Below, one piece after another: positions 1-64,000 of a DNA stretch of 64,000 nucleotides. Made by a program: the position numbers and the translations under genes. Within the stretch, counting starts at the first letter, position 1, and every line of letters begins with the position of its first letter. The stretch is from assembly GCA_032622095.1 (NCBI GenBank), contig CP136068.1:54956025-55020024 (forward strand). The letters are read 5' to 3'. The notes under the pieces are model-generated. The model was not told the origin of the DNA and ran no database searches. It saw nothing but the letters and a program-made list of their open reading frames with translations. Origin of the DNA: Siphonodentalium dalli (taxonomy: Eukaryota; Mollusca; Scaphopoda; Gadilida; Siphonodentaliidae).

Positions 1-300
1 ATCATGACATGATAACACCAAGCCGCCACTCTCAACTTAGACACGTCGCCAATCGAGATGTACAGCACCACCCATTGAACTAATTGTATTTACAACCGCT
101 GTCCAGAAAAGAAGAACTGGTCATATAGCAGGCCTGGCTTCCTTAAATCCCGTTTTGCTTCACCATCGAATGATAAATCAACATATATACATGTACACAG
201 TGCGGTGCGATTGTGTTGATGGACGTGTTGATACACGGCCCCGATGGCGCGGAGCAGATAGAACGAGAGGCGCCGTCAAGCACAACTAAACACCAATGAC
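1..300. other. Unassigned flank
   Basis: No reading frame, repeat or RNA gene is recognisable here. It lies immediately upstream of the first readable codons of LINE A and may include more of that element beyond recognition. Confidence 0.4.
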
Positions 301-1522
301 ATGTATGAATATTTGAAAAACAAGCAAGATAATGACGAAAATGATTTGTTTAAAAACTATTCCTTATATGAAGATAATGATATTCTTGATATGCCTATTA
401 CACAAAATGAAATATTGAATGCAGTATTGAATATTGCTCATTCTGGAAACTAAATGTAAACGTGACAAAAACCAAAATGATGATATTTGGATGTGACAAG
501 TCACCAAGACCACGAATATTACTTAACAACGAACCTTTACAAGTCGTATCACAATTTAAATATCTAGGTATAGAATTGACAAGAAATGGTTCTTACGGCA
601 AAGCAATAAATGATTTGATATCGAAAGCTAATCGATCAATGTTTGGTCTCTTACACAAATACAGATCGAATTATTTTCTAGAACTGTAAAGCCCATTTTA
701 CTATATGGTTGCGAAGTTTGGGGATATCAAATACAATATATCAAAAGAATAGAGCAAGTACAATTGAAATTTCTCAAGTATGTCCTTGGACTAAAGCCGA
801 GTACTCCAACTGTCATGGTGTATGGGGAAACAGGCGTATACCCACTGAGTGTCGACATAAAAAGCAGAATGCTAAATTACTGGACTAACCTAATCACATC
901 AGACGTACACAAAATAAATAAAATTTTATATAAGCATATGTTATTGGAGTATACACACGGACTAGACACCCATCCTTGGATTAAATATATTAGGGACATG
1001 TGTCGCGAAGCCGATGTATCACACATATGGCACAACCAGCTGATAGATGCAGCTAGTATGCAGTGTGCTAAGGTCACTATTCGAAAGAACATTGAGAGTA
1101 AATTTGTAAGCAAATGGCGAAGTGATATATCAACCATGGAAAAGTGTAGAACATATCGAATCATTAAGCACGATTTTGGGATTGAAAAATATCTTTCAGT
1201 GCTAAATTATAGAAATATTAGATTATTGTCAAAATTTAGGTGCACTAATAATTATCTTCCCATAGAAACTGGGTCTTGGTCTAAGTCTAAGAAACCTATT
1301 GAAGAGCGAGTCTGCACATACTGCACTCGCTGTTCAATAGGGGACGAATACCATTTGATCATGGAATGCACCAGAGTTAGCTCTTTGAGAAACAGATTCC
1401 TACCACGCCACCTTACTGAGCAAATAAACGTGTATAATTTCTGTTCAATTCTAAACACAACCGATATTGTGCATATGAACAAGTTGTGTGGGTTTTTAAG
1501 ATACACCCAACATGTTGCATAG
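301..1522 (+). pseudogene. Reverse transcriptase C-terminal remnant of LINE A
   Basis: Three pieces in different frames can be read. Positions 301-456 encode a pre-RT segment ending around ILNAVLNIAHSG. At about 444 the text jumps to WKLNVNVTKTKMMIFG, the segment that normally follows the YADD catalytic block, so the RT palm is deleted. This frame continues through FKYLGIEL to about 680. A one-base shift near 665-685 then moves to the frame reading KPILLYGCEVWG, which runs to the stop at 1522. The last piece contains a zinc knuckle, CTYC followed by H and C (spacing C-x2-C-x9-H-x4-C), near 1314-1370. The missing catalytic aspartates and the frameshift make it non-functional. The family assignment is secure; the clade is not. 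Confidence 0.8.
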
Positions 1523-1795
1523 TTCACTCCTTGTTGAGGGTATACCTCACAGGAATGAACTATGCAACCATTGGCATACTATATTATTCGGATCACCGCA
1601 TCACCACCTTACATTACCATCTCTCGACATTCATATGTGACGACGGCAAATATTCACGATGACTTTATTAAATTTCCATGTTATATCTAATATTGTATTT
1701 GTTTACACCATAGTGCTATTTATTATATATTGATTTGTTCGTATATTACATGTGTAATTAGAACAATAATAAAGAATCTTGAATCTTGAATCTTG
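301..1795 (+). mobile_element. LINE A: degraded non-LTR retrotransposon, 3' half
   Basis: This is a 5'-truncated, internally deleted LINE on the plus strand. The coding remnant is followed by about 240 bp of AT-rich 3' UTR. It ends near 1765-1795 with an AATAAAG-type sequence and three tandem GAATCTT units. Short tandem repeats of this kind are a common LINE 3' terminus in place of poly(A). No endonuclease domain is present. The clade is not assigned; the C-terminal zinc knuckle points generally to the jockey/I/CR1-type group. No target-site duplication was found. Confidence 0.8.
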
Positions 1796-2290
1796 TCTCG
1801 CGCGAGTTCTATCCTTCCACGATGGCACAAACACATTAACAGACGCGTCGTTCTGTGTTTATTACATATCACCCGTCCTAGTAACCGTGCATTAAACATA
1901 TATGCTTACAATGTTTATTTAGGCACATACAGGGCTTGAATTGTCATGTGTGATGATGCTTTTATTTTACAGTTCCGGTTTCATGGTTGAGGCGAACGTC
2001 ATGTACACCATTGGACGTAAACGCGTTTCATACGGATTTGTAAATATGGAACAGCAATAACACCCTACTTCTAAATGAACAAGCGTGTAAATAAAATGCG
2101 AAAACAACCGCAATTGACAAAACAAAAATTATACCCCTACACTTTACAGGTGTGATGGGTTCTCACTCGTTATCTTAATTATCGACTTTCGCTGTCGAAA
2201 GAGCTAGCGCGGTAGTCCACATTGGGTAAGTACGATTGTGTTATCCCGGCCATATAGAAACACCACATACTGCTAAACCATGGTTTGTTT
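1796..2290. other. Unassigned, with half-copy of a conserved hairpin
   Basis: No coding potential was recognised. Positions about 1800-1830 match, in reverse complement, the left half of the imperfect hairpin at 3181-3246. A nearby string (about 1838-1870, ending CGTCGTTCTGTG) recurs in direct orientation at about 3262-3295, so the two sites are diverged relatives. Confidence 0.4.
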
Positions 2291-2299
2291 GGGCCGGGT

Positions 2300-2930
2300 T
2301 TAAAGGCACTGCCAAAACGATTTTCTTATTTTGAGAAACAAAAACGTAAAACAAGAAATATTATCTTCGGATAATACCTAGAAAATTTTCTAATATTTAG
2401 AAAATTGATTTCGTATGGAAATTTAAAAGCTAATAATGAGAATATTTCTCTCAATGTTTTCTAACAACGGATTAATTATTTTTCTCCTTTTTTTCTGAAA
2501 TCTGGAAAGTCTTTTTCTCAATATCTAGAGTAGGTAAGAAATATTTTCTTACACATAGAAAGTCTTTCTCTAAATATCTAGAAAAGTGTAAGAAATATTT
2601 TCTCAAACGTCAAGAAAAAGTTTTCTAGGCTAGAAATTTTGGGAGGATGCTGATATACTGATCTTATATCTAGAAAATAAAATTCTTAAATCTAGAATTT
2701 ATTTTTAATATGTTAAGGCACTATCTTACTTTCTAAACAAAATTAAGAACAAATTTGTTTCTAGAAATTTCTTAAATTAAGAAAAGTTTGTGGTCAACTT
2801 AGAATTTTTTTTTTCTCAAGTTTTTCTTACCAAGTAAATTTATTTCTCATAATTAGAAAATAATTCTCACATGTTTTTCTTTAACACAACATTCTAACAC
2901 TACAGGAAATTATTGGTTTCCGTAAAATCA
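2300..2930. repeat. AT-rich tract dense in TTTCT/AGAAA palindromic words
   Basis: This 630-bp tract is built largely from AGAAA, TTTCT and TCTAGA words on both strands. It contains four TCTAGA sites and several near-palindromes such as GTAAGAAATATTTTCTTAC. Positions 2759-2771 read TTC-TA-GAA-AT-TTC, three alternating pentamer halves of a heat-shock-element pattern. It could be a decayed inverted-repeat element, a matrix-attachment-like sequence or drift in an AT-rich region. No reading frame is present. Confidence 0.5.
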
Positions 2931-3731
2931 AATGTATACAAATATAACAACAGACAAAATGTTCAAAGTTTTGGAGATGTAAATTTAATGCAACAATCCA
3001 ATTAATTATATAGATTTTATTATTAATGCCATAATGTATCACCAAGCTGACGTGTTATGACTTGTACGCTTCAGTCATGTGACCAAAATACACGAACGTT
3101 GCCAAAAGCAAGGAATAACTAGCATATCAGGATGATACCAACACAGAACACACTTTAAGTTACTGAAGATAAAGAGCACTTGTGCCATCCCGGAAGGATA
3201 TAACTCGAGGATGTGCCTCTCGTTTTATTCTTCCGCGCTAGCACTCGGGTCATATCAACAAACCCATTAACACACTCGTGTCGTTCTGTGCATATACTGT
3301 ATAGTTTCAAATAAGTGTTTCTAGGATAATGAAGATTTCGTGTTTACTGTTCAGGTAGGAGACCAAGTCATTTCGGTACACAACAGCTTGGGATATCGAG
3401 TGGGTTGATGCTGTTTTGGACTTTGTTTACAAATAAATGTTGTTGCTTTGGTATTCAACGGACCTCTGGTTTTGACATGTTTGACATCATCATGCTTGGG
3501 AAAGGCTGCCATGAATGTTTTCTTATACACAAAGCGTCCATTTGACCTAATCCGAAGACATACCGGTATAAGCAAGATAACTCCAGCCCACGATTCGTGG
3601 TGTCATGTCTGTTATAAAAGAGTAACGAGACGGGACTCGGTCCAAAACAGCATCTACCGAACTGATAACCCAAGCTGTGGACGGAGAAGGCTTGGTCTAA
3701 TCAGGTAAATGCATGTATTACAAGTATTATA
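2931..3731. other. Unassigned, with an imperfect hairpin at 3181-3246
   Basis: No recognisable gene is present. The short overlapping open frames at 3351-3708 on both strands have no recognisable motif. Positions 3181-3246 form an imperfect hairpin whose arms begin GTGCCATCCCGGAAGG and end CTTCCGCGCTAGCAC. Half of it recurs inverted near 1800. Confidence 0.4.
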
Positions 3732-4154
3732 GAGCTTGAGCTGCATGTAGACCCCCTCCCCCTATGCGGATTTTTGGCGGTTATGATATCTTTGTAGAAC
3801 TATATCGTCCTTTACTTTGCCGGTTGTTTGCCATCTGGCTATTGAGGCTTTATATAGTTATCGGTCTTTGAATCCAATATGGCCGCCAACATTGAATATA
3901 TAACCAGGTAAACTTCAATTCGAAATTACTCAGGAAATATATGAGTTATTACGTTGTGCGAAATGTCATTATATTGATCATGAGCACTCCTTAATAATTA
4001 ATAATTTAATATATTTAAAAAGGCCGCCAAAATGGCCACCGGAAATGGAAAATATGACGCTTTTTCACTAATATCTTCTATATCAGCTTCTGCTGTTTGG
4101 AACTGGTTAAGAATTGTGACTTTATTTTGTATTGTTTATATTGGGGCCAGGCGG

Positions 4155-4852
4155 GAGGGGGTAGTAAATAATTTGCAGGAACGTATGCCGTTTTTTTGCA
4201 TCTGGCATTTTCGGGGATCCACCACCCCCAAACCTGCAAAAAAAAAATATTTTAGTCCCAATTTTTTGACACCCACCCCCCAAATTTCACTAAAATTGGT
4301 CTAAAATCGCATAAAACTCTACTGATATCACTCATATGAGTGGGAATTATCTTAATTAGTTCAAATAACAGTTTAACCTGTTTCAGAAGCTGTTTTAATT
4401 GAAAAAAAAAAGTTTTATGAATTGCTGATCATCTGTAAACCTATGTCATTGTGCAGAATGCACAAAATTTCATAATTTCTAACTATTTCCTGATTAGTCA
4501 GTCAACCAGCCCATTATCTAACATATTCCATACCACTTATGTTAGTCTACTTGAGCAACTTACTTCTATTATACTAAACTAGCTGAAACAGGCTCCCTTT
4601 GGGAGCCTATATTCAGCATCGGAGATACCTGTGGGACTTCGCACACATTTTGATCTTAGACAGAGCCTTCATTTAGCGGTGGCCCCTTTGTGCGCTTCAA
4701 GCACATTACAGATAGTTTCTACCCATTGATAGTCACATTAATGTTTGAGACAGTTGCTCAATTTGCACGAGGTTGTAAAAAAACGCGTTTTTTGCCCCTT
4801 GGGCCACCCACCACCCCGGCATACGTTCCTGCACTTTTTTAAATACCCCCCC
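4155..4852. mobile_element. Inverted-repeat element nested in left arm of foldback 1
   Basis: The termini are inverted: TGCAGGAACGTATGCCG at 4174-4190 and its complement at 4817-4833. Homology continues outward to a GGGGGTA/TACCCCC edge. The block interrupts the left arm; the right arm lacks it at the equivalent place. Inside lies a GAAACAGGCTCCC/GGGAGCCT motif (about 4580-4605) shared with repeats at 21353-21960 and 29250-29300. No reading frame is recognised, so it is probably non-autonomous. Confidence 0.65.
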
Positions 4853-5754
4853 TAATTTGGGTCCTATCCCCTCCGATCCCTCAAAAATTTGATTTTACAG
4901 AACGTGGTATAAAATTTTCACAAAAAATCACAGTTAGGATTCTAGTCACATTTCAACAAGGAATGGGCAGAACTGGTTATGTAAGTAAGGCATACCATTA
5001 CCGGGAATATTCCAAGTCATTTGAACCAAAATTGTTACTTTGGCTAAAAATGGCCGCCAATATGGCCGCCAAAATATGGAAAATTGTAAATATTGCCCCA
5101 GCGTGAAATGCAATCGCTTACAAGCTGTGGTTGATCAATAAGATTGGCAATTCTGCCTTATGTCCATTGAAAACTAACACGTCTGATTCACCTTGGTTAG
5201 TTGTTAGTATTGTTATCACTGACAATAGAGGAAATATTGGATGTTACTCTCACAAACTTGACATAAATATCGGCAAAAATTCATTTTTCAAGTTTGGATC
5301 ATTTTTATTAAAAGTAAACTCTAATTAACTTTAGTATGAAATGTGTTTATTGTTTTGATCTATTGTAAATGTGTCACACTAAGGTGTTTATAGATCAAAT
5401 CACTCAAGATGGCTTCCAAAATGGCAACCAACTTGGGTAAAAAGTTAATTTTTCACATATAGCCGGAACATTCTCTGCTGTTCCGAAAAGTTAGCACACT
5501 GTGACTCACTTGGTTATTATGCATGTTAGGTAATCAACTGACAACTAAATATTACATCTGGTTGTCCCATTCATTTTAAAGTTGCAGTATGGAATATTAC
5601 CGGAAACCACTTTTGGGATTCTGGCCACATTTTTAAAGGAAATGGGCAGAACTTTGAAACGGAACTAAGATGAACCATAATCTGTTGTGGCTATTCTGGC
5701 TCATTAGGATAAAACTCAACTTGATACAAGAATTAGGTCAAGATGGCAGCCAGT

Positions 5755-6905
5755 GAGATACTGCATGGTCATATGTGAGGTGAATAGATATACATGGAGT
5801 TATGTTATGGTCATGAATGATGTGAATAGATATACAAGTAATGACTTTATGATCATGAGTGAGGTATATATGTGTACAAGTAGTGGCTGTATGGTCATGT
5901 GTGAGGTGAATATGTTTACAGGGAGTGACTGTATGGTTGTATGGTTATGTGTGGATGTACGGTAACACGATGTGGCTGTATGGGCAATGCAGTTGTGTGT
6001 GGATATAACGAGGGTAGCTACATGGTCATCTTGTGTTGTTTATGTACATATGGAGTGACTGTATGGTCATGGGTGGGATATATAGGTGTACATTGGGTGG
6101 CTGTATTGTCACATGTGGGTGGCAATACAGCCACCCAAGGTACACTTTATGCAGTGTGATCATGGTTGGGGTATATGGATAAAAAGGGAGTGGTGACTAT
6201 GTGTAATGTGTATAGATGTACATGGAATGACAGTACGGTAATGTATATGCATGCCTGGGGTATAGCTGGGTGGTCGTTGTCGAGCGTGGGTATATAGGGA
6301 GTGCTCTTATGATAATGAGTGGGATGTATATTTATATGTCGTGGATGTATATTGTCATTGGTGGATGTATAGATATACAGGGAGTAACTGTGTGATCATG
6401 GATGGCGTGTATGAGTATAGAGCGAGTGGCTGAATTGTCATGTGTGGGGTGTATATACAATTATGGCAGGTATGATTGGCTGTGTGTCTGGAAGGACTGT
6501 GTGGCCATCGGTGAACTATATATGTACACATGGAGTGACTCTATGACCATGTGTGGGGTGTATATGTATATATCGAGTTGTTATGTGACCATGTGTATGG
6601 CGAATAGCTATACAGGGAGTGACTGTGTGGCCATTGGTGAGATGAATAGGTGTACACGGAGTGACTGTGTGATCACCAATGTGGTGAATAGGTATACATG
6701 GAGTGAATATATGGCCATGGGTCAGGTGTAGGAGTATACCTGGTGTTCATGTATGGTGACTCATGGCTGTATGGTCATATGTCACGTGTACGGGTATACG
6801 CACGTGGCTGTATGGTCATGGACGGGGGTGTGTGTATAACACGTGTGGCTATATGACCATTGGCGAGGAGCATATGTATACCTGGAGTAGGTGGGGTGTA
6901 CATGT
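5755..6905. repeat. Degenerate 42-bp minisatellite in loop of foldback 1
   Basis: About 27 diverged tandem copies of a 42-bp unit are present, with the pattern ATGTGTGAGGTGAATA, then TATACATGGAGTGACTG, then TATGGTC. Because 42 is divisible by three, it gives open frames with a 14-residue periodicity. Those frames are a by-product and not genes. The array sits between the two arms of the foldback, as an internal tandem array does in some known foldback transposons. Confidence 0.8.
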
Positions 6906-7936
6906 TTATCTTGATTGGCTATTTCAAAGTTCTGCCCATTTCTTTTAAAAAACATGGCCAACATCACAAAAGACGTTTTCGGCACAATTCCACACTACAT
7001 ACTTTAAAATTAAACGTTCGTGACTCATAATGTACTGTGACAACGAGGACATATTTAGTTGTCAGTCGAATAACTAACAGATATAATAACAAAGTTAGTC
7101 ATACTTTGCTACCCTTTCTGAACAGCATAGAATTATGTTCGGATATACGTGAAAATCTATTTATTACCCAAGTTAGTTCCCATTTTGGAAGCCATCTTGA
7201 GTAATTTGGTCATTAAACACCTTAGTGTGACACATTTAAGATAGATCAAAACAATAAACACCTTTCATACCAAGATAGTTACATTTTAATTGACAAATTG
7301 GTTCAAACCTGAGAAGAGATTTTTTGCCGATATTTTTGTCGTTTGTGAGAGTAAAATCCAATTTATCTGGTAATGTCTTTGTTACAATAGTAACAATTAA
7401 CCAAAGTGCATCAGATATGTTAGTATTCAATGTATAGAAGGCAGAATAGCCAATTTTATTCATCAACCACAAATTGTAAGCGATTACAGGGCACATTGGG
7501 GAAATATCTACCATTTTCCATATTTTGGCGGCCATTTTGGTGGCCATTTTAACCTAAAGTAACAACTTTTGTTCCTATGAGTTGGAATATCCATGGGTAA
7601 TGGCAAGCCTCACTTACATTCCACAGTTCTGCCCAGTCCTTGTTGAAATATGACTAAAAACCCAAATGTGATGTTTTTGTGTGAAATTCTTTACCGCGTT
7701 CTGTAAAATCAAACTTTTGAGGATCGGAAGGGTACGGAAGCACAGTAGCGCCACAAATAAAATAATAATACGATATAACGCCCTAATACGGCGTTTAAAC
7801 GCCCTAATTACGGCGTTTAAACGCCCTAATTACGGCGTTTAAACGCCCTAATGCGACATATCTGGAATGACTAGTGGACCTTCGGACTAGTGAACCCTCG
7901 GACTACTGAACCCTATATACCCGATCAATGTCTGAA

Positions 7937-8021
7937 CAGAATGAGGTCCCCATGCAGAGGGTGATGCTGGTCGCTATGCGGGGTAATATCTCTAAATTCA
8001 CCCTCTGGGGACCTCATTCTG
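7937..8021. repeat. 85-bp hairpin inside nested element
   Basis: The arms CAGAATGAGGTCCCC and GGGGACCTCATTCTG pair perfectly. The stem continues with CAGAGGGTGA / TCACCCTCTG around a small bulge. It is most simply part of the inverted structure of the mobile element. Confidence 0.7.
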
Positions 8022-8195
8022 CAAATGTCAGGCACCTTATTTCCGGGCTTGATACCACCACTGGTATATGCGTTGGTTTGGGTGCAATTGTGTCTAACCG
8101 TGAACCATGTGGTCCCCTGCTATAAGCATATACCCTTCGCTATAAGCATATACCCTTCGACAACATGGGGGTGTTTTGAGTGCATTCTAGTTCAT

Positions 8196-8345
8196 TTTGG
8201 ATTTTCGGAGAATCGGGCCTTCGGAGAATCGGGCCTTCGGAGTTATGGGCTTTCGGAGAATCGGGCTTTCGGAGAATCGGGCCTTCGGAATTATGGGCTT
8301 TCGGAGAATCGGGCCTTCGGAGTTATGGGCTTTCCAGGGCTGGCA
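8196..8345. repeat. 16-bp tandem repeat (TCGGAGAATCGGGCCT)
   Basis: About eight units of 16 bp alternate between a GAATCGGGC variant (A) and a GTTATGGGC variant (B) in the order A-A-B, A-A-B, A-B, giving a 48-bp super-period. The open frames in all three phases are a side effect of the repeat. It lies within the element at 7733-9185. Confidence 0.8.
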
Positions 8346-8674
8346 TTCTCAGAAATCCAGGCGGGCTAAGACCAGCCCTCCTCAATCTGCCTATAGGTGG
8401 GCTATAGCCCTCCTCAGTGAATGATGTCATAGCATGGACATTTTAGCCAACTACAGCGAAATCACATTCACGACAATGCAAATAGTCATTATCTGAACTA
8501 AACTGCGTTAATACATTTTACAAAGGGAGCCATTACAAAATGTACCTCACCCCATAGACTTTACCCACCCGAATAAAGGCCATCGGTTATAGGGTGATAG
8601 TGCCAGAAACATTAATCGTGAGTCACTACTCATATAATGTAGTGCTCTTGTTATTGTGTTTGATGCACGGACTC

Positions 8675-9050
8675 TCATATTGGGTAAAACATGGTTTCCG
8701 TGATGACCCAGAATATAGGAGTTCGAACTGCGTGGCTCATGATTATTGTAGAGTGTGTACACCCCGACGATGCTGTCAAATATCAGCACCCAGAGTGCTT
8801 TGGAAAGTGCGCATGGGCTCCTAAGGTGGGATCAGGGGTGTCATATTGGGTAAAACGTGCTTTCCGTGACCCGTGATGACCCAGAATATAGGAGTTCGAA
8901 CTGCATGGCTCATGATTATTGTAGAGTGGGTATATCCCGACGATGTTGTCAAATGTCAGCACCCAGAGTGCTTTGGAAAGTGCGCACGGGCTCTTAAGCT
9001 ATGGTCAGGGATGTCATATTGGGTAAAACGAGGTTTCCGTGACCCGTGAT
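8675..9050. repeat. ~170-bp tandem duplication, 2.2 copies
   Basis: Units begin with TCATATTGGGTAAAAC at 8675, 8841 and 9014, giving spacings of 166 and 173 bp. The first two copies are nearly identical over their full length and the third is truncated. The block is internal to the nested element at 7733-9185. Confidence 0.85.
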
Positions 9051-9861
9051 GTGCTTCCGTACATATGCTAGCATGCACATCAATGATGGTCGTGTACATA
9101 CACAGTCTTTTAACATTGTAGGACTATATTAGGGCGTTTAAACGCCGTATTATTATTTTATTTGTGGCGCTATTGTGCTTCCGTAGAAAGGGCTAGGACC
9201 CCAGGAATTGCTTTTTTCATTACCCCAATGATCAGAGTATAAATATACAGAAAATAAGGTCACAATCCTCAACCAGTTCCAGAAACTGATCTAGAAGATA
9301 TTAGTGACGCTTTTCACTTCCGGCGGCCATTTTTAATATATGAAATTTATTCATACCTATAAATAAGGACAACTAAATTATCAATAGAATATAAACTCCC
9401 TGAGTGATTGCGAATTAAAATTTGCCAGGTCAGATATTCAATTTTGGCGGCCATCTTGTCTTTCAATGGTCTCCAAACATGTGAACAATGACTACCTATA
9501 ACATCCATGTGCTCGTGGAATGTTATAGAAAACTGTATTGGCCTATGTTCTCATGGCAAATCATGGACACATCGGTATTGTTCATAGTTTAATTACGTTA
9601 TGCGTGCGTAAATTCACACACTGTACCTTTTCAGATATATCTTCAGCATAAAACAAAATCATATCATCGGTGTCAATATAATGATTTTATCGCAAAAAAA
9701 TCACAGTGGTTTGTTGAAAATCGCTATAAAATGAAAAAGCGCACACACCCGATGCAAACAAGCATAAAAATGTGTGAAATACATCCGTCTATCGGAAAAA
9801 ACATAGTCGGCCAAAAATCCGCATATGGGGTGGGGGTGGCCATATGGTAGCTCACGGTCTA

Positions 9862-10199
9862 TTAATCAACACATTTTACAACAGAAAATTTGTAATGTAC
9901 CGTACATAGATATGTACTGGTAAATATTGGTGCCACAGAAAGAACATGAACTGAGGGCGTATAACATATTTACACCCAATACACGAACCAGCACACTACC
10001 TGTATTTAGGCGATACACAATACACCCACGTCAGTTAAAATGTCCCAACATTTGAAAATTTCATTATTGAAGCAGTCCCCGAAATGTAGCTATGGAAAAA
10101 GCCATAGAAGCCAATATAGAATACCATGGCCTTCGCGATTGGTATTGCTGTTAAAATGGTTATTGTCAAGTTCCTACGCTGTGTTATGTAAACAAAAGC
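9862..10199. other. Unassigned spacer with the start of a hairpin
   Basis: Nothing coding was recognised. A perfect 19-bp inverted repeat (GTTATGTAAACAAAAGCCA at 10183-10201, complement at 10218-10236) spans the boundary with the next repeat. Confidence 0.4.
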
Positions 10200-10380
10200 C
10201 AGGTTCTGTAACATTTTTGGCTTTTGTTTACATAACAAATCGTATACGAACTTGAAAATAGTATACTATTGCGCGATATGTATGATTGGTATAAGAACAA
10301 GGTTTGTCTATATTTTAATATTCTTTCTGTTTGTTTCGGTTATAACGGATGTGACTATACCCACCGCGAAGGTCATCCGT
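10200..10380. repeat. Dispersed repeat R10, uninterrupted copy
   Basis: This matches the two halves flanking LINE C. GGTTCTGTAACATTTTT corresponds to 51282-51306. The stretch from GCGCGATATGTATGATT through AATATTCTTTCTGTT to AACGGATGTGACTA corresponds to about 53535-53625. It therefore serves as an empty-site homologue for the LINE C insertion. No protein is recognised. Confidence 0.7.
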
Positions 10381-10790
10381 GCTTTTAAACCAGGATATAC
10401 GAATGTGCAATTTCGGCCTGAAGTCTGGCGTTTAAATTATGGTTTTAGCTATCAAACTGCGATTTAAAGGTAGAAGTTTCCGTAAACCTGGTTTAAACTT
10501 GAGATAACGAATCGGGCCTGTCATATTGGACCTTTTGTTGGCTGTATGTATTGTGTGTGGTTTTCTATGGGGGAGGGGGTTGCAATCGTTGGAAGCACGC
10601 ACAGTCAGATAGCACAGCAGACATTCTTTGTTTCTACAATCCTTGTGTTCATTATCATACCCATTGCACTTGAAGCATCACAATGTATTTGGGTATAAAG
10701 GTGGCGAGTGGCATGCTGATATGTCCATGCAGTCTGTATCCAAAGTCCACGTTGGTATAGATTTCATTGGTGTTTTATCTGCAAACAATT
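10381..10790. other. Unassigned spacer before satellite
   Basis: No gene, element or repeat was recognised. It contains a short G-rich tract (GGGGGAGGGGG near 10570). Confidence 0.3.
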
Positions 10791-13365
10791 TATAACATCC
10801 GTATATTATACGTGGCTCGATTACCATGAAGCTATAAACATCCGTATATTATACGTCGCTCGATCACCATGGAGCTATAAACATCCGTATAGTATACGTG
10901 GCTCGATCACCATGGAGCTATACACATCCGTATATTATACGTGGCTCGATCACCATGGAGCTATACACATCCGTATATTATACGTGGCTCGATCACCATG
11001 TAGCTATAAACATCCGTATATTATACGTGGCTCGATCACCATGGAGCTATAAACATCCGTATATTATACGTCGCTCGATCACCATGGAGCTATAAACATC
11101 CGTATATTACACGTGGCTCGATCACCATGGAGCTATACACATCCGTATATTATACGTGGCTCGATCACCATGGAGCTATAAACATCCGTATATTATACGT
11201 GGCTCGATCATCATGGAGCTATAAACATCCGTATATTATACGTGGCCGATCACCATGGAGCTATACACATCCGTATATTATACGTGGCTCGATCACCATG
11301 GAGCTATACATATCCGTATATTATACGTGGCTCGATCACCATGTAGCTATAAACATCCGTATATTATACGTGGCTCGATCACCATGGAGCTATAAACATC
11401 CGTATATTATACGTCGCTCGATCACCATGGAGCTATAAACATCCGTATATTACACGTGGCTCGATCACCATGGAGCTATACACATCCGTATATTATACGT
11501 TGCTCGATCACCATGGAGCTATAAACATCCGTATATTATACGTGGCTCGATCATCATGGAGCTATAAACATCCGTATATTATACGTGGCCGATTACCATG
11601 AAGCTATAAACATCCGTATATTATACGTCGCTCGATCACCATGGAGCTATAAACATCCGTATAGTATACGTGGCTCGATCACCATGGAGCTATACACATC
11701 CGTATATTATACGTGGCTCGATCACCATGGAGCTATACACATCCGTATATTATACGTGGCTCGATCACCATGTAGCTATAAACATCCGTATATTATACGT
11801 GGCTCGATCACCATGGAGCTATAAACATCCGTATATTATACGTCGCTCGATCACCATGGAGCTATAAACATCCGTATATTACACGTGGCTCGATCACCAT
11901 GGAGCTATACACATCCGTATATTATACGTGGCTCGATCACCATGGAGCTATAAACATCCGTATATTATACGTGGCTCGATCATCATGGAGCTATAAACAT
12001 CCGTATATTATACGTGGCCGATCACCATGGAGCTATACACATCCGTATATTATACGTGGCTCGATCACCATGGAGCTATACATATCCGTATATTATACGT
12101 GGCTCGATCACCATGTAGCTATAAACATCCGTATATTATACGTGGCTCGATCACCATGGAGCTATAAACATCCGTATATTATACGTCGCTCGATCACCAT
12201 GGAGCTATAAACATCCGTATATTACACGTGGCTCGATCACCATGGAGCTATACACATCCGTATATTATACGTTGCTCGATCACCATGGAGCTATAAACAT
12301 CCGTATATTATACGTGGCTCGATCATCATGGAGCTATAAACATCCGTATATTATACGTGGCCGATCACCATGGAGCTATAAACATCCGTATATTATACGT
12401 TGCTCGATCATCATGGAGCTATAAACATCCGTATATTATACGTGGCTCGATCACCATGGAGCTATAAACATCCGTATATTATACGTGGCTCGATCACCAT
12501 GGAGCTATAAACATCCGTATATTATACGTGGCTCGATCACCATGGAGCTATAAACATCCGTATATTTTACGTGGCTCGATCACCATGGAGCTATAAATAT
12601 CGTATATTATACGTTGCTCGATCACCATGGAGCTATAAATATCCGTATACTATACGTGGCTCGATAACCATGGAGCTATAAACATCCGTATAGTATACGT
12701 GGCTCGATCACCATGGAGCTATAAACATCCGTATATTATACGTGGCTCGATCACCATGGAGCTATACACATCCGTATATTATACGTGGCTCGATCACAAT
12801 GGAGCTATAAACATTCGTATATTATACGTGGCTCGATCACCATGGAGCTATAAACATCCGTATATTATACGTCGCTCGATCACCATGGAGCTATAAACAT
12901 CCGTATAGTATACGTGGCTCGATCACCATGGACCTATAAACATCCGTATATTATACGTGGCTCGATCACCGTGGAGCTATACACATCCGTATATTATACG
13001 TGGCTCGATCACCATGTAGCTATAAACATCCGTATATTATACGTGGCTCGATCACCATGGAGCTATAAACATCCGTATATTATACGTCGCTCGATCACCA
13101 TGGAGCTATAAACATCCGTATATTACACGTGGCTCGATCACCATGGAGCTATACACATCCGTATATTATACGTGGCTCGATTACCATGGAGCTATACACA
13201 TCCGTATATTATACGTTGCTCGATCACCATGGAGCTATAAACATCCGTATAGTATACGTGGCTCGATCACCATGGAGCTATAAACATCCGTATATTATAC
13301 GTGGCTCGATCACCATGGAGCTATAAACATCCGTATATTATACGTGGCTCGATCACCATGGAACT
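10791..13365. repeat. 43-bp satellite array, about 60 monomers, with higher-order repeats
   Basis: The monomer runs ACATCCGTATATTATACG, then TGGCTCGATCACCATGG, then AGCTATAA (43 bp). Each contains a 13-bp palindrome (CGTATA, T or G, TATACG) and usually a CCATGG site. Variants repeat in blocks. About 10818-11589 is repeated as 11590-12361 with a shift of exactly 772 bp (18 monomers less a 2-bp deletion seen as GTGGCCGAT). A 215-bp (5-monomer) periodicity appears at 12699, 12914 and 13129. Because 43 is not a multiple of three, all frames stay open in stretches. These are not genes. The role is unknown; satellites like this can be centromeric, subtelomeric or interspersed. Confidence 0.97.
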
Positions 13366-14188
13366 ATTGTTGTTATAACTCTTAACACTCGAGTGTGTTC
13401 GCTTAACAACATTGTTGTTATTCAAGATATTAAGAGGTGTACCAAACACGTTCTTGCACTTTAACTGAGCTCGAGGAGAGTTTCAGTTTTCACACATTCC
13501 GTTTTCCAAACAATTAACATTAGACATACATGTATGGACTTGTGTGACGAATGGAGTGGGAGACGCTCTTCTGTTCGATTTTTGACAGAACATTTGACGT
13601 AGCTAGTCATTCTGTTACATCAGTGATCGATGTGAATTAAGTTTCCTTACAACTGCTCATTGTACATATGTTTACACGAATAGATTCTTTGCTTAACGCT
13701 AATTAATCAAACCAATTGATTGATGTGGCATGTGGATACACTGTTCTCCAAATATACCGGAGCATATCCAAACCGTTTCTAGTGTTTTTGGTAAAGTGAA
13801 TCAAAACGAATCGTGCCGTAGGGGTCAATCTTACTTTAAAAAATGCCGAAGGATAAACATGTTCGCTGAAATGTGGTGAATGATACACGGGGTATGAAAT
13901 CTGAAATGACGTGGGTTAATTTTTTCGTCTACCACGATTTCTTGTAGAATAATTGTTTACGTTCTAGTTAACATTAGAATGAACTGAAACTTTCAGTAAT
14001 ACAACTGACACAACTGAAAGAAAAACATGTGTACCCTTCAACACATAAGTTAGATTCCTTTTTGTTTTCGATGTGATTATTTTCATCACTTCGGGAAGTT
14101 GTTTCAAAACATAGAAAGTAGTATAATTATGAGCAAAATATATTAATCAGTATACTTATATTGATACTTCAGCTTATACTGGTCTCCA
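13366..14188. other. Unassigned spacer
   Basis: No convincing coding frame was recognised. At 13369-13440 there are short inverted words built on TTGTTGTTA and TAACAACA beside the satellite edge. Confidence 0.3.
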
Positions 14189-15222
14189 GGGGTGCTATTC
14201 ACCGGCTGGGTTAATAATATAGTCCAGGTAGTTTTACGAGGCGACGCTCAATGCGAAGCTATCGGTGGACATATCGATGGGAAGACATCGCCGCGCCATA
14301 TAGGATTATCCAATCAAGGTGATTGGCGTCAATCATAGATTGACCACCGGTCACATAAACATGCTGCGTGTAACAGTACACGTTTGTACACATTTCAACA
14401 ATGAGCAACCGAGGAAAAGGACGTGGGGCAAAATATACCATCGACGACATGAGGGGGTCTACAAATAAATCCGTATATAGGGCCGAGGTGGGTGGGTGTT
14501 CCATGTTTCCAAAATGGGTTTTTTAAAAACAATTTACAAGTACTGACCATGTAATGTTGTTTGTAAGCATGTTAGTATCATGTTTGTTGGCATATGGCTA
14601 TATAGACAGCTATAGTGACTATTTAGTCTCAGATTTAGCAACATTCTGGATTTCTGTATTACCCAGTTGTATTACCCGAATAAAAGTAATAAAATAAAAA
14701 AACTGTATCACAAATACTACATGGTGAATACTCAATGATGACTAGATATCATTGACCCGATTGTTGCATAACATGAAATTGAAAAGGGTGTCTCATAAAT
14801 TTCTATTGTCTGAAATACTGTCTTGTTCTGGCATGCAATCAAATTCATTCCTTCTGGTTATTTCTCATCTTTTTAATGATTGCAAGTAATGTTAATTTGC
14901 AGCACTTATCCAAATAAAACTGAATTGGTTATGATGAATGGCCGTTACTGTTTATTGTTCAGACAATCCCAACTGAAGGAGACGCTATTCTCCTTGAATT
15001 TACGAACTTCATCTTGAAGCTCAAATACTGCTCAACAAGACTAAACTACAATACTAATTGTATACTGTTATCGCTTACAAATAGATGACCTGAAATAATG
15101 TGATGCATTCAGATGCTTTGAGAAATGACATTCTTCAATGTCTTCAAAGTTCAAACTAAAATCAAGAATAAAATCTGACTGAGACTATACTGCAGACTCT
15201 AGTGCACAAATATACATACACA

Positions 15223-15595
15223 TGGTTGAGTTATAATAATGCAAAATGTGTTTACGGATGGAACCAAGTTGGTAGCTCTGGTATGCATCGACACGCAAAA
15301 CCTGTGATATGCAGTAATATCTGCACACATCCTTCCCGTATCATTCAGGTCTATCACCATACCAAACCACTTCAAAATTCGACAACCCACACTTCAACTC
15401 AAATGGCAAAAACTTTTTACGGATTTAATTTCATAAACAGGGCCCATGGATAACTCTGGTAGGCATTGGTACTCACAATCCGTGATATTATACATATTCG
15501 TTCCCCATTTCTGGTCCGTCACATGTCATAGAGCATCAAAATATGACAACCGACTCTTGAGTTATGATGCAAAATGTTTGTACGGACGGACACAC
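15223..15595. repeat. ~165-bp degenerate tandem repeat
   Basis: The phrase TTATGATGCAAAATG followed by TACGGA recurs in diverged form at about 15223, 15395 and 15555, and the phrase ACTCTGGTAGGCATTGG at 15271 and 15449. That gives about 2.3 copies of a 165-178-bp unit. Confidence 0.55.
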
Positions 15596-16213
15596 GGACG
15601 GCTCGAGACGTCAACTATATACCCGCCGACTAATATCGGGGGTATAATAACCATATATCTATGTGTATTATACCTAATCAAAACAATTCCCCTCCTCACC
15701 CACCCCGGTGAATAAGACTAAAGAGTTCTTTGATCATGCACAAATAATTGTAGAACCCCTGACCTGTTTACCACTATTTACACTGGCCAGTGTTCTCTGT
15801 CAGACTAACACGCTCGATATATTAAGGCTATAATGCGGTCTATGGCAATTTGTGACATACAGTGTACCTACACAATGCTTTATTATTGTTGTTAGATACT
15901 GGAAACACGGGGAAACACCTGGAAATACAGTTTATTTTTCGTTTTTCTGACCTTTGCTTTACCGATTAAGGATGTTATTGCTTTAGTCTTAATTTTACAC
16001 ACTTTGCACCAAAAGAGGATAGTGTAATGGGATTGAAAGGCAGTTAACACAGTTATTGAAGAACGGCTAAAAAACTCTGAAATTTTGATAAAAACATGAG
16101 AAAGGGGGTGGGTCCCTAACATTTGGAGGAACAAATTTGCACAAATGGGGTGGTGGGTCCTTCGGGGTTGGAAAAAAAACTTTTTGGGCCCTATATGTGT
16201 AATTGTTTTCCAG

Positions 16214-16234
16214 ACCCCCCCCCCCCCCCCCCCC
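16214..16234. repeat. Poly(C) homopolymer
   Basis: An uninterrupted run of about 20 C lies just before the Myb/SANT-like segment. Its length decides which frame reads into that segment and is error-prone in sequencing. Confidence 0.9.
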
Positions 16235-16411
16235 ACTGCCGACGAGCGTAACACGTTTTTGGGCATTGTGGAAAGAAGAATCAAAATATTAAAGAACAAA
16301 GAAACCGGCACCATTCACCCGCGCCGGAAAAATGATGCATGGAAAGAAATTTCTTTGGAAATAGCAGGGAAATATCCAAACAGAACCAAAACACAAACAA
16401 AATTCTTCTGA
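16233..16411 (+). pseudogene. Myb/SANT-like DNA-binding domain fragment
   Basis: The frame reads ERNTFLGIVERRIKILKN, then ETGTIHPRRKNDAWKEIS, then LEIAGKYPNRTKTQTKFF and stops. The spacing of helix residues, the DAWKEI core and the following RT-x-x-Q segment resemble the zeste/Myb-DNA-bind-5 type SANT-like domain that accompanies Harbinger transposases and is also found in some host regulators. Only about 55 residues are present. The usual second half (KKW...) is lost at the stop, and the upstream sequence is poly(C). I read it as a truncated element-borne gene. A single exon of a spliced gene cannot be excluded. The call rests on recalled family features; no database search was run. Confidence 0.5.
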
Positions 16412-16749
16412 GCCGTTATCTTCTTGGCTCTTCATTTTCACACTGTGCTAATTAAAAAAAACTCACTAATATCATTGAAACTCATTCTGCAGATATATAA
16501 ACGCAAGCATGAGTCTCCACACAATTATACCCACAAATTATACCGCTATACATGCCGATTGTGGCCGGTGAGTGTTCATGAATTAGTCGTAAGACGGCGT
16601 CAATTGATAGGTGACAAATCTGATAGATTGGATCAATCACACCATCGACAGCGTGTGTCGTTGCGCTAAAGCAAAGATACCTTTGCGTTCAGCGCTACCA
16701 TATAAACTACTTGGTTTATAAAATAGTCTCGCTTGGTGAATAGCACCCC

Positions 16750-17512
16750 AGATGTCGACAAATCAGTGCAACTACTACGTCCAACAATTGACGGTGTCCT
16801 ATATAACACGTCTTTGGATATACTGATTTTCCCTAAACTATATAACAACAATTTTGTTGCTCTTTATTTTGGCGTACTGTGATAACCCCGAGTGATGTAC
16901 TAAGCATGACCTTTGCGACCGTACTAAATTATATGGTCGTACATTGATATTCTTGGTATTTGCTCTGGATGTGATACTCGATACACCGTAGTCTCCAGGA
17001 TGTGTTCGCGAACCATATATAGCTCGGCTCGAGACAAAGCTGACAATTTATTATTTCCGAACGCCAGTATCGACCTTTCAAGAATGACGGTGAAATATCA
17101 AGTTGTATCGTAATCCGAAACTATTTCAACATTCAGACGATTGGCGACACATCGTAGCAATTAGATAGACTCTTACATCGGAAGTCATTATATTGCCGGT
17201 ATGCCATGGTTCAGTACTGGCACAATGGTGGCGAACACCGAGTGACTGATTCCCCGGAATCCCAACGTGCTCAAAATGTGGTGCTTAATGTTAAGGTGCG
17301 TGAGGCCACCTGGTGCAATGTGTTACCTTGGACTAGGTGTGTGACGATTAGTAACTTCTATAGTGTATTAAACATGCTGCCACCACCCTATTTTGGGGGA
17401 AATAGGGAAACCGTAATACGCCTGGGTGTATACAAGAGTAAACAGGCGTCCCTTGCTATTTAAAACAAGAGTGGATTAAATCTTTATTTAATAAATTCAA
17501 TAATAAATCGTA
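16750..17512. other. Unassigned spacer
   Basis: No recognisable coding, RNA or repeat feature. An 85-codon plus-strand frame at 17206-17463 has no recognisable motif. Confidence 0.3.
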
Positions 17513-17735
17513 TACTCTTCGTCTTCTCAACTTCGTCTTCTCACATTGTCTTCGTCTCAACCTCATGGCTTCAAATTCGTCTTCTCAACGTCTTCTCAAC
17601 ATCGTCGCAACTCCACGCTTTGCCTTGTTCTGACCGACCAACCAATTAAATCTTCTAATCCACGTCGAGACTTCGTCTTCTTCTCACAATTTCAACTTCA
17701 ATATTGTATAGAGGTTATCGACAAATCTTCCTTCT
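17513..17735. repeat. Low-complexity CTTCGTCTTCTCAAC-type tract
   Basis: An irregular 14-15-bp pyrimidine-rich phrase (CTTCGTCTTCTCAAC) recurs from 17513 to about 17610, with scattered copies to 17735. Confidence 0.7.
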
Positions 17736-17751
17736 CCGTCATCCATTCTTG

Positions 17752-17840
17752 ACTCCAAATTATCCGCCATGCAATTTGACTGATATCACATGATCTCCAA
17801 ATTATCCGCCATGAATTTTGACTGCTATCACATGATCTCG
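17752..17840. repeat. 42-bp tandem duplication
   Basis: Two adjacent copies begin CTCCAAATTATCCGCCATG and end with TATCACATGAT. They differ at only a few bases, so this is a recent local duplication. Confidence 0.85.
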
Positions 17841-18801
17841 TTTCAGACCTCGCGATATCTACCGATTTCTGCAGCTGAAATCAAACATGCTTTGTAAACA
17901 TACACTCAGATTCATACCACTATTTTATATGTGGGTATGTAGTTTATATATGTAGTATATCGCAGTTTTTTTTACTCCACTTCGCTAACTTTGACTCACA
18001 AATTTCAAGCACTTGAAATGTCAGTTCGTGTATATAGTTTGCAAATCAGTTCTATTTTTGGGCTTAATTGTGCAATTCGGTTATTGATACGTACGCTATA
18101 TATAAATATTTAGCTAAGCATATACGAGCCCGTTGACCTTTCACTCGATGGATGGCGCTACCATCTAACCAATATATCCCACCTGATATTGTCAGCTATA
18201 AATTAAAACGAACATCTCATAATCTCATGATAGATTTATATTTTCTTTGGTCAATGATACGATTATGATCCAAGACACAATACGAGACTTTCAATATTTG
18301 GTATATGCCAATCGAAGTAAAACTAAATTAATGTCACTAAATCTCCTGTTAATAAATACCTGTTGGCTTATGTAAGTGAATTAAGCTACAGTCATTATGA
18401 TATACAAGAATACATTCGGCCCAAAGTGCAGAGATCGTTGGAATAAATCTCTGTATAGAACCGTATAATTACAGCCGTGAATGGCTTGAAATAGAGCTAT
18501 AACACTCACAAGTTGTGAGTATGAGGCTAATGCTTCAAATTATCAACCCCTATATCTCGGGATATTTTCGCAGCTACTTCACAGAAGAATAACACAGGTA
18601 TACTTTATACTCAGTAGATCGTCTTCAGAACGGGTTTCACACCAGAGGCGCCTCCAGGACTCACGTTTTCACATTGGTTGATAACATTACACGATAAAGC
18701 GCTATTTTCGAGTTAATTGTGATCTAAAGTTCAGCTTTCTGTAAAATGGCACTTCTGCAGCCTCTGTTCATTCAGGAAAGATTAATGCATTCAAGTTATA
18801 A
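17841..18801. other. Unassigned spacer
   Basis: No gene or repeat was recognised. The frame leading into the Penelope-like fragment opens at 18802 after a stop. Confidence 0.3.
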
Positions 18802-19320
18802 ATAAAATCTGAAACTATTTTTGAATTTCGTCAGTTTAAATCACCTTCACTTCCTTTCAAACTGTACCCGAACGGCCGCTACTTCTCGAACGGAAAGGTC
18901 ACTTACTGCAAAAAGAAGCGTTGCGCCATGAACACCAGATACTATATTCAGATAGGGAATTTCTTTCAGAGCGAAACCACTCGCGTTCAATATCTGATCA
19001 CTCATCAAATGGATTGCTACTCTGCAAATTTAATTGATCTTATAACATGTCAGTTTTGCAGATTCCAATATGTAGGCCAGACCAAAACTGAACTCATATT
19101 CTGCATGATGTTACATCTCTCAAGCATCAAACAGAAGTTGGACAAGCCAGTTTCCAACCATTTCTGTTCACCGGGACATGACGTTATCACTGACTTTCGG
19201 TTTCATGCCCATAGAGATAGTGTCTTGCTGTGAAATCTACGAGACTGCAGCGAGAAGAAGTTTGGATATCCACACTCAAAACCACAACTCCTTATGGAAT
19301 TAATGTTTACCAACCATCTC
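18802..19320 (+). pseudogene. Penelope-like element: Cys motif and GIY-YIG endonuclease remnant
   Basis: From 18802 the frame reads SNGKVTYCKKKRCAMNTRYY, then a 34-residue linker, then LIDLITCQFCRFQYVGQT. A histidine-containing RS-x-I-type segment and VSNHFCSPGHD follow. A one-base shift near 19230 then gives REEVWISTLKTTTPYGIN. This is the order seen in Penelope-like elements: a CxxC-type linker, a GIY-YIG endonuclease core (here the YLITC-x-x-C-x-x-QYVGQT form), then the conserved TTTPYGLN-like end. The frameshift and substitutions show it is inactive. Confidence in the family is high. Length relative to the full endonuclease domain is nearly complete. Confidence 0.8.
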
Positions 19321-19510
19321 CACCCAACAGCTTGTTCTTCCTCTTGTATATAGTCGCTGCAACACAGAAATTGCGCGAATATACAAGGATAAGGCGATCA
19401 AGTTGGAAGGAGAACAGTTTCTGGCCGAACCACTCAACAAAAAAGTGATAATCGCATTTAAGAAGAATCAGAATCTTAAAGCTAAGCTAGTCAGAGCTGA
19501 ACTTGGTTAA
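19313..19510 (+). pseudogene. Penelope-like reverse transcriptase thumb-end fragment
   Basis: In a third frame the text reads LVLPLVYSRCNTEIARIY, then KKVIIAFKKNQNLKAKLVRA, then stops at 19508-19510. In Penelope-like proteins an IxAxRRxxNLRDxLVRA-type segment closes the RT domain and comes before the Cys/GIY-YIG part. Here it lies after it, overlapping its last codons by a few bases. Either two partial copies sit head to tail or the element is rearranged. The match is based on recalled family pattern. Confidence 0.6.
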
Positions 19511-19659
19511 TTCAGTATCGAATGTTCATCTGTTTTTTTTCTATCTCCCACATTTCCCACGATGTTTACGTCGTAGTGAGGACATCTCAGTTTTCATAGC
19601 GAATGCCCCATTAATTACATTTTGGGGCGCATATATACTAGTTTCTCTTTAAAGCAGTT
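19511..19659. other. Unassigned
   Basis: Nothing recognised. It may be remaining Penelope-like 3' sequence. Confidence 0.3.
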
Positions 19660-19905
19660 TTAATTTAAATCTTTCGGACGTCGAATCGGTTTAAGAGAGA
19701 TGTCGGATAACTAATTATCTGCATAATATAACATATAACTTTTTACAAGGTGTTTGTGTTGGATAGTGTTTTTGGCTCGGATTGTTAGTGGCTCCAAAGC
19801 ATTGTGCATGGAGTTATGTCTCTACAATGGAGAGTAACTTCTGTACTATACATATAGCTTATATATATATACTGTCAATTAGGCTCATAACAGGAGAAAA
19901 ACACG
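19660..19905. repeat. Dispersed repeat R19, diverged partial copy
   Basis: This matches the middle of the long repeats at 22281-23229 and 27446-28353. It runs from CTTTCGGACGTCGAATCGG through GGCTCGGATTGTTAGTGGC to TCAATTAGGCTCATAACAGG, with scattered substitutions. It shows that those repeats belong to a dispersed family and did not arise only with the LINE they flank. Confidence 0.8.
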
Positions 19906-19918
19906 TACCACCTTTTTG

Positions 19919-19952
19919 AAATAAATAAGTAAGTAAGTAAGTAAGTAAATAT
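19919..19952. repeat. AAGT tetranucleotide microsatellite
   Basis: Five to six tandem AAGT/TAAG units follow AAATAAAT. Confidence 0.85.
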
Positions 19953-20435
19953 TTTATTATGGCATATCATCATAAAATGTGTTACACATATAAAATTAAA
20001 TAATAAACAATAATATGTCATATGGTGGTGGCATGACCATATGGTGGTCTTCCTGCCGCCACCATTTGGAAATGGAAAATATGGACAAAAATATGGAAGA
20101 TATACAAATTTATACAAAATTGGCATTTATGCAAAATTGACATACTGGGTGGGGTTCAAACCATATAATATAATGAAATAATAGTGACACGAGGCTTTGT
20201 GTGGGTCTGCGTTGTTTACAATTTGATTAAATTTTTTTAATCTTTAGCTATAAAGTTCAAAAATAAAACTGTAAAACTGTTCAAACTAGACAAAGTTCTA
20301 ATCAGTTTGCACCAAATAGTTAATATTTGCACTGAATATAGGCACTCAACAACACAGAAGATTGAAAAAAAAAAAAATATCTACATGCATATATACACAT
20401 AAGCGCATACATACATGCATTTACATATCTACATA
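19953..20435. other. Unassigned AT-rich spacer
   Basis: No feature was recognised apart from a short palindrome (CATATGGTGGTGGCATGACC at 20019 repeated in part at 20039) and a poly(A) run at 20365-20377. Confidence 0.3.
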
Positions 20436-20453
20436 TATAAAACCCGTCGTCTG

Positions 20454-20494
20454 TGTGTGTGTGTGTGTATCTGTGTATCTGTGTGTGTGTGTAT
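20454..20494. repeat. (TG)n microsatellite
   Basis: Interrupted TG repeats (with TATC breaks) occur at the proposed 5' side of the Helitron-like element. Confidence 0.9.
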
Positions 20495-21280
20495 AACTCG
20501 GTCACGCTTTTGACGCGTTTATAACTTTTTAACCATGAATCCAATGTGGCCCAAATTTGTACCACGGCCTATAGTTTGTCATATAAGGTGACTCACCAAA
20601 TTTCACGCCGATTGGTCCAAGCAAACCTGAGATCTAACATGGTCACCAAATGCAGTATCTGCACTCAAGTAGACACTATTTCTTATGACGTTTGTCGAAA
20701 TGACGTCATTGACGTCGAACGCAAACCAACACTTGCTTTGCTATTGTAGGCGAAACTTCCATGCGCTCTACCAAAGCGTTGTTGGAAATAGGCGCTAAAT
20801 TAATGTGTCAGTTCAGGTTCAGTGTGAATTTAGGTAACGAATGTTGATTTTGTCGCAGAAGTGCATGAAAAGTGGGGTGCAGAGTTCTACCGTCGTTGGG
20901 AATGGGTGGATGTAGTGGTGTGCAGAGTCAAGACTCGAACGTTCGTCGGGAATGGGTCTAATATGGTATTTTAATTTGCCAGTTGTGTTTGAACATAAGT
21001 AAAGAATGCTGTCTTTGATACGAAAGTTGTGCATTGAGTGTGGAATCGAAAGAGTACCGGTATACACGGAAGATGGCGAAGGGACACAGTCTGACCTCCC
21101 GCCAGTGGGTACCGTGAACTCAGTAAATTCGCCGGAACGCAGTTGGAAAAAGCACATTCCCGGGACAGGCCTAATAATAGGGCCTACAGTGTAAACAATA
21201 CTGCCGACGCTAATTAATGCTCTTTTAATCTTTCGGTTGAGTGCAAATCTGATACAAGAATAAATGTTTAAAAGATCACA

Positions 21281-22060
21281 ATGCGCGAAGCGCACGCAGT
21301 TTAAATTCATATAATGTGCGCGAAGCTCACAAAGGGGCTGCGGGCCCTTCACCCGCTAAATAAAGGTTCCGAATTGAGCCTGTTTCAGTTAGTATAGATT
21401 AAGTAAAATATCTTGATTGTTGCGTTCCATATATGTGCATGCATATACGTGGGTTGGGGAGATGATGGTGGGGTCAAAAATACAGTTTTATTGAAATAAA
21501 GTGTTCATACAAATGGGCCACGCAGTGCAGGGCGTGTGATCAATAGGCTGCATGTTGAATACAGGGGCCGTTTAAAATGTGCTGCAAGCTCCCTATATGT
21601 GCGCGAAGCTCACGCAGTTTAAGATCATATAATGTGCGCGAAGCGCAGAAAGGGGCTGTAGGCCCCTCCCAATCTAAATAAAGATTCCGAATTGAGCCTG
21701 TTTTTAGTATAGATAAAGTAAAATATTTTGATTGTTGCGTTCCATATGTGCATGCATATACATGTGTTGGGGAGATGTGGTGGGGTAAAAATACAGTTTT
21801 ATGGAAATAAAGTGTTCATTCAAACGGGCCGCGCAGTGCAGGCGTGTGATCATTAGGCGGCATGCTGAATCCAGGTTCCAAAGATCGTTCAAATATACAT
21901 CAAGCTCCCGAATGAAGGCTCCTGAATTGAGTATGTTTCAGTTGGTGTATAGTATTTAAATAATATACTGATTTTGTTTCGTTCAATATGTGCATGCGCA
22001 TATGTGGATTGGTGTGTAGAAATACAGTGTTAGTGAAATAAAGTGTTCCAACGCGCATCC
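21281..22060. repeat. ~316-bp tandem repeat, 2.5 copies
   Basis: Units start with ATGCGCGAAGCGCACGCAG (21281) and ATGTGCGCGAAGCTCACGCAG-like text (21596). The marker TCCGAATTGAGCCTGTTT recurs near 21367 and 21684, with a truncated form near 21915. Each unit holds GCGCGAAGCGCA and GGGGCTGYRGGCCC palindromes. The same motifs are dispersed at 4580-4690 and 29205-29305. Confidence 0.8.
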
Positions 22061-22280
22061 AGTAACAAAAAGGAGAAGCATGACCATTCCATGTGTCCAT
22101 GAACGCGGACACTAGAAAATAACAAAGAACATTTATATACCCGTCATTTTGTGACGGGCAATCCCCTAGTATATATATATTCATCAGGCACATCTTCTCA
22201 TTTTTTAAAATTCATTTTACTAATGAGAGAAGGTCGTTTTATAGTTATAATTTCTTTCCTTATTGGAAGTTCAATTCCAA

Positions 22281-22991
22281 AAGTTAGAGTTAATTCTATC
22301 TTTTTAGTACAATCTGGACAAAACTTGTTTTTACACTTAATATTCGAAGAAATATGTTTGTTTAACCTTGTTTATTTATTTAATGGCAATTTCCTAATTT
22401 ATTTACCAGGATCGGTATGCTTAAATGACTCCTCTGCGGAGCATTTAGATCAGCCCTCAAGGCAAGCACGCAGGGGTGACAAACATTAATGTTCACAAAA
22501 CTTCAAGGACAGTGAAAGAAAGTTTTTATTTTAAACCTTTCGAACGTCGAACCGGTTTAAGAGAGATGCCTGGCAACTAATTATCCGCATAATATAACGT
22601 ATAACTTTTAACAAGGTGGCTGTGTTTGGCAGTGTTTTGGCTCGGATTGTCAGTGGCTTCAAAGCACTGTGCATGGAGTTATGGATCTACAATGGAGAGT
22701 ATCTTCTGTACTGTGCAGATAGCTTATACTGTCAATTAGGCTCAAAACAGGAGAAACCACTTACCATCTTTTTGAAAGAAATATGTTTGTTTAACCTTTG
22801 TTTGTTTATTTAATGGCAATTTCTTAATTTATTTACCAGCATCGGTATGCTTAAATGACTGCTCAGCGTTGCATTTCAATCAGCCCTTAAGGCAATTAAG
22901 CACGGACGGGTGACTCACATTTAACGTTCACCATATTGAAGGACATTGAAAGAAAGAAGTGATTTATTCCACTGAGCCCGTGCCACATACA

Positions 22992-23082
<91 letters not shown>

Positions 23083-23229
23083 AGTAGGATCTGGGTGTGG
23101 TGACTCGGGGTATCCTGGCGGAGGTTATAACAGCGTTAGTTTTTTCAAAATTTTGATTTAAAGGGGTACTTACTGTACGCCATTTTCAATAAATTCCCGG
23201 TGATAACAACGATCTATTATCGATACTAT
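22281..23229. repeat. Long direct repeat, left copy (949 bp), repeat family R19
   Basis: Begins AAGTTAGAGTTAATTC and ends TATTATCGATACTAT. It is almost identical to 27446-28353, differing mainly in the AT microsatellite length (23000-23080 here, shorter there), a 4-bp TTAC insertion near 23169 and a few substitutions. Internally, a segment near 22346-22520 recurs at 22774-22960 (about 428 bp apart). It lies exactly against the 3' tail of the LINE, and its partner lies exactly against that LINE's 5' end. Confidence 0.95.
22998..23080. repeat. (AT)n microsatellite, long allele
   Basis: A pure AT/TA dinucleotide run of about 80 bp. The copy at 28162-28207 is about 37 bp shorter. Confidence 0.95.
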
Positions 23230-23369
23230 TATTATTATTATTATATCTTTATTTCCTCCAATCATTGAAGATTTTATAAAGTATATAACATTGTTATGCA
23301 CATCAAGTTGAACAAAATAATATTATCAATAAATGTTATAGAATATGAATAACAATTAGTATGATGAGA

Positions 23370-23503
23370 AAGGCGTATTTACACATATGTACAATGATGG
23401 GTTTGATGACCATGATGACTATGAGGATGATGAGGATGATGATGTTACTCGGATGGCCAATATTATGGTACGATGATGAGATGATGTTGAGATTGGTGAC
23501 AGA

Positions 23504-23534
<31 letters not shown>

Positions 23535-23690
23535 ATGCTGATTACCATGATACTGTTGATGGTGATGATGGTGATGATGATGAAGATGGGGAAGAAGATG
23601 GGATAATGTTGTTTATGATGGTGATGATGATGATGGTGATGATGATTATGATGATGATGATGATGATGACGATGATGGTTGTGATAGTTA
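23370..23690. repeat. (ATG)n / (GATGAT)n microsatellite in LINE 3' UTR
   Basis: Imperfect trinucleotide repeats fill this part of the 3' UTR. On the minus strand they give a histidine-rich open frame that I do not regard as a gene. Confidence 0.9.
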
Positions 23691-23781
23691 TGTTGTAGAT
23701 ACCACACTACCAGTAATATGTGTACTCCGTGCACACATTTTGTTTACAGAAGCATGCACGCATAATTATAGTGACGTATGA

Positions 23782-26700
23782 TCACGGTGGTTTCAAACGC
23801 CACGTTAACATATTTTGAACATTGGAATGAGTTGTATTCATTCCGTTCGCTTGCGCGAGAGTGTTGTATGCCAACCACAGTTGTGCAGTAAATCCGATCA
23901 TGTAGTTAGTAAAACAATCAATATCATCAATAACGTGTTGTATGCTATCACTGACGTGCGTGAGATGAAGGGATATCATGTCATCATCATTTAATTCGTC
24001 AACGGCAATGAAACAAGGTATACCATAACGGTCGATTAAGCCAAAAAACATGTTGTTTCGTATCAGTGTCAACTCCTTACAGTCAATTAGGATGTGTTTG
24101 ACTTTGTCGACATACATGCGCTCACAATTAGGACATTTCCCTTCATCTCGGCAAGTGGTTGCATTGATAACCAGTGCTGTCGTGGTGTAGCATTGTTTGT
24201 TTTGGGGAAATTTTCGGCATAAACGCCAGAGTTTGCTCATACTGAGCGTATGATGAATTCTCAGAAAGCGGGTGAAAGCTATGTCTGACGTCACACGCAT
24301 GTTCCATTCTGCCTCATTGACAATTTGTATGTTAGTCTTTACACGAGATTTCCATATCTCTTTTGATGGGAAGAGACCAGAACGTATGTACTCATCGACG
24401 ATATCCATAAGATTATATTTCTCAACAATGGCAACAACATCGCCTATAAACGAGATGTGTGTTGCTGTTGAGTGAACAAAGTGATGAAGTCTACATTCAA
24501 AAATAGCTTTGCATGCTTTACTAGGTGCTAAGCGACAGAGCGATCCAAACAATGAAAGTTTTCGGGCTTCTACACATGATTCAAGCGGGTATGTTCCAAC
24601 CATGCTTAGTACTATATCAGTTCTGCAAGCAGTCGGTAGACCCTGTATACGCTTCAAACAAAAACGGTGCATCCGTTCTATTTTAATCCTGTTTGTCGCA
24701 GAAGTGTCAGAAAGAAATTCAGAACCATAGAGGCCACGCGACAGTACAATAGATTTGTAAATGATCATAGAGCTTTGGGGTGTTATACCGCCTGCATGTA
24801 GGCCAGCATTGGTGAGCATCAAGTAGGTAGAACGCAATTTTGAGCATATGCTTTCAGTGAGTATATTTTGAAAGATTGTTTTATGCAAAGGAATGCCAAG
24901 ATGCGTTATTGTGTCCGTTTCTAAAATTGGACGGTCGTTAATTAACCAAGTTCGTGGAGAATGGTATATTCTGGGCTTCACATTGAAGACAATAACTTTA
25001 CATTTATTTTCATTGTATAAAAAACGCCACTTTCTGCTATAATTGCTGCATACATCACATAGCTTCTGTAAGCCAAGAGACGAGAGCGATAGTAACGTCA
25101 TGTCATCTGCCTGGGTTGGAGAACAACAGTTGATCCCATGCAATCTTAGACCAAAATTCGACAATTCAAGTTCTTTTAGTAGATCATCTATATAAATAGC
25201 ATAGAATATTGGTGATAAAGTTCCCCCTTGTCTGGTACCTTGACTTATTGTTATTACCCGAGAACTAAGATTTCCATATCGTACGGTACATGAGACTCCA
25301 CGGAGAAATTGACTGAATATTTGCAAAATTTTCCCATTTGCTCCACGTTCTTGTAGTTTAAACAAAAGACCATTAACCCAGACAGTATCAAACGCTTTGT
25401 GAGCGTCAAGAAAGCATGAAAAGAGGCGAGAATTATTTTCTAACGCGTATGAGATACTTTCCTGGACTATATAAGAGGACATCAAACAGCTTATGTTTTT
25501 CTGAAAGCCATGTTGCAGAGCATGTGTCACGACGAGAGTTGGGACATTTCTTTCAATGCGGTTCAGAAGAACTCTTTCAAAGAGTTTATAAAACACAGGT
25601 AGTAGAGTTATGGCCCTGTAACTATCGAATTTTGATTTAGGCTTGCCACCCCCCTTGTATAATGAAACAATGATCCCAAGCTTTGCTTGGTGTGGAATAT
25701 GTGAATAATCGAGCATTAACGATATAAGTTTAGCAATATGAGCATGTAGCTGTGTGCCGCCGTATATAAGATGTTCGTAACATAACATGTCAGATCCAGC
25801 TGCCTTGCCCTTTTTCACTGACTTCAGAACTGAAGTAACTTCTTCCGGTGACACTGTGTATGTAAGTATATCATCTAGAGCACCGTGTACCGGACTATCA
25901 AGGAGTTTCTCTACTCGATTATTGACTTCTATGTGGTGTGCGTTGTCAAATGTGTCAGAACTAAGAGGCGAATAAAGATTTTCATAGTAATCTGCGAACG
26001 CATTAATTATATCAGTTGGTGTTCTTAGGATATTGCCATTGACTTCAAATAAGTTACTGGTTGTTTCCTTACGATTCGATCTGATTGAGTTGAACTTCTT
26101 GAAAAACAATTCCTGATCCATTTCAGCGGCATGGTCAATATCATTATTTTGTGTGGACATGAATTTCGAGTTACATCTACGTAATTCTCTCCTAAACCTA
26201 CATTTTGATGCTTTATAATTAGCATAGCTCGCATGCGAATCACCTCTTGGTCTACCTTCGGATAACCAGGCATTTCTAGATGTACGCATTTCGCGGTGTA
26301 ACAATGTCAACGAAGCATTCCAGTATGGCTTCAAATACGGTTTGAACGATTTTTTTGGAACGGACGCTTCCGAAGCTGACTGTATACTCGATACGGTTTT
26401 GTTATAACAATGGTCGAGGTCGCGTGTATCAGATGCATTAAGTTCAGGCAATGAAGACTCGATCGAGGATCGATAATTTGAAACCATAATTTCGTTAGCT
26501 AGAAATTTTCTCCAATCCCATGTAGCTTGTGGAGATTTCCCTTGCGAGTGTACTACGTCATATGATATTGTCATGAGAATAGGTCTGTGATTTGATGTAT
26601 TCTCCTCATTGTCATCAAGGACAGCTACGCGAAGAATTCGCTGAATATCGTCTTGGTGAACAAGAATATGATCAATGATTGTCCCATCTGAAGAACCGAG

Positions 26701-27297
26701 AGGAACAAACGTTGCAAGTCGCCCCGTGCAACTATTGGTGTTGTTTGCCGAAATATATTCACGGTCGTTAAGAAGTTTATGGAAGCAAAGATTACGCGCA
26801 TCTCGTTTGCTTAAATTTCCGTTGAAATCACCCATGACAATGCCCAATGATGAATATGTAACGATTAGATCTGACACATTCTGAACGTACTCAGCATAGA
26901 ATTCAGTCGAGTAGTTTGTTGATGGGAGATATACTTGAAAAACATAGAGGAAATTATCTGGGGAGAGCTGTAATTGTATGCCGCATATTCGATCATCGTC
27001 GCATGAAATAACAGATATGCAATTGTCATATCGTTTGTGCCAAAATATTGCGATACCACCCTTATATCTTCCCCTTTGAAGTGGGAGTCGCTGTGAGAAA
27101 TCGCACACGGCGCTGTGAGAATACGATTTACATATCGTATCGAGAAAGTGTACGTTATGTTCATGGAGCCAATGCTCGCTTATTCCAAAGATATCTATAT
27201 ATCCATCACTCAGCAACCGACTGAGGTAGCTACTACTCCCCAATATTCCAGTGACATTCCATGTGCCAATAGTCAACAAGTTTTCATTAGTAGGCAT
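23782..27297 (-). CDS. LINE endonuclease-reverse transcriptase polyprotein (1171 aa)
   Basis: The protein would nick target DNA and copy the element RNA into the genome (target-primed reverse transcription). Residues 1-245 form an apurinic-type endonuclease with GTWNVTG at 11-17, EHW from 41, GDFNG at 156-160, DHI at 209-211 and SNHRPI at 235-240. The last is usually SDHxP, but the histidine is kept. Residues about 490-805 form the RT with GKAAGSD, YRAITLLP, FLDAHKAFDTVW (Asp631), QGTRQGG and QADDMTLL (Asp731-732); QADD replaces the usual YADD or FADD. A zinc knuckle C1055-x2-C1058-x9-H1068-x4-C1073 closes the C-terminal region. No stop or frameshift interrupts it, which suggests recent insertion. 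The start is the first Met upstream of the endonuclease core. Confidence 0.92.
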   Translation of the reverse strand: MPTNENLLTIGTWNVTGILGSSSYLSRLLSDGYIDIFGISEHWLHEHNVHFLDTICKSYSHSAVCDFSQRLPLQRGRYKGGIAIFWHKRYDNCISVISCDDDRICGIQLQLSPDNFLYVFQVYLPSTNYSTEFYAEYVQNVSDLIVTYSSLGIVMGDFNGNLSKRDARNLCFHKLLNDREYISANNTNSCTGRLATFVPLGSSDGTIIDHILVHQDDIQRILRVAVLDDNEENTSNHRPILMTISYDVVHSQGKSPQATWDWRKFLANEIMVSNYRSSIESSLPELNASDTRDLDHCYNKTVSSIQSASEASVPKKSFKPYLKPYWNASLTLLHREMRTSRNAWLSEGRPRGDSHASYANYKASKCRFRRELRRCNSKFMSTQNNDIDHAAEMDQELFFKKFNSIRSNRKETTSNLFEVNGNILRTPTDIINAFADYYENLYSPLSSDTFDNAHHIEVNNRVEKLLDSPVHGALDDILTYTVSPEEVTSVLKSVKKGKAAGSDMLCYEHLIYGGTQLHAHIAKLISLMLDYSHIPHQAKLGIIVSLYKGGGKPKSKFDSYRAITLLPVFYKLFERVLLNRIERNVPTLVVTHALQHGFQKNISCLMSSYIVQESISYALENNSRLFSCFLDAHKAFDTVWVNGLLFKLQERGANGKILQIFSQFLRGVSCTVRYGNLSSRVITISQGTRQGGTLSPIFYAIYIDDLLKELELSNFGLRLHGINCCSPTQADDMTLLSLSSLGLQKLCDVCSNYSRKWRFLYNENKCKVIVFNVKPRIYHSPRTWLINDRPILETDTITHLGIPLHKTIFQNILTESICSKLRSTYLMLTNAGLHAGGITPQSSMIIYKSIVLSRGLYGSEFLSDTSATNRIKIERMHRFCLKRIQGLPTACRTDIVLSMVGTYPLESCVEARKLSLFGSLCRLAPSKACKAIFECRLHHFVHSTATHISFIGDVVAIVEKYNLMDIVDEYIRSGLFPSKEIWKSRVKTNIQIVNEAEWNMRVTSDIAFTRFLRIHHTLSMSKLWRLCRKFPQNKQCYTTTALVINATTCRDEGKCPNCERMYVDKVKHILIDCKELTLIRNNMFFGLIDRYGIPCFIAVDELNDDDMISLHLTHVSDSIQHVIDDIDCFTNYMIGFTAQLWLAYNTLAQANGMNTTHSNVQNMLTWRLKPP

Positions 27298-27445
27298 ATT
27301 GAGAGGTGATATATAAGAAGTTGTAAAAATATATGAGTAATAAGATGTGAGATATGAGCTAGAAAAGAAAAACTTAGGTTTATAACAGTAACAGTGACTA
27401 TTGGGTTTACGAGATAGAGTTACTCTTCTTGCTGGTAAGCAACAG

Positions 27446-28158
27446 AAGTTAGAGTTAATTCTATCTTTTTAGTACAATCTGGACAAAACTTGTTTTTACA
27501 CTTAATATTCGAAGAAATATGTTTGTTTAACCTTGTTTATTTATTTAATGGCAATTTCCTAATTTATTTACCAGCATCGGTATGCTTAAATGACTCCTCT
27601 GCGGAGCATTTAGATCAGCCCTCAAGGCAAGCACGCAGGGGTGACAAACATTAATGTTCACAAAACTTCAAGGACAGTGAAAGAAAGTTTTTATTTTAAA
27701 CCTTTCGAACGTCGAACCGGTTTAAGAGAGATGCCTGGCAACTAATTATCCGCATAATATAACGTATAACTTTTAACAAGGTGGCTGTGTTTGGCAGTGT
27801 TTTGGCTCGGATTGTCAGTGGCTTCAAAGCACTGTGCATGGAGTTATGGATCTACAATGGAGAGTATCTTCTGTACTGTGCAGATAGCTTATACTGTCAA
27901 TTAGGCTCAAAACAGGAGAAACCACTTACCATCTTTTTGAAAGAAATATGTTTGTTTAACCTTTGTTTGTTTATTTAATGGCAATTTCTTAATTTATTTA
28001 CCAGCATCGGTATGCTTAAATGACTGCTCAGCGTTGCATTTCAATCAGCCCTCAAGGCAATTAAGCACGGACGGGTGACTCACATTTAACGTTCACCATA
28101 TTGAAGGACATTGAAAGAAAGAAGTGATTTATTCCACTGAGCCCGTGCCACATACATT

Positions 28159-28210
<52 letters not shown>

Positions 28211-28353
28211 AGTAGGATCTGGGTGTGGTGACTCGGGGTATCCTGGCGGAGGTTATAACAGCGTTAGTTTTTTCAAAATTTTGATTTAAAGGGGTACTGT
28301 ACGCCATTTTCAATAAATTCCCGGTGATAACAACGATCTATTATCGATACTAT
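27446..28353. repeat. Long direct repeat, right copy (908 bp), repeat family R19
   Basis: This is the partner of 22281-23229, in the same order and orientation, and begins directly after the LINE 5' end. Beyond 28353 the sequence continues through the right part of the inverted-repeat element at 28285-28886, whereas the left copy breaks at the same base into the LINE tail. This places the LINE insertion point inside that element. Confidence 0.95.
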
Positions 28354-28886
28354 ATAGAAATATAAGTAATTTGAGTCGAAGATGTATTCTGTAAACGCTC
28401 AGGTTAATAGGCTATCTTAAAATTTAATAATTTAAAAGTTAATAATTTAATATAAATTGATTTTATGGCTCCAGCCATAAAATGGCGTCTCTTAAAATTG
28501 GAATTTCCGTGTACAAAACGTAATCAAATTATAATTGAGGGATACTGGATTAATAAAACAATTGCACACACGATCGTTTGAAACATTATGCTTATACGGG
28601 GAGAAAACCCAAGCCACTCATTGACTAGTGACCATACACTAACTTAAATGAGTATATGGGACTACTAAGCATATAATATAATGTTTATTTGATTCATTTG
28701 GTTGAAAACTGTACAAAAATTACTCGACAACGACAATTTGTATTTTTGCATTCCGGTAAATTTGCCATCCGTAACAATACTTCGTACTCAACAGACTTTC
28801 AAAAAATGGAAAAGTTGTTACCTTATTCTCCGACTCGGGGATTATAGAAACCAACAACAACATATTGGGTACAGTACCCCTTTAAA
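28285..28886. mobile_element. Short inverted-repeat element with TTTAAAGGGGTACTGTAC ends
   Basis: The 18-bp terminal inverted repeats are exact: TTTAAAGGGGTACTGTAC at 28285-28302 and its complement at 28869-28886. It is about 600 bp with no recognisable transposase. Its left end is also present in the left R19 copy (near 23157-23180, with a TTAC insertion), so the LINE sits about 70 bp into this element. Confidence 0.65.
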
Positions 28887-30688
28887 CAAATTTAATTCGA
28901 TAAATAAATAAAATGTTTTAATAAGCACAATATGAGTCTATTTCAGAATCACATAAGTCCCGTATGAACATATGTGAATATTAAGGTCCAATATTAACCT
29001 ATATATACAAGGATATGTACGCCCTTTATATACATGTGTTTTCACTGTGGCCCGCGCCATCCAACATAATAACGGGTGTATGTCCACTATGGCCTCATTC
29101 CAGAATCAATGTTTAGGTTAAATGTGAACATATCTGCACGAGGATATATTGAAGTAGCATAATAGATATGATCTCTATATACACAAGAATAGGATATATC
29201 TGTCATGTGTGAGAAGCGTACACATGGGCCGCAGGCCCCTTTGTGCAGGGGCCGTAGGCTCCCCCGACGCTGAATAAAGGCTCCGTAAGGGAGCCTGTTT
29301 CAGTTAATATACGATAAATAAATGACATTGACCGAAATTAACTATGTCGTGCACTAAATCTACGTCCCTCGTCAATATATACATAATTATTTCAATTGGT
29401 TCACTCTGCCTTGTGTGAAATTTCATGCTTCAACCAGGAGAGTCACGATTGAACAACGTGTCGCCCACTGCCCACTGTGGAAGCGGTAAATTTAATCATT
29501 TATTCGTGCACTTTATAAGATTATGCCATTCCAGGATTGATTTAATTGGCGATGGGTTCGTGGGGGGCAATGATGTATAGGGTTTTATAGCGTGGGAGAT
29601 ACGTGTAGCTGATAATGCCTACTTAAATGTCAGCAAGTGCCCGATGTGTTGTAATGACAAGACTTATCAGTAACCACTGTTTCTGACCGACCTTCTGATT
29701 TAAACACCGATTGCTCCATATTATGTGAAGCACAATGACAATTTGTCATATCAATGAACGAGATAGCGCTCAAACACTCAAATTTCGTTCAGAATTACAG
29801 CAGCTACTCTCGATTATAATGTCAGCCGCATAGCCACGTGCTAATTTTCAGAGAATGTTAGTGTATTGTCAGCACAACCGTGCTAGATACGACACTTGGT
29901 GGCAAGGCAACAATAGGCTATGTCGGACAGATGGAAAATTGACCAGATTTATTACTAGACGCAACACTCATATATTTTGAAGACTGACAATTAGTGGCAT
30001 CGATATATAAACATCGTCCAAATACTCTTTTCAATGTTGCTGATTAAAGTGGTAATTGGAAACTTTATTTTTGGATTACTGCAACAAGTAGAGGTTTTGC
30101 ATCGGCATGTCTGCTAACATCTGTAGTTACCAAAAATGGATTACCTCTAGATATCATGTCCGAAAGTGGTCAGAATACCTACGGTTGGCTAATGCATGAT
30201 ATGTGGGTAGTTCAGATATTCTCCATGGAAAACATCATCATCAGTTTTTGATCGTATAGAACGCTCCCACACTGATTAATAATTAAAGGTAGCACAGCTT
30301 GTGTACGTTTTATTACCAAAGCTTGAAGTCAGTAGTGATCGCACATAATAGTTTAGCATGCCCTAGACATATACCTATTTCGGGGAAAAATACACAGAAT
30401 TACTGTGCATGTATCCTAAACATTGATGGTTCAATATAGTAAGCAGTGAATGTTGGCTGCTGTTTGTTTAAACATACTTTATTCCAACACAAAGACAATA
30501 AACACACAGATACATAAACATAACAAATTAATAGTATAGTTGACATAAAATTGTTGGTGTATGTTATCGGAGATTTGCAGGCAGTTTATATCGGTTGGAA
30601 ACGGAGACTACAGTAAGCTATAAGCTTTTTTTGGTCGTTCCGCTCACTTTGAAAGATGATACCCAATATTCATAAAATGGTAATATGT
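28887..30688. other. Unassigned spacer
   Basis: No convincing gene was recognised. One dispersed motif block lies at 29205-29305; the rest is unmarked AT-rich sequence. Confidence 0.35.
29205..29305. repeat. Dispersed repeat fragment with GGCCGCAGGCCCC and AGGCTCC hairpins
   Basis: It contains GAGAAGCGTACACA, GGGCCGCAGGCCCCTTTG, then GCTGAATAAAGGCTCC, a GTAA loop and GGGAGCCTGTTTCAGTT. The same motifs occur at 4580-4690 (inverted) and 21281-21960, indicating one repeat family. Confidence 0.7.
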
Positions 30689-30758
30689 ATACAAGATATT
30701 GGTACCATGCTGTCTCATGAATATCTCAGTCAGACAGCATGGGACCAATATCTTGTAT
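30689..30758. repeat. 70-nt near-perfect hairpin
   Basis: Two 26-27-nt arms pair with a single mismatch around a 16-nt loop. The left arm runs ACAAGATATTGGTACC then ATGCTGTCT; the right arm runs AGACAGCATGGGACC then AATATCTTGT. The size fits a microRNA precursor, but the near-perfect pairing fits equally a tiny inverted-repeat relic. No expression evidence is available. Confidence 0.55.
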
Positions 30759-30912
30759 CTGGTCGTTGCTATTTGATTGGGTAGTTAGTGGCTGATTGAT
30801 TATATGTTCGTTATAATGTATTGAAATTGTATGATAGGTAGATGTGACGTTAGGAGGTGTGAAGAGTATATGATGGATTGTAAGGAACTGTGGCAGAGGA
30901 GAGGAATAGCGA

Positions 30913-30985
30913 GGGGGGGGGGGGGGAGAGAGAGAGAGAGAGAGAGAGATATATATAGAAAGAGCGAGAGAGAAAGAAAGAGAGA
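30913..30985. repeat. Poly(G) and (GA)n microsatellite
   Basis: A run of about 14 G is followed by GA and GAAA repeats. Confidence 0.9.
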
Positions 30986-31079
30986 GTATGAAGATGAAGA
31001 GTAGAAAAAAATGATGTTTTAATAATTTTAAAGATACGTCACCAGTGTAACCAACACATAGTGCAATGTACCGGAGTCG

Positions 31080-31671
<592 letters not shown>

Positions 31672-32388
31672 CTGATTCTGCAGATGCAGTTACACACGGG
31701 GTTGTAAAATATAAACTCTAAGCAAATTTAAACTGGATTGAAGTATTTGGCAATATGCAGTAAGTGAAAATGCTTATTAGACTTCGATCAACGAAAGTGG
31801 ATTGGGTTGACTAAGGGGTTAGCATTTAAAATATTTTGCTGCGATTCAATTGTTATGCCTGCCTTTGTCGTATGCAGGTCCTTGTTAGTAAGCTTTAACT
31901 TGTCATTTATGGTTGTTCTTCCAACCACATACGTTGTTATTTTTCTGTAACATAGTCACATTTTGCATAAAAAAAAAAAAACAACTCTAATTCATATGCC
32001 ACATGTTCAGTTGTTATTAGAACAGAACCCACATATTGTGTATGTTGTTATTGTAATTGGATGTTTGGAATCCCGAATACATCTTTAACATATAGCACGT
32101 TTAAATTTTTTGATAACTAAACTGTGTGGATAAGAGTAGGTTAACAATCTGATTGGTTACATGAAGAGCGATTAAGTTAAAGTATTTTCGCGGCCATTTT
32201 TTTTACAAATTCAACGAATATTCCAAGTTTATATAAACATTAAATTCACTGGCATATGTCGAGTATATTGATCTTGATTGATTCAATTTTTTCACGAAAT
32301 CATTTGACCGTTGCACAAATCAGTCCAGATATCTGGACTAACGCTCGTTTTATATGGAAGTCATTCATGTTTAACATTATATATGATA
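31672..32388. other. Unassigned spacer
   Basis: No recognisable feature apart from a poly(A) run near 31971-31981. Confidence 0.3.
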
Positions 32389-34012
32389 CTAGCCGATGAG
32401 CCCGACGTTGCCCGGGCTATTCAAAAACCAAATTTCATGTCGATAGCTCCACCCGTTTCCGAGATCTGGTCTGCGCATGCGCGAAGCTGGCGTCGCACGG
32501 GCTCGGCGACCCGATAAAATTCGTATCCGGGGCAAGATACATTCACATACCAAATTTCAAGTCGATAGCTCCACCCGTTTCCGATATCTCGTCTGCGCAT
32601 GCGCGAAGCGGGCGCCGCACGCGCTCGCCAATACGACAACGTCCACCGCCTGGTCAAACTACATACACGTACCAAGTTTCGTCCCGATCGGTCGAGAATC
32701 GTAGATTTGTATAAATGACATACAGACAGACAGACAGACAAACAAACAGGTCTTGAAAATATATATATGAGACTAACCGATGAGCCCGACGATGTCCGGG
32801 CTATTCAAAAACAAAATTTCAAGTCGATAGCTCTACCCAGCCCGACGCTATTCAAAAACCAAATTTCAAGTCGATAGCTCCACCCGTTTCCGAGATCTCG
32901 TCTGCGCATGCGCGAAGCTGGCGTCGCACGGGCTCGGCGACCCGATAAAATTCCTATCCGGGGCAAGATACATTCACATACCAAAGCTGGCGTCGCACGG
33001 GCTCGCAAATACGACAACGTCGACCGCCTGGTCAAACTACACACACGGACCAAGTTTCGTCCCGATCGGTCGAGAATCGTAGATTTGTATAAATGACATA
33101 CAGACATACAGACAAACAGACATAGGTCTTCAAAATATATATGAGACTAGCCGATGAGCCCGACGTTGTCCGGGCTATTCAAAAACCAAATTTCAAGTCG
33201 ATAGCTCTACCCAGCCCGACGTTGTCCGGGCTATTCAAAAACCAAATTTCAAGTCGTATCAAAATTCGTATCCGGGGCAAGATACATTCACATACCAAAT
33301 TTCAAGTCGATAGCTCCACCCGTTTCCGAGATCTCGTCTGCGCATGCGCGAAGCTGGCGTCGCACGGGCTCGGCGACCCGATAAAATTCGTATCCGGGGC
33401 AAGATACATTCACATAGCAAATTTCAAGTCGATAGCTCCACCCGTTTCCGATATCTCGTCTGCGCCTGCGCGAAGCGGGCGCCGCACGGGCTCGACAATA
33501 CGACAACGTCCACCGCCTGGTCAAACTACACACACGTACCAAGTTTCGTCCCGATCGGTCGAGAATCGTAGATTTGTATAAATGACAAACATACAGACAA
33601 ACATACAGACAAACATACAGACAAACATACAGACAGAGGTCTTCAAAATATATATGAGACTAGCCGATGAGCCCGACGTTGTCCGGGCTATTCAAAAACC
33701 AAATTTCAAGTCGATAGCTCCACCCGTTTCCGAGATCTGGTCTGCGCATGCGCGAAGCTGGCGTCGCACGGGCTCGGCGACCCGATAAAATTCGTATCCG
33801 GGGCAAGATACATTCACATAGCAAATTTCAAGTCGATAGCTCCACCCGTTTCCGAGATCTGGTTTGCGCATGCGCGAAGCTGGCGTCGCACGGACTCGGC
33901 GACCCGATAAAATTCGTATCCGGGGCAAGATACATTCACATATCAAATTACAAGTCGATAGCTCCACCCGTTTCCGATATCTCGTCTGCGCATGCGCGAA
34001 GCTGGCTCAAAC
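32389..34012 (-). mobile_element. Tandem array of Helitron-like 3'-end units
   Basis: About four units of 350-510 bp begin at 32389, about 32770, 33150 and 33660. Read on the minus strand each ends in a GCCCGGG/CGGGC hairpin, a short spacer ATCGG, CTAG, then T (32389-32392 for the first; the second has a mutated CTAA/TTAG). On plus the units run CTAGCCGATGAGCCCGAC, then an AAATTTCAAGTCGATAGC block, TGCGCATGCGCGAAGC, GATAAAATTCGTATCCGG, a CCGATCGGTCGAGAATCG block and CAGA-rich repeats. Internal blocks are duplicated within units. Overlapping arginine-rich open frames here arise from the repeats. No Rep/helicase was seen. Confidence 0.6.
32724..32750. repeat. (CAGA)n microsatellite
   Basis: CAGACAGACAGACAGACA marks the end of the first unit. 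Related ACAAACATACAGAC repeats lie at 33587-33632. Confidence 0.9.
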
Positions 34013-34693
34013 ACTCCACAATTTATTGTTCAATTCAATGCCCATCACGAATAACAAAAAAGCAATACACTTAGCATCGTGTTTTCAAATTGGACTTTTA
34101 GTTTGTTGTAGTATGTTTTTAATTAAAAAGTTATATAATAAACCCACGTATGCGTGGGCCGGGAAGCGGCCCCGCCGTAGGCTATGTAAGTAGCGCACAC
34201 ACACTCGACGCCGGAAGAGCTTGAATCTGCAATAAATCGACGGCCACTTTTTGCCGAATGATCCCAAAATAACTTTTTTTCCATCTACATGTCAATGTCA
34301 ATATCCTTGACAAACTTCATTGTCATCTCAAAAATGGCACGGCCTGTACTAGCCCACATTCTAATGGATTGAATTTTGAATCCAAGTTGACTATATCAGT
34401 GTTTTGTCATCACACAACGGGACACCAGATGAAAAAAGCCATGATTTCCTCACAAAATGATTACAACACTAAATTTTTCACAGAATCAATTTGACAAGCT
34501 GGATGAATTGAATAATGAACTGGAAGCTATTGTGCACAAGTTGATAGTAGTTTAGTTCGGCATGAGAACCTTCCCATCCCAGTGAGTTTTATTCAGTACA
34601 CTGTATTTAGATATATATGTTTAGTCATGTATTGCACCTATTTAAGCTATATTGTATTTGCCACAAAAACATTTCAATATTATGATGTTATAT
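34013..34693. other. Unassigned, with hairpin at 34151-34166
   Basis: CCCACGTATGCGTGGG at 34151-34166 is a perfect stem with a 4-base loop, followed by a CCGGGAAGCGGCCCC segment. This resembles repeat-element ends but cannot be assigned. Otherwise no gene was recognised. Confidence 0.4.
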
Positions 34694-37600
34694 AGTCAAG
34701 GAGATATTGGTCGACCTCTGCACCGCCAGGACTCAACTTCACCCAACTAATTTTCTTTCTTAATGTCTCCTCTAATGTTTTTCGGTTGTTAACAAGAAAA
34801 AATGTGGCCGCAGAGACTCCAGACAAGATCGCGTCCATCATGGCGGCCATTGTTTTTATAGGCACCAGGTCTCTTTGATTGCCATTATAGTAAAGATTTT
34901 ATCACATACGGTCTTCTTTTCCGCTCGATTCGTTATGCGAATATACAACCCTTACAAATTAGCCAAAAATCCGACACCAAAATCCAATATGGCGCCCAAG
35001 ATGGCGGCCGAAATGTGAAAAATTGCTAATCTTTTGACACTTCACCACATTTCGTTTGTCTCTGTGGGAAAACGTGGACATCTTGGAGTGATGTTATACA
35101 TTTATCGTATAGAAGAGTCATTTATGAACACAATGGGATCATAAAATACATTCCTTGTTGGATATTTTTGTCTGATATCACGATTTCCCAAATGCCGGTA
35201 TAATCCGGTCAAAGCCGAAACGACGCTAATAACGCAATGTCTGTTTTGAATCAATGAGTGTTTAATATTGCTATTATAACTCCACCCATGAATATATATG
35301 TGCACGAGATACCCGGGCCAAAATGGCCACCAGAAATTGAAAAATCGCCGAAAATCGCTGATTTTAACATCAGTGAGCGTTATTGTCACGACAATTCCAC
35401 ATCTGCTTACTATTGTGAGTTGAGAACACTGAGTCGATCGAAGAACTGTCCTTATACCACATTCAAATAAAAGTTTCCAAATCCAAAATTGCGCCCACAA
35501 TGGCGGACAGATTAAAAAAAATCACCGAAAATCCCTCATATTCACACCATTGGGCATTATTGTCGAGACAACTCCACCCATGCTTACAGTTGAGTTGGAA
35601 ATACTGAGGTGAAGTAACTACCTTACATCTCATGCAAGAAATGGTTTTCCAAATCGAAGATGGCGGTCAAAATGGCGACCGAAATTTGAAAACACGCCTA
35701 CATTCCATACTTTTTTTTTACGATGCGCGTTATTGTTTCGCGAATTCTACCCACCATTACATGTAGATATGGAATATTGATGTGAAGTATTCATTTGAGT
35801 TTGGCAATTGATACTCAGTCAACGTGGCGGCTAAACTGGCGGCCATAAATTGAAAAGAAATCGATATTTTCACATACTAAATTCAACTTTTTGTCATAAT
35901 ATTGATATGTATGGACGAAACTGTACATACACCATCTATTAGTTCAACTTAAAACATATCAAAACACATAACATAGCTCGTGACATTCTGGGAGGATGAA
36001 AACCCACCATTAACATCGCGATGTCGAAATCTCCACTTAACGCCGATAATGGCCGTAACCGTAGGGGCGCCGAATAGACATATTAGAACAATTACCTGAT
36101 AACATATTCTGAGTTGCCACGTCCATAATTATCTGGACCATATTCCATTTCTTTGTCTGATAAATCTAGGTCGCTCACATCGACAAAGTATTCAACACTT
36201 CCTGGGAGAAGGGTTCCTCTAATCATAACGTTTCACACAATTCATTTCCCGGTGTCAAGCTTACGATTTTAAATATTTTCTGAATATGGGATTGGTGTGT
36301 CATCTTGAACTAGAATGCAATTGGTTGATGAGTATACAAGCTTACAGAAGGTCATCTCTGTGTATGTCTTTCTCATACCCCATGGGGATAACGACATGTT
36401 CACCTGGCGAAATTCCCAGGTAGCTAGTCACTTCTCAATAGATGGTTCGTCAACTCACAAACTTAGCGAACGCATAATTGGTATACGTGGACAACTTCGG
36501 CAGTGTTTCGAAGGTTGCTAGATGTCTAATTTTCTTGGACAGATGCCTATCTGCTAAGGAGAAGACCATAATGTACCGATTACCCACACTTCTTGACCAT
36601 TGTCTTAAGCAAACTGTGTGACGTCCCGCAGTCATCTCGTTGAATAACTCCCAGCAGAGAAGAACAATACTCGGGGTGCTAGTTTGTGGACATGCGCCAC
36701 GATAGTGGGAATGAGGTGGGCCACGGTATATACCACCCCTACACAAGGTGCATGTTTCAGACATAGAATGCCATGCGTATCTGTGTTTTGGTGTGGTGCG
36801 ATTGTATTTCCACATCCGTTTCGAAGCCGTTCTGAATCAACTTGACCAGACGTATAATTGTGTCTGGATAATACTATGCTAGCCTCTCCCATAACAGTCG
36901 GATGCGCTATAGGATGTCTGTATTGAATGAAGGTATTAATTAGTGTTGTTATACACTCTCAGGGTTAGTGTCAGTATGTGGGGGTATTACTCAAGAAAAT
37001 GTACTTCGCGTTGAACATTTCACCCGTATTGATGGCATTTGTACTTTCTTGAACCATACCGACCACCACCCAGCGTGAGTATGACATATCAACCAACTAT
37101 CAAAGACATCGTCTTTAAGACTACACCCCAGTCTGGGTGGGGCTTATATAGTAGTAGCCAATGGTACACGCCTGGTCCAGTTGATTAAGAACGGCTTCCA
37201 AACTGATGGGAAGATACAATCTTAGCATACAAGGAAAGCAAAGCCACGCATGAGATCCTGTTTGAATCTAAAACATATCCCAAGAAGGGGCGATGCAGTC
37301 ATGGTCCCATTTCATGACATATGCCCACAAACTATCACCGCGTGTATCGTTATTATCTGTTAGGATCTGTTCGGACGCCACCAAGATTGTTTTTAGGATA
37401 ATGGTCAAGACGTGTGGGTATATTATGCATTATGGTCTTCTACGGCTTAGCAGAAAGTCATCCGTCAAATGTATGTTAGGCTTTCAACATTCGAAGCCAT
37501 ATACAGAAGTTGTCTGGGTACGTCAGTGCATAAGATGAGTATGTGAGTTGATGAACCATATATTGAGAAGTAGCTGGATGGGAAGATCACCAGATGTACA

Positions 37601-39387
37601 TGATGTTATCCCCATTAGGTCACCAAAGCTGAAAAATACACAGATAGAGAGGTCCTTCTGAAAACTAGTATACGCATCGACCGCACACCTTTCTAGTTTA
37701 TCGCGCAATATGACGCTCAGATCCCATATGTATCATCTGAATTATACCATAAGCTACCACGGATGAAGCTCGCCAAGAATAAGGATAAAAATTCTCAGCT
37801 TTCGAAACAAACACGTGAGCTGGACACTGGCATATGTATTGTTTGAAACATTCCGATTAGTGGGACCCTTCTACCAAGAAGAGTAGAATTGTTGGTGTGA
37901 GCGAGATAGATTAATATGGCGAAGAGACGGAAGCTGGTCCAGATAATGCTGAATGTGGCAAATCAGAATAAGTTCAGGTACTGTTGTTTTGATTCTTGGA
38001 AGTCATAATATGACTATTCGGCGCGCACATATACGGTTACGGCTATTATGGGCGCTTAGTGGAGAATGGATTTCGAAATGCCACATCGCGATATTAATTG
38101 TGGGTTTTCGTCGTTCCAGAAGTACACGAGCCATGTTATGCGTCTTGCTAAGTTTTAAATTGAACCGATAGACGATGTATGTACAGTTTCGTCCATAGAT
38201 ATCGATATTGTGACAAAAAGTTGAAACTAGTATGTGAAAATATCGATTTCTTTTGAATTTCTGTCCGCCAGTTTAGCCGCCATCTTGACTGTGAGTATCA
38301 ATTGCCAAACTCAAATGTAGACTTCATATCAATATTCCATATCAACATGTAATGGTGGGTAGAATTCGCGAAACAATAACGCCAATTGTAAGAACGTAAA
38401 GGAATGTAGGCGTGTTTTCAAATTCCGGTCGCCATTTTGGCAGCGATCTTCGATTTGGAAAACCATTTCTTGCATGAGATGTAAGGTAGTTACTTCACCT
38501 CAGTATTTCCAACTCAACTGTAAGAATGGGTGGAGTTGTCTCGACAATAATGCCCAATGATGTGAATATGAGGGATTTTCGGTGATTTTTTTTAATCTGT
38601 CCGCCATTGTGGGCGCAATTTTGGATTTGGGGACTTTTAATTGGATGTGATATAAGGACAGTTCTTCGATCGACTCAGTGTTCCCAACTCACAATAGTAA
38701 GCAGATGTGGAGTTGTCGTGACAATAACGCTCATTGATGTTAAAATCAGCGATTTTCTTGCGATTTTTCAATTTATGGTGGCCATTTTGGCAGCCATCTT
38801 GAATATATTCATGGGTGGAGTTATAATAGTAATAACACTCATTGATTCGAAAAACAGACATTGCGTTATTAGCGTCGTTTCGGATTTGACCGGATTATAC
38901 CGGCATTTGGGAAATCGTGATATCAGACAAAAATATCCAACAAGGAATGTATTTTATGGTCTCATTGTGTTCATAAATGACTCTTCTATACGATAAATGT
39001 ATAACATTACGCCAAGATGTCCACGTTTTCCCACAGAGACAAACGAAATGCGGTGAAATGTAAATAAAATAGCAATTTTGGCCGCCATATTGGATTTTGG
39101 TGTCGGATTTTTGGCTAATTTGTAAGGGTTGTATATTAGTATAACGAATCGAGCGGAAAACAAGACCGCATGTGATAATATCTTTACTATAACGACAATC
39201 AAAGAGACCTGGTGCATATAAAACAAATGGCCGCCATGATGGACGCCATCTGTCTGGAGTCTCTGCGGCCACTTTTTGTTTCTTGTTAACAACCGAAAAA
39301 GATTAGAGGAGACATTAAGAAACAAAATTTGTGGGGCGAAGTTGAGTCCTGGGGGGGGGTGCAGAAGTCGACCAATATCTCCTGGAC
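34694..39387. mobile_element. Foldback element 2: 4.7-kb palindrome with ~2.2-kb arms
   Basis: The left arm (34694-about 36880) and right arm (about 37135-39387) are reverse complements over nearly their whole length, with scattered substitutions and small indels. Example pairs: GGAGATATTGGTCGACC (34700-34716) with GTCGACCAATATCTCC (39367-39382); GTGGCCGCAGAGACTCCAGAC (34804) with GTCTGGAGTCTCTGCGGCCAC (39252); CATCGCGATGTCG (36015) with its diverged complement near 38080. The unpaired centre is about 250 bp. Within each arm, units of about 165-170 bp recur, each opening with a GGCGGCC-type word (about 34980, 35322, 35486, 35657, 35820). No transposase was found. Confidence 0.85.
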
Positions 39388-42300
39388 TAATAAGGATGAG
39401 GGAGATACCGAGATACACCAATTGAACTTGTTTACTTCACTTTTAAATGTAAACACAAGTCTAAATGTTGTTCCTCCTTCACCCTTCACCCGTATCACTG
39501 ATAAGGCCTGTGCATATTTAAGCCACATGGTATTTGCGACTTGAAAGTTTCAATATTATGATTTTAAGGACGAGGGAGTATTAATGTGGCGTTTATAAAT
39601 TCCATTCCTGAACGTCCATTCATGTCAGAAGAAAATGAAAACACTTGAAATCCTCACTTTAAATTGCAGCATTTGTGATTTGTAGAATTGTTCCTCAGTG
39701 CATGACAGTACATTCATGCAATTATTAGCAAAATTATTGTAGTCCAATGTTTTAAAACGTTACCTTACATACTGAAGAGAAACAATCAGGTGTCAAGTAC
39801 AGGCACCGAAAGAAAGCGATGAAAAGGAACCATCCATTCTCCAAGAGAGTTGGTAACACAGCACATAATCAGTTCATAGTATTTTTTCGAACCCATATGT
39901 GTATGCTAAATTAATTTTTACAAAAGACGTATCCACAGGTAACATACTGGAACGTTAAAACCCTTGTTACTTCAACTGTGAAGATTTGTGCGCAATTATT
40001 AAATTGAATTACGTTTTACGAGCATGGCCAAAAACATAAACAACATAGCCTGCACAATATAAAACGTATTTACATATTTGTATACTTACATATTATATTT
40101 CAGCCATTATTAATTTATTTTAGGTTAAGCGTCAATCGCCACATTATTGGCACAATACCATTGTCCCAATCGATGTCCCTTGTTGAAAATCAGATAAGAA
40201 CGATTATTCTTTAAAAGTCCCTAAATAGAAGCTTCATTCACATAAATGAATTTAAACACGTTTGGTGTTAATATTTATGTTATATTATAATTACATTGTA
40301 CTATTGAATTATCATCAGCATTTCGCATTTAATTCTCATAACCTAAATCGGCCAAGGGCCGAGAATTGGCATGGTGCCATATTTGAACACCATTGGACGG
40401 CGGCCATTTTGGATCTGCGTGGGGTAGTGTGGTGTTAATATTTAGATTGGCTTGGGGCACCCTAAAACACCATTTGTTTGACCTAAATCGGCCAGGTATA
40501 TATATGTTAATAAGGAATAGGGAGTGGAAGTCACCACTAATCGCCTGCTAAAGTCTTATACATTGTATTCTGTGCGGAATTTAATTTCTGCCGCAGGTCA
40601 ACATTTCGTTTCTAATCACAGCTTGAAACTCGCGTCTTTGAACAGTATCCCAATATTTATCACCAAACTCTAGGCAGAGGTATCTCTCTTAGCTTCGACG
40701 ATTATCACTGCCACAAGGACATGTTGGTTAGGATTTCTTACATGTTCTTAAAGACATATTATGGACTTGTTCGGATTTCCTAAATTGATAAGTTAGCAAT
40801 CAGGCGCTATGCCAACATAGGTGTGTATTGTCAATTTGGATTAATATTCGTAAAACATAACTACTTTGATCAAGATTATTCTCCTTTTCTATTTGATCAC
40901 CCTACCGGAGTGTTTCACATCACTTTAATTATTTTAGGATTAAAATTGTTAACGCCTGGCTCAGTTCATATTTGTTTTACCAATACCGAAAGCATTACAA
41001 TTATTGCATACTGTTAGTGGTCAAAATGGGATAACAGGTGACTAAATATAGTTCCGACGATTTATTGCGCTAAAAATAGACTTGTTTGTAAATGCAAGTT
41101 TTTTTGTGTGCAAATTACGACATTCGAAAGATTTCAATAATGAGATTTGCATCTGGCTGACAACATGTTAAGGATACAATAGGAGCAAAACAAGCTTTAA
41201 AAGACAGGCAGATAGAAGCACTTAGATTAATAAACCTTAATTTAATAAACTGTTAATTTACCAGTGGGTTACTGGAAAAGTTTGATTTATTTGATGCTGC
41301 CAAATTTGATAAAACAAAAGAAATGTGTGCAAAATTCGACATGTCTAGTTAAAAGTCCACTTAATATCACCAAAGAGGATCAAGTTTCCAATATATATCG
41401 TAGTGATATGGAGAGGACCTCGTACATGGGAAGACTGTGTTTGACATAATTTGACACTGCGCAACAGCACAACCGGATGAGTAGGACTTGGCTAATGATT
41501 GGAAGTGAAAGTTTCCAGAAAATTGTTTCTGCTATTGTGATAGACGAGTGTCATGCTGAGCTTGAACCAAATATACTGTCTACACTGAGCTTTGAGAGGC
41601 CAAATATATAGAGTAGGCCTACCAGTAAACGAGAAATCATGTCGGTAAGATTTTGGACAATGACCCACGTACGAACGTAGTCGCCATAGTATGCGGTTAC
41701 TTTTTTATGTAATATTCAACCGAATAACGGTTGATATTGATAACACCATAGTTAGTAACCTACCGAGAAGACACATTTAATACAGGTGTAAATACAGGAG
41801 ACATACCTACTAAGTTCCTTGTTGGGCGGCTGTTACCGGCAAAAATGGAACGGGCCAGGAATGTGACAAGTTGTGTTATAGTTTCTAACAACTCGAGCCA
41901 GGTCAATTCTCGCCAACAAAGGAAGATTAAGGGGAGATGTCATGGTATATGCCTGGGAACCTACTATAGCCCTAAAATGCGATAATTTACAGTTCATATA
42001 TATACTTGTATTGAGACACACTACCAATATAATACAGTCTTAAGCAACACAGACGTGTGAACCAAACGCGACTGAACCCAATTTCCAGGACTATCCCTCT
42101 GGAGAACCATTTGTGGGGCCCGTCAATTTAGAATTCCACCTGTGGTGCAGTGTACCCAATGAATCTGAGTGCCCTTTGAATCATTCAAAGTGGGTTGATT
42201 CAACTGTATTATAAAACGCATTTGACCCCCATCGAACCAAATGCCAAAATGGGCCCGCCTCCGTTTCCAATAATATGTTGTGTGTTAACTATTCTTCAAA

Positions 42301-42969
42301 CTCGGAAGCAGCTGACCTGAGACCTGAGCTTAAATATTTCCAAGGGTTAATTTGCAAACTATACGGAATCCCCCCGAAAAGACAGTCACTAAGAATTATC
42401 TTTAAGCGTTTGTGTAACCCTTTAAGAAGTTTTTTCGTGTTGTTGTGTTTACCGGTGTAGGGTACATTGTTTGTTTGTTGATTTGACCATGTTAGTTGTA
42501 TGTGCTGTTGACTGCTGCGAGTGGTTTCGTGCAGACGAAGCAGATGTGCTTCCAACAAGAGCGCATTGAGAAGCAGTTGCCCCTATGGAATTGACGGCAG
42601 AAACCACATGGTATGTTGTTGGACGTGTTCCTTAACAGCCAGTTTGTGTACGAAAGGGCTTCATAAAGTTTTGAGGGGCGTTGCTTCATTGTGATTGCTT
42701 GTTATTAGTAAACAAATCCCAATTAGAGCTATCCCACAGAACGGATTGGTTACTGTTACACTTATGTGGAACTCCTCTCCCCAGGAGAAAGATGGTGGTG
42801 CATAGAAGACAAATTTAAATGCATAAATGTTGATCACAAAACAAAAATTCTGACATAACACACAAATACAATATGGAATGTTCAAGATTGGTAAGGGAAG
42901 ATAGTTTTATATCATGTTTAAGTTTAGTGCATGTTGTTCTCGATTTAAGTTAATATACGACTGGTAATG
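39388..42969. other. Unassigned spacer
   Basis: No recognisable gene. The phrase TTTCAATATTATGATTTTA (39547-39565) also appears just outside the left arm of foldback 2 (34671-34689) in direct orientation. A GGCGGCCATTTTGGAT word occurs at 40399. Positions 42290-42960 probably include the 3' UTR of LINE B. Short open frames here (for example 40823-41017) have no motif. Confidence 0.35.
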
Positions 42970-43615
42970 TTCACTAAATGTAATACATCTGTTCATCGCC
43001 AAATCGCAATGAGTTTATAATATATTTTTGGACAGCTGCAAACACTTGGTAATTTCCTTCATTGGAAAGTGAGACTGATCCACAAAGTAGATCCGCAAGA
43101 TGTATTTAATATAGTCCAATTCGCACAATTTTTTCTTCGAGATTGGCCCTTTCTTTTTGATAAAAGGGACAAGACTTAGTGTCTAAAAAATTAATGACCA
43201 GCGTCCTCGTTTAGGTAGCCACAACTACATTCAGGGTTACTTATTAAGTGCTTTTGACATTTGTCACCATTCAATCGCTGCAGTTATTTCGGAGTCTGCA
43301 TAACAGAATGTTAGCTTTCCTTTTGCGGCTGGAATAAAACATTGGTGGTTTAAGTGTCCCGGATTGGGTGTTTACAAGATTAGTAGAGGATTTCTGAACT
43401 CATACATGTTGTCCGTTATGTCGCCAGTTGGTGGGGGATTGTTTAGGATATAGGATGGTGCGTTATTTGTCATGTTTTAATAAGTGAGACGTAATTTATG
43501 ACAGTCTCTGCGTTGTTGGAGAGTATTCCATTCAAGTTCACGCAATATATTAGCATTTGAGACAGATCTAGTGACATCACTGACAATTCGTGCATCATAA
43601 TGTAGATCATCTAGC

Positions 43616-44158
43616 TTACGGAGGTGCCTTATCCCGAATGACATCACCATAGTCCATTAAAGGAAGAATGAAAACGTTATACATAATCTCAAGTGTGCGT
43701 CTATTCAAGAAATATTTTAACTTTCTTAGTTGTGATAATATTGATGTTACACTCTTACACATATTATTTATTTGGATATCCCAGTCCAGGTTTGATTGCA
43801 GAACGATTCCTAGATGCCTGTGAGATGATAGTGTTTCTATGGCGGAGTCATCCAGTGACATATCCATGGCATTTGTACTGGAGGGCCTAAAAGAGAACAC
43901 AATTGCCTTTGTTTTGTCAGGATTATAGTTGGTTTCTTCAGTCGAAGGACTGGCATTCGTGAAACAAGTGTCATCAGCATACATACGTCTAAAAGAATGA
44001 ATTGTATCAGACAAATTATTTAGAAATACAAGAAATAAGAAAGGGCCCAATATAGACCCTTGAGGGACTCCTGTGTGGAGATACATATAATCAGACGCGG
44101 CATCAGAAACGACCACGCACTGTTTCCTGTTTGATAAATAGTCGCTATTCCACAACAA
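43616..44158 (-). pseudogene. LINE B reverse transcriptase core fragment
   Basis: The open segment contains GVPQGSILGPFLFLVF and RMYADDTCFTN, the RT catalytic YADD block, then NYNPDKTKAIVFSF, HRHLGIVLQSNLDWD and LPLMDYGDVI. A short deletion between YADD and the NPDKTKA block removes the usual connecting residues. The part upstream (44159-44477) has lost its frame, though fragments around the AFD region can be guessed. It is inactive, and typical of jockey/CR1-type LINEs. Confidence 0.8.
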
Positions 44159-44477
44159 AAGATGTCCCTCTACTCCATATTCTTTAAGTTTGTGTGCCAG
44201 ACTCTTTCGAACGCTTTAGAAATATCACACAAAATATAGAACAAGTCACCAGTTTGTTATCGAGAGACTGGCACAGGGAACGATATAGGTCAATTAATTA
44301 AAAAGTAGTTGAATGGCCAGGCACAAAACCAGACTGACGCGTATACAGTAATTCATTGTTATCAAAATGAGACATTAAGTATTTCAAAATAATCTTCTAA
44401 ATTTTTTTTAGACAAACATGGTAATAAGGATATAGGACGATAGTTTCCTGGATTTGAGCGGTCATCTTTTTTATTGA

Positions 44478-44701
44478 TCAGGATAACATTTGCATTTTTC
44501 CACTCGCAGGCAACGATTTGGTAAAAATTATTTTGAGTGACACAACAACAGTATAGACAGTTTCTTTTAGCATTTTTGTAGTTATACCATCATGGCCGTT
44601 GGCTTTGCCAACCTTTAAGCTTTTTATAGCATTTATAATGTCACCATCTTCAATTTCAATTTCTGATATTTTATCAGAACATTTGTTTATAAGGCTTGGT
44701 A
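44478..44701 (-). pseudogene. LINE B N-terminal RT fragment
   Basis: Reads SKLPSLINKCSDKISEIEI, EDGDIINAIKSLKVGKANG and HDGITTKMLKETV, the fingers region of a LINE RT (GKAxGxDGI motif). Its N-terminal side is cut by the inserted element, whose other flank at 45588-45690 resumes the same protein (IIDDYGKANILNETF). Confidence 0.8.
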
Positions 44702-44707
44702 GTTTAC

Positions 44708-45581
44708 TACGGAAGCGTAAAGTCGCCAGATGAATTATATTGGTATCTTGCTGCAGCAAGTTAACTATCTGGCTGCAGCAGGTTAGCTATCTTGCTGCAG
44801 CAGGTTAGTTATCTTGCTGCAGCAAGTTAGCTATCCTGCTGCAGCAAGTTACTATCTTGCTGCAGCAGGATAGCTAACTTGCTGCAGCAAGATAAATAAC
44901 CTGCTGCAGCAAGATAGCTAACCTTGCTGCAGCAAGTTACTATCTTGCTGCAGCAAGATAGTAACTTGCTGCAGCAAGGTAGCTAACCTGCTGCAGCAGG
45001 ATAGTTAACTTGCTGCAGCAAGATACCAATATAATTCATCTGGCGCCTCTACGCTTCACTAGAATTTCCCTTTGTGCCAACCCGATTGCAAAATACAACT
45101 TCACCAAGTCCACAGTGGGGGAGGCCATTTCCTTAGAAGGCAACAGTTACTGGTGACATTTCTGATATCATGCCCATGCGCAAGCATGCATGCTTTGAAT
45201 GTGTTGAACACGTTGTCTAACAGTAACTTGCTGCAGGATAGCTAACTTGCTGCAGCAGGATAGCTAACTCTGCTGCAGCAGGATAGCTAACTTGCTGCAG
45301 CAAGATAACTAACCTGCTGCAGCAAGATAGTAACTTGCTGCATCAGGATAGCTAACTTGCTGCAGCAAGATAGCTAACGTGCTGCAGCAAGATAGTAACT
45401 TGCTGCAGCAGGATAGTTAACTTGCTGCAGCAAGATAACTAACCTGCTGCAACAAGATAGCAACTTGCTGCAGCAAGATAGTAACTTGCTGCAGCAAGAT
45501 AGCTAACCTGCTGCAGCAAGATAGTTAACTTGCTGCAGCAAGATACCAATATAATTCATCTGGCGCCTCTACGCTTCCGTA
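44708..45581. mobile_element. TACGGAAGCG-type inverted-repeat element built of CTGCAG palindromes
   Basis: The ends TACGGAAGCG (44708-44717) and CGCTTCCGTA (45572-45581) are inverted repeats extending through GCCAGATGAATTATATTGG. GTTTAC occurs on both sides (44702-44707, 45582-45587) as a 6-bp target-site duplication. Most of the interior is about 30 copies of a 23-24-bp unit centred on the 12-bp palindrome TTGCTGCAGCAA with TAGCTAAC/TAGTTAAC linkers. A second right end lies internally at 45015-45054 followed by unique sequence to about 45228, so one copy is nested or partly duplicated. It is inserted in LINE B. The terminus is related to the element at 7733-9185. Confidence 0.9.
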
Positions 45582-45759
45582 GTTTACAGTGTGACCCATC
45601 GAGAGAGGAAATTTTTATAAACGTCTCATTTAAAATATTTGCTTTTCCATAATCATCAATTATAAGATTACCATTTGGAGATTTAATAAGTGGAATAACG
45701 CTATTTGAATTTTTATTCAAAATATCTTTAACCGTTTAATCTTATCTTTATAATGTTCA

Positions 45760-47145
45760 TGTTTGTTGTGAAAGTCATGCCTTTCTTCTATGTGTATATA
45801 CATGGCACCTAATTAGCTGCCAATCTGACTTAATCGCGTCTTTTTTCAAGTTAAAGTGTGTTTATTGATGAGAGGGTAAGCATTTCTAACAGCTCTAGAT
45901 CTCCTGAATTAAATTCCCGGCGAGGACGTCGTAGAGAATACACGAAACTTGTCAGTCGTATAGGGACGTGGCGACAGAGGTTGGTTGGGGTGTCCCCGAA
46001 CTTTTGTACATTTCCAACAGTTGGAAATTTCATGCCTGACACAACATTAGTTGAACATTAATTTGACACCATATATAGGTTTAAATTGTTATCATTGTTT
46101 GATTTTCCGACCAGTAATAGTTGGTAATTTTCCAAACTTAGGGTGTGTCAAGTTGGATATTTCCAACGGGTGCAAATGGAATTCTGCGAACCTGTGAGTT
46201 TGATGTTTGGTTCAATGGGGATGGGTGCAGTTGGCTGAACATTTGAAGGTGCACGCCCATGGGAACCCTCTAGACATGTCCCTAGAACTTGTACGTGTGG
46301 GTATTTAATCACATAAATTGACATTTCCACTACATAATCGTGCGATCCTAGAATAAGCTTTACATGCAGCTCCCGTGCGATCACAAGAACTCAACATTAG
46401 CTACACGACCAAAGCTTTATTTTCTAACTATTGCACAGCACGTTGACCAAGTATCTGTGTTTCGGCATTACGGAGACTATTGTTCAAAACGACTGCATTT
46501 AACGAAACAAAACATGTTAAATATGAAATTGTTATAAGACTAGATAGTACATACGTGTATCTGATAATCCATCGATATCATATAATCCTACTATTTCTTG
46601 AATAAGAAGGAACATATAATTACGAACAAAGCAGAAGACATATATGATGGTGACGTTATCCGCCGAATTTGAAATCGACATGCGTTCGGGTGGTATTTTA
46701 TGGATGGAATTATGAAATGAACATGATGAAAGTTACAATGAATGTGACAAGGATTGCTTCAAGTTCGCCATCAACCGAAGTGATCCCCAGCGTTACTATC
46801 AATAACATTATTATTTGGCTAATATCACTAAAATTCTCCCCGTTTACACTCGATAATATTAATCTGTCTCCGCATTTAAACTTCTTTGACATGAATCGTT
46901 TATATTCTGCAATAATTTGTACCCAAAGGGACGGATTCTAATGCTTTATTGTGTTCTTATACTCGAGGTGATGAAATCTCGGTTTGTTTACATTGTGAAT
47001 GTTCTGATTTCGATTCCGGAATCAGAATCGGAATCCAGATTACGACGTAATAACGATTACGGTCTGTTCGTTTACCGAACCACGTCGTACGGAGTGTGAT
47101 CCGTAATCTGAATCCAGATTCTCCTACGAAATAACGACTCTGTAA
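45760..47145. repeat. Left member of 1.3-kb inverted repeat pair
   Basis: This is reverse-complementary to about 53820-55195. Matching landmarks include GAAATCTCGGTTTGTTTAC (46973) with its complement near 53965, GACGTAATAACGATTACGG (47043) with 53899, and TTTATTGATGAGAGGG (45860) with the CATCAATAAACAC block near 55061. On the minus strand it may be the 5' part of the LINE B family. The plus-strand frame of the partner near 54903-55082 reads as a protein tail ending GDQELLEMLALINKHTLT. Confidence 0.75.
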
Positions 47146-47734
47146 ACGGAAAATGTAGTCATAGGCTGCCCAATCATATCCATCGTCCACCATCCTGTCT
47201 ATTCTCTCCCGATAAGTCAATAATGACTCAATTCTAGTCGGATTTGTTTTTCAATATATTAATGGCAGTGTAGATTCTATTAGCTTTTGTTCATTTGGAA
47301 AATCTTTCAATGTCTTGCGCTCCCATTTGACAGGAATATCACTGAAGGGTTATTATATGAAGTGACTACTGTCATAAGATAGCCTGTTGATGTCTCGTTG
47401 CCTGGTAGAATAAGGCTTGCCAAATTTATGAATTATTTTGACCAAATTTGATTCCGCAGTTTATTGTGAGACATGCGCACCGATTAATATTGGGACCGAG
47501 GACGAGTTTTGTTAAAAGCTGTCAACGTGATGTGTAGGCTGTGGGATAGTGGGCTGAGGCAAGCCAAAATTAATTGACCATTGGGATGCTCACCCTGTTG
47601 GTTAGCCTGCATATAGTACTGTTTGTTTGAATTGAGTTGAGTTTCAGAGTTCACGTGCGCCTGAGGAATATATGGGCATAACGGTAGCTGCGGGTGGTTG
47701 AGAGAGATACTCTTCTCAGGTTTGAACCATTTTT
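47146..47734. other. Unassigned spacer
   Basis: No recognisable feature. Confidence 0.3.
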
Positions 47735-48010
47735 TTCAAGTGTAAAATGCAACTATCTTTGGTACGAAAGGTGTTTATTGTTTTGATCTATCTTAATTGT
47801 GTCACACTAAGGTGTTTAATGACCAAATTACTCAAGATGACTTCCAAAATGACAGCTGAATTGGGTGAAAATCATTCCCTGCTGTTTCGAAAGGTAGCAA
47901 AGTGTGACTCACTTGGTTATTAAACATTTCAGTTAATCGACTGACAACTATATATCAAGTTCTGGTTGTCATAGTATGAGGCATGAACATTTAATTTTAA
48001 TTTTAATTGG
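47735..48010. repeat. Fragment of foldback 1 family
   Basis: The GTGTTTATTGTTTTGATCTA, GTGTCACACTAAGGTGTTTA and CTCAAGATG-x-CTTCCAAAATG phrases match 5340-5425 in foldback 1 in the same orientation and continue to a GACTGACAACTA-type phrase (5537-5548). It is a third, dispersed copy of one arm segment. Confidence 0.8.
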
Positions 48011-48360
48011 ATATATTCAACTTATTTAGATATAATATATCTTTGGTCGGTATTTTCGAATGAACTTTTGTTCCATCGAAAGCCTATCGAAGTGGTATTT
48101 TGCGCAGTTATGGTTGTTTTATATGCTAGCGATAGATCCATACATATTTATCAACAATCTGAGGAGCTGAGTTGAAATAGAGGGAAAAGCAAGCGAGTCT
48201 TGCCTCCCTGTATATGGTGCAAGCCTCGCATACTTACATGCCTTAACTCACTTGTCAGATGATTGCTGGGCGACCCCGACTCACAATTCCCGTGGAAGAT
48301 GTAAAGAAGAAAACTAGTTATTTACAAGACCAATTTGTCTTTCTTTATCTATTATATATT
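48011..48360. other. Unassigned spacer
   Basis: No recognisable feature. Confidence 0.3.
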
Positions 48361-48967
48361 TTGGAAGATCTGTGTGTGTGTGAGAGAGGGTGTGTGTGTG
48401 TGTGTCTGTGTGTGTGTGTGTCTGTCTGTAATCGATGGACTCAAAAACGGCCTAGCCTATTTCGATGAAACTTGGTATGTGGGGGTATTTTCGGCCAGGG
48501 AGTGACATGGGCCTATCAATTTGCCCGTGCGACGGGACATTGACCTTGAAATCGGGTAATTTCAAGGTCAAACGCCCGAATATCACGGGATTTCGATGAA
48601 ACTTGGTATGTGGGGGTACTTTCGTATGGGGAGTCTCATAAGCCTATTCATTTGCCCGTGCGACGTGACCTTGAAATTGGGTCAATTCAAGGTCAAATCG
48701 CGAATTTTGATGGGATTTCGACGAAATTTGATACGTAGGGTTACTTTTGTCCACTGAGTGTATTGAATCGTGACCCCGACCTGACATTGACCTTCAAAAT
48801 GATCAATTCAAGGTCAAATCGGGTAAAACCGGATGGATTTCGACGGGCACGTTTGTCGGGTACTTTTGTCCGGGCAGTGTTTTGGACTGGTCAAATCGTG
48901 ACCCCACTTGACCTTCAAAATGGACAATTCAAGGTCAAAGCCCGGACGAAGTCGGGTCACCTTCTAG
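48361..48967 (+). mobile_element. Helitron-like unit with four everted AGGTCA repeats
   Basis: The 3' end has a small stem (CCCGGAC, GAA loop, GTCGGG at 48941-48956), then TCACCTT, CTAG at 48964-48967 and T, the Helitron-type terminus. The left part is a (TG)n run. Between them are four ~125-bp units (starts about 48459, 48590, 48716, 48837) opening TTTCGATGAAACTTGG. Each unit carries TGACCTT facing TTCAAGGTCA across 8-14 bp. The 5' limit is uncertain, and there is no coding sequence. Confidence 0.55.
48370..48427. repeat. (TG)n microsatellite
   Basis: Interrupted TG repeats with GAGAGA and TCTG breaks. Confidence 0.9.
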
Positions 48968-48987
48968 TATAGATATATAGATGATAT

Positions 48988-49132
48988 ATAGTGTTTGAGA
49001 GGATACCGAATACTATCTCATGATTGACCGAGACAAATGTCCATTTTTCGCAAGGGGCTTGCCACCAACGAAAAATAAACATTGGTCGCGGCACGAATGA
49101 GATAATTGTCGGTATCCACTCTAAAACACTAT
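48988..49132. mobile_element. 145-bp hairpin MITE
   Basis: The arms ATAGTGTTTGAGAGGATACC and GGTATCCACTCTAAAACACTAT are diverged inverted repeats. They continue through TATCTCATG/GAATGAGATA and AATGTCCATTTTTCG/CGAAAAATAAACATT to a short centre near 49060. It is flanked by TATA-rich sequence (TA-type duplication possible). It is about 20 bp downstream of the Helitron-like 3' end. Confidence 0.7.
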
Positions 49133-49796
49133 ATCTTCTTTTTATTATATGCGTGCTGTTCATATACCCAATATAACCGGGTCACATTCAAATATAATTC
49201 TTCATCGTGTAATTATACTAATGCTACTATATATGGTTAACATTTTACAATTCGATGATAGTTATTCAATAAAATCAGTTACGTCAGAGACGTCCGTAAC
49301 GACAAAGCTACAATGAAAGTGTAATTTTCTATATCTTCACTGCCAGCGGTGAATAACGATTATTATCTGTTAGCGATTTCTTATATAATCTATTGTTGAG
49401 CGTATAGTAAATATTGTTTTGAGTCAGGGCCACCCTGGCTAAATAGTGACAACTGACATCAAAATCACCGCTGAATCTAGAAGGTATCTTCTAGCCCAGA
49501 ACAAGGTTGCTACAGAAGTTTACATCTCCACGCATATTGAGTGTCGTCAGACCTGTTAATGAGAAGTATGCCCAGCTTATTTTGGTAGAACTTATCACAT
49601 GGGATGCATTTCAAAATTTTGAATGTGAACTGCATATAATCATGCAAATGTAAAGTCAGCGGGTGGCTTCTCGGCCATGTCGGTCGCGCCGGTGTACTGA
49701 GGCAACCAAATATATTCAGCCAATTGGAGTGAACAACTCAAAGTAGCTGTCCCAGACGTGAGTCTCTGGTATATCAACAAATGGTTCAAAATTACA
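49133..49796. other. Unassigned spacer
   Basis: No recognisable feature. Confidence 0.3.
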
Positions 49797-50101
49797 CTCT
49801 ATTATTCAAAGCAAACAGAATGACGCCCCTGATACTCTTTTCAAATGTCTTTTGACATGCCGAAATGGACCTCATCATTTGCATGACATTCCCATGTCTG
49901 GTTTAACAGTCTTTTGTGGCCCCAGCTTTTGACATTCTCAGATCTGTCAGGAAGCACGTCATTATTATACTGGTTTATTTTTGACATGTGCTCATTATAT
50001 TCATCTACACTCTTCTGACCAAACTTCGACGGTGCACGCGGAAAGGCCTGACATGCCATTACTAACTTAACTGATGGGTTTTCGAGAAGTTTCCCGATGT
50101 C
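49797..50101 (-). pseudogene. SGNH/GDSL-esterase-like remnant
   Basis: On the minus strand the frame reads DIGKLLENPSVKLVMACQAF, then PRAPSKFGQKSVDEYNEHM, then WGHKRLLNQTWECHANDEVHF. The pattern of a hydrophobic strand ending CQxFPR, a VDxYN helix and a final D-x-V-H block resembles SGNH-hydrolase block V (catalytic Asp and His), as found in stand-alone esterases and in ORF1 of some LINEs. A one-base shift after VHF would continue as KRHLKRVSGASF. The GDS block I is not clearly readable upstream, although VFGSSQ occurs in another frame near 50180. Either a decayed LINE ORF1 or a host exon is possible. Confidence 0.4.
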
Positions 50102-51281
50102 ACTGCCAACTGTTTCGTGACGGTAGAAGTATGATGCTGATGTGGCGAAACCGCTTGACTGCTCCCAAAAACCGATACATGCCCATCACACATAGCCCAC
50201 CCCTTGGCTGGGTAGGTGAAAGGCTGCTGAAATCAAAATCATTTCAGTTATGTGCCACTGTTGTGGCTCTTTCAGTTATGATGTGTTTCCTAGCCTTGCA
50301 ACAATCGAGTGCCACATGACTGTGATAAGAATTTTCATCCATCGCGACTGGAAGACATGCCATACCGTCGCATGAGTATCAGGAAGAGTATAACTGTTAT
50401 TTACGATTGATGAAATCAACCAACCCTCAAATAATGTATCTATTTCGACAGAATCAGGACATAATATTCAAGTGAGCTCCTGTTTTGATAGAGAGCCACC
50501 TCTTTCGAACAAACCAGTCGGCTTCCATTAAACTTGGTTACCCAGATTTCGGCATGCTCTATGCGGATTATCAAGGAATGATCTAATTAAGAATTTTTAA
50601 ATATGAAAACTACCCCCTGATACAATAGGAGAAAAGAGATTAAAATCTGGTGTAAACTGACATCGAAAATATATGAGAACACGTGCGATATAAAGGAACC
50701 ACATTTACTGACATACCTAATGCGCTTTCTAAAGCATTTTCAACTCTGTCGCTGTCGGTGACTGCTCATAACTGAGTTGCTAGCTGTTAGGCCATGTTTG
50801 GAATGCCAGTGAGATATTTCTTAAGACGCGTTGATAAATGTAAAACAAATTCTACCCCGACAATTATCCCCGAAATCCTTTCGACATGAACATGATGCGA
50901 GATACCGCTTAGGGAAATATGCAGCACTGAAGAGATATATCTTCAACAACTTCCAGTCTGAATGGTGTGACATTTACATTGCCATGTCAAGTACTTTGTT
51001 GAGCTATAAGTAGTTTGTCATTTATTCGTTTTCACTAGCTTATGATTATCAAATTAACGCTATATAAATATCAGGCACGGATGGAGGCAATTTTTGTCAT
51101 ATTGGAGACTATACAGTACATCATATTTAAAACAGATTAAAATTTTCTGCTGATCGTCCATTCATAAACATAGTCTGTAATAAAATACATGTGTATGGGG
51201 TGTCGTTTCGATATTGAACTATAGGGCAACGAACATTTTCATTGGACGATCCGGTAGTTCCGAGTGTTTTTTTTTATTATA
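50102..51281. other. Unassigned spacer
   Basis: No convincing gene was recognised. A polypyrimidine-AG on the minus strand near 50230 resembles a splice acceptor, but alone it has little weight. Confidence 0.3.
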
Positions 51282-51338
51282 AACAAGTGGTTCTGTAACG
51301 TTTTTGATGTATGTTTACATAACAAAACGTACAAACGT
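51282..51338. repeat. R10 repeat, left part, ending in LINE C target duplication
   Basis: GGTTCTGTAACGTTTTT and GTTTACATAACAAAACG match 10202-10240. The last six bases AAACGT (51333-51338) recur directly after the LINE. Confidence 0.75.
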
Positions 51339-53141
51339 TAATCATACTAAGGTCCTTTTCGATAACGAGACTGTAATTACCTGTCCCAGCCTTATTGCTG
51401 ACAAATTTAATGAGTACTTCTCGAGTATTGGGCGTAAAACCAGTCAACTTGTAGTGAATGAACACAACGCAGATTTTTCTGATTATCTCCGGAATAGAAT
51501 AGAAGACCTTGACATCTTTGATGTTACCCCAACCACAATCCAAGAAATTATTCTAACCTGCCTATCAATGAAAGCTAAATCTAGTATGGACTTTAAAGGG
51601 ATAACCACTAAACTCATGAAGGAAACAGTTGAAACCATAGCTCCGGCATTGAAACATATATTTAACCTTTCATTTGAACAAGGAATTGTCCCAGAGAAAA
51701 TGAAAATAGCAAAGGTTGTTCCAATCCCGAAAAATAACAATGCACACGAAATTTCCGACTATAGACCAATCAGCATTCTACCTACTTTTTCCAAGTTATT
51801 AGAACGAATAATGCAAAAACGCCTAATAGATTTTTTAACCGAGCACGATATATTGTACAAGCACCAATACGGCTTCCGTCCTAACCACTCTACTTTCCAT
51901 CCAATCATACATCTTCTCGACCAAATAGCCAATAACAATGATAAAACAACCAGGGATTCAACAATAGCACTATTCCTATACCTCTCTAAAGCATTTGACA
52001 CTATAAATCATGATATATTAATTTCAAAATTAGATCATTACGGGATAAGGGGTACTGCCCTGTCTTGGTTCCAAAGCTATCTAGACAACAGGCAACAATA
52101 TGTTGAACTTCAGGGAAATAAATCCAAACTAATGGACATAACGTGCGGAGTCCCTCAAGGCTCCATACTCGGCCCCATAATTTTTTTAATCTACGCTAAC
52201 GATATGCCAAATGCGACAACCATGAATATATTGTCTTATGCGGATGATACCACCTTAATGACTAGCGGGGATAACGGCACCCAAATTGAAAGTTATGTGA
52301 ACAATGAACTACGTAATATCTACACTTGGTGTTGCTGCAACAAGCTTTCTATAAATACAGAAAAGAGCAATTACATGCTCATGCACCCGAAAATAACGAC
52401 ACCAAATGGAACACTATGAAAATTCTCTTAAATAACACAGAATTGAAACGCATTGGAAATCGTGAGCACGAAACCTCAACTAAATTTTTAGGCATTCACA
52501 TAGATGAAAATCTATCATTTAAAAAACATATATCATCAGTCTGCTCCAAATTAGCGCACGCCATATATCATATAAATAAAGTCAAACACTTTTTCCCAGG
52601 CAGTGCCCTTAAAACGTTATATTATGCCTTAATCCAAAGTCACTTGGTATACGGAATCCAACTATGGGGTCATGTTCCCGAGGTAAAACGAGTCTTTTTA
52701 TTACAAAAAAGAGCGATACGAATTGTGTGCAATAAAAAGTACAGGAGCCATACCGAACCTTTATTTAAAAAAGAGAAAATATTAAAGGTATACGACCTTC
52801 ACAAAGTCCATACTACTCTATTCATGCATGACTGGTATTACAACCGCTTACCTGAATCTTTCTCGCAAATGTTCACTAAACGTATTGCCGGACCCGATAC
52901 TAGACAACAGCGCCCACTATTCCTCAAAACCCCAAGAACCACATTTTCCGGACAGCTACCGTTTCATGCATTCCCAACCTCATGGAACAATTTAGATAAC
53001 ACCATGACTAAAAATAAAAGTAGGCACGTATTCAAAAAACACATCACAGAAAAAATAATAAGCGCATATTCTAACAATATCAAATGCAAAAATCGAGGAT
53101 GCCCAGACTGCCCCCAGATCGTATCCCGAAGTGTCACATGA
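51339..53141 (+). pseudogene. LINE C reverse transcriptase
   Basis: The first frame (to 52419) contains KAKSSMDFKGI, YRPISILPTFSKLLERI, YGFRPNHST, FLYLSKAFDTINHDIL, GVPQGSILGP and SYADDTTLM. The first catalytic Asp, normally in FLDLSKAFD, is Tyr (codon TAC at 51979-51981), one base from GAC. A one-base shift around 52390-52410 moves to the frame reading STKFLGIHIDENLSFKKHIS and ending at 53141 in a cysteine-rich tail (KCKNRGCPDC). Apart from these two lesions the RT and thumb are well preserved, implying fairly recent insertion. It is of jockey/CR1-like type. Confidence 0.88.
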
Positions 53142-53508
53142 CGGTTTCAACGTCAACACCAACCAAACGAATCAGTAGTCCCTGTATCCTCATCCGCCAA
53201 AAATACTACCACCTCATCTGAATTTGAACCATACACATGATATTGAACAGCCCTCGGGTAGTATCCAATTTCACACACTTTAACTAAGCCCTAAACTTAT
53301 AAATTACATATACACAATATGTGCACGGCTCACCCGAAGCCATCTTACTATTGTTATTAGTTTCTATATTCACCATACTGGGGATGGCAGGAAGACAGTC
53401 TTGCCAGACTATGCCATCCCCCACAATATACGACATAATTTTCCATAATTTTCGCCACTATTATGTAATAGATATGTGTATTGCAAATAAAATATCCTAT
53501 CCTATCCT
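51339..53508 (+). mobile_element. LINE C: 5'-truncated non-LTR retrotransposon
   Basis: It starts abruptly inside the pre-RT region, so the endonuclease is absent, and ends with AAATAAAATATCC followed by TATCC repeats. AAACGT on both sides (51333-51338 and 53509-53514) is a 6-bp target-site duplication. It lies within repeat R10. The 3' UTR contains an inverted GGGGATGGCA/TGCCATCCCC pair. Two short 3'-end pieces of the same family lie at 56964-57114 and 59944-60047. Confidence 0.9.
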
Positions 53509-53660
53509 AAACGTGACAATAACATGCAATGCACGCGATATTTATGATTTTTATAAGAACAAAATCTGTCTGCTATACAATATTCTTTCTGTTAATGGCG
53601 GTTTTAGCGGATGTGACTAGTTTAACAGCAATACACACCGCGTAGTCCGCCCGTATCTTT
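53509..53660. repeat. R10 repeat, right part
   Basis: From the second AAACGT, the GCACGCGATATTTATGATT, AATATTCTTTCTGTT and GCGGATGTGACTA phrases match about 10270-10355, completing the repeat split by LINE C. Confidence 0.75.
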
Positions 53661-53680
53661 AACGCGTATACCATATGTAA

Positions 53681-53681
53681 C

Positions 53682-53728
<47 letters not shown>

Positions 53729-53735
53729 TCTCCCT

Positions 53736-53794
<59 letters not shown>

Positions 53795-53800
53795 TCTCTC
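53681..53800. repeat. (TC)n microsatellite
   Basis: Long CT/TC run with TCTATC and C-run interruptions. Confidence 0.95.
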
Positions 53801-53819
53801 GTGTTATAAAGTTCCCTGA

Positions 53820-55195
53820 GTCGTTAATTCGTGGGGAAATCTAGATTCAGATTACGGATTACACTCCGTACGACGTGGTTCGGTAAACGAACAGACCGTA
53901 ATCGTTATTTCGTCGTAATCTGGATTCCGATTCTGATTCCCTAATCGGAATCAGAACATTCATAATGTAAACAAACCGAGATTTCATCACCTCGGAGTTT
54001 AAAAACACAATACAACATAAAAATCCGCCCCTTTGGTACAAATTATTGCAGAATATAAACGATCCATATCAAGGAATTTTAAGTGCGGAGACAAATTTGT
54101 GTCATCGAGTGCAAACGGGGAGAATTTTAGTAAAATTAGCCAAATAATAATGTTATTGATAGTAAAGCTGGGGGAGCACTTCGGTTGATGGCGAACTTGA
54201 AGCAAATCCTTGTCAATTTCATTGTCACTTTCATCATGTTCATTTCATAATTCCATCCATAAAATACCGCCCGGACGCATGTCGATTTCAAATTCGGCGC
54301 AAAACGTCACCATTGACCGAATTCACGTGAACCTGCATGGATATGTCTTCTGCTTTGTTCGTAATTTTATGTTCCTTCTTATTCAAGAAATAATATGATT
54401 ATATTATATCTATGGATTATCAGATACACGTATGTACTATCTAGTCTTGTAACAATTTCACATTTAAAATGTTTTGTTTCGTTAAATGTAGTCGTTTTGC
54501 ACAATAGTCTCTGGAGCGCCGAAACACAGGCCAGCGTGCTGTGCCTTGGTTGGGAAATACAGATTTCCCCATTTAGCTAATGTTGTGGTCTTGTGATTGC
54601 ACGTGAGTCGCATCTCCCAATACCACAAACACAAATGTAAAGCTTATTCTAGGATCGCATGACTATATGATGGAAATGTCAGCCAATTTATTTGATTAAA
54701 TACGTACAAGTTCTAGTGACGTGGCTAGACGGTTCCCATCAGGTTCGCAGAATTCCATTTGCACCCCCTTGGAAATATCCAACTTGACACACCCTAAGTT
54801 TGGAAAATTACCAACTATTACTTGTTGGAAAATCAAACAATGAGAACAACTCCAACCTATATATGGTGTCAAATTAATGTCCAACTAATGTTGTGTCAGG
54901 CATGAAATTTCCAACAGTTGGAAATGTACCAAAGTTCGGGGGAAACACCCACACCAACCTCTGTCGTCACGTCCTGTACAACTGACAAGTTCCGTGTGTT
55001 CTCCACAACGTCTTCGCAATTTAATTCAGGAGATCAAGAGCTGTTAGAAATGCTTGCCCTCATCAATAAACACACTTTAACTTGAAAAAAGATGCGATTA
55101 AGTTTGATAGACAACTAATTAGGTGCCACGTATAACACATAGAGGAAAAGCATGATTTTAACAACAAACATGAATATTATAAATATAAGATACAA
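53820..55195. repeat. Right member of 1.3-kb inverted repeat pair
   Basis: Reverse-complementary to 45760-47145. Its two sides carry related termini: CTGAGTCGTTAATTCGTGG near 53815 and the opposite-strand form CCACGAAATAACGACTCTG near 55350. This suggests a DNA element of about 1.55 kb (53815-55370) bounded by TCTGAATC/GATTCAGA-containing inverted ends. A plus-strand frame 54903-55082 (QQLEMYQSSGETPTP ... LEMLALINKHTLT) looks protein-like but is unassigned. Confidence 0.7.
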
Positions 55196-55819
55196 ATGAT
55201 ACTTGTGTCAAATACATGAGCCATGTTTGACGCTGGGATAACATTAAACCTAGTATAGGTGCCACGTGGATTTCAAAATCTGACCTAGAATCCATGTAAT
55301 CTCGATTTAGCCCCGCCCAATCGGTTTCGGATTCTGAATCCAGATTCTCCCACGAAATAACGACTCTGCCAGAACGGATCAGAGCAAAAAGTTCACAGGT
55401 TTTGTACTGGTGGAATATGATCTCTACGAGCTTAGCTAACGTAGAGATTCATGGTATGATCTCGATAGTCTCACGCCTAATGATGCCGATAAAAGACTTC
55501 CGCCGCTACACATCAATAGCATGGGATGAAACGATAGTTGACAACTGGTGCTCCGGAGCTGCCAGTGGAACCTGGGCGTGGGCGTCCTGTTATCTCGATT
55601 ACTGATCCTTGAGTTTAGTACAGAAAAGCTACTTGTCGCCGGCGAGCTATTTAATAGTTCGTACAGGTACACAATGTCACATAAAGGGACAGGAACTGCG
55701 CTATGGCAGGGATCCATCCTGTTGTGTTTCCATTCATATGATATTACATGATGCTCTTTGATATTCTGCAGGTTTGTCCATGGAGTTCCCAGAACTGTGT
55801 CCAGGAAGTCACGGACTTT
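55196..55819. other. Mostly unassigned; short block shared with 63625-63690
   Basis: GTACTGGTGGAATATGATC followed by TCTACGAGC... and GTAGAGATTCATGG (55406-55455) recurs at 63630-63685 and, inverted, at 63180-63235. No gene was recognised; the overlapping frames at 55402-55751 lack motifs. Confidence 0.4.
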
Positions 55820-56045
55820 ACGTGATTGAGTGAGTAGTTATATACCAACTGCTGTCCTGTCCTATACACCAGCACCCACCACATGGTCAGTGTTTTAAAT
55901 TCAAGGTCAATTGTCTTTATGAGTTTATTTGCATAAACAAAATTGAATATTCACATTAAAGGGGGACCGTACCCACAAAACAGCCAGTTATTGGGCCATC
56001 GATCGCCTACTTTACTCAACAACATATCTGCAACAAATTAATGAT
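55820..56045. repeat. Dispersed repeat R55, first copy
   Basis: From GTGATTGAGTGAGTAGTTA through ATTCAAGGTCAATTGTC to TATCTGCAACAAATTAATG it matches 61762-61965 in direct orientation with few differences. No termini or coding sequence were recognised. Confidence 0.8.
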
Positions 56046-56957
56046 ATTGAGCCAAATACATTCATGAGCTCTATTGATGCAAAACAGCCATAGTGTGGAA
56101 GTGACATTATTTTGTAATCCGGAGAAGAGTAGCGGCGGACGATCAAACTAGACACATAACTCCGATAGAGAGTAATTATACAACTGTTGAATTGATCTGA
56201 CCCTGCACATTGGATGTAAGCAATCCACACCACCGCTATCAGATCCAATCTCTCACCCAAAACTGGACCAAAAAGAGTCATATTCATCATGCAACCGCTG
56301 CAAATTAATTGAGTTAGGATCGATATCGAGCCACTAGGACAACAAGCGTTTAGTCCGCGCTGTCAGTTCAACTTCTGAATTATTTGTCCCATGCAGTACT
56401 AAAACTTTAAACAGTATGGTTCATTCTTCATCTGGAGAGCTGATGAGATACCAAAAGTAGACAGGCAAATAAACAATCTGAGGTTTAAGTTAAGTTATAA
56501 GTTTTATCGGTCTGCTACAGCAATGCATAACAGAATGCTAATGAAGTACGATAGATCAGGCAGTACAAGTGGGTTGTTTGTGTCTGACCGCACACTATCT
56601 GTGATGATGTTAAGGGGTAAGCGTTTGTACAGTTTTCTCTCGAGAATCACAGACAGCTCCAATTGTATTTTATCATCTGTTTATAAATCTGATTTAAAAT
56701 TTACCTCTCAACTATTCAAAAACTGGATTAATATATTGTATACCTAATATAACATTTGCATGTGCTGGCTTTTTGTGTATACATAATGACATGTATTTAT
56801 ATATCACTATAATTTGGACATATTATATCTTAAATAAATAGTATAGCATAGTATTTTAAGGTGTGTGTCTTTTAGGCTAATACGAATAATCAGTGTGTTC
56901 ACATAAACTTTCGTTCAGACATGCATGAGAATGAACCAGATATAATGTAACTTTATT
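56046..56957. other. Unassigned spacer
   Basis: A 74-codon plus-strand frame (56523-56747; RGKRLYSFLSRITDSSNC) could be a decayed element fragment but is not assignable. Confidence 0.3.
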
Positions 56958-56963
56958 ATATCA

Positions 56964-57114
56964 AGGATAGGATAGGATAGGATAGGATATTTTATTTCAA
57001 TATACACATATTAATGAATAATACATTTGACAAATATTATATTGTATATTCGAGGGGGTGGCATAGTCAGACTAGACTGTCTTACTGCCATCCCCTGGCA
57101 ATGCTGTGAACTCA
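56964..57114 (-). mobile_element. Short LINE C-family insertion (151 bp of 3' end)
   Basis: GGATA repeats followed by TATTTTATTTCAATATACAC and ending near GGGATGGCAG-complement text are the reverse complement of the LINE C 3' UTR. ATATCA flanks both sides (56958-56963, 57115-57120), a perfect 6-bp duplication. It is a 5'-truncated retrotransposition event. Confidence 0.88.
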
Positions 57115-57120
57115 ATATCA

Positions 57121-57479
57121 CGTCAATCATAGATGATATATCAGTGTTCACTTAGATGCTATATTCTGTTTGTTGACGGCCACATCAATACAAGTATGAA
57201 GTCATGCCTACTAATCACGTGTTTTTGTCGTTTCCTGTGATGCCAAATTAGGCCGGCAAATACATGGACTATATAACTCCGAAAGACTTATTAGAATCAA
57301 TATATATTGCATCTACCCCGTCGCCCCACCCCCACATTTATCAGATTTCGTTGTCATTAGGTATGGTGGTCCCATTTTGGAGAAAGGATGAGAGGATATA
57401 GTACATCTCAATTCCGGAGAATATAAGGTTTTTTCCAAATAGTGCAACAGTACATTGCTGCGACAAAACACTTCGATTC
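57121..57479. other. Unassigned, possibly upstream part of the LINE fragment that follows
   Basis: No readable protein. The adjacent frame from 57480 is LINE-like. Confidence 0.3.
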
Positions 57480-57776
57480 ATGATTGTCTGGCTATTTCTC
57501 ACATACGGTGCAAAATACCTGGAATCGATCAAGGATACAATCATAAACCCATTTTGGTGTGACGTCATAGCGGCTTGGAAAAACTTACTCAAGAAGCTAC
57601 CCAGTGAAAATTCACATCTCATCTCAAATACTTTGTGGAACAACGATACTATTAACATAAACCAATACTCAATTGATATACAGAAATGGAAGCGAAAAGG
57701 CGTGATATTTGTGAATGACCTTATTACCGACAACAATGAACTCCCAACTGTAGAGGAATCTAATGGTGTGATTTAA
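57480..57776 (+). pseudogene. Tx1/L1-like LINE C-terminal fragment
   Basis: The frame reads INPFWCDVIAAWKNLLKK, then NTLWNNDTININQYSID, then KWKRKGVIFVNDLITDN and ELPTVEE. The order NPFWxDV-x-W, LWNN, W-x-x-KGV-x-x-v-x-DL-x-x-x-G/N is what I know from C-terminal regions of Tx1/L1-type LINE proteins of aquatic animals. No RT motif remains. The assignment is from recalled pattern. Confidence 0.55.
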
Positions 57777-58700
57777 ATATGTCAAAAGTCGCGCCGTTCG
57801 CGTCAGGGATGCCCGGAAGGGGAGAGGGGCACCAAAATTGATTTAAAGACGCCAAATTTGTGTCGTTGTGGTGAGAGATTTGGGGGTTGGGGGGCGGTGG
57901 GTGGGTACTAAAATGACAAGAATTGGTTTAGTCGCCGATTGCCACGAAACTTATACAAATTCATCCCCATGGTATGAGGTGTCTAATGGCGTGGCTTAAA
58001 GCTGTCAAACGTGGCGTCATTCGAGTCAGGGGTGCACTGAAAGGGAGAGGGGCACCAAAATTGATACACAATATTTTTAGCGCCAATTTCCACCAAATTG
58101 ATACACATTCTTATCCATGATATGAGGAATCTAATCGTGTGATTTTAAAGACGTCATATTGGTGCTGCTTCGGTGAGAGATGGGGTGGGATGGGGTGGGC
58201 ACTAAATTTTATAAAAAAAATGTTTAGTCGCGGAATAGCACCAAACTTACAAATAATAATCTCCATGATATCAGGAGTCTAATTGTGTGGTTTAAAGATG
58301 TCAAAAGTGGGGTCATTCGAGTCACTCAGGGGTGCCTCTAGGGTGAGAGGGACACAAACATTGATAAACAATATGTTTAGCGCCGATTTCCACCTGATTG
58401 ATACATATTCTTGTCCGTGATACGAATAATCTAATCGTGTGGTTTAAATGCGCCAAATTGGTGCCTTTTGGGTGAGAGATATGCAATGGTGGCCCTAAAT
58501 TTGATACGAATTTGTATACTCGCTAATTTTCATAAATTTTATATATATTCATCTCTATAATGAGTCTAAGTGTGTGGTTTAATGATGTCAAAAGTGGCGC
58601 TGCTTGAGTCCAAAATAGGGACGGGAGGGTCACCAAAAACTTATAAAAATATGTTTAGTGCCAATTACCATCAAACTGATACACGTTCTTCTCAAATGAT
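57777..58700. repeat. ~290-bp degenerate tandem repeat, first block
   Basis: The phrase GATGTCAAAAGTGG and relatives recur at about 57779, 58001, 58297 and 58585. GTTTAGTCGCC/GTTTAGCGCC and a GATATGAGGAATCTAAT-like phrase alternate between them, and each unit has two related halves. G-rich GGGTGAGAGATGGGG stretches are frequent. No coding sequence. Confidence 0.75.
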
Positions 58701-58703
58701 ACA

Positions 58704-58955
58704 ATGAATCAAATATTTGCGAATATCTGTCTGTGTTCTATATATAACTTTAAGAGTACAATCGAGATGGCACCAATGCGATCTAACAGGAATCACTTAA
58801 CTAAATGGTTTCCCATAGGCGACAGTGTTAATATTTCGGCCAAATTCACTGAATTGAAGCCTGCAGGCCATACCAGTGATGTTTATCCAGCTAGATTGAC
58901 ACCAGTTGATCACGAAAATGCAAGAAAAATCATAGGTCATGTGTTTACTTTTTAA
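58704..58955 (+). other. Unassigned 83-codon open frame
   Basis: It reads NQIFANICLCSIYNFKST, then WFPIGDSVNISAKFTELK, then YPARLTPVDHENARKIIG and stops just before an AAAATAAAT sequence. The composition is protein-like, but no family is recognised and there is no upstream context. It could be an exon or an element fragment. It sits between two blocks of the same tandem repeat. Confidence 0.2.
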
Positions 58956-59269
58956 AATAAATCCCCAAGTCTACAGCAGGGCTATCTCACAGCCAAATTT
59001 GATCTGGAAAAACCTAGAACTACAGCAGCTAGTTAAATAAATTTCCCGCTCACAAAAATCCATTCCCCCATCACCAGTTTAAATTATTTAGATATTATGT
59101 ACAAATCAAATAAACGCGATGTCATCCTTTAATAACGTGTCGCATGTATCAGGTGAAGGTCATTCTTCAGTTACCGTCACCTTTAGTATTCCACGGTGTA
59201 CTCGCTCCCCGACTCTAGAACACATTTAGCTCCCTGAGTCCAACAAGGGTAACTTTTTACGAGTAAGCT
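58956..59269. other. Unassigned spacer
   Basis: No feature recognised. Confidence 0.3.
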
Positions 59270-59720
59270 AATGGTGCGGGTTAAAATTTTCTAAAGTGAC
59301 GTTGTTGGTGACAGGGGAGGGGCTATTTTTAGCACAGATTTAGACCAAATTGATATATTATTCTTCTCCGTGATACGAGGAATATAAACGTGTGATTTAA
59401 AGACACGAAATTGGTGCCGTTTGGGTGATAGATGGGGGGTAATAACTATGATAAGAACTTGTTCATGCATGAGTCTAATAGACGTGGTTTAAATATGACA
59501 AAAGTGGCGCGGTTCAAGTCATGCATGAGGGGAGTTGCACCAAAGTTTATACAAATATATTTAGCACTGATTCTACCAAATTCATGCACGTTCTTCTCTA
59601 ACGATATGATGAATTAAATCACATTTGAGGTCGTTTGGGTCATGGATGGCGAGCGGAGATTCACTAGCATTTATAAGATTGTTCAAGTCGCCGATATCCA
59701 ACAAAGTTATATATAGTCAC
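59270..59720. repeat. ~290-bp degenerate tandem repeat, second block
   Basis: Continues the 57777-58700 family: GGTGCCGTTTGGGTGATAG, ATGACAAAAGTGGCG and TATTTAGCACTGATT phrases correspond to the same unit. Confidence 0.65.
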
Positions 59721-59936
59721 CTCCCAGGCCATCTCCATGTCGTTCTAAGGAGTTTTGGCATTCCAATTTCACAATCTCGACAAAATTAATGGTGACCGAA
59801 GTAAGTCACTTGAACAATTATATCTTCTCAACTGTCATATCTATATGGGGATTGAAATCAGGGCATTCCTATAATGATCTAGCAACATAGATACATAGAA
59901 GAAAACATTAAAAGTATATTTATATCAATCTATTTA
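59721..59936. other. Unassigned spacer
   Basis: No feature recognised. Confidence 0.3.
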
Positions 59937-59943
59937 AGAGATA

Positions 59944-60047
59944 GGATAGGATAGGATAGGATATTTTATTTCAATATACACATATTAATGAATAATACAT
60001 TTGACAAATATTATATTGTATATTCGAGGGGGTGGCATAGTCAGACT
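59944..60047 (-). mobile_element. Short LINE C-family insertion (104 bp of 3' end)
   Basis: Same GGATA-repeat and TATTTTATTTCAATATACAC sequence as 56964-57068, cut off 47 bp earlier. AGAGATA lies on both sides (59937-59943, 60048-60054) as a perfect 7-bp duplication. Confidence 0.88.
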
Positions 60048-60054
60048 AGAGATA

Positions 60055-60899
60055 CATATATTCATTCAAACTGAGGGACCTTGAATCGTCAGAGGATTGC
60101 ATATTAGAATGGATCATGTATATATTATAACACGATTGAGTGTGTCCCATTTTTAATATAGTTTCCACAAAAAAAGTTACAATTGCGAATAGATATGGAA
60201 ATGTAGAGCAGGCCTGTTCAAAAATAGTGGTCACAATATGCAGTAAAATATGGTTACTTCTGAGATAAAGGAAAACGCAGTCCGTAGCACATGACTTTTC
60301 AGGATCCTCCAATATTGACATCTGATAAGGGTATATCTGCCCGATACAGAGGAATTCTTTCATTTTTTAGAACAGACTTATCGCCTAACATAAACAACTC
60401 AAAATCTCGCTGTGTCGGGCACATGTAGCTGCTATACGTGCATAACATCAATTCTTCTAAACAGAAAAGGATTAGCCAGTATATAGCACCAGAATAGAGG
60501 AGCACCTGGACATATCTTTAAAACATATGTATCTTCATGAAGATATGATAAACTAGATTGATTGGTTGATTAATACATCTCTATGTAAAACACAATTGTC
60601 GTCTTTTATTTTTTCGAACTAATGTGTTTATGATGTTCATGTTTCATGCTATAACGTCTGAAGTATACGCAGTTGTAAATAAATAAATACTTCTTTATTG
60701 GTGGGACGGATTAAACGCGATAAACAAAATGATAATCGCTCCGACCTGACAAGGTGAGCCACTACTTATATTCCATGTGTAAAAATCATGTTTTGTGATG
60801 CCACTTGGATATACAATTTATGAGAATACGTGTAACACTTTGAGAGCAAGAGTATTCTCCATTCCCACCAAATATCCACAGAGGGTTTCACATCACTTT
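60055..60899. other. Unassigned spacer
   Basis: No recognisable feature; possible internal part of the Helitron-like element ending at 60929. Confidence 0.3.
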
Positions 60900-60929
60900 A
60901 ACCTGGGAAACGCCGGGTAACCCTGCTAG
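60900..60929 (+). repeat. Helitron-like 3' terminus
   Basis: ACCTGG, AAACG-type loop and CCGGGT form a short stem with one G-T pair, then AACCCTG, CTAG (60926-60929) and T. The 5' boundary was not identified. Confidence 0.55.
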
Positions 60930-61761
60930 TACTCAATAAAGCAATAAAAAAACTATTTTGGCATATAACCAGATACCACCAATACAAGAACTGTAGCCAG
61001 GTATCAATCCAACATATATGTTGTTTTATTGATACAGGTGTACACACAAACACAATTAAATACCAACATATATCAGTTTTTGACAGCCGAAGGTATTATT
61101 GTCTGGCTGCTCTGACATTAAATAGCCACAATCCAATGTCAACCAAAAATCGCTTAACATACGCCAAACACAAACATTGCTAGACACCCCTCCCCCATTC
61201 GGATCGCCACATCCACCATTTGTATACAGATCGATAATTTCTTCCAGCGTAACTGTCAAGGGAGTCATCGGGCCAATCGCCAAATTCTCTACTATATATA
61301 CCAATTCAGATTAACCTTACAGTCAAATGTTTGATACATATACAGCCTTGAAATCTATATTTCACATCTTCCTTAAATATCCCAATAGATATAGATAGTT
61401 TTATGCTCGTCCTAATTGGTAATCCATAGACACATACGCTGAAAGATGTTATTCGACATAATGCAATCTCAAATTGTTTTCTCGCCATGTACAAACGTTT
61501 CTGCTATCGCCTTCTTGTCATTTTATAATAATATATTGTCAATTTTGTAAGGGGGGGGGGGGGGGGCTACCTCAGTTGAAATAACTTGTGCCCGGATCTG
61601 TTTAAAGTAAAGGATATACACAACGCGGTTCGTCCATTAATTCTCACCGGAGTTACGGCCCTTGTTGGATTTATGAATTTTCAGCCAGTGGAGAGGCGTA
61701 CTGCATTGTACCCTTACTAGCAATGGTCAGCCATAAATGCTAGTTCGATTGCTACTTAATT
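60930..61761. other. Unassigned spacer with poly(G)
   Basis: A G run of about 18 lies at 61550-61567. Nothing else was recognised. Confidence 0.35.
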
Positions 61762-61970
61762 GTGTGATTGAGTGAGTAGTTATATACCAACTGCTGTCCT
61801 GTCATATACACCTGCAACCACCACATGGTCAGTGTTTTAAATTCAAGGTCAATTGTCTGTATGAGTATATTTGCATAAACAAAATGGATTATCCGCCTAA
61901 ACACAGTAATTTATGGGGCCATCTCCTACTATACTCAACAGTATATATGCAACAAATTAATGGCTCAGAG
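61762..61970. repeat. Dispersed repeat R55, second copy
   Basis: Direct copy of 55820-56030, including TGACTGAG-like ends and ATTCAAGGTCAATTGTC, about 5.94 kb downstream of the first. Confidence 0.8.
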
Positions 61971-63174
61971 TCAGGAATAAGTGCCATGTACCAAAACTGA
62001 TTGAAGGATAGTCTAATGCAGCTGGCTTCGTCTCGATAGTTTCTCAGAATAATTGTCCGTACTAGTTTCCTTCTGTGCACCACATTTAGAATTGTTACTT
62101 ATGTACTTATTTCGATTTGGATATCTTGTTCGTGCAGTGATATACCAATACGAGGGAATGATTCGCGATTCGTCCATTGATTTTCACAAGAGCTACACAT
62201 CTACTTGAACTTAGAAAATAGCAAAACATTTCATCCATACAAACATTTTAGCATTCCACACTCTAAACTGACAGTAGCATTCGGGGGCATATATACCGTT
62301 CGTGACGTTGCACTTGTAAACGTTTTCGAATATGGTGATAGCTAGCTGTGACGTTTCGCCACCATTAAAGGCTGTCGCTAACATCGCAATTTTGTAGATA
62401 TTAATGGGTGTCCGGTGCTAATTAGTGCTGATCAGATGACGGCTATCGCGTTACCAATTGAACTTTTGCTAGTTCATTGAATCTTGAGCCACACCCACAC
62501 ATAACATGATTAATGTCGGCTGGAAATTAGAATTGACATCAGAACGATATATTGTGTTACCGGTCTTTCGTCAACCCACTTCTCCGAGAAATCGAGGTGT
62601 AGTATATGGCGGTCAATTGCTAACTAATTTCCGGCATACAAGTGTGACAATGTATCTTATACATTTTTGTAACACTGAAGTTTTTTGAATTTCATAATTC
62701 GAATATGACCTACAATCGACCCATTGCGGTATGTGCATCATGAACTCGTTAGAATAATTACTTGTAGTTGAATAATCGTTCTAATCATGACCAGGAGCTG
62801 ATTGAGCAACACACAATGTAATCTCCTTGTTGAATCAATTCTCTTTCCCGTGACGTCACTTTCGGCGCACGAAATATTGCAATGGGGTTTGCCACAACGC
62901 ATGGTTATATACTTGTTTAGCAAAATGAATAAATTCGGAACAAAGTCGTATCTATTATTCCACAACAAGAAATCTTTCGAGTATAAGTTACATACTAGAC
63001 ATTAATATGTACCTGTAGTATATTATCTTCAACATATCAGTGGACTCACGCGCTTAACCATGTCCACGCTGAGCAACATTATAGGTTTGGACACCAGAGT
63101 ACAGACAGCATGTGGCAAACATCACATACACGCCCCATTCTCGACAAGAAGTACTCTTGTAACGAGAAGACCTA
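61971..63174. other. Unassigned spacer
   Basis: No recognisable gene or repeat. Short frames at 62506-62688 and 62802-63005 carry no motif. Confidence 0.3.
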
Positions 63175-63690
63175 TATCATGTCATGAATCTCTACCCTGG
63201 CTAACGCCCGTAGAGATCATATTCCCCCAGTACAAAACCTTGGAACTTTTTTTAAGTTTTGACAGGGAACCTTATAAAGTCGAAAAAATAACACGGGGAA
63301 TATATTACTTAGTTGTTATCTGTTCCTTAATAATGTACTTCACTGTAGGTGAACATCCCAACTCAAAATGGCATATTTTTCTCTGACTTGTGTGAGCCGA
63401 TATCGCAATAAACACTGAATTAATTACCAAAGATAAATTCCATAATTGTAAGCGACGCAAAGCAAAATCGCTCACAAATTCACTTAAATCGTGAAATTTC
63501 GAGTTGGGACCTTCGCATACAGTGAAGTACATTATTAAGAACAGATAATAACTAAGAAATCTTTTACCAAAGTTATTTTTTTTACTTTATAAGGTTCCCT
63601 GTCAAGACTTCGAAAAGTACCAAGGTTATGTACTGGTGGAATATGATCTCTACAGGCGTTAGCCAGAGTAGAGATTCATGGCATGATATA
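63175..63690. mobile_element. Foldback element 3 (~515 bp)
   Basis: The arms 63175-63370 and about 63490-63690 are reverse complements. AATCTCTACCCTGGCTAACG pairs with CGTTAGCCAGAGTAGAGATT, then GACAGGGAACCTTATAAAGT pairs with ACTTTATAAGGTTCCCTGTC, then AATAATGTACTTCACTGTA pairs with its complement at 63521-63540. The spacer is about 120 bp. A related terminus is at 55406-55455. Confidence 0.8.
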
Positions 63691-64000
63691 AAGAAGGCAT
63701 TCGCGGTCTGTCGATGAGCCACGTGATAAATGTCAGCCATGATGAAGCCATAATAAATTATTGGTAACCCCATGATAGAACTACAAGAAAACCATAGTCA
63801 GAAATGGTAACGCGCTCAAGATCATATATTATACACCCATGATTGTAATTATAGAATATAAAATATATTGGTTTCGCGAATGACCAACTCAGAATTCCGT
63901 TAAAATAACAATAACAACCTAATTAACGAACCGGCGGCCGACTCGTCCGTCTCCGACCACAACCATCAGTGGGCTGCAGAACGAAAAATATATATAAAAG
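63691..64000. other. Unassigned end of window
   Basis: No feature recognised. Confidence 0.3.

Follow-up and report, generated by a model that had tools for sequence, protein, structure and literature searches.

A LINE between near-identical 0.9-kb direct repeats: a candidate kilobase-scale target-site duplication

Introduction

The target-site duplications (TSDs) of LINEs have lengths that peak at 3-15 bp depending on the clade (PMC4245944), and second-strand cutting by inserting LINEs has been called poorly understood (PMC6895275). The closest described system in which much longer TSDs are seen is human L1 in cells deficient in nucleotide excision repair (NER), where TSDs longer than 100 bp were found in 4/7 cases for XPA, 21/23 for XPC and 22/28 for XPD, with a stated median of 1495 bp for L1 TSDs in NER-deficient cells (PMC5223499). 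In the same report, TSDs of more than 100 bp made up 3/9 in complemented cells and never more than 10% in HeLa cells, and its authors propose an unrelated nick at a distance as the source of long TSDs and expect recombination between the repeats to make these insertions short-lived (PMC5223499). In HeLa, extremely long TSDs are said to accompany 5'-truncated L1, and full-length inserts to have TSDs of 10-17 bp (told in PMC2912911). That paper's own survey, of insertions specific to human or chimpanzee, took in only TSDs of 5-30 bp, the authors noting that longer ones need further study (PMC2912911), so that survey could not have seen kilobase events.

Other relevant systems include (i) the R9 element of rotifers, which has a 126-bp TSD (cited in PMC6895275), and (ii) plants, in which paired nicks are reported to lead to tandem duplications (Schiml 2016, Vaughn and Bennetzen 2014, as cited in PMC7464560). 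A natural kilobase duplication made by a LINE is not named among the literature matches listed for this analysis, which is no proof of its absence from print. Here, we analyse a 64-kb stretch of DNA (hereafter the window), in which a LINE with an intact open reading frame (ORF) sits between two direct repeats of about 0.9 kb.

Results

The LINE and its protein

The LINE insertion spans 23230-27445 on the minus strand, with copy A of the flanking repeat (hereafter R19) on its 3' tail side and copy B on its 5' side. It carries an ORF (27297..23782, minus strand) that is intact and encodes 1171 aa, with an Exo_endo_phos domain at residues 11-217 (6.2e-10) and an RVT_1 domain at residues 553-802 (1.1e-26), both above the Pfam cut-off. 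This combination of endonuclease (EN) and reverse transcriptase (RT) domains in one ORF assigns the element, as predicted from its protein, to the non-LTR retrotransposons (LINEs) with an apurinic-type endonuclease. Ten distinct PDB sequences were matched by the ORF, all named as R2, LINE-1 ORF2 or reverse-transcriptase proteins. Strings chosen by eye were located in the EN (SEHW, GDFN and SNHRPI) and RT (DAHKAFD and QADD) portions, which are putative motifs of the respective domains; QADD, as the apparent third RT motif, departs from the usual F/YADD. A CPNC...H...C string lies near the C-terminus, at residue 1055.

No second copy of this LINE was found in the 64-kb window. In a scan for relatives that used one protein as query, and thus reaches close relatives only, 5 stretches from viral_contigs and 12 from genome_contigs matched one of the six exact peptide patterns, and none of them encoded a relative. 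Rfam gave 0 matches at the gathering threshold across the window. A second LINE-like reverse transcriptase is found at 51283-53141 (RVT_1, 3.2e-34); it is split over two overlapping frames, the switch falling between 52317 and 52419.

The flanking repeats are nearly identical

In a self-BLAST of the window, 22278-23229 pairs with 27443-28353 on the same strand, and trimming this pair to exactly matching ends gives copy A at 22281-23229 (949 bp) and copy B at 27446-28353 (908 bp), both on the plus strand. Global alignment of the two yields 908 aligned columns with 2 mismatches (22410 G/C and 22888 T/C) and 41 gap columns, of which 4 fall in a TACT duplication at 23167-23170 of copy A and 37 lie before 23086, at an AT run that a tandem-repeat finder counts at 85 and 47 nt in the two copies. 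The initial annotation was thus right about the coordinates of the copies, their direct orientation and their abutment with the LINE, and about their differing mainly by the length of an AT microsatellite and a 4-bp insertion, to which the alignment adds only two substitutions in the 908 aligned columns. So few substitutions, together with the intact ORF, are consistent with a young LINE.

The R19 pair is the longest of the 33 same-strand repeat pairs printed by a scan of the window for repeats of at least 25 bp with separations below 7000 bp, run with low-complexity filtering and counted after removal of the rows that begin in three tandem arrays. Three of these pairs, of 952, 141 and 111 bp, are both at least 100 bp long and at least 90% identical.

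Three differences between the copies could be polarised, by the bases of the paralogous inner repeats described below or by the mate arm of an inverted repeat, and in 3/3 the derived state is in copy A. This is what would be expected if a single gap-filled strand, with its errors, had been inherited, and the pattern fits that history, with three changes being too few for proof (the chance is 1/8 for a given copy and 1/4 for either copy).

R19 ends inside another element

The right end of R19 (28353/28354) falls inside a MITE-like element at 28285-28886, which is bounded by 23-bp inverted repeats (28285-28307 and 28864-28886) and is called MITE-like here by virtue of these repeats. The arms include 18 bp of perfect match, as against a longest perfect arm of 15 bp in 1000 dinucleotide shuffles of 28209-29000. 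Copy B runs unbroken into the remainder of this element, and copy A holds a truncated left end of 73 bp (23157-23229) that stops at the LINE and has the TACT duplication (4 bp) within its inverted repeat. No second full copy of the element was seen in the window. Since the right end of R19 lies within an element that is continued by copy B only, R19 has the look of target DNA that happened to lie between two cuts rather than of a mobile unit, and its right end marks it as apparent host target sequence, not as sequence of the LINE.

To the left of R19, other flanking DNA adjoins copy A alone, as copy B begins at the LINE. There is a weak suggestion that this left end too is an arbitrary cut point, as it may cross an open frame belonging to a possible old coding remnant. 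A short peptide across the left boundary gave three Pfam matches, all below the cut-off (best E 0.04). By tblastx, the left-boundary region matched 53076-53138 over 21 residues (52%; E 1.6e-6, the search space being very small), which proves no continuity across the boundary, since the match lies wholly inside R19.

Junctions with the LINE

Direct repeats adjoin both ends of the LINE, as a target-site duplication demands. At the 3' junction, which reads ...GATACTAT up to the boundary and TATTATTATTAT beyond it, a tail of ATA/TAA units begins at 23230 against copy A, with TAT as the overlap between the primer end and the LINE tail. A microsatellite tail with primer overlap is as expected of target-primed insertion, which this junction would support. 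The 5' end of the LINE lies at about 27445 against copy B, and its last 3 bases (27443-27445) could be assigned to copy B instead, with one mismatch.

A short TSD of the ordinary kind was looked for at the inner junctions and none was seen: the longest word common to the 41-bp windows compared is 5 bp and is displaced from the junction. Such a TSD would have suggested insertion into a pre-existing tandem pair.

Internal make-up of R19

R19 is a composite of about 65 bp, an inner repeat a1 (176 bp), a segment M (~255 bp), an inner repeat a2 (181 bp), an AT run and a tail. In self-comparison, a1 lies at 22347-22522 in copy A and 27512-27687 in copy B, and a2, which is 86% identical to a1, at 22776-22956 and 27941-28121 (all on the plus strand). 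M, at 22523-22777 with ends known to about 10 bp, is a separate interspersed repeat with a second copy at 19658-19930 (85%). It sits without evident spare bases between a1 and a2 (22347-22956, and likewise 27512-28121), which makes a1 and a2 an older long direct repeat around an insert, in a layout like that of the LINE, and shows an earlier duplication at the same locus.

What the copy at 19658-19930 shares with R19 is M, its inner ~260 bp, at 85% and nothing else, and no direct repeats flank it in self-comparisons of the window. The initial annotation had seen in it a third, diverged R19 copy at 19660 and had taken R19 for a repeat family; the window does not support this, as only M recurs there, and the idea of R19 as a repeat family was abandoned with M as its one recurring segment in the window.

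Other repeats in the window

At 31098-31467, a ~93-bp (AG)n run (~31235-31327) lies between direct repeats of 137/140 bp that are 94% alike, one of which has an extra ATGT, a 4-bp tandem duplication as in the R19 copies; the arrangement resembles a duplication whose copies are separated by a microsatellite filler. Perfect 111-bp direct repeats are found at 56966-57076 and 59940-60050, 2.9 kb apart, with GGATA tails and a relation to 53380-53509. They were set aside as a candidate for another long TSD, since by eye they are probably the 3' end of one LINE, present in two distinct copies that are each 5'-truncated, and the copy at 59940-60050 has apparent 7-bp AGAGATA flanks, also judged by eye.

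The remaining repeats include (i) a 43-bp minisatellite at 10794-13367, with 60 copies and 95% matches, (ii) a large inverted repeat at 34688-39393, with arms of 1.6 kb at 86% and 52-bp direct repeats (81%) at 34639-34690 and 39515-39566, and (iii) a possible Helitron-like element at ~20430-22168, with a TG-rich start nearby, a CCCGTC...GACGGG hairpin end and CTAG before T, all seen by eye and resembling features of the Helitron family.

Discussion

A probable single insertion with a long target-site duplication

We regard it as probable that the locus records a single target-primed LINE insertion, whose two cuts were ~0.9 kb apart and left a real TSD of ~0.9 kb. The giant target-site duplication proposed in the initial annotation gains support from the end of R19 inside the MITE-like element, the abutment of both copies with the LINE, the lack of a short TSD at the inner junctions, and the tail with its primer overlap. 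The geometry of the locus, the near identity of the copies, the position of the right end of R19, the tail at the junction and the intact ORF can all be read directly from the DNA. Points that weigh against such a TSD are a local background of duplication that is not low, the earlier duplication that produced a1-M-a2, the shortness of the TSDs at which the clades peak, and the weakness of the evidence for an arbitrary cut at the left end of R19.

The proposed sequence of events is as follows. A LINE of the apurinic-endonuclease type would insert once, by target-primed reverse transcription, making its first cut within the MITE-like element, on the plus strand of the window and just past ...CGATACTAT (position 23229 for copy A and 28353 for copy B). 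The freed 3' end, ...CGATACTAT, would prime on the LINE RNA at its tail of ATA repeats, through the TAT overlap, and the other strand would be opened where R19 begins on the left, at a distance of ~0.9 kb instead of 5-20 bases. Fill-in of the single-stranded arms, 0.9 kb on either side, would then duplicate the whole stretch around the new LINE. From the layout of the locus we infer the distance between the cuts, the distant nick or break that would have supplied the second end, the fill-in and the action of the LINE's own enzyme, as well as the order of the duplication relative to the LINE insertion.

Other routes to the same layout

The main rival concerns that order: the 0.9-kb stretch would first have been tandemly duplicated by a repair or replication error, and the LINE would later have landed at the junction between the copies. 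The window does hold other tandem duplications (two copies of a 173-bp unit at 8698-9051, and 1.9 copies of a 300-bp unit at 57926-58480), and tandem duplications arising from paired nicks have been reported (Schiml 2016, as cited in PMC7464560). The LINE, however, would have had to hit the junction within +-3 bp, that is, 7 positions in a 1816-bp pair or ~0.4% by chance, and to leave no visible ordinary TSD, which makes this order of events unlikely.

A bolder version of the single-insertion reading is that very long TSDs are a regular product of this LINE or of its host, the second cut being untied from the first in this lineage (e.g. through altered nucleotide excision repair), in which case the 176/181-bp repeats around M and the 137/140-bp repeats at 31098-31467 would be earlier products of the same habit, provided that their inserts are themselves retroelement or repair insertions. 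We consider such a rule distinctly unlikely. Against its holding genome-wide speak the M copy at 19658-19930, which is without flanking repeats, and the copy at 59940-60050, with its apparent 7-bp flanks.

It is very unlikely, in our view, that the duplication was coupled to the insertion in another manner, with the LINE cDNA joining a break ~0.9 kb off on the sister chromatid or another pre-existing break. A sister-chromatid break has been proposed for an L1-linked tandem duplication of 22.6 Mb in a tumour (PMC7058536), and the route yields the same final sequence. This makes it inseparable by sequence from a single insertion with a distant second cut, but at a distance of 0.9 kb a nick on the same molecule would be the simpler source of the second end.

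That R19 is the terminal repeat of an element (LTR-like or Penelope-type), with the LINE and its flanks mobile together, we hold to be highly improbable and disfavour: the layout does resemble an internal region between long direct repeats, but the protein is an EN+RT LINE protein, and R19 stops, on its right, partway through a MITE-like element whose remainder lies past copy B alone. Scarcely credible is an assembly or haplotype artefact that duplicated R19, since, prone as AT microsatellites and near-identical repeats are to misassembly, the copies differ by two substitutions and a 4-bp insertion, and a falsely duplicated flank of a normal LINE would not be expected to leave each end of the LINE touching a different end of R19.

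Significance and comparison with known systems

A single insertion with a ~0.9-kb TSD, if confirmed, would (i) be a clean natural case showing that insertions with kilobase TSDs can persist in a genome, and (ii) suggest a simple screen, that is, for young LINEs lying between long near-identical direct repeats. Insertion with a long TSD is also a route by which LINEs could duplicate exons or regulatory DNA.

The natural element that invites comparison is R9, a relative of R2. Like R9 of rotifers, the element described here is a natural LINE with an unusually long duplication, but R9 is rDNA-specific and duplicates 126 bp (cited in PMC6895275), whereas this LINE encodes an Exo_endo_phos endonuclease and its TSD would be about seven times longer. 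The plant tandem duplications made by paired nicks are similar in that adjacent nicks are repaired into direct repeats, and differ in that the plant joins carry no retroelement (cited in PMC7464560). The L1-mediated tandem duplication described in human tumours shares with this locus the coincidence of the duplication boundaries with a single L1 insertion, but that event was somatic and of megabase scale (PMC7058536). The likeness to human L1 in NER-deficient cells extends to an EN+RT LINE, a 3' tail (found in most of the L1 inserts) and TSDs of 0.2 to several kb; those, however, were marked events in cultured, repair-deficient cells, and the present case is a LINE copy in an assembled genome, presumed to be germline (PMC5223499). 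The locus would thus add a case from nature to an outcome already known, as a rarity, from human L1 in cultured cells.
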